NCBI GenBank assembly: GCA_021397835.1
Contig: JAJFZO010000230.1
Location: 3,590,001 to 3,654,000, forward strand
Length of the DNA stretch: 64,000 nucleotides
Direction: 5' to 3'
DNA from: Moringa oleifera
Lineage: Eukaryota > Streptophyta > Magnoliopsida > Brassicales > Moringaceae
Shown: piece after piece, positions 1 through 64,000 of the stretch
Numbering within the stretch: the first letter of the stretch is position 1
Layout of the letters: the number at the start of each line of letters is the position of its first letter
Notes under the pieces: model-generated
What the model saw: the letters and a program-made list of their open reading frames with translations, nothing else
Database searches by the model: none
Told to the model about the DNA's origin: nothing
Made by a program: the position numbers and the translations under genes

Positions 1-2395
1 AACAATACTGGAGGAGACATCTCTCCATTGGGAAGTGTCTGTAATGATCAAAAGTGAACTACAAAATCAATAGAACCATTTGCAAGAGTTATTTCATTTT
101 CAAAATAATAACATTTTCAGTGGCTCATGAGTGAACTATTAAGGTATATAGTTTAAGCATATGTCAAACCCACATAATTGATACTCCTAATCTAGGGGCT
201 ACTAATCATTAAAAAAAAAATCTCAATTATTTGGAAGTATGTTCTTAAACAATTCTTAATCTAATCTGCCAACTATGCGTGAAAGCATAATTTCTGTTAA
301 AGCAAATGAAGCTCTTGCAATGATGATGAATATTTACTAAGATAATTGTTTAAATGATGTTTTTTTAAGATCATATAGTCATCAATGGACCAAGATTTTT
401 AATTCATAATGGAAAAAACTCTTTTATTTTTTTACGCTTATTATAGTTGTCAATGTATTCTTATTAAATTATTAAAAAATAATTATCAATGAATAGTTAT
501 CAATAAATAAAATTTTTTTAATTTTTTTAAAATAATTGACAGTTGACAGAGTTTTTTCAAACTTTTTAAAATAGTTGTTAATAGACAAAAGTCTTTTGTA
601 GTAATTAAAATAGCTATCGATGGATAGAAACTTTTTAGATTTTCTAATATAGTTATTAGTGAAAGAAATCTTTAAATTGTAAAATGATCATCCTCAAAAT
701 ATAGATGATGTTATTTAAGCTATTTGTAATATTATAGTCTTGTTACATATGATCAAAAATAATAAAGAAAAGAGAGGGGACAAGAAGAGTGGAAGAAGCG
801 TGAATAGAGGGAGGGAAGGGACAAATTTTTCTGAGTTCTAGGGACAAAATTAGGTATTTAAGTCTTTGCTCAATTTTCGGATCCTAAAAATGAACAAAGA
901 AAAGCACCTATAGACACTTAATTTTGTCATAATTAGCTTATATATATTGAAATTAATAAAAATAAAAGTATAAATATATAAATATTTATATTTTAAAAAA
1001 AAATAATTTAAAACTAAAAAATAAAAATGGAAAAAAAAACAACAAAAAATGAATAAAAAAGAAATGATGAAAAAGGAAGCAAAAAAAAAAATAATGGACA
1101 AATTTTGAAAAAAAACAAAAACAAAAGAAAAAAATAATATAATAAAACCTAAAACCCAAAAAAAAAAAAAGTTTTTTTTTTATAGCCGATGAGAAAACAC
1201 AAATATAATGAATAATAGATGACAGCTGCAGTAACAATTGTTATCTAATGTACCCAATTTCATTTTGAAATAATGACGGTTTTGCATAATCATTTGAACA
1301 AAAGTTTAAATTAAATTAAATTAAAACTTTACTTACATAATTAAAAAAATAAAAAAAGTTTAAATTAATAAAATACACAAAGTTTAAATTTTTTTATACG
1401 TATTTATCTTAAAATTTATTATTTATAAAGTCAAATTCTCATAAGGCCCGTAAAAGCACATAAGAATCACTTACGACCCATATAAGGCTCATTAAAAGTC
1501 CATATAAAGCATACTAGACGATTGTATTAGGCTAACTAAAAGTCTATGCATAAGTCTCCCATGTAATCTAAAAATGGGTCAGGTGAAGCTCCATTGAGTA
1601 AGCCGAATTGCTGATTTTTTAAGTAGACGAAATCAACTAGACCTTTTGAGTTAAAACACTGTGGAACTTGGACCTTATTTATTTTTGCACATCCAATCTC
1701 ATGTTTAAAAATCATCCCTATTGATCCAATGATTGTAAAATGGATCATATTTCTCAATTTTGTTTTTATTTTTTTGTTTTATTTGAACTTAATTAGGATA
1801 AAAATTATTTAAAATATTAAGTTTTGTTCTCTTTTTTCAATTAAATTTTAATTTTTAAGACATATTCAAATAAATATTAATTTAGATCAAAATAAATTTT
1901 ATTAAAATAATTTTAAAAGTATTTAAATTATAAATTTGTTATATTAAATTTTGACTTAAATTTTATTTTACAAATATAGATAAATATTGAGGTTGTCATC
2001 TCAAAAATTATAAATATTTTTTTAAAACTATCAAAATTTTAAAAAGTTCATAAAAAATAGTTAATTAGTCAAAAATTAATTAAATTTTAATGATAAAATT
2101 AAAATAAAATGTAAAATTTATTTGAATAATTTTTTAGACATTTTCACAATAAAAATATCTTGAAATTTTTATATTTATTTTAAATTAAAATCTAATTTGA
2201 ATAAAAATTAATAGATTAAATTTTATTTAAATACTTTCAAAAGTTAGAATTTAATTAAAAAAGTATAAAATTTGTACATTTTAAATAATTTTTATCCTAA
2301 TAATTATTAAGTGATAACTAAATAAGTTTTTAAAATTGAAAAGGCTTAGCATTTATCCCAATAAATCAAAGCAACCTTAATTCCTTATTCTTGAT
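1..2395. other. AT-rich intergenic DNA, no gene recognised
   Basis: This is very AT-rich sequence with poly-A and poly-T runs. The short open frames near 850-1240 are low-complexity translations of these runs and are not credible. A less AT-rich block at about 1441-1757 has an open minus-strand frame of 73 codons that I do not recognise; it may be a transposon remnant. The part around 1960-2240 belongs to a dispersed AT-rich repeat family also seen near 8.1-8.9, 38.8-39.1, 41.7-42.0 and 56.3-56.6 kb. Confidence 0.5.
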
Positions 2396-2599
2396 GGTAG
2401 CATTCTCGAAATTGACAGGTGGACTTGTAATAACAATCAAAGGGCTTAAAGATGGTTTTTTAGACAAAACTCGCTAAACCGTAGAGATTACGTGGGTAAA
2501 CCCTTTTAAAAAAAAAAAAAAATCCCTTTGCAGCATGAATCAGTGAAAGGCTATAGCAGTCCAAGTGCCATCAACCGAATCCGCCGGCCGTTAACAGAA

Positions 2600-4645
2600 A
2601 TGGAAACAGAGAAAGAGCCAGAAATCCAAGAAACCAGTACGGACGTGGATGAGTTTCAATCTAACCAGAACCCGAAACCGAACCCGAGAACCGTGAGGAC
2701 GAAGGTGCCGGAGGTGGAGATCCATCTTTATCGACGTGGGAAGGGTCCGATTGACGTGTTCAAATCGAGCTTGGGCGGATGGGACCAGGACCAGCTCGAG
2801 GTCCGGGACATCCTCGACAAGTACGGGTTTAAGTCCATCTTCGCTTTCAATCCCGGTTCGGGTCGAGGGGTCCCGATCCGGTTCCATCGCAGGAATGGGA
2901 GGTCTATGGTTGGGTACAAAGATGGATCTGTTGTTTATATTGACGGAGAACCCAAGGTAATTTTTTTGGCTTTTGGTAGAGAATTTAGAATTTTTGGATT
3001 CTTTTCTGTGAAGTTTAATTATGATTGTGTTGTGTTTTATTACCGAGGGAAATAGTGATATCTGCACTGCAAGATGTACATGGAGGTTACCGCTTTTTGT
3101 TTGGTTCCTTATCTTTCTTTCTTAAATAGGCTATTAGATTGCTCAGAAAATTCAAGTATATTTCACAGGAAAAACAAAAAGAAGTTTCAGGCTTAGGCAA
3201 ATTTGATATGAGCTTTAGTTGAATGGAACCTTTTCAAAAAAAAAATTTGACTGTCTTTATTGCGAAGCCTTTGCATTTAAGTGCCCATTAATCTTTTGCA
3301 CATTAATAAGCTATTGAATCCAACTCTAAAGCAGACCTTCTGTTGTGTGAGTAAGTTGTTGAGAATTTATTAATTTTGCATAGCTTATCTGTTAGAAATT
3401 TCTTTCTCTCAAGTACCAATAGGCAGAAGCAGAAGAAGGCACTGAGTTCATGTTCCTTTCCTTTTTCTGTGAAGTGAGACATCTGTTGGAAAGCTCCATT
3501 AGTGATTCAGTGATGTCCTAATCTTGGTAAAATACATGATTTTGTAGCATCAAAGCTCAAGTCTATAGTTGGTGAGTCTTTTTAGCTCTTCAGCAATTCT
3601 GCAACACCTAGATACTTTAGAGTTTTGCCTTTGCCTGCAAACTGATCTTGCATTCTTAGTCAGATTTTCTATATGTATGATGGAGCATTCCACAAACACC
3701 TCGATTAGTTCATCAGGTTACTTCAGTTTGTCTTGCTAAATGGCTTTGAAGGATACACATGATATGGAAAGTGCCAATAAGATTTTGTGAACATTCTTCA
3801 TGCCAGTTTTCGATGGACTCCAGTTGATTGATATTCAATGTCTAGAAGTTCTCTGAGTGCACACATTAAATTACTCTATGTCCTACACGATTACTTAGCT
3901 AACTAAATGCCATTAACAAGTGCTTGCATGATGTTAATTAACTTCTTAACCGTATAGTTCGATGTCTGAACTTTGATCCATGAAAACTTCTGAAAGCAAC
4001 ATGCTGTCCTCTAGTAGTGGACTTCACTGAAGGCTTGGGCAAGAAAATATAGTTAGGAAGCAGAAAATCGAGGTTGCAGCACTGTGAGTTGGCATTGTTT
4101 TGTGTTTCTGCTGAGCTTCCGTTCCTTTTAGGTGTGGAGGTGTGCCTATCTCTGGAATAAGTATACTATAATGCTTAGTGTTGGTGGTATGTATTAAACA
4201 AGAATTTTTTGATATTTCTTTCTTATCCATTTTTCAATATCATCTTATTGGAGGTTGGGGATGTTCAGATATCCAGAGATCAATTGATTACTCTTCTTGA
4301 CAGTAGAAAGGATTGAGTGGGATAAAACTTTTGTTCTGCATTCTTTGTAGCTGTTGCCTGGAGTTGTTATCAGTGCATTATTCCTACTATCAGTAGCAGT
4401 CAAGCTGACGTTCTTTTATTACTGTATTGCAGGATTCCCTGATCAAACCTATTACCAGGATCTTGTTTGGGATAGCAGTTATAACCTTCTTGATAACACT
4501 TGTTTTGAATGAAACTCCAGAATGGATGAAGAAATTAAACTTGTTCGGTGGGAACTTCCCTCCATGGGTGCTTGCTTGCATGGTTATTGTTTTTACTCGC
4601 ATGAGGAAGAGAACTAGGGACTTCCTGAAAAATCGTGGTTGGTGA
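2600..4645 (+). CDS. small plant membrane protein of unknown function, two exons
   Basis: CDS is join(2600..2956, 4433..4645), 189 residues, with a phase-0 GT-AG intron of 1476 bp (CCCAAG|GTAATT and TTGCAG|GATTCC). The start at 2600 opens a charged, Glu-rich segment (METEKEPEIQ). An in-frame ATG at 2528 would add 24 residues. The first exon encodes a soluble domain of about 85 residues with a Gly/Arg-rich core (GSGRGVPIRF, GYKDGSVVYIDGEPK). The second exon has two likely membrane segments (around LFGIAVITFLITLVL and PPWVLACMVIVF) and a basic C-terminus (RMRKRTRDFLKNRGW). The sequence looks like a conserved uncharacterised plant protein, probably tail-anchored or double-spanning. I cannot assign a function. 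The junction and frame are clean and composition is much more GC-rich than the flanks. Confidence 0.8.
2957..4432 (+). other. intron of the small membrane protein gene
   Basis: The intron is 1476 bp with GT-AG ends. I see no nested gene. Short open frames inside it, such as the minus-strand one near 4024-4230, have no recognisable product. Confidence 0.7.
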
Positions 4646-5046
4646 TCAGATAACATTGTTGTGATTTCATAGTGATAATGAGTTCGTTATACGCTTTTTA
4701 AATTCAGTCTGGACCAATAACTTTGTCATTGATTATGACATTTACTATATGCATTCCCAATTTGATGATAATAGATGTTCTAGTGATACAAGTTTTGTTG
4801 AAGTAGATGTTTTTGTTTGGAAAGTTGGGCTGAAAGATGTAGTATCATGAATGGCTCCAAGAGGCATTGAGAAATAAACATGCCTTGTTTTACTATTGGG
4901 AAATGTCATCACAGTCGGTGTCATGGCAACACAGTGCCTGTAGCTAGAAGGATTTAAATTTAGAACTACTTTATAGTTTCCAGAGGAAATACTTTCCATA
5001 AAAGTCATTGTAAAGATTGTCTCCCCTTTTTGTTTTCTCATGGTAC
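4646..5046. other. 3' flank of the small membrane protein gene
   Basis: This is probable 3' UTR and flanking DNA, with an AATAAA-like element near 4873. It ends where copia-like coding similarity starts abruptly. Confidence 0.45.
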
Positions 5047-6770
5047 CGTTATGTGCATTTGCTAAGAAGTCAAGATAAAGTTGTAGAAGCGTTTAAACAC
5101 TAGAAGAATGAGATTGAAAATCAAATCGGTAGGAAAGTAAAAGTAATAAAGAATAATAGATATGGTGAATATGAAACACCATTTGGTGACTTTTATTTAA
5201 AACATGAAATTATTCATTAAACGATTTCTTCTTATTCACCTCAATCTAATGGGTTTGTTGAATGTAAAAACCGTATGTTAAAAAAAAATGATAAATGTTA
5301 TGTTGATAAGTTTTAGGTTACCCCAAAATATGTAAGAAAAGTTATATCAACTTTAAGTCATATTCTTAACAAATTACCTCACAAGAAAAAAGATGTAACT
5401 TCTTACAAATTATAGAAATATTGAAACGTTATAAATAATTGAAAATATGGGGTGTTTAGTTAAGGTGATTATTCTTCATCCTAAAAAAAAATGATTAGAT
5501 CAAAAATCATCATTGGACATGCAAAAATAATGATACATATCGGTTTTTGCTTCACAAATATGACATTTTTAGATATACATGAAAATACAATTATTGAATT
5601 TAAGAATTTTTTGTTTTTTTTTTAAAACACATTTCCTTATAAAGGTATACAAAATGTGTGTTCTATAAAAAGAAACTATGACACTTTACATGGTAATCTT
5701 CACAAGGATGGAGAAGGACCTAAATGAAATAAAAAAATCAAAATGTTTAAGTCATTTAAACTTATATTTTATCTTATTTGCTAGAAAATGAGCCTTAAAC
5801 ATTTAAGAAAGCGATGTTAATCCCTAAAGTTCCATTTTGAAAAAAGACTATTAATAGTGAAATCAAATCCATCATGCGAAATCACACTGAAAAGTTGATT
5901 GATCTCCCTTCAGCATATAGCATATGACATATTAAAAATTAAAATTTTAAAAATATTGGATAGACTAGTATTATCTTAATCATATTACATTGAAAGAATA
6001 TCAAAAAAACATGTAACAAATATAAAAATAATCTAGTGAAAACACATATAGATACGAATTTACATTTTAGCAAAAATTTAATGGTCAATTCATGTTTTAG
6101 TTAGAGTATTCTCATATCGTCGACAACCTAATGTACTTGATAAATTGCATATGCTTTACATAGATTATGATGCAAATATAGAATAGATTTATAAATAATT
6201 TAGATAAAGATTATTGGAAGGCATTAATTAGGGTTTGTAGATATCTAAAATAAACTTTGGACTGTGGACTACATTATACTAAATACCCAATTATACGAAA
6301 GGTATAATAATGTCAATTGGATATCAAACATTAAGAATTCAAGTCGTTAGGAGCCAAATTAGGTATCAACAATACTCATTTGGACATAAAAATGTGAATT
6401 TTGTTTAACGAATTCTTCGAAATTTTAATGTGATTTGCCCTAATTGACATTATGAACACAATTAAGGGAAAAAAAAAACTTTGAACCCTAGACACATAGA
6501 ACTTACCATTGTTAGACCATATTTGCAAATAATAAAAGAATTAACATATTTAGATAAATGAAAAACCACTAGGACCATAATGGAGGATTTTTAAACACCC
6601 ACAAGGAAACTCTTGAGATCATTACAACCTAACTTCTTCACAAACAAAAATATCGAGGAAACAAACAAATGGATTAAAAAATTAAATAAAAATCCACTAA
6701 TAGAAAATACCTAGTAGTCAAATTAAGGGAAAAAAATCTTTGAATTTGATAAATAATAAAGAGGGAGATT
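5047..6770 (+). mobile_element. decayed Ty1/copia retrotransposon fragment
   Basis: Plus-strand conceptual translation, allowing stops and frameshifts, shows copia pol remnants. At about 5047-5460 there is the end of an integrase core: RYVHLLRSQDKVVEAF, then ENQIGRKVKVIKNNRYGEYE, then SYSPQSNGFVE and KNRMLKKMINVML. At about 6110-6300 there is the copia RNase H lead-in (VDNLMYL, KDYWKALIRVCRYLK, LDCGLHYTKYP). The reverse transcriptase expected between them is absent or unrecognisable. A purine-rich stretch at about 6758-6769 (AAAGAGGGAGAT) could be the polypurine tract, followed by a TG that may open a 3' LTR. No 5' LTR was found. In the integrase the acidic residue of the usual SDRGGEY motif reads N (KNNRYGEY). 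The element is dead. Confidence 0.75.
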
Positions 6771-9500
6771 GTGCTTGAAATCCATAGGGTTCGGAAACGA
6801 AGTAAGAAGATTAATATGTTTTCATTAAGAGTAAGTCATTTGACATTTTGATATCTCGACAATGTACATTACTAAAAATTTTCAATTTCAATAATGTCAT
6901 TTTAAAAATTAATGGTAGATTTAAATTAAATTAAAAATTAAAAAATAATTAATTTAATCGATGCATCAAAATTTATATTAATTAAGTCAAGCTTAGTTTA
7001 ATTTTTTTATACTTATATATATTTATATGTTAAGGAAAAAAATGAAAGAAAAAATAACTCACATATAACCATCCATAAAACTTCAGTTATTACATATTAG
7101 TCAAATTGTCACAAACTTTAAGAATTGTAATATTTTCCAAGCCATCTCTAACCAACAATTTTCAACAAAATATATTACCACATATAATCTGATTTTTGTA
7201 GTTGACAATCATTGTCCATATCTATTTGAAGAATCAATAAGTCAAGACTTTGAAATTTTAAACAACATTTAGTTGTTTCTTGTGAAAAAGAATGATTAAT
7301 TTAAAAGAAGAAGATGGGGATAATTATTTTTTATCAACTACCCCAATACGAAACTCTCACTTTATTATCGATTTAAATTTAAAAATATGAAACTTTTAAC
7401 TTTTAATGAATGAGCACTAGACTAGAATAAAATATTTTACAAGAGAGAAATTGAATCTTCCTTGGCTTTTCAGAAAGAGAAAAAGAGTATTGCCCAAGAC
7501 GTTTACTTTTCATGTTTATTTTTTGTATGAAATATTTTTAAAAAATATTTAAAATGTTTTCAAAAAAAATCTTGATATGTTAAATTACATATTTCTACAA
7601 AAAAAGGTAAGAAATAGCGTTATTTGATGTTATGTCCTCTTGATTTAACTATTTATCTACTAGAATTGAACTTATGATAAGAGTCAATAATCATAAAAAA
7701 GAAGAAGGTAAAATCGTTATATTTGCATCATACTTCTAGTCACTAGTGCCCTTACACAACTAATAATGAAAAATTATGTGATCAAAGGTATAAAGAACTC
7801 ATCGAATTTTCCTGTCTCTCAGAGAAAAAAGAAAAGATAAAAACACACATGGATGATCTTAATAGGTAGTTCACTTTTAATGAAATTATTAGGAACCACA
7901 AAAAAAAAAAAAAAAAATCTTTAATATAGAGATTTGTATACCCTTGGCTCCATGTACTTATTTTTTATGACATTAAAATTAAGTTAAATATATATAAAGA
8001 AACACTTGAATGTATCTAAGATTTATTTGATGCTTCGAAGCATCAATTGAATTAATTGTATATATTTGATATTTTAATTTAGTTCAGTTTAAATTTTATT
8101 AAAAATTTAAAATATTTAAATTAAAAATTTTATACCAAAAATTTTATCTTGAAATTTTTTATAAGTGTAAAAAAAATATTCAAACTACTATGATGAAAAA
8201 TTTTAAAATTTTTTGAGACTATAAAATATATATTTAAATTTTATAATGTTAAAAAATAAAAAATATATAAAAATAGTAAATCCTAAACTTAATATACTTT
8301 TTAATTTGAATGTCAAAGTTAAATTTGGCGCAATTTGGCCCTAAAATTTTCATTTTGGCCTTAGTTTAGATCCTTTAAAACAATTTAAAAATTGTAAATA
8401 CAACAAATTTTTCACGGACATAAAAAATATTCAAGCTATTGGCATAACGAATTTCAATTATTTTTAGTATTAAAAATATTTTTTAATTTAAAATTATTAA
8501 AAATTTAAAAAATTTATAAAAAATAACTTGTTAATAAAAAATTATTCAAATTTTAAAAGAAGAAAAAAAATTTTGAGTTATTTTGAGAGATTTTAATAAT
8601 AAAAATATTACTGGATTTTCATAATCATTTGAATGAAGATCTATATTAAATTAGATTAAAATATTTGATATACAATTATTTTAATTGACATTTAACATTT
8701 AAATTGAAAGACGTCTAATATAGAATTTTTTATATTTATTTAAAATTTTATTTAAATTATTTTTGAGATATTTTAATAATAAAAATATTTTTAATTTTTA
8801 TAATCGATTGAATCAAATTAAATCAAATTAAATATCTAATTAATTAATAAAAAATGAATTTAAATTAAACACTAACAATAATTTAAAGTTTTTAATATTT
8901 ACCTTTAAAATTATTATTTTCTTACTCTTAGGAAGTTGGTGAAGTGATGCAGTGGATTCATGAATGAAGTCCTATATTTGAATTGTTAAAATCATATTTT
9001 TAAAAAATATAAAAAAAGTCAATATCAGGTTGATCCATAAAATAACCTTATCTTAAATAAATTTTTTGATATAAAAAATTATCATTATTTTATTTTAATA
9101 TTCATAACATATTAGAATACTTATTCTCAAAAGATAAAACAAATTCAATAAAATTGAAAATCCAACGTTCACCCCCCACCTGTCATACCATACCGAACCT
9201 TTATTTATTTATTTATTTTTATTTTCTTTTACCGGAACGTTAAAGTGTTTATCATTAAGGTATACACAGAAAGTTCTATTGGATGTCAATTTGACATTCG
9301 ATATTCTCTCATTTAATTTCTTACACTTTACGTGATTAAATTTGCAGATCATACTTTAATTCAATAAACATTTCATCGTTAATCCTCGTGTTAATTGTTA
9401 AATTCATTTTTAATTCAACTTTATATGGTGTCTCCATCCCTACCAATAAAGGACATGCCCTAAATGTTTATGCCGTGAATTTTGGTAGGTAATGCTTAGA
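6771..9500. other. AT-rich spacer with diverged repeats
   Basis: No gene was recognised. The start may be the remains of a copia 3' LTR. From about 8080 to 8840 two or more copies of a dispersed AT-rich repeat lie in tandem. They share a core resembling GATATTTTAATAATAAAAAT followed by a run of T and A, for example at about 8573 and 8765. A (TTTA)n tract lies near 9200. Confidence 0.45.
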
Positions 9501-9980
9501 GAATAAGTTATATATAAATACAGGAACATATAGTATATAATTTAATATTATAATTAGGGAACAAAACAAAGGGGGAGGGGTCCCATGTCAACAGGGCACT
9601 TCGCCTTCTCTCCTAAAAGGTTCTGAGCATTGCATGAGCCTACCGGGACAGTGATTGGCAAGCGTCAAAATTAATTCTCATTTTCTTTGGAAAATAGAAG
9701 AGAAAGGGAGAGAAAAGGTGAAAAGGAAAGAAAGTGATCGGGAATTGGCGCCCCTTTGTTTTTTGGCTTCTCCTTTTGTTTTTCTATTTCTATTTCTCTT
9801 TTCAAATACGTTTTGAATCCATGGAGGAATTTGTTTAGATTCTATTCTCAATCACAGTCGCCGCACACGTACACCTACGCACTGAACACCCACCTGTTTA
9901 TCTTATTGACACAGTGAATAGTGACTATATCAATCAAAGAGAATTTGAAGATATCTATTGCTGTTTCTCTGTTAGGCGCC
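9501..9980 (+). promoter_or_regulatory. promoter and 5' leader region of the Rab7 gene
   Basis: A TATATAAATA stretch lies at about 9510-9519. The stretch becomes less AT-rich and pyrimidine-rich toward the ATG at 9981. The distance from the TATA-like motif to the ATG is about 460 bp, so it is a promoter only if the leader is long or spliced. The transcription start cannot be fixed from sequence. Confidence 0.3.
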
Positions 9981-12900
9981 ATGTCAATTCGAAGGCGTAC
10001 TCTGCTTAAGGTCATCGTTCTCGGCGACAGCGGGTACGATTTCTCCGCTTCATCCTAATAGTTCAACCGGCTAGATGTATATTATAGATATATATATTGT
10101 ATGAGAACTTTTATTTGATTTTTTGTTGCCAATGTCAGGGTTGGCAAGACCTCCTTGATGAATCAGTATCCTTGGACTTGTGACTTCGATTAATACGTGA
10201 GATCCTTCTTCTTCTCTCTCTCCATATTTGTTTTTCAGAAAATTTTGAAAATATACAAGATTCAAGCAGTTTATTGAATCTGTAAACGTCTAATAATTTT
10301 ATTTCTGGTGATTTTGTGGCTAATTCTGAGTTTTTATCTTGCAACTTTCGGCCAGAAGTGAAATTCTTTTGAATTGTTTTATACTGTAACTGAGTAATTT
10401 GATTTAGGAGTTTTAATTTTTAATTTTCTGAAGGATAGGAATGGATAAGTTCTTGCTGCCTAATGATACATTAATATTAACCATTAATTATAATGTTTTC
10501 TATTAATTATTATCATTTTATGCATGATCCTGGGTTAGTATATGTAGTCTTTAACTGATTATATAGATATGTGCATAAGAAGTTTACTCAGCAATATAAA
10601 GCTACAATTGGTGCTGACTTTGTCACTAAGGAACTCCAAATTGATGACCGGCTTGTCACTCTACAAGTGGGTTCTTTTTCTTTTTTCTTTTTTCTTTTCG
10701 ATATTATTTCGTTGTTTTTTTTTTTTAAGTTCTATTTCACAGTACGTGTGAAGATGCTCATTGTGCTCATTATTGACTGTAGATATGGGACACAGCGGGC
10801 CAAGAAAGATTTCAGAGTCTTGGGGTCGCGTTCTACAGAGGGGCCGATTGCTGTGTGCTAGTTTATGATGTCAATGTAATGAAGTCGTTTGATGCTCTTG
10901 AGAATTGGCATGAGGAGTTTCTTAAGCAGGTTTTCATGACGTTTTTCATACTGTCTTTCCCTGTTGCTTTCTTTGATGCCCTTGGAAGTGTTTTCTTTTG
11001 TTTGATTAATGTACTTTCATTTGATTTTACTTTATATGCCATATTGTTGAAACAACGTCAAAAGTTGTGGTTAAATGGCTTCTTATACTTACCAGCTGAT
11101 GAATTGTTAACTTTTAAGGAAAAGTATTCACTTGACCATAATTGTTAGGTATAGCCTCTCTATGGTATTTTAGTTGACTTTATTACTTGTTTTCCCTCAT
11201 AAATGTGGACATCATGAAAAACCTTGTTCTCGGTCCTGGTGTTGTGCTCCCCAACATCGCAGAGCTACTTCCTATTTGTTTATCCTCTTGACTTTGATGA
11301 AGATGGAAATAAATCCCTTCAATTTAAATAGCAATGTAAACAAGAAGGGGATAGGTAGATGTAAGAATGCTTTGTTGTTTCCTTTTTTTTTCTTTCTTTC
11401 TTTCTTAGAAGCGTAGCATCTCTAGTTTGCCAATTACCGTTCTGCCTGTTTTGTACCTAGCTTTTACCTAGTTTAGGTTTTAATTTGTATTTGTTGCTAT
11501 TAGAAAATAACATTGAGATTATTTTGTTTGGTGCTTATTATATTTGCTAGCCATAGTCCTTTTCTGCTATTGGAGCTTGCCTTAGTGTTATAAATTTCTT
11601 CCTAATTAGGCACTTCTGTCATCATAACAATTCATGGTAGTCACTGATTCATACTTCCCTTGAGGTGTCCATGTCAGTATGGTTTGCTTGCTTGCTTGGG
11701 TTTTTCCTGCATTATGGTGTGAGAAGTTACTACATGAGAAGCAGGTAATTTGTTAAAAAGGTATTTTTGAACTTGACTTTTTTCTTCTGTTTGAGCTGAA
11801 TGTTGAAATTTTAGAGGGACTTATTTTGCATAAGGTATGGGATCTTCAGATTCGTTAATGGGTAAGGTAGGTTTCTTTTTCTTTTTTTTTTGGCTTGGTT
11901 TTGACAAAATAAAATGCTTGGGCACCTTACACCTGTGCTATTGACGGAACAAACTTGCTTGAGGAAGGCAGTCATTTATTTTCTGGACCAGTCTGCTTTT
12001 CCCTTTTAAGTTTTCTATTGTCTTAGACGAATAATTCTTAAGTTATTATGAGACTGGTATTCTGCATCTTAAATAGAGAATAGAGCCTATGTTACTAGTA
12101 GGCGATACTGCTTGGTAGGTATGACTCCTTGAAATAATTCAATCACGAACCTCAACCTGTGTTTATATATCTTGGTTAAAGCAGCCATAAGACCATTGGT
12201 TGTTCAAAGAGGCAGAACATGAAAGATATAGTAAATTGATATAAGAAAAGAAAGTTAATCTACATTTTAACCATCTGGTGCAGTTCTAATGCCATCTAAC
12301 TAGCACAATTTGTTACCTTGATGCCTGTGTATGGTCAGTTAATGCAAAAGTACTGAAGTTTACTGTATTATCTAATTCATTAAATCCAACAGAAATCTTG
12401 ATAATACTATTACATAACCTTATTAAAATCTGTCCTTGCAGTGGTAGTATCACACATTACTCATCAGTTCACCGGTGGGTGTAAGATTGTGATAATTAAT
12501 TGTGAACTTCCATAATATTGTGATTGTTTGTATTGATTGGCGAGATGTTGGTTACACCCTTGTCAGTTTTGTAATTTGATCTCTTATCATAACATACTAG
12601 CATATGGAAATGTTATTGTCTTCTACAGAAATTCGTAATCATCCTTTTAAGAAAGTTTTTTGAGCATCCTATGGATGTGGGTGGATGATTATGATCTAGG
12701 GTTTACACTTTCTCCTTAATGAACCTATGGATGAGTCTCCTCATGGTTGTGCTATTGATGAAAGAAGTGCAAGATTTATAAGTTGTGATACGAGTTTTAA
12801 AATTGCAAGATAAAGATCATTTATCTGTTTATTTTTGTGATTATTGACTAACTTCTTGTTTATGTCCTTAAGGTGCCAACATTTGTTTAGCTGTTTTAAT

Positions 12901-13590
12901 AGTGGATGACAAACTATTCATTTATTGGCCTTCTGCTCTACAGTTTACTTTTAGAATTATAGTTTTGCCCTCCCTTACTCGCTAACAGAGCTATCTGGTT
13001 GCCAATGTGGCTGCAAGCTATTAGGTGTAAGCTCTTATAGATAGTGTACAGGTGATGACAAAGAGTGCTAACACTCCTGGCATGGGTGATGATAAAGAGT
13101 GCTGATAGTCCTATCATTGGTGATGATCTCAAATTCATTTTGCTAATTTCTGAAGTGGATGGATCTGGTGTGAAGTCCATTTATCAGAATAAAGCCTTGT
13201 CCTAGGAATAAGTGCCATTTGCTCAACATCACCTTCTGCACCGTGTCTTGTCTCTCTCTATTGGAGTGGTCACCTTTCATTACTCTTCTTAACGTTTTTC
13301 TTTCTGTTAGTAACCCTTGAGATTGAGCTTTGCTTAAAACCTTAATAGCTTTTATGTATCATTCAATAACTTTACTTTGTTTATTTATCCTCTGGAACAG
13401 CAACATTCAAAACTTGCAGCAAGAAGTTTCGTGTTATCTTAAAAGAGGAATTCATATAGTCAGATCGTAAATGACTTGTTCATTGTTTAAGTAATCCCAT
13501 CCCTAGAGCTTGTAACATTCATCTCAAAAGGATGGTATGGAGCATTTGGTTCTAATTCTTTTGCAGTATATTAGTGGATTTGGTAGATAG

Positions 13591-13629
<39 letters not shown>

Positions 13630-16600
13630 TAATTTGTACGTATTTATTTAACTGCTGGTGGCACATATTTACTTTATGCATTTTTTCATGTGAGTAGTAT
13701 GCTGCTTTCATGAGTTTGAATGGTTGAAATTGAGAGGAATATGTTTGATCAGTCACTAGAATCATGGGGTTAAAGTTTGTGAGCAATTGAACCTAAGAAT
13801 TTTTACCTTGAGTTTCAGCTTTGATTTTCCTGCTATCTTTGTTATTTTGCTTTTTGTTGGATATGCTTCAAAGTTTCATGTTATGGCTATTGATTAGCAA
13901 GATTATGACTTTATTCTTCTTGTTGATTAATGGATATTGAAGGTTGAGCCTTCTACTTCATTAATGAAATTTTTACTGTTCATTCCCTTATCCCCCCCCC
14001 CCCCAACACTTCCCCGAGCGCCACTAATAAAATATGGTTTCTTCTTGATGACATGCGACGATTTGAGCAAATGTCTGGGGTTTCTACTTTTATTGATGAA
14101 GTGATTTGATAAAGGCATGAGACTTTAGATTGCGCTATAATATGCACAGTCATTGTGTTTATAGTGTCTTATTTGATTAGCTTATTGCGTTTGAGTGCAT
14201 GTTCCAACCTATGTAGTGTATTAGTTAACCAGAGATAGAATCAGATTATTTGCGATTAAATCATATCTTTGTATTGGTCACTTGATTATTTCCAAGTTGA
14301 TGCTTTGTAACTTTATCATTTGTATTTATTTTGTTCATGAAAGATGCCTTTTCCCTTTACCAGTTGTTGTGTTTTGTGTTGTCATTTGCTCAGGCAAACC
14401 CAACTGACCCCAGGACATTTCCATTTATATTGCTTGGAAACAAGGTTGACATTGATGGTGGGAATAGTCGAGTGGTAAGGCTATACAATTGCAGAGCCTG
14501 TTAAAGTTTCTCATTTTTCTACACCTCACTTTATTTTATATGTGCTCAGGTTTCTGAGAAGAAAGCCAAGGATTGGTGTGCTTCAAAGGGCAATATACCT
14601 TATTTTGAGACATCAGCAAAAGAAGATTACAATGTAGATGCTGCATTCTTGTGCATTGCTAAAACTGCTCTAGCAAATGAGTGTGAGCAGGATATGTAAG
14701 TTTAGTTTGAGGCCTAATTAGTATCTTGTTTTTATTGCATTGACAATTTATATTCCATATTTGAAGTGATATAATAGTTAGCCTCAAGAAAAGAATACGG
14801 GTTAACCACATCTGACAGCGTGAGAAGATGAGTATTGTTTGCGCCACACATAAAGTATCTGTGTATGTTTAATTGAAAACAGGTCCTAGCACATGTGGGA
14901 TCATCTTTACTATTCAAAGTATCTGTGCAAAGAATCATTTTGCATTATATTAGTGATGTTGGGTAAGAATAGGTTTTCCCAAAAATTTTCCTTGATGCTT
15001 CTTCATTTAGACATATGAGTTTTTATTATTAATTTTGGAGTTTGCATAGCATGGCATCAGTAAATAACCATCTTATGTTGTGTTTAGTGAATTACTGATA
15101 TGAAATTGTTTGGGATCTTGATTTTAGTAATTGAAGAAGAATTATATGCTTCTAGTAATGCACATTTTTCTTGAGATCTTATCATTGTTGGATGTGCCTT
15201 GCTTGCAGTTTTGGTTGCATATGAAGTTATGTATAATCATGTAATGTTTTTCCCTTAAATTAACACTAGCTACTTGCATAATTGTTAAAAAACATAATTA
15301 TAAAAGCAATTAAGTAGCAAGGATTTTCTGCACATATTATTCAATGTATAGAAAGTATTTCAAGTAGAAAAAGGAAATTTTTTGAAAACAATAAGAAGGA
15401 AATTGGATTTGTTTGTTCTGTTTATACAGTGGCTGATTAAGAAAGCATGTGAAAACATATAACTTATTGCTTTGTTGCCAAACAATTTGTGCTGTTATTT
15501 TCTTTAAGTATTTAGCCTAATGTTGCTCACTTATTGTGTCTCTTGCTACATCTAAATCTAGTAGGGATTTAGAGTCATTCTAGCACATGCATGCTCTTTG
15601 CGTCAATAAATGCTGAGAAGTTCAGTTTCATTTAGGAATAGAATTTAGTTAAGGTGCTAAAACATTAACCATAAATTGTTCTTCATTTTGATTTCTAAAT
15701 TCTACATGTCTAGAACGGTGAGTGGTCTCATACTCCTCTGAGTGTTTACATTGAAAGTGTAATTTATAAACAAAGTTGTCACAACAGATAGTTTTTTCTC
15801 TTTTTTCCCCTAAAGGAGGTAAGGATGTGGACAGAGTAATAATATACAAACAACATTTTTTTTGCAGATGTTGACTGTTTTTCTACTTGTAGATAACATC
15901 CGATTCCTTCCCCTTCTATTTTGATTGAGCTGTGTTGATTGAGTGTGCTGTCCTATGTTTGTATGTATGTATGTGACGTTGGTCTTTATTTTCTTTGCAT
16001 CTGAGAACTACAGCACAGTTGTTTCTGGTCTTTAGCAAAAGGCTGTAGGTTTTTGGACTTACAAAGTCCTAAAGGCAAGTTATAGTAATCAGGCAGAGGG
16101 AAATTCTCCTAGAAGTGGTATTGTGATCTCTTGCTAACATAAAATGATGATGGTAGTATCCCCTGGAAGTAAAAGAAAGAAATTGGGATCCAAAATTATC
16201 TTGGAATTTTGCATAGTTTTTATATGCTAAATGATGTATCATTCCAAGAAGAGAGGAAAAACAAAAAGAGAATGGTATGCTTGATTAGCTTTGATGACCA
16301 GTTCTAATAGTGGCTTTAGAAAGGTCAATGCAGAAATGGAATGAAAAACAGTGGCCATGCATGATGATGCTTATTAATGGTCCTTATCATTGTCTGGGTA
16401 CTGGTGGTAATACAACTTGATAGCTATGATGTTTTGGAAATTATGATGTGCTAGTGAGAAAAGCCCTAGGAAGTGAACTTCTTAGTTTAAATGCTGATCC
16501 TAGTTGTAATTGACGATATTTCCCCAAGAAAGGGGGCTCTTAATTTTGCATTTCATGAATAATCTTATTTCCGTAAAAATCACTGTTCAAAATAATCAAT

Positions 16601-16697
16601 AACTTGACCTTGTTGTTTTCATTTCAATTGTAGATATTTCCAAGGGATACCTGAGGCTGTTTCTGAAACTGAGCAGAGAGGTGGTTGTGCATGCTGA
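9981..16697 (+). CDS. RABG3: Rab7-type small GTPase, RABG3 class
   Basis: CDS is join(9981..10033, 10139..10165, 10567..10666, 10783..10929, 14394..14474, 14550..14695, 16634..16697), 205 residues. All introns are GT-AG and all junctions keep frame. G-boxes are complete: P-loop GDSGVGKT at 15-22, switch I with YKATIGADF at 37-45, WDTAGQE at 62-68, NKVD at 125-128 and SAK at 158-160. The C-terminus GGCAC carries the Cys-x-Cys signal for double geranylgeranylation. Known role of the family: GTP-dependent traffic from late endosome to vacuole and vacuole fusion in plants. The C-terminal segment [11 protein letters not shown] before the Cys motif is typical of the RABG3a/b branch rather than of the forms ending in other sequences. 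Introns 4 (3.5 kb) and 6 (1.9 kb) are long. Confidence 0.95.
10930..14393 (+). other. long intron 4 of the Rab7 gene
   Basis: The intron is 3464 bp with GT-AG ends. It holds a (TA)n microsatellite at about 13592-13624 and a poly-C run at about 13993-14004. No nested gene or intact transposon was recognised. Several short open frames have no recognisable product. Confidence 0.7.
13592..13624. repeat. (TA)n microsatellite
   Basis: An uninterrupted run of alternating T and A about 33 bases long lies inside intron 4 of the Rab7 gene. Confidence 0.9.
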
Positions 16698-17328
16698 AGT
16701 GCAAACAGCATACTGTCAGATTCTATCTAGTGTTCTGCTGGGTCAATTGTTATTTTTTGGAGTGCTTACATTTTACAGCGATTTTTGTACACATTGTACA
16801 CTGAGCTCTCACGATTTGAAGTATGGTTGATTGCTTCTCCTACCAATTTTGGAAGGTAGTGCTCTTAACTTGAGAGATTCTGAAGCTGTAGGATTCCACA
16901 TTGGACATATTAGCTATGTGTTGTTTCTTTCCCCTTAGTTTGGAACTGAAGCTTTCTAGTTGTTAAATCATCTTTTCCATTGAAGACATTATCTCAAATT
17001 ATAGAGATTAATTCGTTACTGTGGCGTAGCTGTCATATGTTGATATATCTCCTGGTCTAATCTGTGATCGTTGTACACTAATCTGTCAAACTAATCTGTA
17101 AACATGTTACTTGGGATATAACGAGGCATGCTTGTTACTGCAGGCTGGTAAGTTTTCAAGCTCCTTGACTTGTTTCACATGGGCAGTGGCTGCGTAAGTT
17201 GCTATTGTACCCAATCTCGGTAGATGCCAAAATATTCACATTCATTGTCTGATTGACTTTGATTTCTAGATTGATTAACTTTGTATATTTATGATCAAAT
17301 ATGATGCAAAGATTTGTCATGGTGAAAG
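16698..17328. other. 3' UTR and flank of the Rab7 gene
   Basis: This is probable 3' UTR just downstream of the TGA, then unassigned DNA up to the first LTR. No further gene was seen. Confidence 0.4.
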
Positions 17329-17810
17329 TGTACCAGTCTGAAAGATGGATGAAGATATAGAAATTTGGTGTATGTGGTATAACTGGTTACAGTGAGAAAG
17401 CTTTTCCAAATTCCTCCTAACTTCGTTTCTCTTTAATTTTCATCACTTTTTTATTTGATAAAAAATTTCTTATTTTTTCTTTCTCCTTTATGCTCTGATT
17501 TTGTTTCCCATGCTCTCATCCATTCTTTAGTAACGTCCCTTATATTTTTCGTCTGATCATTATTTTCTCCCATTCAACCTGGGGTATATTGTCTTACTTA
17601 TCACTTGAGATGTTTTTTTTTTTTTGGCCACATCATCATTGACACGGCATCATGATTCTTTTCAAGTTGTTGGATCCATAAGGACTTATATGAATCGAGC
17701 TGAGTTTCTTCTTTCGGTTGTGGTCTTTTTCGGGTGTGCATTGGGTCACTCCTACCTTATTAGGCATTGGTCCAATGAGCTTAGTGAGCAGTGGTATACT
17801 TATACCAACA
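17329..17810 (-). repeat. 3' LTR of the minus-strand gypsy element
   Basis: The region aligns along its length with 21529-22006, with many substitutions and small gaps. Shared landmarks include the CACATCATC.TTGACA.GGCAT block (17630-17650 versus 21825-21846) and the AGTTGTGGT / GGTCACCT blocks. Minus-strand termini are TGTTGGTATA and ...GGTACA. Confidence 0.75.
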
Positions 17811-18699
17811 TGCTTTTTTATGGGAGCTGGAAGATTAAAGATGCGTGGAGTTCTGAGAAGACATTGGTGTGGTTAGCAGAGACGTTGAGCTTCTCGGTGT
17901 TGTCTTTTTGTCCTTTATGAAGTGGCTTTAGGTATCAAGAACATGACAAGTCATGGTCTGCGTGGTTGATCCTAACTGCTTGACCTAATGGTCTTGGGCA
18001 CTTGATCCAAGTTTAAGTTCTCGACTAAGTTAGCTTTCTTGACTCTAACCTCGTTAGCCATTATGGTGTATTGACACCTTACACTCGAGCAATGGGAGGC
18101 TTGCCTCTCTTTTTTTTTTTGTCATCTTTTCAATCATTGAATTTAAGAAAGCAAATTTAGGTCATCCATATGTCCTTTTTTGCACGAATTATTTTCAGTC
18201 ATTGATATCTTTTTCTTTTTTAAGTAGGTTGCTCTGTATCATTGGTGTGTGACTTAGTGTTTTCTTTTTTTGTTATTCCTTTCTCCATTTGCTAACGTCA
18301 GATATTCAACTTTAGGTCCTGTTTTCCTTTTTGTCATTCTTTAGCTTTTCCTACTTAATGGCAGAGCCCAAAATGATCTTCATCGAACTCGAAGGTCTTA
18401 TCAACCTTAGCACATTCTCGGTTATAGACATTCGCTTTATAACAAGTACCAAGATAGGATTTTATAGGAGGAATTTTTGTATCCTTACATCTGTAGCTAC
18501 CCACCACTAATGGAAGAAGATCGAGCTTGCATCACTCAAGACAATATGTTGTCTCTATGATGACAAGTTAATTAGTGGGCTAAGGTTTTCTGCCCATCCC
18601 TTTATTTGGCGCATTTGTTACACTTATGATGTCTCCTCAATCCAACTGATGCTAAATTCTTGGTGCATCATTATCGAGTTGAATTTCATTCTATTTTTT

Positions 18700-19115
18700 C
18701 TCAGCACCTAAAATATCTCTAACAAGTTATCAAGGTGGATGCTTTCTCACTTTTCCCTATCATGTCATTTACATACTCTTCCATATTTTTTTTGATTTGG
18801 TTCTAGAAGGTTTTCAAGATAAGCCTTTACTGGCACCTACATTTTCAAATTGAAAGGCACGACCTTATAGTAGAAAGTTTTCAAATCTATGACAAAAAAG
18901 TTGCATTCTTCATCTTTAGGTCTATTTTTATCTGGTTATACCCTGGAAGCATCCATGAAACTAAAGGTTTTATATCCTATCATGTTGTCTGCTAATTGAT
19001 CTTCCGAAAAATGACAAACAATCTTCAAGGCCATCTTTGTTTAGGTAAGTAAAGTCGACACATATACACCATTTTTCATTCGCATTTTTGACTGAGACCA
19101 CACTGGATAGCCATT
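18700..19115 (-). pseudogene. degenerate gypsy reverse transcriptase
   Basis: Minus-strand translation gives WLSSVVSVKNANEKWCICVD followed by FTYLNKDGLED. This matches the gypsy pattern N-W-[IL]-[SA]-N-x-V-x-V-K-K-x-N-G-K-W-R-M-C-V-D-F-T-x-L-N-K-A-C-P-K-D. Further on are FMDASRV-type and FYYKVVPFNLK segments (normally SFMDAFSGYNQI and YKVMPFGLKNAG). Stops and frameshifts break it, and the later catalytic YxDD region was not recognised. Confidence 0.72.
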
Positions 19116-19499
19116 GCTTCAGATCCTATTATGTTGTTTACTTATAGGAGAAAGTTTGAGTAAACTTAGTTTCCAATAGCTTCATTACCTCAACTTTGGT
19201 TACTTCATATTGTTTCGTGACAAAACTTTTTTTTCTTTTGTCAGACATTCTTGGGTCAAGTTGTAATCAATGCACTACCACGTCTAGGCTAATTCCAAGC
19301 ATGTCAGCCATTATCCATGCAAGGATATCGACACTTTGCTTCATAAATTCTATCATCCTTTCCTTGACCTCTATTATAAATCTATGACGACTTTTCCTTC
19401 CTTTATTTTAATTTCTTTCAACTCTTACATGGCTTGACCCATGTTGATGCTTCTCTTGTCTCTCAAATTCTCTTAGTCAATACAAATCTCTTCTTTCTT

Positions 19500-19870
19500 T
19501 CTTCTTTTGCATTTACTAGTAAGGTTGAGAAGAAACAAGCCTTTGCGATTTGTTAACTTTCTCATAGTTCTTCGACTCGCAAGGTATTAGGAAATGTGTA
19601 AGCAAATGGCAGTTTAAGGCCACTGCCTATAGGGCATTGAGGATGTGCCATTTTAAGATTCCATTGTAGGTCAAAGGTGTTTTCATATTCACAAACTCTG
19701 TTATGATGCTGGCCTAGTTAGGGGGTGTTTGCGCTACTAAAGGTAATGTGGTAATTCCTTTCTCGGTATAGATTCCTCCCAGATCCCATCAAGTTTCCGT
19801 TATAAAACTTAAGTCTTTTCTTAAACAGTCTCATGTTCTTGAAGGCAAGCTCATACAAAATAATGAGCGA
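19500..19870 (-). pseudogene. degenerate gypsy protease / post-protease region
   Basis: Minus-strand reading gives LYELAFKNMRL, then a segment ending LKLPFAYTFPNTLRVEEL and QIAKACFF. This resembles the part of Tat-type gypsy polyproteins after the protease (YHLKLPFPTPYGVGE...DQ..AR.CY). The protease active-site Asp-Thr/Ser-Gly was not found. Stops interrupt the frame. Confidence 0.5.
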
Positions 19871-20499
19871 CTCTTATTATTGGCTAGGATTCGCTACATT
19901 TCGAAATTTACAATGACCAGGCTAACTATAAAGGCATAATCTGGCACTTATATTCCTTACAAGTCTCAATCAAAATGTCAATCATTATGCCCTTCGGGGC
20001 ACCCCTTTGACCAATGGCATCCTTAACATATCATTATCTATTGGGTCCCTCAATATAGTTGAAGGTAGCCTTCTTAGTGATTGCTTTTATTATCCTATCC
20101 AATGGTGTAACTTCTACAAGGCTTGTTCAGCCACCATTATTTGCATTTGTTTGGGTGTTGCTGATAAGCAACGTTTAGGGTTGATGTTCCTAGCCTCTAA
20201 TGAACTAGCTTAGGTACCTTTCCTAGATCAAGGACTTGATTTTCTCTTGGTGTTACCCATAATCTTGGTAGAAATGGTAATATCATGTATGATGTCTTAT
20301 TGTTGCTAATTTAGTCATCTTCCTTGGCTTTTTCTCAAGCAATCTTCGTTTTGTATTGCTATCATAACTTTGGTTTAGGAAGTATTAAGCAAAAAGAAGT
20401 TCTACTCAACAGTTAGTTGGTTAAACCCTTATTGGTTGAGCAAGTTAATTTTCCATCTCTAACACTTTTGCTCGGTCCTCAAAGTCTGGCTTTTTTCTG

Positions 20500-21050
20500 G
20501 ATGATTGCCCTCTCTTCCTCTTTTTCCTTTTGTTGCATGCTTCTCTTTTTATGAACTTCTCTGTTGTGCTCAACAACTTTGCCATACTATGGATTAGATC
20601 CTAGCACAAGGACTAACATAATAGTTCGTCTCGCAACATTTTTAAAATGATTGTCTTGGCTATTAATTCCTATAGTTGGTTAACCTATAAGGCCTCTTGA
20701 TTAAAATTGGAAATGTAACCTCTAAGGGACTTTACTTTACCTTAGTGGACAGTCATCATGTGGTTTGCTTGCTTTTTACTACAATAACTACTAATAAAAT
20801 ACCTTAAGAATAGTTTTAACATTTGTTAAAAGCTCTCAATGTTATAAGGTTACAGTAATGCATACCAGTCACACACTACACTCAATAGGGTAATCATGAA
20901 TACCTTGCACAAAGTGGTGTCAATGGGCCCATATATGAGGATCATACTACAGTACTTATCCAAGTGATCCTTCGAGCCTTCACTCTTATGTAAAGCTCAA
21001 TTTGTGAGATTCTCATTCATTCCGATGTCCAAGAACGAGGGTAAGGGCCG
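20500..21050 (-). pseudogene. degenerate gypsy gag (Retrotrans_gag type)
   Basis: Minus-strand translation shows DHLDKYCSMILIYGPIDTT, then CKVFMITLLSVVCDWYALL, then later LRGYISNFNQEAL. This matches the gag pattern D-P-x-[DE]-H-L-x-x-Y...M...G..D...C+.F..TL.G.A..W+..L and L+.Y+.RFN+E. Several in-frame stops are present. Confidence 0.65.
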
Positions 21051-21528
21051 TACTCTTTGCCATCGTCCGCCTTCTCCACCACGTTAAGCTATTGGTATCT
21101 CGTTCTACTTTTTTCATCCACTCATTTAAACGTTTCAGTCTTTTCATGTGGAACATCTTTGCATGCCCTTCTTACGGGGATTCTTAAGCGACCCTTCACA
21201 AGATAAATGGTTTGACAAATGGTTGCTTTGAGCTACTTTCTTTTTGTCTTATTTTAAGCTTGCAGGTTGCGAAACATCTAGCTATGCTGGTATTCTTCAA
21301 TACTATGCACCATGTCATTAAGCTCTCTTATACATTCCTAAAGCTATGCGAACTGGCTTGAACCTGGTGGGCTTAGCAATGGCGAAAGCTTGCGGTCTCT
21401 TTCCTCTTAGTTTACCAGATTGGTGCGTGCCTAACTAACATGGTTTGCGTTTTTCTAGGTGGCAGTATATACAAACAATGTAAAAAAAAAAAAAAAAACT
21501 TACTAGCTTCAATTAGCACACAATCTAT

Positions 21529-22006
21529 TGTAAGTTTCCCATAAATGATGTCAAAATTTATGCAAAGGGTTACATTAAGAAAGCCTTCCAAGAGAATATT
21601 GCCTTAACTTGTTTCTATTTCCTTTTCATGTCACTTTTTATTGGATCAAAATTATCTTACTTTTTCTCTCTCTTTCTCTTTTATACTCGGTTTTTTTCTC
21701 CTTCTTCATTACTCTTGTCCCTCCTTCAATAACCTTAATCAAACTTCATGGTAGGTCATCATCCTTCCTTATTTGACCTTATGTATACCATCCTATTTAT
21801 CACTCTTGATGATCCTTTTCATGCCACATCATCTTTGACATGGCATAGTGATTTCCTTTAAAACGTCGAATTCACAAAGATACATGTGAATTGGGTGAGG
21901 TTCCTTCTTCAAGTTGTGGTTCTTTTTGGGTGTTGGTTAGGTCACCTTTAACTTATTGAGTTTTAGCCTAATGACCTTAATGAACAATGATATACCTATA
22001 TTGACA
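21529..22006 (-). repeat. 5' LTR of the minus-strand gypsy element
   Basis: This is the partner of 17329-17810. Minus-strand termini are TGTCAATATA and ...CTTACA. It is clearly diverged from the other copy, so the insertion is old. Confidence 0.75.
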
Positions 22007-22991
22007 TTACCAAATTGATATTCTGCTTTCTCTAAAATGTAACAAGTCTAATCTTCTAAAGATTATAACCAAATCAAATAAATCTTTACTTTTGTTTTAC
22101 AATTTCTCTTTATTTAAAATATTGACTTAATAATGAAAATGAGGATGAAAACTACTTGAAAGTAGAGCTAAATGATTGATATGAGTAAAAAGGTAGAATT
22201 TACTTTTTCTTTTTTTTTTCCTTCATGTTAATTAAAAAATATTGTAAATTTTAAAATAAATTTCATATAAAATTTTAATACATTTTTATGTGAAAGATCT
22301 CATAAAATTATTATATTTATACAAGTTGATAAATCAAACATTGATGTTTAATATCGACTAAAATAAACTCTGAAGTTTGCATATCAATCGAAACAAAATC
22401 CTAACTTAACGTTTCATTTATAACGTTAATAGTAATAGAAGAGCAATAATGGGATTTTGAAAAATGCCCTTCATTTTCTTTTTTTCTTGTCCCCTTCCTC
22501 TTTCATTTTTCTTCCTTTTACTTTCTCCATCATCAATGTCATTCCTTAATGCTAGTGAACTACCCTTTCTAGTTTCTAGTCTTGCATATTCTCCTTATCC
22601 TTTCATGCTATCTCCTTGCAATCCGATAAATATCATGATGCTAGTACCAGGTATGTATATCACAGGGAGCACAAAAGCTATGGTGTGTGGTTAAGCCTAG
22701 TGTTCGTGCAGAGACATTGCAATAAGCAATGAACTATACTTGTGATCACGGTGGAGCTAATTGCGAAGAGTTGAGGGTTAACTCTCAATACTCACTTTAA
22801 CCAAAAAAATGATAAAGAAAACCATTCGTTAAGTAAGGGTTAATTCTCCATGTCCTTACTTTCCTTTCAATTTTCATTTTTTCACTCCGAATTAATCAAT
22901 TATATGTTACTTATCTTACTTTGATTATCTTAACAGCTTTTACCCTAAAAAATTATATGTTCCATTTTTCAAGCACAACTTCCATGGGATC
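22007..22991. other. spacer between two retrotransposons
   Basis: This is AT-rich sequence with no gene. The pyrimidine-rich open frame at 22464-22694 has no recognisable product. Confidence 0.4.
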
Positions 22992-24008
22992 TATCAAACC
23001 TTTGAATCAGAGTGCCAAGGTTTATGCGTGGTGTACCTTGCTCCATACTCAGACCTACAAGCGTGATTGGACTATGCTAACAAGGAAAAACACATGGGTT
23101 AGATATGGAGACAAATGTGAGAGACTTGGTTAAAAGCTAAGTTTCATACTCACAATGGTGAGATACGCTGATGAGTTAGAAACATCATGGAGCAAGGGAT
23201 AAAGCATACGAACTGATCCATAAGCCTGCTCAAAGGGAGAGCGACAGAGACATCTCAAACAAGCATCAACGTATAGTGGTGCAAAGATGTCTAGTGATGG
23301 GAACATAGGATAAAATTCGAGAGCCCAGCTTAACATAGATAGAAAGTCCTGCAAGCAAAAATATTCTACAAAAAAGGGTGTGACCATAAGCTAGATGAGG
23401 GTTAAGATAAGGAAAAGATGTTTATCCCAAAAGTCAAAGGAAAGATAAGGCTCAAGAAGCTTCCTAAACAGAAACCACTTTCTCAAGCTTATTTAAATCA
23501 GTTGAAAGCGGATAAGAGGGCTTGAAAATGGCTTTAATGGAGATAAGATTATTGACTTATGAAAAGTCCTTACGGGAGAAGTATATAATCTAAACTTTGA
23601 AGATAAGCCTCAATTGGATAACAATCGATGACCAAAGTTAGTTGGCCAGTCCGAAAAATGTAAGACAACTAAGAAAAAATGTTTGAGTAGGACACTCCTC
23701 AACTAGAATACAAAAAGGGCTTGGGTTCGATTGTAAACACATGAAGAAATAAAAACCTAAATGTGTGGGTAGCTAGTGTCATTAGGTGCTTTTAATGAGA
23801 CTTTTTGCAAAGAGTTTTTTTTTTTTTTTTTATCTTTAACAAAGGTTGAGAAAGAGTTCTCATAATATTTGTCTCTTTTGTTATGCTTTTACATTATCTT
23901 GTCTCTCACTTTACTTTTATTATCGCCTATGAAAGAAGATTGGCTAGGTGGACACATTTAGCTCCACTACATTAGAATTGTATGGATCCAACAACTGACA
24001 GTGTGACA
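22992..24008 (+). repeat. 5' LTR of the chromovirus
   Basis: The copy aligns with 28476-29466 throughout. Examples are GAGACTTGGTTA (23120 versus 28605), GAGATACGCT.ATGAGTTAGAAAC (23160 versus 28645), and the end GGATCCAACAACT.AC.GTGTGACA. The first dinucleotide is TA instead of TG. Confidence 0.9.
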
Positions 24009-24010
24009 AG

Positions 24011-24024
24011 TTAGTATCAAACTA
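24011..24024 (+). other. primer-binding site of the chromovirus (mutated)
   Basis: TTAGTATCAAACTA two bases after the 5' LTR resembles TGGTATCAGAGC, the usual complement to the 3' end of plant initiator methionine tRNA, with several substitutions. Confidence 0.6.
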
Positions 24025-24159
24025 CAATTTTGATCACCACTTTTTCTCAGGCTCGTGGTTGATCTGATCATTGCAAAAGCTTCATGGCATAAGTGAGTGA
24101 GTCAATGCAATAGCGTATCATTCAATTAGAAGAGATCATTGGTGCATTATTGAAAAGAC

Positions 24160-25130
24160 CGACATGCATATTGGCTAAGTTAATGGAGAAAGTCGCCTAA
24201 TGATAATCTTTAATAGAAGGGAACATCAGAACCTTCAAAGAGACAGTGAAGAACCTTAAGTCCCAGATCGAGTTGTTGAAAAGAGTTTCCCATGCCCTAA
24301 CAGTAGGAGCGAACCTTACTGTAGCTAAAGGTGCCGAAACCAAAGTTGTTCTCTAAAGAGAGGAATGCTAAGGACTTAGAGAACTTATTATGGGATATAA
24401 AGCAGTACTTCAAAGTTACTCAAGTGCTAAAAAATGACCAAATAATGATCACATTGATGTACTTATCTAATGATGCTAAGTTATGATGGCGCACTCATAT
24501 AGAGGATGACGCTATCATGGGAAGACCTAGCATTGATTCGTAAGAGGCATTCAGAAAGAAATTAAAGGAGCAATTCCTACCATGTAACACATCATTCATG
24601 GCTAGGGAATAATGAAAATGCCTGAAATAGAAAGGTTCAATGCGTGACTTCATAAAGGAATTCAGTTCCTTAATGTTGAACATTAAGAATATGTTGAAGG
24701 TGGATAGATTATTATTTAACTTTCTCTTGGGCTTGCAACTGTAGGCTCAAGCAAAACTGAGGTGACAATGTGTCAAAGACTTGCCTTTAGTATTTTTCAT
24801 GGTGGACAGCTTGGTGGATTTCAAGTATATGGGTGGTGCTTCCGACAAGAAAACTTAAAAAAAAAAAAAAAGAGGGCTAGAAAAAAGATCAAAAAGCTTA
24901 ATGGTAAAGGCAAGAAAAAGAAGAATGTTGAGTCCAGCAAACCTAAGAACTCATCCCCTTTAAAAATTAAGGGAAAGAACATAGACCAAAAAGGTTATTT
25001 CTTATGCAACGGATCACATAGAGCACACTACTATCCTTGTAAAGAGAAGTTGGCAGCGCTTACAGCAGAGTATTTCCCCGAGAAAAGTGAAAGGAATGCC
25101 ACAACTTGGGTGATCCAGTCCAGTTGTTGA
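24160..25130 (+). pseudogene. degenerate chromovirus gag with zinc knuckle
   Basis: Reading past stops gives WRTHIEDDAI, then EAFRKKLKEQFLPCNTSFMA, then MRDFIKEFSSLMLNIKNM, typical of gag in Del/Tekay elements. A Lys-rich stretch precedes a zinc knuckle at about 24990-25060 that reads YFLCNGSHRAHYYPC. The first Cys of the CCHC pattern is Tyr, so it could not bind zinc normally. Confidence 0.75.
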
Positions 25131-25194
25131 ATGTGATCATACTTAAGAACCTGCAAAAAGGGTTGATTTATATCCCGATGAAGGTTAACAAAAG

Positions 25195-25480
25195 CATGCT
25201 ATGGCAATGTAAGATATAGGAGCCACCAACAATTTTATCGTGGAAATAGAAGCAAAAAACTTTGAGCTTGAACTTTCCTTAGCCTAGGACAAGTTCAAAG
25301 CAATGAACACTAAGACAAAGGCCATATGTGAAACTGTCATTGCCACCTTCGAAGTGAGCGAATAGAAGGTACGTTTAACTTCATGATAACTCAATTAGAT
25401 GAATTTGATGTTATCTTGGGTCTAGAATCTTCAAATGGCCAAGGCATCAGTTATGCCCTAATTAGGTGGATTGCTCGTGG
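25195..25480 (+). pseudogene. degenerate chromovirus aspartic protease
   Basis: The frame gives GATNNFIVEIEAKNFELELS (normally DTGATHNF) and, after a frameshift, TQLDEFDVILGLE (normally ..LDDFDVVLGM.). The catalytic Asp-Thr pair before GAT is not preserved. Confidence 0.65.
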
Positions 25481-25908
25481 CTGATGAACGAGCTCCGAGT
25501 CTAATTAGAATGGAAGTAGTAAAAGGGTCTCGATAAATAAATAGTAGATTAGGTTACAATCTATAAAGCAGTTTAAGTAGGGACTATAAACGGGTGAAGT
25601 GATAATGGTGGTAGCACTATTTGAGGCAAAACTAAATTAGGTCGTGGAGCCTGACAAAATTGTTGAAACATTGAGGGAATTCAACAACATAATGCAATCA
25701 GGGCTCCCTAAAACATTGCTTTCAAGGAGAAATGTCGATCATAAGATTAATTCGCTAAACCCTCTACCCAAGCACCATATCAAATACCTCCGTCAGAATT
25801 AGCTAAACTGCAAAAGCTCCAGACGAGCTATTAGAAGTGGGTTTCATTCAATGGTTGAAGGTCCTTTATCATGCATCTATGTTATTCCATCAAAAGTAAG
25901 ATGACTCA

Positions 25909-26367
25909 TTGAGAATATGCGTTGATTATCGAGTACTGAACATGTTAATAGTAAAGAACAAATACCCAGTGAAAAATATCACTGACTTATTTGATTGGTT
26001 ATTGAGGGCCAAGTACCTTACAAAGCTAGACTTATGGTCGGACTACTACGAAGTCAAAATAACTGAGGAGGACAAAGCAAAAATTGCATGCAATATAAGG
26101 TATGGCTCTTATGAGCTTGTGTTGATATCCTTCGGGCTAACCAATGCACTTGCTATCTTTTACAATCTTGTGAATAATGTACTGTTTGAGTTTTTGGATA
26201 AGTTTGTGGTAGTCTACCTGGATGACATTATGGTCTATAGTGAGAGCCTAGACAACCACATAAGCCACTTGTGGAAAGTATTGATGTGGCTGCGAGAACA
26301 CCAGTTATACATCAAGAAGGAAAAACGCAAGTTTTATAAGCAAGAAGTGCCATTCTTGAGGCATTAA
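25909..26367 (+). pseudogene. chromovirus reverse transcriptase, still open frame
   Basis: An uninterrupted 152-codon frame shows the RT palm. Landmarks are RICVDYRVLN, YLTKLDLWSDYYEVKITEED, YGSYELVLISFGLTNA, and the active-site box VVVYLDDIMVYS, which retains the YLDD aspartates. Substitutions such as SDYYEV for SGYWQV and ISFGLTNALAIF for MPFGLTNAPATF show decay. The frame is open by chance in an otherwise broken polyprotein. Confidence 0.85.
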
Positions 26368-26469
26368 GTCTGAAATTGACAGATACAGATGGACGAAAGA
26401 ATAATGAAAGCCATCACTGAATGGTCAGTCCCATGAAAAGTTACTAAGTTATGATCATTCCTTGGGCTC

Positions 26470-27000
26470 ACAAAACTTCACAGATGATTCATCAAAGGAT
26501 ATTCGAGTAAGAGCAACTCTTTGACGGACTTACTAAAAAAATGCAATAGGGCTTTTAAGAGATTAAAATAAAAAGTAGCTTCAAAGCTAGTATCATCCCT
26601 ACTAAACTTTAAAGAGCCATTTGAGGTATCACACACCTTTCTGATCGAGCAATCAAAGGCATCTTGGTTCAAAATGGCCACCCCGTGGCATTCCAAAGTT
26701 AAAAACTTAAAGAATGCAAAATCTTTGTTCAACCCATGAAAAGGAGATGATGGTTGTTGTCCATTGCCTAAGGACTTGGAAGTGTTACTTGCTTGGAACA
26801 AAATTTAAGGTAATTACTGACATTATCGCTAATACCTATTTTTGCTTACAGGAAAAGCTATTTTTAAAATAAGTAAAATGGCAAGAGTTTGTGGCAGAGT
26901 TTAATTTCATGTGGGAATACAAACCAGACAAACAAAACATTGTTGCTGATGCACTAAGCCATGTAGAAATGCAAAATTATATGGCTGCTCAAACAGGTGT
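26470..27000 (+). pseudogene. degenerate chromovirus RNase H
   Basis: Segments in shifting frames read FIKGYSSKSNSLTDLLKK, then HCLRTWKCYLLGTKFKVITD, then WQEFVAEFNFMWEYKPDKQN and VADALSHVE. They match RF+.GYS.I..PLT.LLKK, H.L++W+.YLLG..F.V.TD and NVVADALSRK. Multiple stops are present. Confidence 0.75.
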
Positions 27001-27139
27001 CTAAAGCAAGTTATTCGAGCTAATAAAATCAATAGCTATAGAGGATATTGAGTATGCCTGAGTCTTGTAGGAGGTGAGTAAGGGCTTGATTCGAAGATAC
27101 TAAATCGAGAAGGGGTTACTATATGCTTGAGGAGGCTGA

Positions 27140-28000
27140 TTGTTCATGCCTAAGTCTGAAGGGCTCAGAAAACAGTTGTTGAGAGAAACCCATGACCTGT
27201 TGTGGGTAAATTACTCAAGCATCGAAAGGATGCCTGTATTGCTAATGAGAACATATTATTAGCCTAAATTGACTAAAGACATGGAGGCTTATGTCCCCAC
27301 ATGCTTAGTGTGCCAATAAGACAAAATAGATAAAAGGAAGGAGGTGGGCTTACTCTAGCCTTTGCTCATTTTGAAGCATCGTTAGGAGTCAACGTTGATG
27401 GATTTCATTGTGGGCTTCCCAAAGATAAAGGGACTATCCAATATAATGGTAATTATCAATAGATTTTTAAAGTATGCTATATTTGTTCTTATCACTTGAG
27501 CATGCTTAGTTGACGTGGCCGCTGAGATGTTTTTCAAGTATGTCATTAAATTGTTAAGGTTATTAAAAGATTGTGAGTGATAGAAATGCTAGATTCACAG
27601 GAAGATTTTGGATAATGTTGCTAAATATGATGAGAACAATACTTAAGTTCTTCACAGTAAATCATCCACAAACAAACGGATAAACAGATAGGGTAAATAG
27701 CTTACTAGAGGAGTACTTATGACACTATGTGACCACAAGCTAAAGGGATTAGCTTAAGTTGTTGGATGCAGCATAGCTCTACTATCATATCCATTGCTCT
27801 TCATGGACAGGCCTAGGTTTTGCAGAGCTAGCTTTTAGACAATAACCAATAACATCCTACTAGTTAGCCAAGAGGAAGAGCCAAGAAAGTTGCCCAGCAG
27901 CTTACCGCTATGCTCGTGATAAGCAAGAGTTGATTGGTTAGATGATGGATAGCCTTTTCAAGACACAAAGGCATATGAAGAAATATACCAACAAAAAAAA
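27140..28000 (+). pseudogene. degenerate chromovirus integrase
   Basis: The zinc-finger region reads LRETHDLLWVNYSSIERM and MEAYVPTCLVCQ, in which the second His of HHCC (normally GH before P) is lost. It continues with STLMDFIVGFPKIKGLSNIM and VIINRFLKYAIFV. These correspond to SISMDFI.GLP...G...I.VVVDRFSKYA.F. Stops interrupt it. Confidence 0.78.
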
Positions 28001-28259
28001 AAAGTGGGATACTGAGTTCCAAGTTGAGGACAAGGTACTGTTAAAGCTGAAACCTCAAATTTAGAAGAAAAACACGAAGAAGGAATTTCATGAAGGACTT
28101 ATCCCAAGGTATGATGGACCATTTGAAATTAAAAAGAAAGTTAAAGCACTAGCATATGGATTGAAGCTACCGTAACATCTAAAGATGCACTCAAGGAGTC
28201 CCAGAAAGATCTCAATAGTGGTGCAAGTAGCCAAGCACGCACCATCGATAACTTAAATT

Positions 28260-28440
28260 CAATTTGACAAAAAGATAGAAAAAATCCTTGATCATAGAAT
28301 AGAGAGGTATAGTAAGATGAATCAAAAGATATATTACTTAGTCTAGTGGAAAGGCACTAGTAAGGTGGATGCAAGTTGGGAAAAAGATACCATTTTATGG
28401 CAACTTGAAGACCGAAATAAGGTGTACCATAACACTAAGC
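28260..28440 (+). pseudogene. degenerate integrase C-terminal chromodomain
   Basis: The frame gives KIEKILDHRIERYSKM, then QKIYYLV, a stop, then WKGTSKVDASWEKDTILWQ. This fits the chromodomain pattern AEKILD.R........YLVKWKG....E.SWE....L. One stop replaces the Lys in YLVKWKG. This domain defines chromoviruses and in active members directs integration to particular chromatin. Confidence 0.82.
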
Positions 28441-28475
28441 CGACAAAAGTGTCAAGCTCTTCTAATAAGGTGGTT

Positions 28476-29466
28476 TGTCAAACCCTTGAGTCTGAGTGCC
28501 AAGACTTAGGTGTAGTATGCCTCGATCCACGCTTGAACCTAAAAGCATGAATGAACCATGCTAGCAAGGCAAAATGCATGGGTTAGATATAGAAATGAAT
28601 GCTAGAGACTTGGTTAGAAGTTGAATTTCATACTCATAGTATGAGATACGCTAATGAGTTAGAAACGTCGTGGAATCAGGGATGAAGCACGCAAACTGAT
28701 TCACAAGCCTGCTCAAGGGGAGAGCAACAGAAACGCCTTGAACAAGCACCAACACATGGTGGTGCAAAGATATTCAGCCACGAAAACACAAGAGAGGATC
28801 TGAGAGCTCAACTTAGCATGGATAGAAAGTCCTATAAGTAAAGATATTTTACAAAGAGAGATGTGGTCATTAGCTAGAAGATGGTAAAGGAAATAAAAGG
28901 ATAAGGAAGATATGTCTATCCTAAAAGCCAAAGGAAAGATAAGGCGTAAAAAGAGTCCTAAACAAAAAAACATTTCCTCAAACTTATCCAAGCTGGTTGA
29001 AAGTGGAGATAAGATCTTTGACTCATAGAGAGTCTTTGTGGGAGAAGGATACAATCCAAACTTTAAAGATAAGTTTCAATCCGATAACAATCTGTGACCA
29101 AGGTTGGCTGGCCAGTCCAGAAAATATGGGATAAAAAAGAGAAAGTGTTCGAGTTTGACACTCCTCAACTAGTATAAAATGGGATCTTGGGTTCAATTAT
29201 AAACACATTAAGAAACAGAAACTTAAGTGTGTAGGTAATTAGAGGCATTAGGTGCTCTTAGAGAGACCTTTCTTTTGTAAAGAATTCGTTTATCTTTAAT
29301 AAAGGTTGAGAAAGAGTTCTTATAATATTTGTCTTCTTTATTATTCTTTTACATTATTTTATCTCTCACTTTGCTTTTGTTGTACGCTTTGAAAGAGGGT
29401 TGGCTAGGTGAATGTACTTAATGCCATCATGTTAGAGTTGTGGATCCAACAACTAACGGTGTGACA
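28476..29466 (+). repeat. 3' LTR of the chromovirus
   Basis: This is the partner of 22992-24008 with intact TGTCA...TGACA ends. It is followed directly by AGATC, which pairs with GGATC before the 5' LTR as a near-perfect target-site duplication. Confidence 0.9.
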
Positions 29467-31044
29467 AGATCATCCATCAGCATATTTAAGCTTCTTCATT
29501 TTGAAAAGCCTTTCTACTGCTTTTTTGCCAATTCTTAGTTTCTATGAATCTTATAAGACATTAAAATTGATGATCTAAACATCAAAACTATAGACAATAA
29601 GTTATCTTTACTAGTCAATTAGACCTAATAACTTATTAAAAAAATTTTAAAGAAAAGATACAATTTGTGGAGAAGGTAATCAATGATTCCAAGGATACTA
29701 ATTCTTTTCAAAAGCAAGTATGGTATGCTAAGTCTTGGGTTAATCTTAAGTTAGAGCTTATTTTAAACTTTTGCAAATTCTAGCAGGTAAAAAAAAAAGC
29801 ATATTGATATTGTAATATATCTTCCTCCAGGTTTGTCCTTTTGTTTAAGACATTGAATCTCTTTCTTTAGGTGAGCTTAAGGCCAAGCAATCTAATTGGA
29901 GAAGTCAACTTACATGGTTGAAAGGATTAAGCTCCTACCCAGCAAATCCAAAACAAGACTTGAATCAAACATGGAGGTTGCCTAAGAAAAAGAAACCACA
30001 AACAACATAAAGAAGGCTTCCATAATGTTTTCATCTAAAGACACTAACAACAACCACACAAACTAGAAAAGTCAATTGAAAGCCATGAGTGTTGCATAAA
30101 AAGTTTGGCCTTAAGAAGACAAATGAGTAAAAAAGAACAATTTGAGTAGACATTTTGTCTTCCTATCAAGTTTGATTTACCATAAAGGAACAATGAGCCT
30201 AAGGTCAATAAGGTACTCAACATATAATGACTAGAATTTGCATGTAATGAAACAAAGTGGCCATATGCATGCAACAGATAAACATGTCTTGACGAGATGT
30301 CAAATTTCACTTCTTTGTAAAACATGAACACCATTGCCCCATCCATTCCCATTAATGTCCTTAACATTTTTTCTTATCTTACTAATATGTTCATCCTCAA
30401 TTTCTCAAACATGACACCAAATTAAAACCCACAATGTAATTGCTGCAAACACTAGCACATAAATGCTACAAATGAAAATTTCAAAAGTTTGAGACTGAAA
30501 CTTTGTATTTCCATAAAGAGCTTTATGGGTTTTATATTCAATTCATCTTTGCGATGATTTTCATTTTCATGACATCATATTAGGGATTGGAGGTTTGGTT
30601 TTGCTCTGCACCTTTTTATTTTTTTATATTTAATATTATCAAAAAATATGAGTTGTTTTGAAAATATGGTGATTTCGAAGTTGTTGAAGTTTTTAAATGC
30701 ACGTATTATCTTTTTTTATTTGTGGGATGTTGATGAACAATGATATATATTTTACTATTTAATTTTCTATTATAACTTAAATCAAAACTTTAAGAAGCAA
30801 AAAAAAAAAAAGTTTCAAGTTGTCTCTTCTTAGGTTCTTTATTTTTTTCTTTGATTGTATGCAAATTAAAAGAAGCTTTTTTAGTGAAACTAAAAAAGAA
30901 AAAAGTTGATGCTAATAGATGAAACTATCCTCACACTATGACTTGATATTAATAGTATTTGATAATAAGATTTGACCTAAATAAAATAAATAAATAAAAA
31001 TTTACTTAAATAAAAAGACCAAAAATGAGTTAATCGGTTGCTTA
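29467..31044. other. spacer, no gene recognised
   Basis: The minus-strand open frame at 30044-30367 has no recognised product and no splice context. The rest is AT-rich. Confidence 0.4.
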
Positions 31045-31935
31045 AGTTTAAAAAATTTCTCTCTTTTTGCAATAACTATTTTTTGTAATCTAATTGTTTT
31101 TAATTTTTCTATATTTTTAGGTAAAAAATTTATGTAAAGATAAATATATTTATAACAATATCATTACGATAACTGTATGAACGAACGAATATGTTGGTTG
31201 ACAAAAAAGCTAGGTGATGTTTATTAACGGTTTCATGTAAAGATTAAAATATCTTATATTAAGATTGACACAATTTCATATAAAAGTTAATATATTTTAA
31301 ATTAAGGTTAACACAATTTTGTATTAAAGTTGAGATATTTCATGTTATGCTATAGTGTCTATCTTGTGTAACTTTTATGTGAAATGTTTTTCATGTAACA
31401 TTTACAAGTGATATTTTCGTGTTAAAGTTAATACAATTTAATATAAAAGTTGACATATTTCTTATTAAAATTGACACAATTTCATATTATATTACAATAT
31501 TATTTCTAGTGTAACCTTTACATATAATATTTTCGTGTTAAGGTTGGCATATTTTTGTATAAAAATTGACACATTCCATGTGATATTTTTTAATATGCTC
31601 ATATATTTTTGTATAAAAATTCGACAATAACTTAATATAAAATATGTTAACTTTAATATAAGATTATGTCAACCTTAACACAAAATGTGCACATTTACCA
31701 CGGATTTATGCCAAGCTTGATACGGAATAAATCAATCTTCAGATAAAACTGGTAGAGAATATTATCTAAATTTTTTTTGTCAACCAAGTACACAGATATT
31801 CACTCAAGCCGACGTAATGACATTGTCGTAGATATATTTATCTTCGTATGAGTGTTTTTGTTCAAAAAAATTAATTAAAAACTATTAAATTATAAAAAAA
31901 ATTATTACGAAAGAAAAAAATTAAATTAAAAAAAC
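31045..31935. mobile_element. non-autonomous DNA element with long terminal inverted repeats
   Basis: The two ends are imperfect inverted repeats of roughly 160 bp. At left, TTGGTTGACAAAAAA (31194-31208) is mirrored by TTTTTTTTGTCAACCAA (31771-31787). AAGATAAATATAT...ACAAT.TCATTACG (31138-31168) is mirrored at 31812-31843. The similarity goes outward through a T-rich segment to about 31045 and 31935. No transposase is encoded. Length and TIR size fit a Mutator-like or foldback MITE, but exact ends and target duplication could not be fixed. Confidence 0.65.
31215..31640. repeat. degenerate short subrepeats inside the TIR element
   Basis: Units of roughly 25-35 bp recur imperfectly, such as TTGACACAATTTCATATAAAAG and AGTTGACATATTT, with alternations of TGACACAATTT and GATATTTCATGTTA. 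This suggests internal expansion. Confidence 0.5.
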
Positions 31936-32600
31936 TTCATATAAAATCAAAATTTTATCACTTTTATTATAACTTTTATTATGTTTATCATGATGGTAAT
32001 ACTATAAATTTATATCATATTTTTAATAAAATAATAAATATGGAGTTTGGACTAAATACTTGATTCTGTATTTTTGATCAATTACTCTAAAGCGAAAAAA
32101 AAAAAACTCTCTTATGATGGCACTTGAGGAAGACTTTTATTGATGGCATAAATGTAGTCAAATCATACACTCTTGAAATTATAACGACGTCGTATCACTC
32201 AAAATGGGGCAGCAAAACACATTTTGTTCTGGAATCATAATTGGATTTTTCTCGAGGCCAATTAAACATAAGAAAGTGAATCGGCAATAGCCCGTTAGAG
32301 CTCCACGAGACTCCAACCGTCTTTCAACAATCACGATGGTTTTTTAAGTTATGTCTTCTTTAAGTCAAAAGAATAATAAATTATCAGAAAAAAATTTAAA
32401 CAATTATTAATAGTAAATTTAAATAATATTTTTATTAATTATTTAAAACATAATTTAAGTTTATAATAATATTAATTTTATTAATTTTTTAATATTAAAA
32501 TATTTTAAAATAAATTAGAAAAATTTTAATTTTATTTTATATTATATCAAACTCATCATAATATTAATATAATCTCTATTTAATCTAGGCCGATCTAATT
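31936..32600. other. AT-rich upstream spacer of the DUF1475 gene
   Basis: No gene was seen. The sequence has poly-A runs and short AT-rich repeats. Confidence 0.4.
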
Positions 32601-32835
32601 TCATTATAATAGTGACCTATCAGAGAGCGAGCGCCCAAATGCACCCAATAGAAAGGACCCATGCAGAGCTTTCAGACGCATTGCTGTTCGGATTCTACGT
32701 TCCCAGAAAAACGATGTCGTTTGAAAAAACTCCGACGTGGCTTGTTCTATACCGTACCATGTCCTTCTATATGGGTGAAACCACGTCATCACCTCAATCA
32801 CTCCCCGCCAAGCGAACATTTCTCTCCTCTTGTCT

Positions 32836-32836
<1 letters not shown>

Positions 32837-32868
<32 letters not shown>
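32837..32868. repeat. (CT)n microsatellite in the 5' leader of the DUF1475 gene
   Basis: About 16 CT units end roughly 30 bp before the start codon at 32901, so they are probably transcribed in the 5' UTR. Pyrimidine tracts like this are common near plant transcription starts. Confidence 0.9.
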
Positions 32869-32870
<2 letters not shown>

Positions 32871-32900
32871 AAGCCTGGCTAGTCAGAGACTCAGAGCAAA

Positions 32901-35900
32901 ATGGCTGCAAGTCTTCCCGTGGTGGGCTTAAGAGCTCTGTTCCTGCTACTAGGCTGCCTGATGGCTGCCACTCTCATTTACACCATCAGCGTTTACGGTC
33001 TCCCTTTCCCTCACAGCAAAGACGACCTCACTCCGTACGCACACAAATTCCCTCTCTCCCTCTATCGTTATATGTACTTATATGTATATATATGTATATG
33101 GACTTATTTGTATTATACTCTTTTTTTTCTTTTATTTTAGTTAAATTTTTAGAAATCTATGAAGAATTCTGTAACATAAGAGTGTTTTTCTTTTAATTTT
33201 CTTTACTTTCGTGGTAATATGATCTAGGTGGTTGGCAGCCACTTTTGTGGATTGCTACATTAACGTTGTAGCTTTAGCGGTATGTTAAACCTATCTTCGA
33301 CGAGAGTATATGGCTTTAATGTTTTCATTTCTTTTAATTTCGAATACTGTAATTGTTTGCTGTTATGGATAACATCAGGCTTGGATATCATACAAGGAAT
33401 CAAATTGGATCAGTGCACTACTTTGGATTATTCTTCTTGTATTCGTGGGCAGGTTACCCTTTAATACGTTTGCTTCACATAAATGTATTGTTAAGTCTCA
33501 TCTTTTCCTTTTTTTTCATTTTTTCTGTGTTTGTTCTCCAGTGTTGTTACATGTGCCTATGTTTTCGTCCAACTTCTCAAGTTGACCTCTCAAGAATCCT
33601 TACAAAATCCCATGTACTATCTGTTGTTGCGGCATTCAAGCAAGTATGTATCCACAACTTGTACATAATTATGCACTAGCAATGGAGCTAACTAATATGT
33701 CTCAGTAATTATAAACTTTTCCATGAATGATCAGTGACTTATTCTTGTTGCCAATTCCTTCTGTTGATGTTACGATTAAATTATTGAAAGTGGTTTAGGC
33801 TTGGCCTTCTTCATAGGTCTCTTCAATTATTTCACTTATGTTAGGATTGTCACATATAAGGTCCATATGTTGACATTATGGATATTGTCTCTTCCAGCCA
33901 CCATTATGTTGTTTAGAATTTCAAAGAATATTAATGTGTTCTTTGTTTATTTATTGACACGAGATCCTTGCATCCAGCCTTCCTTCAGTCATCTTTATCT
34001 TACAACTGAGAGGGACAGAGACCCATGCATATGGAGGAGTTTGAATGCCTAACTTTTCCTAACAGGAGAATATTGATTAATATGCCCCTTGCCTCAGAAG
34101 AAGTGAACAAAATGTTGATAAATAATTCTTCGGCTCCTTGAATGCTTCTTAGGTGTACTATTGCATAATGGTTGTAAGCCTGATCTTACAACAAATTCTA
34201 ACAGTTGCATAGCAGGTAAAATTGCTGCATCCTTTAAGCAGAAATCCAGAATCCGTCCATTAAGTAACCATGAAGTATAAGTATTTATTTATATGTACCA
34301 AATATGACATAAATAAATGATTTTCTAATTTAACTAAGACAGTATTTTATTAAAAAAAAAAAAACATTTTCATTCTCTTGCTCAAGCCTGTGACAAGTAC
34401 CTCAAATTTGCTTGTCTTTTCTGTGTGTGGGCCAACCCCTGCTTGCTTCAGAGCATTTGTCCCTTGTTCTAGCAAGCAGTTTTCATACTTTTGGCTGGTG
34501 GGTAAATCATGTCTTAAAGCCATTGCAGAGACATAGGTAAGGCGCAGCAGATTTAAGGTCTAGAAATTGTTCTTTCTAGCTATAGGAAGGTTGGATACAC
34601 AAAGGACATTGCAGTGGACTCTTAAAATGTAGAAATTGTGGATGCATGATACCATTAAAAATGATGTTTGTATTGTTGAATGGAGTGTCCTAAAGCTCAA
34701 CCTCTCTCTCTCTCTCCTTTTGTCTTTACTTTTTCCATGGAAACTGGTTTTTTTATTCATGCAAAATTCTTTGTTTAGGGATGCTGTGGAACGTCGAACA
34801 AAGCACTCCTCTGTTATCATTGCAAGAATCATTTTCAGTGCTTTGGGTTGTTTGATGTTGGGAACTTTGCTTTATACAATCTTCACTGATGGTACTCCTT
34901 TTCGGAAAGAGCTTTTAACTCCGTAAGTTTCTTATTTTTTCCAGTTTAATTCTGTGGTTGCTCCTTTTTAATTAAACATCTGTGAGAAGGATAGTATCAG
35001 GTGATTTCTCATTGTGAAACACCAATATAACTGATAGAAAGAGAAGAGTAAAGATGGTCATTGGTTATGCATTTGTGGCACAAGTTGTATATTCTTCTTA
35101 GCAACTGCAGTATAGCTTTTTCAAGCTTCATTCATGGAAGATGGATAATTACATTTTCTTGGCCTGATTTATGAAGATGCAGTTTGCATAGAGTCAATTT
35201 GTAAAAGGTAGCTTCAGTCTCTGTAGTTTCTCTCTGTCTGACAGAAAGATGCACCTTCGTGGGATTATTTGGCATCCATTTCCCTAGAGGAAGATAGAAA
35301 ATGGTTTTCTCATTAATTAAGTGCAAGAGAAGGAGTCTGCTGGAATTCAATGTGGCTGAAGCTAGCTGGCTAATTATTGCTTATTTGTGGTGTTATTTGT
35401 CAACCATGATGGAAATACAGCCAAAGTACTTCTAATAATCCCTGCACAGAAAAATGGGCACGAGATGTCTCTAAACATGGCTGATGCTTATGAACCATAG
35501 CTTCCTCCAGTTGTGGTATCCTTTCTTTTTTCTGTTATCAAGTTGGCAATGAATGCTAGCTGCCCACTCAGTATGGGCTTCTTCACGATATGTGATGCAC
35601 CTACTTTTCTTTCTATTCTTTCTGTTGACATGTGCTTCACCTTATGCATTTAATTTGCATAAGGTGCAGCTAACAATTTGCTTGACCTTTCCTTTTTGTT
35701 TTCTGTAGGGCACTTATATATTATTTGAATATGATTAGTTGCCAAATTGTTGCAGGTTGATGGTCGCAACACTTGTTAACTTCTACGTCAATGTTGTGGC
35801 TCTATCGGTATGTTTTAAAATGCTGATGAATGGTTGTTTAAAACTTTATGAATCATTTTTCAGATTGGATAATTAACATATACCATGTCACCAGGTTTGA

Positions 35901-37790
35901 GCAATCTGTAGTTCCTTTTTTTTAAAAAAAAAAATTCATTTTCTCCATGAATATATTGAAATAGTGCCTCATATATGAGACGGTGCAAAGTTCTTTTATC
36001 AGTTCACTGTGTCTTTTGGGCTTTGGTTGCCCTCCCTTACCTAATTGATAAAGCTAGTATGATATCCTCGGTCTTTGTGTATGTTTTCAGGTTTGGGTTT
36101 TCTACAAAGAATCAAGTTGGATTAGTGCAATTTTGTGGATAATTTTATTAATATGTTTCGGCAGGTAACCTCTTCTAATGAGTTACCATTATCTGATTTA
36201 ATTGCTTATGACATTTGCTGATCTTTTCTTCTGAAGGGTTCTAATTGTCAAGAAATTTGTAAGAAAATTGACCTACTGACATTTATGTTTCAAAGGGTTA
36301 CTTATATGTGTACTATCCAACCCAACCTTGGACATCTGTCCTCAAATCAAAGCAGCTTGACCAATATTGTAAACTAGCCTTAACCTTAACTGGGAAGTAG
36401 CGCTTTTTTTACATTCTTAAGTCCTTCATGCAGGTGTTAAATTGGTCACTTTTATATAGAGGGAACTAAAAAGGAGAAAGAAAAGAGAATACCATGTTCT
36501 GTAATATTTCCACTAAAAAGTTTACAAACTTATGTGGCATGTCATCCTTCGAAGTCTTCCCGACCAAAACTTGTAAATTCAGTGTTTGTAGTGCACCATT
36601 GGAGAATTGTATATTTATCATTTTTAAATAACATTAAATATATTGATCTGTATTCCCATAGTGAAAACAGAACAAGAATGTCTTTGTGAAGGAGTGCTGA
36701 TATTCAATTTTCTTAAAATTTTCAGCATTTCTACATGTGCCTACATTGTTCGACAGCTGTCACAGCTTACTTCACAGGATCCACTCTACCTTATTTTACT
36801 AAACAGTAGCGGCAGGTAAGTCAAGTGCATTTGTTTGACTTTTTAATTTCAGAAAATTAAAGCAAGTGATTCTTGGTTTAATATTGACGGAGATTTTCAT
36901 TTTTCTGTTTCTTTGTGCACCTATCTAATATGAAAGAGCCTGCAAATCTTGTTTCTGGGAAAGTCAAGAAGATATAGCTTACCTCCTGGGTTATTTCAAT
37001 TTTAAAGAAGTAAATACTCCCCAATAAATAAATAAAATAAAGTCGGAATGTGTTGCATCAACTAGTACAACATTGAAGTAAGATATAGCTTACCTCCTTT
37101 GGAAATCTTTCTACGTTGTACCTTAAGGAGTATCTGGCGTCCCTTTGTCTAAGATTCAGTGTTGCTGGACTGCCAGTATAGATGCTGACCACTTTCTGTG
37201 AAAGGGGATTCCTGGCCACATAATATTTATTGGCATGATGTGGAGGATGACTTTCTGGTGAACAGTTCTAATATTTTACACTCAGGTGGGGAAAAAAAAA
37301 AGTCAAAGAGCAACGCTAGAAGGGTATCTTTTCCCTGGGTGACGGAAAAAATATTTTTGAAAATGAATCCTCACCTTCCCTGATTACGTTCTTCATTAAC
37401 AGTTCTATCGAAGTCAAGTGAATTGGCCATGGAAAGCTGAAAATAAATATTGATAAGTGCAATGAGAATGGAGAACAAAAGGAGATTAAAAAGAAAAAGT
37501 AAAAACACAGTGCTATTTGTTTATAGTTTCCTCAAACTAGAAATTAAATTATAACAAGCATATTTGTGGTTGGTCCTGCTTTATGCATGAGTTTATCTGA
37601 GTTGAAGCGCTGACAAGAACATAAGCATTTGATGAAATTCTGGATGATGAGAATCCCTGCTAGTGTCAGTATGCAGTGTGCTTCTCAAGCCTCATTTTGT
37701 CTGTTTACTTTCCTTCTCATTTGCCGCTGAAGTAATAGTGACGTAATGGTTCGTTGTAGGGCAGAAAGCAGATATGAGCCGACATCATGA
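32901..37790 (+). CDS. DUF1475 membrane protein with two homologous halves
   Basis: CDS is join(32901..33034, 33228..33279, 33379..33452, 33542..33643, 34779..34922, 35756..35807, 36091..36164, 36726..36815, 37760..37790), 250 residues, all GT-AG and in frame. The length agrees with DUF1475 (about 250 residues, plant-specific, function unknown). The first half (1-145) reads LFLLLGCLMAATLIYTISVY, then WLAATFVDCYINVVALA, then AWISYKESNWISALLWIILL, then a CAYVFVQLLKLTSQ segment. The second half repeats the same order (GCLMLGTLLYTIFTDG, LMVATLVNFYVNVVALS, VWVFYKESSWISAILWIILL, CAYIVRQLSQLTSQ). Each half has about three hydrophobic segments, so this is a polytopic membrane protein. The last exon is inferred; reading through its donor ends the protein at TAA (36817-36819). 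The family name is from memory of the pattern. Confidence 0.85.
33644..34778 (+). other. intron separating the two halves of the DUF1475 gene
   Basis: This 1135 bp intron lies exactly between the duplicated exon sets. AA|GTATGT and TTTAG|G join to give Lys-Asp in frame. No internal stop codon or promoter is needed, which supports one gene rather than two. Confidence 0.7.
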
Positions 37791-40700
37791 TGAGGAAAAA
37801 TATGATAATAAGGATTGATAGTCCACAAGGTTCCTAGGCTGATATTGTGTACATTGGAAATCATTGTATTGATGTGTATGATGTGGATGTCAACAAAGTC
37901 CTGAGAAAAATATCCATATTGTTCTGTTGCACTTATTATATGGCTCTGATTGATTGCATTGGGACCAAAGAGTTTGATATATACTATTGATTAGTTACTG
38001 CATAATAAGGAAATTATGCAAACATATTGGAAGCTAAACCAGATTACGTAAAGCACAAGGTAGAGCCAATTTGAGAATTTGTTTAAAATGTAAGTTATTC
38101 TGATGTGATTAAACCTTTGATTTCGTTTGGATCTAAGATGTTTTGTGAGTGTTTTTTGGTTCCTGGGTATTGGTACATCAAAAATCAATAAATTGGGTTT
38201 TAATTTGTATGTTTCTTTTTTCTTGAAACTTAAAATTAATTGCTTACTTTGAAATTTATTAATAAAAAAAAATTGTTCTATTATCAATAAGTGCATAGAG
38301 TCACCTTAAAGCTGTTGTGGACAAAGTCAATAGCTTGGTTAATGACTTAGGAAATTGGCCAGATAGCAAGAAATATAAAGTCTCTTAATAATGGAATATA
38401 TTATGAATTACTGCAAAAAATTAAATGTGAATATTTCTTATAAATGTTGTCAAACCTTTTTAATCACCATAATACTTTTGAATGTGTGTAATATGCGAAG
38501 TTATTTATCGTATCAATATTTATTTATAAATTATTAATAACAGTAATAAATAATAAATTATCTAGAATTATAATTTTAAATTTTAAATTCAAAATATCAA
38601 ATAAATCATAAAATTTAAATTTACAAGTATATATAACATAAACAATTTAAAGTTCAATAAAGTATTTACAACTCAATAAAGAACAGAAATAATAATAATT
38701 CACGAATAAATGTATCCAAGATACAATTTCAACTACATTTATTTTTTATTTAAATTTAAATTTAATTTAATTTAAATATTATTATAAAAATTAAAAATAT
38801 TTAAATTAAATTTTTGGAACAAATTTTGATTTCAAATTTTTATTAATATACATAAATATTTAAATTACAATCACACAAAATTTAAAATTTTTTGAGTATT
38901 GAAAATATTTAAAAAATATGCAATAAAAAATTTAAAAATTCATAAAAAATAATTTATGAATTCAAAATTATTCTAATTTAAGTTATTGATTCAAAATAAA
39001 TGTAAAATTCACTTAAGTAATTTTTTAAGCATTTTAATTATAAAAATACTTTTAATTTTTATAGTTGATTTAAGCTAAGTTTAATTTCAAAGAAAAATTA
39101 ACTCAAATTAAAATTTAAAATTTATTAAATTTAAAATTTTTATATTTACCTGTAAATTTATTCAAAAAAATTATTTCAAAATATTTTCATCATTTGTTAA
39201 AAATATGTTGCATTTGTTGTGAGATTAAAACATCAAATGCGCCTCACTTGAAATTCATTTTTTTAATAATATTTTTAAACCAATGAATATTTTTATAAAT
39301 TTTAATTATATTTAACTTCCTTGAAAAAATAAAATTTTAAAAATAATTGTTTTGATTTTTTTTTTTCAATCTTTTTGTTCATCCCTTATAATATTTTAAT
39401 TTTTACCCGTTAAAATTAACACGGCTAAAATTGTCATTGAATTCTCATATGTTCATAAAAATTTTACAATTGATTGTAAAGTGATTTATAGAAAAAAAAA
39501 ATGTTTCCTTCTTTGATCATTATTTTCTAATACAAGTTTAAATTATCTTATCTATTTATATAATTATTTTAAATTATTATACAATAATTTATATAAAAAT
39601 TTAAATATTTTAAGAATAAATTAAGTTTTAATCTGACGTTATATCATAATTTTGATAATTTTCATTCTTTTATAACAATATTTAGGCTTAATCTATAAAA
39701 ACTCAAAATGAGTTTGAATAATTTAAAATATATGAAATATATTTTTTATATTGATTAAAAATTAAGATCTTTGATAATAATAATCTGAAAAAAATATTTT
39801 TATAATTTTAGATAATTCTTTTAAAGGAAGATGTAACGTATATTAATGGTCTAAATTTTTATGTGATAAATTAAAAATTTTGAACAAAATTTAAATAAAA
39901 ATAAAACATCACCTGAATTATTAAAATTTATAAAAATAATTTTTAAAATATATAAATTAATTACTTTTATCAATGGAAAATTTTTATTTATGTTCAATTA
40001 TGTCAAAAAAATTAATTATCTTATTAATAAAAAATCTTCATTAAAATTTGAATACAAAAATTTAAATGATAGTTTTATATTTCAAAAATAAATAAATAAT
40101 ATATTTTATGTAAAAATAATTAAAGACACTTGTTTATCACTTTATCTTAAGTTTTAAATATCTATAAAATTGTGTCTGATCATAACATATTATAATATGC
40201 ACCAACATGTATGATATGATATTATAATATTTTCGATATTATTAACAACATACATCACTGTGTTTAATGTAGAAGCATAATTAAATATATTTTGTTAATA
40301 CAAAGATTAATTTTAAAAATTCATATTATTATTATAAAAATAAATTTAACTTTTTCATTTGTTTTATTAAACTACGGTTATTCTCATCTATTTAAGGATT
40401 TGAAAGTAATCCTATAATTCAAGATTTAGTCACAGTTAACGTTTTTGTGGATTATAAAAGTTAAGATTATTTTATTGATTTTATAAAAACTAAAAATTAA
40501 ATTTCAAATATTATAAAATTAAATTTTAAAATATTTTAAAATAAAAAATGTAAAATCCATATTAATGTTTACCTAATATTGATGTGAATTCTTTGAAAAT
40601 ACTCAATCTAATTATTTTATTGTTATTGTTATTAGCTATTCAAAAAATCTATAAATGATCCTTACATTTAATTCACGAAAACAAAGGTCAATAAATGTAG

Positions 40701-42300
40701 CCAATAATGACAGTCCATATTTTGTTTTAAGCTTTGATTTTATCCGTTTATTTATTTGTTTTTCATTAGGTGTTTTGCATGCTTCTGAATTTTAAATAAA
40801 TTTAAGTTCCCCGTTTAATACAAGATTTGCTCTTTGAATTTTAGTTTAATTAGGTTTTTAGAAAGGTAATTGGTCACATTATTCCTTAGAATAAATAAAT
40901 AAATTGTGATTATGATAAGATTTTGGATATTCATTGATTGCCAACTCTATCAACAATGTGGGAATTGCTAAAAAAAAAAAAAAAGAAGTAAGGAGGAAGG
41001 ACATATATGGAACAATATATTTATTGATTTTATGAATTTTTAAAATATATTTAAGGATATTATTTGCCTTCCTAATTAATCATGGACTGGATTTTGTGTA
41101 ATATCAATTATAAACATAAAAGTTTCAAAGAAATAACATCAACTTCTGATTGTGTGCAAATAAATAAAAATATTAATTTAATTATTTTTTGTATTTTTTA
41201 ATAGTTTGAATAAAAATATTGTTAAACAATAAAGGAAGGAGAATCCGTATTTTTAATTTCTTTTTTAAAAATACCTAAGAAAAAATAATTAACTCTTTTG
41301 TTTTCTCATTCTCTCTCTTTACTTTCTCTCTTTCTTTAATTAAGTGGAAAATTTTGTAAGTTTGAGTTCATAACTATTTTGGAGTTTTCTTGTTTTGATT
41401 TATAATTATATTATTATTATTTTTTATCATTCTCTTTTAGTGAAATTGTAAAGACCTTCTGTGGATGTAAAAGTGATAGTTTGAGATTTTTTTTTAAACA
41501 AAGAAAATAACATACAAATTTGAATTATTTTTTAAAAATAATAAAATTTAAAAATTCAAATTTTTTATTTTTTTAAAAATATAATCTTTTTGAATTAGTT
41601 ATAAGATTTAAACGAACAATTAAGTAAAAAAATAAGATAAAGATTATATAAAATTTTAATGTTTACTTCATATTATCAATCAAATTTTTATATTCAAAAA
41701 GTGGTAATTTTAATTTTGATATATTAATTTAATATCAAATATGATCTTAACTCAAATAATTATAAAAAATTAAAAATATTTTTATTAGCAAATACTTCAA
41801 AATAATTTAAATGATTCATCTCTTAAATTTAAGTAATTTTCAACACCATATATGTTTTTTATATTTTTTAAAATTTTAATAATATAAATTTTTATATATA
41901 TAGTATTCAAAAAATTTTAAAACTTTTTGAGTCCATAACTTAAGTATTTTTAACATTGATGAAAATTTTTAATCAAAATTTATTGCATAAGATTTTTAAT
42001 TTAAATATTTTTAATTTTAAATTTTTAATAAAATTTAATTTTAATTAATATATTAATATTCTATTTATTATTTAAAAATTTAATTAATAATATAAATAAA
42101 TATCAAAATTTTATACATTTTTTATTAAAAATATTTAAATTAATTTTAAATTAATAAATATGATATATAAATTTTAAAAAATATATAATATGTTGATTAT
42201 AATATTACCTTAGGTTGACTGAAGATAATATCAAACGATATAATTTGAACTTCTAAAAACAAATGGGAAAAGATTTCCGGTTTTGACCTTAGAATGTTTG
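37791..42300. other. 3' flank and long AT-rich spacer
   Basis: This starts with the 3' UTR of the DUF1475 gene. From about 38.4 kb the DNA is extremely AT-rich. It holds copies of the dispersed AT-rich repeat (38760-39130 plus orientation, about 41690-42010 minus orientation). No gene was recognised. Confidence 0.45.
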
Positions 42301-42330
42301 TTTGACTTGAAAGATTAAGGTCAACCGAAA

Positions 42331-42523
42331 CACGTGTGAGTTTTTAAACAAAGCCACGTGATCCACGAGGCGACAAACCAAAGGGACGTATCCCTTTCTG
42401 GTACGCTAAAAGCGACAGACGGAGAGAGGGAGCAAGGCACCAAAGCGAGGGCGAAACGGAAAAGGTATGACGAGGGTCCCACTCGTACGTTGTCGAATGC
42501 CACGTCACCTATACGCACACGTG
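42331..42523 (+). promoter_or_regulatory. three CACGTG G-box cores upstream of PABP
   Basis: CACGTG occurs at 42331-42336, 42355-42360 and 42518-42523, all within about 280 bp upstream of the TATA box. In plants this core is bound by bZIP and bHLH factors. The clustering in an otherwise AT-rich neighbourhood suggests a real promoter, though binding is inference. Confidence 0.55.
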
Positions 42524-42609
42524 CGCTTTCTCAATCGCCACGAGTCCCCTCCCCTCTTTCCAACAAATCAAACCGATTCGCTCTCGTCCCCTTCTCTCTC
42601 TCTCACTCT

Positions 42610-42617
42610 TATATAAA
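42610..42617 (+). promoter_or_regulatory. TATA box of PABP
   Basis: TATATAAA is preceded by CT-rich DNA and followed by a leader of about 240 bp with CT-rich and A-rich tracts before the ATG at 42883. The A-rich leader part (about 42675-42715) recalls the autoregulatory A-tracts of PABP mRNAs in other eukaryotes; that link is inference. Confidence 0.65.
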
Positions 42618-42882
42618 CTCCGCGTTGTCACTCCCGTTTTCCTCTTTCACTCCTCTCTATCTCCGGAGGAAACCCCAAACGAAAAAACCCAAAAAAAGGA
42701 AAAAAAAAATCAGGCATACCATATATAGAGTGAAGGAAAAAAACCCTAGTATTATCTGGTCTTTATCTCTGATCAAAGACCCCTCACTTCAGTATTCGTT
42801 CATTCGTCCCAATTTTGTTTTGTTTCATTGTTTCTCTGTGGTGAGTGTTTGTTAGCGACTGATCAGAAAGAGTGTGACGGAT

Positions 42883-45800
42883 ATGGCGGCAGCAGTGGCG
42901 GCTCAGACTGCGACACCTGCGGCTGTGGCGGCGGCGGCGGCTGCTGTTATGGTATCCAGCGGGTACGCGAACTCGTCGCTCTACGTGGGGGATCTGGACC
43001 CCAACGTGAACGAGAGCCAATTGTACGATCTCTTCAACCAGGTCGCTCAGGTTATCTCCATTAGGGTTTGCCGCGATCAGCACAAGCGGTCTTCCCTCGG
43101 TTACGCCTATGTCAATTTCAGCAATGCCCTTGACGGTAACGTTTATACAATTATCATAAATCTTCATATGTGCTGATATATATCTGACTTTTCCTATCAT
43201 GATGATTATGATGATGATGGTATTGTTATTCTCTGATCTGGGAGCATTTGTGGGTTCTTCTGTTTGTTTGTGGAGAAGTTTTAAAAAGTTTGTCCTTGCT
43301 GTGTTGATCAAGCGATACATAGTCCTCTGCTTTTCTTACCTTTCTTTATGATTATTCTCGATATTATTTCCCTTTTTTATGGGCAGAAGTGTTCCTTTTC
43401 AGAAACTCTGGATGATGTTCTGCTGTGTTATCAGCAAAGGAGGCAGGGGATTTTTTAAAACTACTGTTTGTTGTTTTAAATTAATTTTAAAATATATCTA
43501 TCTGTATATGATTGTAAATCTATGTATCAGTCCTTGATACTGAAAATATTTTCTAGTAATTCCCTTCTGTAACTATTTTCTAGTAATTCCCCTTCTGTAA
43601 CTACTTTCTTTCTCTCGAAAATTGTATGCCATTTTACATTTTAAAATTTTTGGGGAAACATCCCTAGTTCTCTCTAAGGGAAGGTCTTTTTGCATGTTAA
43701 TGATGTTGGCTAGGGTACATTGGGAGTCACCAAGTGACTTTCCCTCACTATGGGGTCAATTTCTTGTATTTTGAACCAGTAAATCTACTCTGCTAGTTTC
43801 TGGTTTCTGGTAGCCTCATCAGCAGATAAGTTCTGAACAGGCTTATTTTCCTCTGAAATTATGCAAGGGACTGTGAGAAACATAGCGTCAATATCTGTGT
43901 ACAATGATTGATGCATGCTCTGCTTTTACTAGTAATTATATGTTCATATGTAATCACTGTTGTGCATGATGCTCAATACACAATACATGCATCTATTTAT
44001 TTTGAAATTATCTAATGTGAAAAAAAAATGTCAAATCTTTGCGCACTTACTGTTAAAAGTAAAATACTGAACCAGGGGATTTAAGAAGTTGGGGCATTAC
44101 GTTGTTGTTTCCTCATGTTATCGCTGAATATATTTATTTTAATTGCGACTCGTATACTTTTCAGCTGCCAATGCCATGGAGGTTCTGAATTTCACACCGA
44201 TTCATGGCAAACCTATAAGGATCATGTTTTCTCATCGAGATCCTAGTATCCGGAAAAGTGGATATGCAAATGTTTTCATCAAGAACCTGGACCCATCTAT
44301 TGACAACAAGGCACTGCATGACACCTTTGTTGCCTTTGGGAACGTACTTTCTTGCAAGGTAGCTGTTGATGGGAACGGGCAATCCAAAGGATATGGCTTT
44401 GTTCAATTTGAAAATGACGAAGCTGCGCAAAGTGCAATCAAACAGTTAAATGGCATGCTGATAAATGACAAGAAAGTGTATGTAGGACTCTTTATCCGAC
44501 GCCAAGAAAGGGCTCGAGCAAGTGTATCACTGAAGTTCACCAATGTTTTTGTGAAGAATTTGCTGGAAACAACAACTGATGAGGACTTGAAGAAACTCTT
44601 CAGCCCCTGTGGCACCATTACCAGTGCAGTTGTTATGAAGGACCAGAATGGGAAGTCTAGATGCTTTGGTTTTGTAAACTTCCAGACCCCAGAGGCAGCT
44701 GCTGCTGCAGTTGATAAACTTAATGGAGCCACTCTCAATGATGACCAGGTGCTGTATGTGGGAAGAGCTCAGAGGAAATCAGAAAGGGAAGCGGAGTTAA
44801 GAGCTAAATTTGAACAGGAAAGGATCAGTAGGTATGAAAAACTGCAAGGCTCGAATTTGTATCTGAAAAATCTTGATGACAGCATAAATGATGAAAAACT
44901 GAAGGAGTTGTTTTCTGTATTTGGAGCCATCACATCTTGCAAGGTATTTTCCAGTTTTAAAGTGAATTGTAATTTATCGATTTCTCCCTTATCTTCACAT
45001 TACTTTTTTGCTCTCCACTTTCTACCTAGTAATATCTTGTGCGAATATTTTTCCCCCTATCTATTTTTTAGGTTATGGTTGATTCACAAGGTGTGAGCAA
45101 GGGCTCTGGCTTTGTTGCATTTTCCACACCAGAGGAAGCTTCAAGAGCTGTAAGTTAATATTTTATATCTGAAAGTTCCCCTGATCGTGATCCTTTTGAC
45201 CTTTCCCATTTGGGTTCGATTAATATGAATGTTTTTCATGTCAATTCCTTTTCAGTTGAACGAAATGAATGGTAAAATGATTGGACGGAAACCTCTGTAT
45301 GTTGCTGTGGCCCAACGCAAAGAAGAAAGGAGGGCTAGGCTGCAGGTGATCTTTGAACTTCTACTTCTCATCAATAGAATTTGGATCTACTTCTCAGTCA
45401 CCTCCATGGGCTGTGTTAAATGTGGATATAGATCTATGGTTCTTCCTTTTTTTTCCAAATTTATTTTTCTTGTTGGTGACTTAAATCATTTTTGCTCCAG
45501 GCACATTTTTCTCAGATTCAGGTACCAGGCGGACTGTCGGCTTTGCCTTCAGGAATTCCTGGTTATCACCCTGGAGCACCTAGGCTTGGTCCTCAGCAGC
45601 TGTATTTTGGTCAAGGTACTCCCGGTCTGATACCCTCTCAGCCTGCAGGGTATGGATTCCAGCAGCAACTCTTGCCTGGAATGCGCCCTGGTGTTGGCCC
45701 AAACTTCATTATGCCATATCCCCTGCACAGGCAGGGACAACCAGGTCAGCGGATGGGTGTCAGGCGCGGGGGAAATCCCCAGCTGATGCAACAGCAGCAA

Positions 45801-46511
45801 CAGGTACCCCTTAGCCTGCTATCTCAGTTCTTTACCTAAAGGCTGCTGTAGAAAAAGATTAGTTATTAATTTTCATTGTTTTCCAATTGTTCCCCATCCA
45901 TGTTTATATCTTTTTTTCTTGGGCCTATTTTCCAAATTCAGCTCCTTCAGCGGAACTCCAATCAAGGCTTCAGATACATGGGCAACGGCAGAAATGGAAT
46001 GGAGTCTTCTGTAGCTCCTCAAGGTCTTATGGGTCCTATGATGCCTTTGCCCTTGGATGCTTCAGGGATGCCTATGACTCCTATTGATGCCCAGAGACAC
46101 GGCCCTGCTGTGCCTATTTCAACACTAACATCTGCCTTAGCTTCTGCAACACAAAAGGAGCGTACAGTGGTATGTGTGATAATTTTGTCCGCCACTCGCC
46201 ATGATATTCGAATCTCATGATTTTGATACTTCTGTTATGATAGAAATGTGAACATGATTGTGCTGTGTGTGCTGAATTTGCAGATGCTGGGTGAGCAACT
46301 TTACCCCATGGTGGAACGTCTTGAGCCGGGTCATGCTGCTAAGGTGACAGGAATGTTGCTGGAGATGGACCAAACTGAGGTACTCCATCTTATCGAGTCT
46401 CCAGATGCTCTGAAGAGGAAGGTGGGTGAAGCAATGGAAGTGCTTCATCAATCTGCAGCTGCAGGATCTAATGTAGATGATCAGCTTGGCTCATTGGCAC
46501 TCAATGACTGA
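42883..46511 (+). CDS. PABP: cytoplasmic poly(A)-binding protein (four RRMs and MLLE)
   Basis: CDS is join(42883..43135, 44165..44943, 45072..45149, 45256..45345, 45501..45803, 45942..46169, 46284..46511), 652 residues, close to plant PAB2/4/8 lengths. The N-terminus is Ala-rich. RRM1 is about 28-108 (RNP2 LYVGDL at 33-38, RNP1 LGYAYVNF at 72-79). RRM2 is about 118-195 ([14 protein letters not shown]). RRM3 is about 209-287 ([14 protein letters not shown]). RRM4 is about 313-390 ([14 protein letters not shown]). A Pro/Gln/Gly/Met-rich linker follows. The last exon (578-652) is the MLLE/PABC domain with [21 protein letters not shown] and the end LGSLALND. The protein binds mRNA poly(A) tails, supports translation and mRNA stability, and recruits PAM2-motif partners. 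The MLLE exon starts in phase 0, as does the related exon at 55355. Confidence 0.96.
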
Positions 46512-46838
46512 GAGTGCATATCTTAACTTCTCTTTCTGGATTTTAGTTAGTCTTAAACTTCATTGCAGGAACTTCTTTGCAGGAATTTTTTTGCCTTCTG
46601 ACTCGTATGGAGGGTTTTCAGAGTCTTTAAAAGTTCTTTTCGATTGAACTACAGGGATAATGTGACCTTCATGTTCTTTAAATTTTTGTTTATTTAGACT
46701 ACAGGATTTTGGATACTATTTTTGCAGTTTGGTGTGATTTGGTTTTAGATTTAATTTCTGGTGATGGTTACTTTTATCATATGTAGATATAAAAGAAAAG
46801 CGTATCATAGAATGTTGGAACAACATACATAGAAAGCT
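46512..46838. other. convergent intergenic region between PABP and MRNIP-like gene
   Basis: Only 327 bp separate the PABP stop from the stop of the opposite-strand MRNIP-like gene, so the two 3' UTRs probably overlap or abut. Confidence 0.6.
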
Positions 46839-47776
46839 TCACATGAAGTCAGGATGGATGTCATCTTCTATTCTTTCATCCTTTGTATTAGTCTCAAAAT
46901 CTGCATTGCCCCACTTACCTCCCAAGATCTCCCGGCTAGCAACTTGCAAGCCATCCTCATCTTGGGCTATGTAATCATTCCATTTAGAAGCCTTCTTCCC
47001 CATTCTTGGCTTATAGATTCTGGGCTCCTTGTAGGATGAGGTGCAATAATCAGTTGATCAGAGCAAATTATGATGCATAGCAAAAGCGAACATGATGAAA
47101 GCTCAATTACCTTTAGAGATGAAGTTCACGCTGGCATTTCTCTTTGGAAAAACCGGTTTGTAAATTTCCTCGCTATCTGATCGACTCGTGTAGTCGTTCA
47201 ATTTAGGTCTCTTATACATCTCCTTGTGCAATTCCGTCACTATCTTTGCTTCAAAATCACCTCCTGCCAAATAGTACTGAAATCTTAGAGTTCGCTACTT
47301 CACAAAATGATAATATTGTATTACTTACCATCTTGTTCTTGCTGTGAAATTACTACGCCTCCGTGATGATCCTGTGAGTCGAGGTACTCAGTCCAATCGG
47401 TTCGTCTCTTGGTCTGATTAGCCGGAGCCAGAGCCCCGTGATCCTCAGGATGAGATGCCGCAGGCGCCGGAGGCGGGGATTCCTTTTCATCGGCAAATTT
47501 ACGAGACATGTTGAAGGATTGAACCCAAACGCGGACGTCTCTGGCCATGTGGCTTTGAGCAAACACCTTCCGTACGGACTGCTTCTCGTTGCAAACCACG
47601 CACCTCCACTTGTTGCTGCTCTTCTTCTGCTGCTTCACCTGCATTTCAGAACTCAAAACCACATAGACATATACAATCATCACAGACAAACACGAGAGAG
47701 GGAAAGAAAGAGGGTTATATGCCTGCATGGTGGAGCACTGGAAGCACTGAAGGGCGATGAAAATGTTGCTCGGCAT
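46839..47776 (-). CDS. MRN complex-interacting protein (MRNIP)-like zinc-ribbon protein
   Basis: CDS is complement(join(46839..47027, 47130..47263, 47329..47638, 47723..47776)), 228 residues. An N-terminal zinc ribbon has two CxxC pairs (LQCFQCSTMQ and KWRCVVCNEKQSV), followed by VFAQSHMARDVRVWVQSFN. This is the pattern of MRNIP, which in animals binds the MRE11-RAD50-NBS1 complex in DNA damage signalling. Two later W-x-x-Y boxes (DWTEYL, KWNDYI) sit in acidic or basic low-complexity sequence. Intron 1 (47639-47722) has a GC donor (CAG|GCATAT), is 84 nt, in frame and lacks stops. The intron 3 donor is uncertain. The best GT site (47110) shifts frame into a quick stop, while the weaker one at 47129 (AGC|GTGAAC) restores the C-terminal frame given here. 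The role in plants is unproven. Confidence 0.78.
47639..47722 (-). other. GC-AG intron of the MRNIP-like gene, frame-preserving
   Basis: The intron is 84 nt on the minus strand, beginning GCATATAACC and ending GAAATGCAG, with no stop codon in the reading frame. Family similarity across the junction (CSTMQ joined to VKQQKK) shows that splicing gives the conserved protein. Retention would insert 28 mostly hydrophobic residues between the two CxxC pairs. Confidence 0.75.
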
Positions 47777-48034
47777 TTTTTCGTTGATGGTAAAGAGAGA
47801 TTCTCTTTTCAGGTAGGAGATTAGGGGTTTAGGTTTTCATTTGCTACTCAATTTTCAGGCTTTAGGCGCCAAACTTCTTTCCAAATTAATTTTCGGTCGG
47901 GATGTACGGACGACCCAAGTTAACCCACGGGCTAGATTTTCTCGAATTGGCTCAATGGGATTTAACTTGGGCCCAATCGAGCTCAAGTAGTTAAAAAAAA
48001 AAAAAATCCATTGGGATTGATTTGGAATTATAAT
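47777..48034. promoter_or_regulatory. promoter region of the MRNIP-like gene (minus strand)
   Basis: This is sequence upstream of the minus-strand ATG, more GC-rich near the gene. No clear TATA box was seen. Confidence 0.35.
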
Positions 48035-48525
48035 TTCATACGATTATAGGATTAATTACATGTAGAAAATTTATATTTTACTTACAGTGTGAAATTTAAA
48101 CTTATAAAAAAATAACTTTAATTTGAGATTTATATTTTTTTAAAATTTTTGATGTAAAATTTTTATTTATAATTTTTATTAATATTAATAATTATGTATG
48201 CACACAAAACATGAATATCACTTTTGTTTATATAATTATCTTAACATCTTTTTAAATATTATTAAAATAAGTAAAATATTTTTATTATAGTTAAATATTC
48301 ATATTTTATATATTTACTTTGATGTAAAAAAATGTTTTAAAGAAGTATTTGGATAATTACATAATTAATATACATCAAGTGTGTGTAAAATAATTAATAT
48401 TAACAAAAGTTATAAATAAAAATTTTAAGTTAAAAATTTAATAAACATAATTTTTTTATAAGTTTTTAATTTAAAATTATGAATAAAATATATATTCTAT
48501 TCATATAATTATAAGCATATAATAA
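48035..48525. mobile_element. palindromic AT-rich MITE, copy 1
   Basis: The left arm (about 48045-48250) and right arm (about 48335-48520) are imperfect reverse complements. On the left, AAAATTTTTATTTATAATTTTTATTAATATTAA is followed by a GTATGCACAC block and TATATAATTATCTT. The reverse of the right arm gives the same series with TTACACACAC and TATGTAATTATCC. It has no coding capacity. A second copy lies at 56690-57120. Confidence 0.6.
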
Positions 48526-49190
48526 ATTTTTTTATAAAAATTTTACTTTAATTTTAATTTATTTAATAAAAAATATATAATTTTTATTAATTTATGAAAT
48601 TAATATGTATCAACAAATTAATCAAAAATTTAAATTAATTTTTTTTATTTTTTAAAAAGTGAAGTATGTTCATCCTTCCATATCAAAAAGAGGGATAGGT
48701 TATGCTACCCTAGCCTCTAGGGATTAGCCTTTAATCTCTCAGGCCTCAATATATATATATATATACACACTAAAGCATGTGTATTCATGCATTATCATGA
48801 TATATTAAAAATTTGTTAATAATTAATTAAAAAACTTATTGACAACGAGATCATACCAAAAATAAAAAAGAGAATATCTATAATATATTCTTACATTCAT
48901 TCTTAATTTGTATAGGAAGGAATAATTGCTTTTATAAAGAGAAATTTAAAATCTTTTTAAAGATGCTCCACAAAATGACAAAAGAGACTACAGCTTGATC
49001 CATGGATCTTGCGAATTAGCCACCAACTGGAATTTGGCCCATATTATCAGTAACGGCTACCCACGACCTTAAGCTCTTCCCGTTTTGCTTCTGTCTCAGG
49101 CATCCCGCGTTTCCGTCCACAGTCCCTCGTAACCAAAACCCTAACACCCTGAACACTCTCTCTGTGTTTGTGTGCCAGTTATTTTTGCTA
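48526..49190 (+). promoter_or_regulatory. upstream region of HPRT
   Basis: This is AT-rich up to about 48.95 kb, with a (TA)n/(CA)n run near 48750-48770. It then becomes a more balanced leader with CT-rich sequence just before the ATG. No convincing TATA box was seen. Confidence 0.35.
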
Positions 49191-52100
49191 ATGTCTTTGG
49201 ACTCGCATATAGAGAAGGTCCTGTTCTCTAAGGACCAAATCGCCCAGCGAGTCACTGAGCTTGCTTCTGAGATCAAAGACGACTTCAAGGACGAGCCTCA
49301 ACCGCCAGTGCTTGTCGGCGTAGCAACTGGTGCGTGCTTGTTCTTTGCTGACCTCCTCAGGCTTATCGATTTGCCAATCTTTCTCGATTTCGTTCGAGCT
49401 GAATCCTACGGCTCCGGCACCCTCTCCAATGGTGCTCCCAGGATAACTCTCGACTTGAAGCTCGATGTCAAGGGCAAGCACGTTATTTTGGTGATGCTAT
49501 ATGTCTCACTCTGTACTTACGTATCCACAGTTATATATATATATATATAACTGTGTGTGTGTGTATATGTATGTATATTTGCTCGACTGCTTGCTTACTC
49601 GTTCTTTGTAATAAGCAATGGACTGTGTTTTCTATCACAAGAAGAAATGGTTGGTGCGAATACTAAAAATTTGATGTTATTTTTCGCTATTTGATTTTAC
49701 ATTTTTTGAATTTATGGAAAGAAAAAAAACCAAAAAGAATGGGTGAAATCTTCAGAGATCATAACCAGAGAAGTAACCCCTCATTTTTCACTTTTTCCTT
49801 TGCAATGTATGGAAAATCAGTCCTTTTCTTTTCAATTGGAACTTTTATGGCGGGTCCTGTTCCTTAATCAATTTATTTCAATTTTGAGATCAATGAGTGA
49901 ATTTCTTTTGTCTTTGAGAGAATCATTCTGACATAACCCAATACTTGTAAGGGATTTAGCTTTTGTCTTGTAACTACCAGTTGTACTTGAAGATGGTGAT
50001 AATTTTGTTTGTTTATAGAGATCTACTGCTCTACCAAGACAATTTAAAGGATTATTTACCCATATCTCAACACTTTGAAGTAGTGACCATGTCTGTAAAC
50101 TGTTGGATCAATAAATTGCACAGATTAACTTTTATAATCGAAAAGTTGAATATGAAGAGAAATTAAGTGATTTATTCAAGATGACATCTGGAGTAATAGA
50201 TATCTTGTTTATTGACAAAGCTTTGCACAGATTTAACTTTTATAATCAAAAAGTTGAATATGAAGAGAAATTAAGTGATTTATTGAAGATGACATCTGGA
50301 GTTATAGAAATCTTGTTTATTGACAAAGCTTCTCTTCTTCTGCATGCATGTCCTTCCTGGAATTTTCCTTAATACTTTAGAACAAAAATTGACTTTCACT
50401 TTCAATATTCATATTTTTTTTCTTTTTAATCAGAGACATAGGAATGTATATAACTTCCAATGTTCAGATCTAGGAGTAAATATTAATATAATCAGCTGCT
50501 ACTTGGCAAACAAAGAGAAGAAAAGTGTTAAAATTTTGAGTTTCAGTCATTAGTAATTTGCAGAAGACAAGATCGAACATGCACTCACCAATTGCACTAA
50601 AATTCGTTAAATGGATGGCAGATGGGTAGTGTGGTAACATTTGCTGCTTTACTGCTTATTGCATTTCTTTTCCTCTGCATACTTCTGGATTTCATTTACC
50701 TGCCACTTCCATAAACTATTAGATCTTATTAGCTATGAGAAAGTACTATGAGTTTATTCCCTAATATAGTGGCTGAAAAGATTATGAAGATATAGTATAC
50801 AGGGATGTGTTTTATGCCTTATAATATATGCATGATGATTATATAGATAAGTAGGCTAATTACAGCTGATTTGCTGCATTGCTTAAATTATTCTTTTCTT
50901 GTGTCCAAAAGAAGAAAGAAATAGGAAAGTTTTAATATTGCAGTTAATGTGAAATGAGAACATCATAGTGAATGTTTCACATGTTGTAAATTGTGGTAAT
51001 TATTCTTCTGTATCAGGTTGAGGACATTGTGGATACAGGAAGTACTTTGTCCTGTCTTATTGCACACTTGGAATCAAGAGGAGCATCCTCAATTTCAGTT
51101 TGCACATTCCTTGACAAACCAGCAAGAAGAAAGATTCAGCTTGAGCTAGTAGGGAGAGGAAAATTCTACAGGGGGTTTCAGGTAACATCAATCTTTCGAT
51201 TTCTCAAATTTTCTTGCTCTCTCTCTCTCTCTCTCCTCTCTCTCTCACATTTTCGGGTGTGAAGTTCATGTTAGATGTTTGAAGTATATGTCATTAACAA
51301 TCTATTACTTACATTTCTTGGCCTAGAGTTTCATCACGTTCCTCCAACCTGAAAGGAAACAGATCTCACTTCTCCTTTAAAAAAAAATAAAATTGATGAG
51401 GCCTCGTCACTGGGTTGTTACTGTACTACTAGTGTTTAGTTGCATCACTCTCTTTCTCAAATGCATTCTCTGGCAGACTAGCATTGAATTATCTGATTGT
51501 TCTTTTGTATGTGATATGTGCTCCTCCTGGAAAACATATACAATGTTAGTCTTGTGAGAAACCTGTCAAATACGTCTGACATAAGAATCCAATTTATTTT
51601 GGGAAGTCATTCTACGCCAATGGATGACGTTGATGTACCTAGAATGGTCAAGTCAAGTGAACTTAATCAGTTATTTATGTAGTTTACCTCATACATCACA
51701 TTTTTTTTTTCCTTTTGTTGATTGATCTATAGTAATTTATGCAAGTCAAAGTCTAATTTGACTCCTATCCTAATAATAATCACAATGTTTCAATTTCATG
51801 CCGTCAATTATCTGCTCTCTTCAAGATAAATATTATCAAATAAACATCATGAACATCCAATTCATTTATTTGTAGCGAAGCCGATGTTAGCATTTATTTT
51901 CTAATATGATTCTATAGCATTTATTGTTGATGGACTGCATTATGGTTTATGGGCACTCCTTAGCTTAGACACCAGTCTCATAATATACGAATTTGACAAT
52001 TTGGAGTGTCTAGATTGAGTGTATTTCTTAGGATTCTCTTACCTGAAAGTAAGTGTTAGACCTATCTACTTTGATTGATCAAATGCAGCTTTTACGTTCT

Positions 52101-52338
52101 CTTATTTAGGATGCATACGTATGTAGTTTTGGTTGGAACTGACTGCTAGGAGCTGATGACATTAATCTCATTTTCTTATCATTATTGATGACATGGGTCA
52201 GTATTAATGTGATTTTCCATTATTTTTATCATTGTTCAGTGTCCAGATTATTTTGTTGTGGGTTACGGAATGGACTTTGCTGAATTGTACAGAAACTTGC
52301 CATTCGTTGGCATCTTGAAGCCTGAAATTTACAGGTGA
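49191..52338 (+). CDS. HPRT: hypoxanthine-guanine phosphoribosyltransferase
   Basis: CDS is join(49191..49490, 51017..51181, 52240..52338), 187 residues, typical for plant HGPRT. Introns are GT-AG and phase 0. The enzyme joins hypoxanthine or guanine to PRPP to give IMP or GMP in purine salvage. Visible motifs are the N-terminal [28 protein letters not shown] with the flexible-loop region, and the PRPP-binding loop [12 protein letters not shown] at 101-112, in which EDIVDTG is the family signature. The C-terminus has [20 protein letters not shown], which binds the purine base and ends as in the family. No targeting peptide is seen, so it is probably cytosolic. Intron 1 (1.5 kb) contains a recent tandem duplication at 50116-50330. 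Confidence 0.95.
49528..49580. repeat. compound (TA)n/(TG)n microsatellite in HPRT intron 1
   Basis: Alternating TA passes into alternating TG and then TATG units, just inside the first intron. Confidence 0.85.
50116..50330 (+). repeat. tandem duplication of about 107-108 bp in HPRT intron 1
   Basis: Copy 1 starts TTGCACAGATTAAC at 50116 and copy 2 TTGCACAGATTTAAC at 50223. They differ at only a few positions (for example TTATTC/TTATTG and GGAGTAATAGAT/GGAGTTATAGAA) and by one inserted T. The second unit and most of the first are open in one frame ([24 protein letters not shown]), which looks protein-like but matches nothing I know. Confidence 0.85.
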
Positions 52339-53242
52339 TTTGGCTTATCATTAGCTGCCTTGCATAGAAGCATTCAGGTCCACACTACTTGTTCTCCATC
52401 CACACAGTTTGACAATTGGAAGTAATTGAGATTGCTTTTAGTATGGTTTTCATACGATGACTTTGGAAAGTTTCAAGTGTTTGCAGGAACAAGCATGTGT
52501 TTATTCTTGCATTTGTAATGTGATCACAGAATGATAATTTATGAAGGTCCCTCTCTCTCTCTTTGAATTAGAAATTTTATTTTAAAACCACCCCAGTGCT
52601 GTAAGCTTCACATAAAATTGCAGCAACTAGGCCTCATGGGTCTCAAAAATACTACTATAAGAAGCAACTTAATTATTTAAACTGATATTATAATAGCAAC
52701 TGATATGCTACTGATGGTACTAATTCAACATTTTAATCTCCTATTCAACTTGCTTTCACCCAAAGGTGCCATCTTAACTTGATTTTCCTTCCTAGTATAG
52801 TTCTTTTTCACCGTCTTCTCTCCATCTTCTTCTTCTTCTTCACAGTAACAGGTTCAGAGCTTCATCATTCTGAATCGTTGTTTATTATGGCTGAAGGTTA
52901 TTAATTAACATTAGACAAATTATAAAATGTGGGCATTTTCATTATGGGCACCTTTTTAATCTTCTGAAAAGCAAGTGATTCTTTGTTTTTCTCCAATCTC
53001 CCCTCGTGTGGTAAAAGCACTAGGGGGAACAGAAGCCTTTTACATGGACAGCCCAAAAAACTAAACTAGCTTGACCTTTTAAAGCCCTTTTAAACCATAG
53101 AGGGGCAGACAACACTCTCTGTTCTCTCCCCTCGGTTAGCTGCTAATTGAAGTTTGTTAACAGTAAGAAGGCCATGCTTTCCGCCACCGCCTGCATTGCG
53201 CTTCCAGATGCTTGATGCATGAAGGAAAAGTAACTGTGCGGA
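52339..53242. other. intergenic region between HPRT and the helicase/MLLE gene
   Basis: This holds the 3' UTR of HPRT and then unassigned DNA with CT-rich and TCT-repeat tracts (about 52550 and 52815-52845). No gene was recognised. Confidence 0.45.
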
Positions 53243-53250
53243 TATATAAA
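53243..53250 (+). promoter_or_regulatory. TATA box of the helicase/MLLE chimeric gene
   Basis: TATATAAA is followed by AGCCCTAG, 151 bp before the ATG at 53401. The chimera therefore appears to have its own promoter. I could not find an equivalent TATA box before the full-length RH39 gene. Confidence 0.6.
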
Positions 53251-53400
53251 AGCCCTAGAAAATCTGAGGTTGCACTTTCATATTGGTGGACGTCGCCGAC
53301 GCAACGCAACCCCGTTCCAGGTGATTCTATCACCACTCACTGAAATACCAACTCCACCGGCTTGGTAAGGGCAGGTAACCGAGAATCAGAAAAGCTGGCC

Positions 53401-55540
53401 ATGAGAAGAACTAGTAAAGCACTTGTAATCAGCCTCTCTTTCTCTTCAAAGCTCCTTTCTGCAACGGAAGTATCATCAACCATGAAGTATTTTCCGTTGG
53501 TCAGGCCTCTCTCCACTACCACCTCCAAAAATGAAGACAAGAATTCGAAAGTTCCAGAGAAACCGAATAAGAAGCACTCATTTATTCTTGAGCAGTTCAG
53601 GCTTAGGAAACTCAAGGGCTCTCAAGAAGCTAGCTCGCAAAGTAAACACGTTGGAAGTACAACGACTTGTAGTTCCACTGGTGTTGAGATGGCAAGAAGA
53701 AGAAGTGAGATTGGTCTGGAGAATGAGAAGGGTGGGCCTACTGAGATGGTCTCCGGCTTCAAAGAACTGGGATTGAGAGAGGAGGTCATAGGGGCTTTGG
53801 GGGAGATGGGTGTTTGCGTTCCTACTGAGATTCAGTGTGTTGGAATACCAGCTATTTTAGATGGCAAGAGTGTTATCTTGAGTTGTGAATCTGGATATGG
53901 AAGGACCTTGGCTTATTTATTGCCTCTCATTCAGGTATTCTTCTTGGTTTAATAAAATGTTTCTTCATTTGTGTTAATGAAATTTGTTGTCAAATGATAT
54001 AAAACCTGTCTTTATTTGAAGTTTAATTTGTGATTTGGTTGAGTTTTGATCGGGAGCTTGCTGTTGCCTTTGTTTATTATTATCATTGTTTTTGGGGTTC
54101 CTAGGTTGAAGAACTTTAATTTGATTATTGAACACCTGACTGCTGTCTTTTGCTGCATTTCCCCTTCCTGCTTATATGGGTTTGTTGAATAGCCCTTTTG
54201 GTTCGATTTGATATTTGTATTTGAATATTTGCTGCAAACTTCCTGTCAAGCCAAGTGATGCTGAGGATTTGTAGACTTTCTTATCTAGCATTTTACTCCC
54301 CTATTTGCTTTTAAGTCATAAAATGTTATTTTCTGGTGGGCGGATTTGTACTTAATTAACTCTCCTCCTTTGCTGTGCTTATGGAGTTTTTTCTGGTATA
54401 ACCTTTTGCTTCAAAGGTCCAAAGGGGATTATTTATGAACTAGAATGGTGAAATTCAATGGATAAATGATACAAAGCAATATATTGATGACCTAAGAGAG
54501 AGAGAGAGAGAGAGAGAAGAAAGATCACTTACCATATGCTAATATATGCAGCAACTGAGGCAAGATGAAGCATCAGTTAGCATGAAGCCCAAGCATCCTC
54601 GGGCAATTGTGTTATGCACAACAGAAGAGCAATCTGATGAGGTCCGTTTTCTTTGCAATTATAAGAATGTGTGGCTTAGATAACATATGAGTACTTCCTG
54701 ATGGACTCTGCAGGCTTTTCATGTGGCAAAGTTAATAAGTGATGGGGCTATATTGAAATCTACACCTAAAAATGGTCACAACCAGTCAAAAGGTCCTGAG
54801 AATTTTTCGAATGCTCCGATTGGCATGTTAGTCGGCACACCTAGTGAGGTGCTACAACAAATAGAAGAAGAAACTGTGCTCTGTGATGACATCAAGTACT
54901 TGGTCAGTATCATTTTACTTAAAAGGTGACTGAAATCTTGACAATGTTCTATCATCTTTCTTTTTGCTGTTTGGGTTGAGAAAGAAATGTGTCACTCCAG
55001 AGTGTAGTTTTCTGGGGAGAGTGCACACTGTTGTGCCCTTGAAATCCACCTTCTAGTATTTCTGATGATGTCAAAACTCTCTGGGTAGGTACTGGATGAA
55101 GCCGACACCATGTTAGATCAAGGGTTTGGTCCTGAAATTCAGAAGATTTTAAACCCATTGAAGAACCGAGCAGGATTTCAAACTATTATAGTTACTTCGA
55201 CAGTGACTGAGGTACAGACCTACTGTTAGCTTATCAGAACTATTTTATCTTGTTTTAGAACCCTTGGCTTTGTGATGAAACTAGAAAATTATGGCACCTT
55301 TTGGACTGCAAGTAGCTGGTTCTGAATTTTACTTTGTGTTATTCAAAATCCCAGATGTTGGGCAAGCAACTGTCTCCTGTCATGGAGTGCCTTGAGAACA
55401 ATCATACAGGAAAAGTAACTGCCATGATGATGGAGCTTGATCAAAGAGAGGTATCTGATTTCATCGAGTCTCCCAATGCTCTGAAACAGAAAGTGGCTCA
55501 AGCAATTGATTCTTTTCAAGCAGATGGATTAGGATCTTGA
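53401..55540 (+). CDS. chimeric protein: inactive N-terminal half of RH39-type DEAD-box helicase fused to an MLLE (PABC) domain
   Basis: CDS is join(53401..53934, 54552..54641, 54714..54902, 55089..55211, 55355..55540), 373 residues. All introns are GT-AG and phase 0, with no stops. Exons 1-4 match exons 1-4 of RH39 downstream in order, phase and size (178/30/63/41 versus 177/32/63/47 codons). The N-terminus is Ser/Thr/Arg-rich like an organelle transit peptide. The Q-motif region (PTEIQ, 141-145) and DEAD (274-277) remain. Motif I reads CESGYGRT (162-169) with Lys changed to Arg; PTRELSEQ has become TTEEQSDE (201-208); TPGR has become TPSE (250-253). The second RecA lobe is absent. Exon 5 (313-373) is instead an MLLE domain: [24 protein letters not shown] (normally [10 protein letters not shown]) and [14 protein letters not shown] hydrolysis and unwinding are unlikely; a peptide-binding or RNA-binding adaptor role is inference. 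Expression is unproven. Confidence 0.88.
54494..54517. repeat. (AG)n microsatellite in intron 1 of the chimeric gene
   Basis: About 11 AG units lie roughly 35 bp upstream of the exon 2 acceptor. Confidence 0.85.
55355..55540 (+). other. MLLE (PABC) exon acquired by the RH39 duplicate
   Basis: This exon begins ATG TTG GGC AAG CAA in phase 0, just as the PABP MLLE exon at 46284 begins ATG CTG GGT GAG CAA. The two remain alignable without gaps over about 54 residues, with roughly half of the residues identical by eye, then the tails differ. The PABP tail (QLGSLALND) is missing. The Gly and Leu-Leu of the signature TGMLLE are replaced (TAMMME), so PAM2-peptide binding may be changed. Confidence 0.85.
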
Positions 55541-56140
55541 TGTTGCTGGTCATTAACATAGAGGAAGCCTCATTTAGTGCCTATACATCTGTTTATGTTT
55601 CTAAAAGGAGCCTGTTCCTTTCCTGTAGGCTCATGAGTTTGTCTGGTTTGTAGGGTTCTTATTGTAAGCACATGCTTCCATTCTCTGTTACATTACATCA
55701 TATTCCAGATTAACCATTTTACTGTCTTCTCCTTTGGCTTGGTATCAAGAAACTTGAAGAGTTGACAATTTCAGATTATTTGCTTCCATCCTTCTGTTTG
55801 ACTATTCTCAACCAGAAGCAGACTTGGTCTCAGGAGACCATTATTCTGCTTTGCCTTTCCCCACATAACAAAAAAAGGGAAAGAACCAAATGTTCCAGGG
55901 AGGCTGCGACGAGAGCCATGAAAAAATTGTCCCGAGTTCTGGCATCTATTATTTAGGCTTTCTTAGCTTCACTCCTGTGAACCATCTTTACCTGCAAATG
56001 CTGTCAGAGGGATGTGCTGCAGAAGAAAATAAACTCTGCTGGGTTTTAGTCATTCTACCATTCAGGTTACTATTGTTAAATTCTGATTTATAGTGCACAT
56101 GTTGTAAGTTTGGTATACTCAGAATTTGTTGAAAGAATAA
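55541..56140. other. 3' flank of the chimeric gene
   Basis: This is probable 3' UTR. I looked for remains of the missing C-terminal half of RH39 (the motif V and VI region) and found none. Short open frames here have no recognisable product. Confidence 0.5.
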
Positions 56141-56279
56141 TTCACGAGACATTGTTTATTTTCATTTTATTTTATTAAAAATAAATTTTAAATTTTGTAT
56201 AAAAATTATATAAAACTTTAATATGTGGTACATATTATTAATTAAATTTTTATATTTAAAAAATAATAAATTTAATTTA

Positions 56280-56640
56280 ATTTATTAATTTATTTTAAAT
56301 TAAATTTTAACTCAAATAAGTAATTATATTTTTGTTGTTGAAATACTTCAAAAACATTTCAAATAATTTTTTCACATAATTTCAAATTCATCTTTTAAAT
56401 TTAAATAATTTTTTATTTAAAATTTATTTTTTAAAAGTTTTTAAAATATAAATTAAAAAATATATAATTTTAATATTTAAAGAATTTTTTATAACAATAA
56501 CTTGAATATTTTTTATATTTTAAAAATTTTTTAAGTTAAATTTTATTATAAAAAATTTTTAATTTTAATATTTTTAATTGTTAATTTTTTTGATATTAAG
56601 ATTTGATTAATAATTTTTTAAAAATAAAGATTTATCAGTA
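56280..56640. repeat. dispersed AT-rich repeat family, minus-oriented copy
   Basis: Read in reverse, it shows the same core series as at about 8573, 8765 and 39028: an ATTTTTT-GA-ATTT stretch, then ACAAAAATAT, then a TTTGAGTTAA stretch. It is strongly diverged. Confidence 0.4.
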
Positions 56641-56689
56641 ATATGAAATGAATATAAGAGTTTTACATAAATTTTATCTTTCATTTTGG

Positions 56690-57120
56690 TTAATTATGTT
56701 AAAAAACTTACATTTTTCTCATGGTCTTAAATTTATATTTATTTAAAATTTATATTTTTATTAAATTTTTAAAATAAAAATTTTATTTATAATTTTTGTT
56801 ATCATTAACGATTTTGCTTACACATGTGACATGTATATTATTTTTATTTATATAATTATTTTAATATTATTAAAACAAATAAAATATTTTTATATTAAAA
56901 TTAATAAAAAATATATAAAATATAAATATTTAAATAAAATAAAAATAATTTTTAATTTTACAAAATTTAAAAAATATTAAGATAATTACATAATTAAAAA
57001 TCACATATACATAACAAGTGAATAAAATCATTAATATTGCTAAAAATAATAAATAAAAGTCTCATTTTAAGAATTTAATAAAATCATAAATTTTAAATGG
57101 ATATAAATTTTTTATATATT
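56690..57120. mobile_element. palindromic AT-rich MITE, copy 2
   Basis: The left arm has AAAATTTTATTTATAATTTTTGTTATCATTAACGA, then TTACACATGTGACATG, then TATATAATTATTTTAATATT. The right arm read in reverse gives the same order (CTTTTATTTATTATTTTTAG, CACTTGTTATGTATATGTG, TATGTAATTATCTTAATATT). It is the same family as 48035-48525. It lies between the chimeric gene and RH39. Confidence 0.6.
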
Positions 57121-57377
57121 TTGATTTGATATTAAAAATAAAATACAAAATTTAATCATATTATGAATTTTTATTTTTTATAATAATAAAAATTTCTTAA
57201 ACTTGTTTTTATATTTTGTTAATAAATTTATAAACACACTGTAATAAAATATCAGCCATTTTTGTGTACCACTTGGGCGAGAAAAGTGAATGAGATAATG
57301 ATGTAAAATTAACAATTTCAATTTAATCATAACATATTTCTATACATTTTGTTTCCGTGAAAGGATATATTTTTTAT

Positions 57378-57671
57378 TTAGAGCATATGATCTTCTGTTG
57401 CGATGCTAGGATAGTTGGATTGAGACTTGGGGAAGACCCGAACGAACTCCGTGCTCAGATCCGAAAAATATCCAACTGACGGCCGACCTCCCAGATGGCC
57501 CATTGGGCTGTCAGTGATCCGAATCCTCTTCATCTCTTTGTCTCTCCTCCCGGCTGGTTTATCAGAACTATCCACTGATTTTTCGTTTTCACACGAGTGC
57601 TGGCTGCGCTGCAAGTAAACCTCCCCTACTAACCAAAAGGGCAGTCAAAACCAAAGAACTGTGAAGAGAAA
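57378..57671. promoter_or_regulatory. upstream region of RH39
   Basis: This less AT-rich block precedes the RH39 start. A minus-strand open frame (57378-57614, 78 codons) runs through it. It has no known product and may be chance. The region more likely holds the RH39 core promoter and leader. Confidence 0.4.
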
Positions 57672-60600
57672 ATGCACAAAGCCATGGGAGGAACATCAAG
57701 AACAATTCTCTCCCTATCTTTCTCCTCCACGCTTCTTTCTTTCTCCAAACACTATCATGGTTTTCCATCTCTTAGGCTCCCAAAACCTTTGACCCGGGTT
57801 GTGCAAGGGTTTAGGCCCCTATGCACCACAACAGTCACAGCAACCCCAGAAACTAGTGAACCAGACAAAATGAAGCACGCAATCCTCCTTGAGAGACTCA
57901 GACTTAGGCACCTCAAAGACCCTGAAAGACCCCAACAAGCCAAAGCGCCACCTCAGTCATCGGTGACTGTTTTCGAGGAGAGTGAGAGCAAGAATAAGAA
58001 AGCGAAGAAGAAGTTCGTCGGGAGTTTTGAGGAGTTGCGAGTAAGTGATGAGGTCATGGGTGCTGTGAGGGAGATGGATATTGAGGTCCCCACTGAGATA
58101 CAGTCTATAGGGATCCCTGCTGTTTTGCAGGGGAAGAGTGTGGTCTTGGGTTCTCATACTGGCTCCGGGAAGACTCTTGCTTACATGTTGCCTCTTGTCC
58201 AGGTGCTTTCTTCGTAGCTGCTTATTCTTTCTTTCTCTTTTTGCTTTGAATGATATATGCTGTTTCGCTCTAATTTATGGATTTTTCCACACTCGACGTT
58301 GCCTAACACTAGAAATTTGAAGTGGCTTTTCGCGTTTTCTTGTGCTTTTGGGCTATTTATTTTAATTTCTGTTAACAGAATTGAAATTTTCATTTTTCTT
58401 TTGTCATTGAATTGTGTGGTGTTACCTCAAAGTTGAAGTTTTATGGCATTTTGCCTTGTTAGCCCATGGAATTATGAGGTGGCTTTGATTTTAGCTCAGA
58501 TTTGGGGACTGCAGTTATTATTTGTTTCCACCCCATTTTGACCTTGTTTTGATTTCTGTTGTTTTTATGGTTGGTTTCTATATGATGCATTGGATTTGTT
58601 GATTATTTTTAATGCCCATACTGGGTGGTTTCAGTGTGTTTTGATACAGGAAATCTTCAATGACACTTCTTCTACTTTCTAGTGGTTCCCTATCCGGTGT
58701 AATTTTCATTTGTCTTGATTTAGGTGTGTGGTCAGTTTTCAAAATGTGGCTGATTGATCAAGTTAGATTTTAGAATAATCTCATTGTTTGTGCAGGTTTA
58801 GTTTTATTTATAAGAATCGAAGGTAGCTGTATATAATTAATATTGTTACTGGAAGTTTTAAAACTTGAAAGAGATTCAATATTTAGTTCATCAATTTTGC
58901 AGTTGATGAGACAAGATGAAGCATTGTTGGGTAAGCTAATGAAGCCCAGGCGTCCTAGAGCTGTTGTGCTGTGCCCCACTAGGGAACTATCTGAGCAGGT
59001 TTATCTTTGCCTTGTTTCCCGTTTGTATATGAAACATTGCCTTCTCCTTTTGTTTAACTAATAATAGATTGGTATTTTAGGTTTTTCATGTAGCAAAGTC
59101 AATCAGCCACCATGCACGATTCAGATCTACCATGGTGAGTGGTGGTGGTCGGATGAGACCCCAGGAAGATATATTGAATAACCCAATAGACATGGTGGTT
59201 GGAACTCCTGGCAGAGTTCTTCAACATATTGAGGATGGAAACATGGTTTATGGTGACATCAAATACTTGGTGAGAATCCTAATGGAGTTACTTAAATTCA
59301 TTTCCTACAAATTATTGTGCTCTCTTTTGTATTGATGTTTAGAGATCTTGTGAATAACTTGCATGCCTTGGCTAGTCTTTGTTATTGTAATTCATGGTTC
59401 GCTTCATGATGTTGGCAATCTCTAGTAGGTGCTGGATGAGGCAGACACCATGTTTGATCGTGGCTTTGGTCCTGACATCCGCAAGTTTCTTGGTCCGTTA
59501 AAACATCGTGCGTCAAAACCAAATGGACAAGGATTTCAGACTATTTTGGTCACTGCAACAATGACAAAGGTATTCTGACTTGTGAAGGGGAGGGATTGCA
59601 TGTCACCTGGAAACCAATATGTTTACTTTTAGTTATGTTGTCAAATAAAATGAGTTGTTTCCTTCTCTTACTTAAGCACATACAAGTTGGTGTCCTAATA
59701 GGCTGCCATTGGTGAGGTGCTCTGTCTTTTTTTTTCACGTAACTTGTGCAAATGTGTAAGTTGTGCTATTGTGTGCAACTACTTGCACAATAAACATTAG
59801 AAAGAATTCAGTCCCATTGTTGCCATTCTAAAATTTGCTATTGATTAAAAAAGAAATGATTGATGACCTAGCCTATAAATTGAGCTTATAATTCCAGTAG
59901 ACTTTAGTTTGGGAAGGTCTGGAGGGCAAGTATTTTAATGGAGATAGGCTGTGCCATTGGGTAAAGAAAAGGGAAGAAAATCCCTCTGACTGAGAGTAGC
60001 ACCCTAGCAGATTCTGTGAATGTAACCCTAAAATTGAAATCCTTAACATCACTCTTGTTGGAATTTGACAAATCGTGTATTTTGTTGTGCAATTAAGGAA
60101 GTTTCTTGTACATGATATTTGAAAGAAGTTGGACAACTGACTTTCTGAGGTTTTAAAGGCAGTGCAGAAGCTGATTGATGAGGAGTTTCAAGGAATATTG
60201 CATTTGCGAACATCAACATTGCATAAAAAGATAGCGTCAGCTCGTCATGATTTCATCAAACTTTCAGGTTCTGAAAACAAGCTGGAAGCGTTGTTACAGG
60301 TCTACTTTTTGGTGCTTTCTTATTCGTTTTCAATTGGTTATCTATGAAGCCATAAAATTGTGGTAAACGTATAATTGGCATTATTGAGTGCATGCAGCTC
60401 TACATTGACGCAAATAAATGTCGTGGAAATATTAGCCTAAGTTTTATGGCTTCAGAAGCCACATGTTCACCATGATTGATTCTGTCTGGATGGTAATATC
60501 TGAAAATGGGGAACATACTTTCATGAATGCTGTTGATTTGTATTTTTATTGCAATTTTTTGCAGTGCCATTTGGCTTTGACTGTGGCTTGCTGGTAGACC

Positions 60601-62787
60601 TAGAATGTTGCTGTCTTTCATATAAACAACGTAAATTTCATGCAGTCATCTTGCGATTCAACTTTGCTTTCATGGTGCAGTAGGTTGTGTATATGAGGTC
60701 GGGGTGGTTCTTATGTCCATATCTTACCAATTAGAAGAAGAGTTTAGGTGTTGCAGGGATCCATCTTTCGTGTTTCGAGTACTTGCTGAACTACCAATGG
60801 AGATTAATTCTGACAGATTTCAGAAAATTAGTCCCCTTTGAAGTTGGTTTCCAGTGGAGCCTGAGTTACTTTTGTTGTTCACACTTTTTATATTCATGTT
60901 TACACATTCTGTTCGTGATGAATTTTTGTCATATGAAACAACCTATATGACATATTCGGGTTGCACCCACTTAGTTCTCTTTTGGATAAGCATTTTCCTT
61001 GATAAAAAATCTCCCTGCTCAGCATCTCATGACCTTCCCTAGCTGTCCCCTCTCAAATGTTGTAAAAGGAAAGGGGAAAAGAGGTTAAATGGAGAAAATA
61101 TTTAACATGGCTATAAAGCCAACAGCTTTTGCAGTGGTGGTTCATCTAACTAGGCTTAGGCACACTTAAGTTTATTTTACCAAGTGAAGGTGTTGAATCA
61201 ATTTGAGAAATTACTTTTGATATTACCTATGCACCAGGATCATTCTAATCAAGATGATCTACATTGGTTAAGCGGTAATGTTGGCAGGTTCTTGAGCCGA
61301 GCTTGGCTAAGGGGAACAGGGTGATGGTGTTCTGTAACACTTTGAATTCTAGTCGTGCTGTGGACCATTTCCTTGCTGAAAATCAGATTTCTACTGTCAA
61401 TTACCATGGTGAGGTGCCAGCTGAACAAAGGTGAGATGATGCTCGATCTTCCTGACATAATGGCTATGTTTTTGTCATATATATTGTGCATGCATATGTC
61501 CATGCATGTATGCCTAATCAAGAACTTAGCCCAATTGCATTACGATAACCAGGGTTGAAAACCTCAAAAAATTTAAGAGTGATGATGGAGATTGTCCCAC
61601 ATTGGTCTGCACAGACTTGGCTGCTAGAGGACTTGACTTGGATGTAGATCATGTTATCATGTTTGATTTCCCCTTGAACTCTGTAAGTATAGTTTATGCG
61701 GATGATTTGTTAGATTTTCAATTTAGCTTACCATTCATTTTCTCTCTGTATGTTTTATTTCTTTACTTTACTCTATTTGATAATGTGAATTTTTGATTTG
61801 TTTTCTTTAACCTTTTAGATTGACTACCTTCATCGCACAGGGAGAACTGCTAGAATGGGTGCAAAAGGTGCATCATTTATTTTGTTTTTTTATAATTATA
61901 TTTGGAATTTATGGCAATCTCTCATCAACTTTGACTTAAGTGCTGAGCACTCCCCAACCAATATGCCCCATAAAATAATTTTAAATTTTAAGGTCAGATC
62001 ATTGATCAGTTGACTCCCTAATCTTGATCTATATGTTCTAATATTAGCTAAATTGTACCAGCCCCCAATAACAACATCAGGGAAAAAAAAAAAAAAGAGA
62101 GAGAGGGAAAACAAGCAAACAAATAAATGCTTATAAAATTTATTAGTAACTATTTTGGTTGGCAACATAATCCTGTTCTGACATTTCTGCTGCTAAAACC
62201 GTATCTTTCTTTCTGATCAAGGACTTGTCAAGATTTGTGGCAATCACCTTCTCTCGTTTCTGAAATTGGTGATTAGACCTTGTTAACAATATTCTCTTCT
62301 CTTTTCAGGAAAAGTAACAAGTTTGGTGGCTAAAAAGGATGTGATGTTGGCAGACAGAATTGAGGAGGCTATAAGAAAGAATGAGAGCTTGGAATCCCTT
62401 ACTGTGGATAATGTCAGGAGGGATGTTGCCAGAACTCGAATAATGGAACAACAAGGAAAGAGTTCTAAACTAGTTAAAGTGTCAAGTCAGAAAAACAAGA
62501 TGAAAGCAGCTGCAGTGAAATCTTCTAGCAACTCCAAAAAGGTTGTGTCTGCCCAGGCTTCAGGAAGAAAGTTCCTAGTAGCAAAATCTGTGAAGACATC
62601 AACTGCAGCAAAATCTTCAAAGCCAGCAGTTAAGATTTCAAAATTTGCTAAATCCTCTGGTGCAAGTAGCTCAAAGAAGGCAACTCGGGGAAGGAGGAAT
62701 GAAGCGGAGAGCAGGAAGCCCGGTGCAGCTTCAAAACTAAGTGTTGTTGGGTTTAGGGGACGAGCTTCATCATTGAGATCCACTTGA
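57672..62787 (+). CDS. RH39: DEAD-box RNA helicase, RH39 type (organellar)
   Basis: CDS is join(57672..58202, 58903..58998, 59081..59269, 59429..59569, 60159..60299, 61288..61430, 61553..61682, 61819..61867, 62309..62787), 632 residues (Arabidopsis RH39 is about 620). The N-terminus is Ser/Arg-rich and acid-poor, as in plastid or mitochondrial transit peptides. All core motifs are present: PTEIQ (140-144), SHTGSGKT (161-168), PTRELSEQ (202-209), TPGR (251-254), DEAD (275-278), TAT for SAT (314-316), then [15 protein letters not shown] and [10 protein letters not shown]. The tail is Lys/Ser-rich, fitting RNA binding. Arabidopsis RH39 acts in chloroplast 23S rRNA maturation; the same role is inferred here. 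A second in-frame Met lies at residue 5. Introns 1-4 are mirrored in the truncated duplicate 2.1 kb upstream. Confidence 0.94.
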
Positions 62788-63104
62788 TTGTTTCCAACCC
62801 TTTTGTTTTTCTTTCCCCATCTCCTCATGTCAAATTTGCATTAACATGCCTTTCTGCTGTTTTGGGTAAGAAATTTTTTATTATTTATACCATTCTTCTT
62901 GTGATGTAAAATATTGGTCCTCATGGATGTAATACAGTTTTGTTAAGCAGATAATGCATCAAAGTTTTCAGACAAAGTGGGCTTGCTAGTACATAGAGTC
63001 ATATTATTGTCATCTTCAGAAAGAGAGCTGAAAGGCAACTTTAAGCGCCTAAAGTTTCGAGTTTTTTCTGCTCTTGTCAGGTTTTCACAAACTTCACATT
63101 CTGC
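62788..63104. other. convergent intergenic region
   Basis: The RH39 3' UTR and the 3' end of the minus-strand gene meet within 317 bp. Nothing else was seen. Confidence 0.5.
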
Positions 63105-63509
63105 TTACTTCCAGGTGAGTAGAGGGCAGGGAGGTTTAGCAGGGGTAATGGCATTGCCATCAGAGTCATATATAATGACTCCAGAGAAATCAGGTAGCTG
63201 GCACTTGCCTCCCATGAGTATGTTCTTCTGCCAAACAGGGACTCTTCGGGGATCACCACTGAACGTGCTTTCATCAGCATCCCCAGGTTGGTAACCATAG
63301 GTACCTGCTGTTTGCATCATGTCTTCATTGTTAAGTTGTATTACAGGATCCTGGCCATGTGAACCATAGCAAGCACTCCAGCGTCGCCATTTCCTTGAAT
63401 GAGAAGCACACATTAACAATGCAAAGGCACAAAAGAGAATGGTCATGGCAGCCAGGCTGCCCTGAGAGAGGCTTATGGGTGGTGGTCTTAAAAGAAGCTG
63501 GGGAGCCAT
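63105..63509 (-). CDS. small plant membrane protein of unknown function
   Basis: This is a single-exon frame of 134 residues on the minus strand. The N-terminus is Leu/Pro-rich (MAPQLLLRPPPISLSQGS). One hydrophobic segment (AAMTILFCAFALLMCASH, about 20-37) is followed by a basic stretch (SRKWRRW), predicting one membrane span with the rest possibly cytosolic. The C-terminal part has PRRVPVWQKNILMGGKCQLP, then FSGVIIYDSDGN, ending PPCPLLTWK. That block reads like a conserved plant-specific motif, but I cannot name the family or give a role. A TATA-like run on the minus strand lies about 45-58 bp before the ATG. Codon use and composition are gene-like compared with the flanks. Confidence 0.75.
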   Translation of the reverse strand: MAPQLLLRPPPISLSQGSLAAMTILFCAFALLMCASHSRKWRRWSACYGSHGQDPVIQLNNEDMMQTAGTYGYQPGDADESTFSGDPRRVPVWQKNILMGGKCQLPDFSGVIIYDSDGNAITPAKPPCPLLTWK

Positions 63510-63553
63510 GGGAAAGCTGCTGGTTGTGTATCCTTGTTGGGGCAGAGAGGGTG

Positions 63554-63567
63554 TTTATATATATATA
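63554..63567 (-). promoter_or_regulatory. TATA-like run upstream of the small membrane protein gene
   Basis: On the minus strand this reads TATATATATATAAA followed by CACCC. With a start about 30 bp downstream the leader would be very short (about 15 nt). The run is also a dinucleotide repeat, so it is tentative. Confidence 0.4.
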
Positions 63568-64000
63568 ATGCATTGTTTGCCAAATGGGGTAGTTCAACTT
63601 GGTTGGATTTGTTAAGAGATCATAGTTTTGGTGATCTTTGACTGCAACCTTTTGGTGCTAATGTGGATTTATATTGGCTTTACAATATGCAATTATTTTA
63701 TTTTTCAAGGATATTCTGGATTTGATGATTGGTTCAGTAACAGTAGTAGTCATGTTATTAGCCTTTCTTTAATTACATAGACAATAAAACTTGTAAAACC
63801 AACTAATCCAATTCCATTTAATCTCACTTGGATTTTTAAGCCATGTTTAGTTGACCAAAACAACTTGAAAATTAAATAAGTCAAGCCATCAAAAATTAAA
63901 ATTGATTTTTTTCCTAATTAGGGGATGTGAGATTATTGAAAAGATTTAATTTTCTTTTTTGGATCAGTCCATTCCCATTTCTTCCATTAATTTAGGTATT
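63568..64000. other. AT-rich right edge, no gene recognised
   Basis: This is upstream DNA of the minus-strand gene. No further feature was seen. Confidence 0.4.

What the first reader, a model, noticed from the sequence alone, without database searches (positions are those of the whole stretch)
53401..55540. New domain fusion: RH39-derived DEAD-box half joined to a PABP-type MLLE domain
Seen: five phase-0 exons without stops, in which four match exons 1-4 of RH39 and the fifth encodes an MLLE domain ([21 protein letters not shown]). Known: MLLE is the PAM2-peptide-binding domain of poly(A)-binding proteins and of UBR5-type ligases; I know of no DEAD-box helicase carrying it. Inference: a local duplication plus exon shuffling created an adaptor in which an RNA-helicase lobe is tethered to PAM2-motif partners of the mRNA-decay and translation machinery.
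Basis: partly seen in the sequence, partly recalled or inferred. Interest (0 to 1): 0.92.

Follow-up and report, generated by a model that had tools for sequence, protein, structure and literature searches.

The report
Ancient plant helicase–PABP fusion gene
A plant gene that joins half of an RNA helicase to the tail domain of a poly(A)-binding protein turns out to be an old gene found in many flowering plants, probably born when one stretch of DNA was copied in tandem between two nearby genes; its helicase half has lost parts it would need to work as a helicase.

Summary
The five-exon fusion at 53401-55540 is real: all exons are phase 0 with canonical splice sites, and Pfam finds DEAD (1.4e-26) and MLLE (8.3e-13). 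It is not new in this genome. Sixty-nine listed database entries (isoforms included), from about 12 core-eudicot orders, have the same architecture under helicase or hypothetical names; 22 sampled fusions separate from 34 RH39s (UFBoot 99).

MLLE sequence favours this PABP only weakly (UFBoot 81; other PABPs not rejected). The order PABP-HPRT-fusion-RH39 is what one tandem duplication, PABP last intron to RH39 intron 4, would leave after losing one HPRT copy.

The product is probably no helicase: the Walker A lysine is kept in 3 of 50, the motif Ia and Ib arginines in 0 of 50, against 34 of 34 RH39s. Several PAM2-contact residues changed, and a presequence-like N-terminus is conserved. I infer a non-enzymatic organellar docking protein; function untested. 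My searches found no paper describing it.

The parts
53401..53934 (+). Fusion exon 1: presequence-like N-terminus, linker, Q motif, changed Walker A (GYGRT)
54552..54641 (+). Fusion exon 2: former motif Ia (TREL of RH39 reads TEEQ)
54714..54902 (+). Fusion exon 3: former motif Ib (TPGR of RH39 reads TPSE)
55089..55211 (+). Fusion exon 4: DEAD motif II and motif III region (TST where RH39 has TAT); last RH39-derived exon
55355..55540 (+). Fusion exon 5: MLLE domain, PABP-type, includes stop
57672..62787 (+). Parent gene: intact RH39, 9 exons, 632 aa
46284..46511 (+). Last exon of the upstream PABP gene (MLLE domain plus stop): likely donor; starts at the same codon and phase as fusion exon 5
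43003..45093 (+). RRM-coding pieces of the same PABP gene (exact exon borders not modelled)
49191..51181 (+). HPRT (hypoxanthine phosphoribosyltransferase) gene between PABP and fusion; pieces matched at 49191-49535 and 51017-51181, ends not modelled

Best explanation
An old chimeric gene, made once, probably in an early core eudicot. Shown: it joins RH39 exons 1-4 to a PABP-type last exon at phase-0 introns; one copy is found here; sampled fusions separate from RH39s; the helicase lobe has lost residues for ATP and RNA contact; the N-terminus is acid-poor and S/T/K/R-rich. Inferred, origin: a single tandem duplication ran from the PABP last intron to RH39 intron 4. On an ancestral order PABP-HPRT-RH39 this leaves both parent genes intact and gives PABP-HPRTa-[RH39 e1-4 + PABP last exon]-HPRTb-RH39; loss of HPRTb gives the order seen.
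For: Gene structure, domains. Same architecture in 69 listed entries. Fusions separate from RH39s, UFBoot 99 (tree, support read). PABP last exon begins after AG at the same codon (561 in PABPC1 numbering) and phase as fusion exon 5. In the MLLE tree the upstream PABP is the nearest of six PABPs to the fusions, UFBoot 81, and has the best likelihood of five placements; exon DNA identity 111/168 against 94, 101 and 96/168 for three other PABPs of this genome. Similar dS of the two halves, 1.44 to RH39 and 1.32 to the upstream PABP. All four genes on + in the predicted order; HPRT found once. HPRT is upstream of the fusion also in merged models of Acer and Dipteronia. Arabidopsis PAB5 is At1g71770 (PMC4252990) and HGPRT At1g71750 (PMC9959217): by locus number near neighbours. 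Walker A Lys 3/50; motif Ia Arg 0/50 (D/E 44); motif Ib Arg 0/50 (Glu 49); against 34/34 RH39s. N-terminus 1.8% acidic against 13.3% in residues 61-311, 32% S/T, 42 of 48 with at most one acid.
Against: The MLLE sequence does not settle the donor: the AU test rejects none of the four alternative PABPs at 0.05 (p 0.06-0.54 against 0.63). Of ten sites where the upstream PABP differs from three others here, five lean to it (565, 572, 577, 601, 615), four to the others (569, 576, 608, 616), one to neither (605). No relic of a second HPRT copy is detectable between fusion and RH39. dS values are near saturation. Fusions evolve about 4.8 times faster than RH39 (91 species pairs), so weak constraint is possible. 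Three fusion-like listed entries carry no MLLE hit (P0031, P0047, P0053). Three of 50 keep the Walker A lysine (Carica, Lupinus, Crotalaria). Targeting rests on composition only. No expression data for this genome.
Confidence: 0.5

Rival explanations
1. The MLLE exon was structurally repurposed: it supplies the helix and last edge strand that the RecA1 lobe lost when RH39 was cut after motif III, so it stabilises the lobe rather than binding PAM2 peptides.
Against: The segment has high helix propensity (mean Pa 1.23 against 1.16 wheat and 1.12 human PABP) and a lower strand-type moment (0.29) than the RH39 strand it would replace (0.53-0.60). Exon 5 alone, single sequence, was modelled all-helical at low confidence (pLDDT 66). 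The full model may be pulled by its RecA context. MLLE still scores in 40 of 40 orthologues scanned.
Confidence: 0.25
2. One reading: a cytosolic adaptor whose MLLE binds PAM2 motifs of decay and translation factors.
For: MLLE HMM scores are good; G579 kept in 50/50, E587 49/50, A610 47/50, L586 and K606 46/50, G563 40/50, M584 37/50.
Against: Position 567 aromatic in 3/50 and deleted in 7/50; V613 replaced by S/T in 49/50; K580 kept in 26/50; T582 in 10/50; Q560 in 0/50 (contact list from passages of PMC2854688). Presequence-like N-terminus conserved.
Confidence: 0.15
3. Two-step or distant origin: partial RH39 duplication first, then an MLLE exon from another PABP gene inserted into intron 4.
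For: The MLLE exon border at codon 561 is shared by four PABP genes here, so the border alone does not name the donor; the AU test leaves the other PABPs open; some diagnostic sites favour them.
Against: Adjacency, strand and order fit a single event; likelihood, UFBoot 81 and exon DNA identity lean to the upstream PABP.
Confidence: 0.25
4. Gene-model artefact or decaying relic without a product.
For: Fast evolution; isoforms that skip exons, and a Gossypium isoform that loses MLLE.
Against: Open frame and architecture kept across about 12 orders; RecA1 and MLLE parts equally conserved (0.555 and 0.554 mean pairwise identity); P0130, 281 aa with both domains on a 1,241-base contig, looks like a spliced transcript (inference).
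Confidence: 0.05

Closest known systems
RH39, plastid DEAD-box RNA helicase (parent)
   Same: Exons 1-4, presequence region, RecA1 lobe; downstream neighbour in this genome
   Different: RH39 has both RecA lobes, and motifs I, Ia, Ib and II intact in 34 of 34 sampled; the fusion lacks RecA2 and has changed motifs I, Ia and Ib
Plant PABP with MLLE (the upstream gene; PAB5-like, class I, by its HPRT neighbour only)
   Same: MLLE exon, its border and phase, most of the signature
   Different: No RRMs in the fusion; several PAM2-contact residues replaced
UBR5/HYD-type MLLE proteins
   Same: MLLE outside PABP
   Different: Sequence far closer to plant PABP (46.9 against 17.8-19.1 bits); no HECT ligase part (recalled for UBR5)
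DEAD-box/Ataxin-2 chimaeras in termites and wasps (PMC12898128, passages)
   Same: DEAD domain fused to a member of the PABP interaction network
   Different: There the partner is Ataxin-2, a PAM2 protein, not MLLE; given as individual database entries

Membership tests
DEAD-box RNA helicase (functional) | Walker A GxGKT lysine | tested here: not met
   R in window (GYGRT); K in 3 of 50 fusions, 34 of 34 RH39s
DEAD-box RNA helicase (functional) | Second RecA lobe (Helicase_C, PF00271) | tested here: not met
   No Helicase_C hit in the window fusion or in the 40 orthologues scanned
DEAD-box RNA helicase (functional) | Arginines of motifs Ia (PTREL) and Ib (TPGR); their role in RNA contact is recalled | tested here: not met
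   Ia Arg in 0 of 50 (D/E 44); Ib Arg in 0 of 50 (E 49); Arg in 34 of 34 RH39s
RH39-derived RecA1 lobe | PF00270 match and RH39 exon structure | tested here: met
   E=1.4e-26; 55% identity to RH39
MLLE (PF00658) | Profile score above curated cut-off | tested here: met
   Window 48.6 against 27 bits; 40 of 40 orthologues scanned match at E<=0.001
MLLE, PAM2-binding | PAM2 contact residues (list from PMC2854688 passages) | tested here: inconclusive
   G579, L586, E587, K606, A610 mostly kept; 567 aromatic, V613, Q560, most T582 and half of K580 lost
MLLE fold | All-helical superhelix | tested here: inconclusive
   Strand in full-length model, helices in low-confidence exon-only model
Organelle-targeted protein | Acid-poor, S/T/K/R-rich N-terminus | tested here: met
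   Composition only: 42 of 48 with at most one acid in the aligned first 45 columns
Organelle-targeted protein | Import shown by experiment | not testable with these tools
   No call could test this

The most novel reading that the evidence does not exclude
An exon for a cytosolic peptide-binding domain (MLLE) was captured in one tandem duplication and changed both place and fold: inside plastids or mitochondria it now completes a cut RecA lobe (signature helix to edge strand), making an ATP-free, RNA-free pseudo-helicase that docks on or restrains the RH39 rRNA-maturation step in many core eudicots.
Probability: 0.1. Interest if true: 0.87.

Novelty: new variant of a known kind. Interest (0 to 1): 0.6.

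Why it matters
It is a conserved eudicot gene that databases often name a helicase although its motifs say it should not work as one, so annotations mislead. It offers a case of gene birth in which one tandem duplication between nearby genes could make a chimera and leave both parents intact, still readable from gene order after (recalled) some 100 million years. It also poses a testable puzzle: what an MLLE domain does behind an organelle-type presequence, or whether it is still an MLLE fold at all.

Tried and rejected
Rejected: UBR5-type source of MLLE (wheat PABP 46.9 bits, UBR5/HYD at most 19.1). Rejected: that the fusion is new in this genome. Rejected: that the HPRT of Acer and Dipteronia sits downstream of the fusion as a surviving second copy; Pfam shows it is N-terminal, so upstream. 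Also corrected: my 'motif III' rows were one residue off; RH39 TAT reads TST in the fusion, and I draw nothing from it. Tried: relics of a second HPRT copy in 55541-57671; tblastn gave only chance-level matches, and the long blastn hits there lie in AT-rich DNA in both orientations and were not counted. Tried: MLLE region search, only 14 hits. Considered, not tested: whether the Arabidopsis MPC gene (recalled, a PABP C-terminus gene) derives from the fusion; no protein search was left. Fold-search rows listed only DEAD-box or helicase-containing structures and no MLLE structure, which excludes nothing. AlphaFold of exon 5 alone was uninformative. Dropped rows: of 69 DEAD+MLLE entries listed I aligned 49 plus the window; left out as isoforms, near duplicates, partial or merged models: P0009, P0013, P0017, P0019, P0020, P0021, P0024-P0028, P0030, P0033, P0035, P0036, P0038, P0044, P0046, P0094, P0132. 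The MLLE tree holds four of the six PABP-type genes of this genome; the two with another exon structure (L005, L006/L008) were left out. One search counts 48 of 50; two lack the N-terminus. Absence from asterids, monocots, Vitis and others is not shown: each search lists only its best 120 (of 2249 and 651 hits).

Full report
Observation. The reading at 53401-55540 is correct. Five exons, all phase 0 with AG and GT borders, encode 373 aa. Pfam gives DEAD over 142-311 (1.4e-26) and MLLE over 310-364 (8.3e-13, 48.6 bits, cut-off 27). The RH39 parent follows at 57672-62787, nine exons, 632 aa. In the own genome (279.5 Mb, 669 contigs) MLLE is found at eight places, which I read as seven genes because two hits on C13 look like two exons of one gene; the fusion scores 52.4 bits. 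A search with RH39 finds no other close pair than RH39 and the fusion; the next best match elsewhere is 39% identical. HPRT is found only here (2 matches, both in the window).

Distribution and age. A protein search with the 373-aa product lists 63 of 120 rows with DEAD plus MLLE, and a profile search adds six: 69 entries, isoforms included. By recalled taxonomy they cover Malvales, Sapindales, Brassicales, Celastrales, Malpighiales, Fabales, Fagales, Cucurbitales, Rosales and Myrtales; Liquidambar (Saxifragales) and Nepenthes (Caryophyllales) were looked up. Source names are helicase names, often 'RNA helicase 39' or '39-like', or hypothetical protein. Three fusion-like listed entries carry no MLLE hit (P0031, P0047, P0053). 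In a tree of the RecA1 part (201 columns, 22 fusions, 34 RH39s) the fusions separate from RH39 with UFBoot 99, and fusions other than Liquidambar group with 100 (supports read without rerooting); placement among RH39s is unresolved. So it arose once among those sampled, probably in early core eudicots. Locus tags or shared contig lengths put fusion and RH39 next to or near each other in Reevesia, Diplodiscus, Jatropha, Hibiscus, Ricinus, Quercus suber and Trema; in Bauhinia and Citrus tags and contig lengths differ, and in Liquidambar the contig is shared but the tags are far apart.

Donor and birth. The window also holds a PABP gene on the same strand: RRM pieces at 43003-43173 and 44143-45093 and a last exon at 46284-46511 encoding MLLE (87.8 bits), ending 6.9 kb before the fusion. 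That exon starts directly after AG with codon 561 (PABPC1 numbering), phase 0, exactly as fusion exon 5 does. Three other PABP genes of the genome share this border, so the border alone does not name the donor. Sequence leans to the upstream gene without settling it: in the MLLE tree (56 columns, 50 fusions, 6 PABPs) it is nearest to the fusions with UFBoot 81 (a figure of 99 printed was a rerooting label shift); its placement has the best likelihood, but the AU test rejects none of four alternatives at 0.05 (p 0.06, 0.31, 0.54 and 0.40); exon DNA identity is 111/168 against 94, 101 and 96; diagnostic sites are mixed, five for, four against, one neither. Synonymous divergence of both halves from their parents is alike, 1.44 and 1.32, near saturation. 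The strongest argument is position: the order PABP-HPRT-fusion-RH39, all on +, is what one tandem duplication from PABP's last intron to RH39's intron 4 leaves when the second HPRT copy is lost; no relic of that copy is visible. The PABP-HPRT pair looks old: Arabidopsis PAB5 is At1g71770 (PMC4252990, passages) and HGPRT At1g71750 (PMC9959217, table passage). Merged gene models of Acer and Dipteronia place HPRT directly upstream of the fusion.

The helicase half. Among 50 aligned fusions the Walker A lysine is K in 3 (Carica, Lupinus, Crotalaria) and R in 45; motif Ia Arg is D or E in 44 and Arg in none; motif Ib Arg is E in 49 and Arg in none; motif II keeps D at its first and last place in 49 each (for Ia). 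All these are intact in 34 of 34 RH39s. There is no second lobe. It is therefore not expected to hydrolyse ATP or unwind RNA. That one residue, Glu, holds the Ib place in 49 of 50 suggests a new constraint. Fusions evolve 4.8 times faster than RH39 over 91 species pairs, yet RecA1 and MLLE parts are equally conserved (0.555 and 0.554 mean pairwise identity).

The MLLE half. Contact residues are taken from passages of PMC2854688. Kept: G579 50/50, E587 49/50, A610 47/50, L586 and K606 46/50, G563 40/50, M584 37/50. Lost or variable: aromatic 567 in 3/50 (deleted in 7), V613 S or T in 49/50, T582 in 10/50, K580 in 26/50, Q560 in none (the alignment near 567 has gaps). PAM2 binding is thus doubtful and may differ by lineage. 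AlphaFold of the Carica orthologue places the signature as a strand completing the RecA1 lobe, while helix propensity argues against this and the exon-only model is too weak to decide. I leave it open.

Location. The aligned first 45 columns are 1.8% acidic, 15% K/R and 32% S/T, against 13.3% acidic and 15% S/T in residues 61-311; 42 of 48 have at most one acid, and RH39 N-termini look alike (34 of 34). RH39 is reported as the chloroplast helicase for the 23S rRNA hidden break (PMC5442247, passages). I infer organelle import; no predictor was available.

Expression. Cassette skips of orthologous exons in listed isoforms (Carica exon 3, Durio and Herrania exon 2, Ricinus exon 4; a Gossypium isoform loses MLLE), and a 281-aa two-domain protein on a 1,241-base contig, suggest transcripts; there are no data for this genome.

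Literature. Searches with MLLE, DEAD-box and RH39, MLLE domain in plants, 'helicase 39-like', PF00658 with PF00270, DEAD-box with PABC domain and chimeric gene, MLLE with chloroplast and helicase and fusion terms gave no paper whose listing or passages, as far as I saw them, describe this gene; only open-licence papers are held, the lists were capped, and I read passages, not whole texts. One citrus cDNA-AFLP paper lists a fragment named 'helicase 39-like' (PMC4517394, passage); which gene it is remains unclear. The plant PABP family paper (PMC4252990) has 'helicase' twice; the 12 of 28 passages shown do not mention this gene.

Verdict. A real, old eudicot gene family, undescribed as far as I could search, with a likely readable birth.

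Noticed in passing
43003-46511 +: PABP gene, PAB5-like by its HPRT neighbour, upstream of the finding; likely donor of the MLLE exon.
   Followed up: yes
49191-51181 +: HPRT gene, found once in the genome, between PABP and fusion.
   Followed up: partly
25900-26364 +: Reverse-transcriptase fragment (PF00078, 1.4e-22): probably a retrotransposon piece.
   Followed up: no
10783-11145 +: Exon of a Ras/Rab-type GTPase (PF00071).
   Followed up: no
38001-42000 and about 56150-57300: Very AT-rich stretches (GC 0.17-0.18 in 38-42 kb).
   Followed up: no
2510-3052 +: Open frame of 181 aa with no Pfam match.
   Followed up: no
P0046, Ricinus: Isoform joins exon 3 directly to the MLLE exon, skipping the DEAD exon in frame.
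   Followed up: partly
P0017 and P0044, Dipteronia and Acer: Gene models merge HPRT and the fusion into one protein; read-through or annotation merge.
   Followed up: partly
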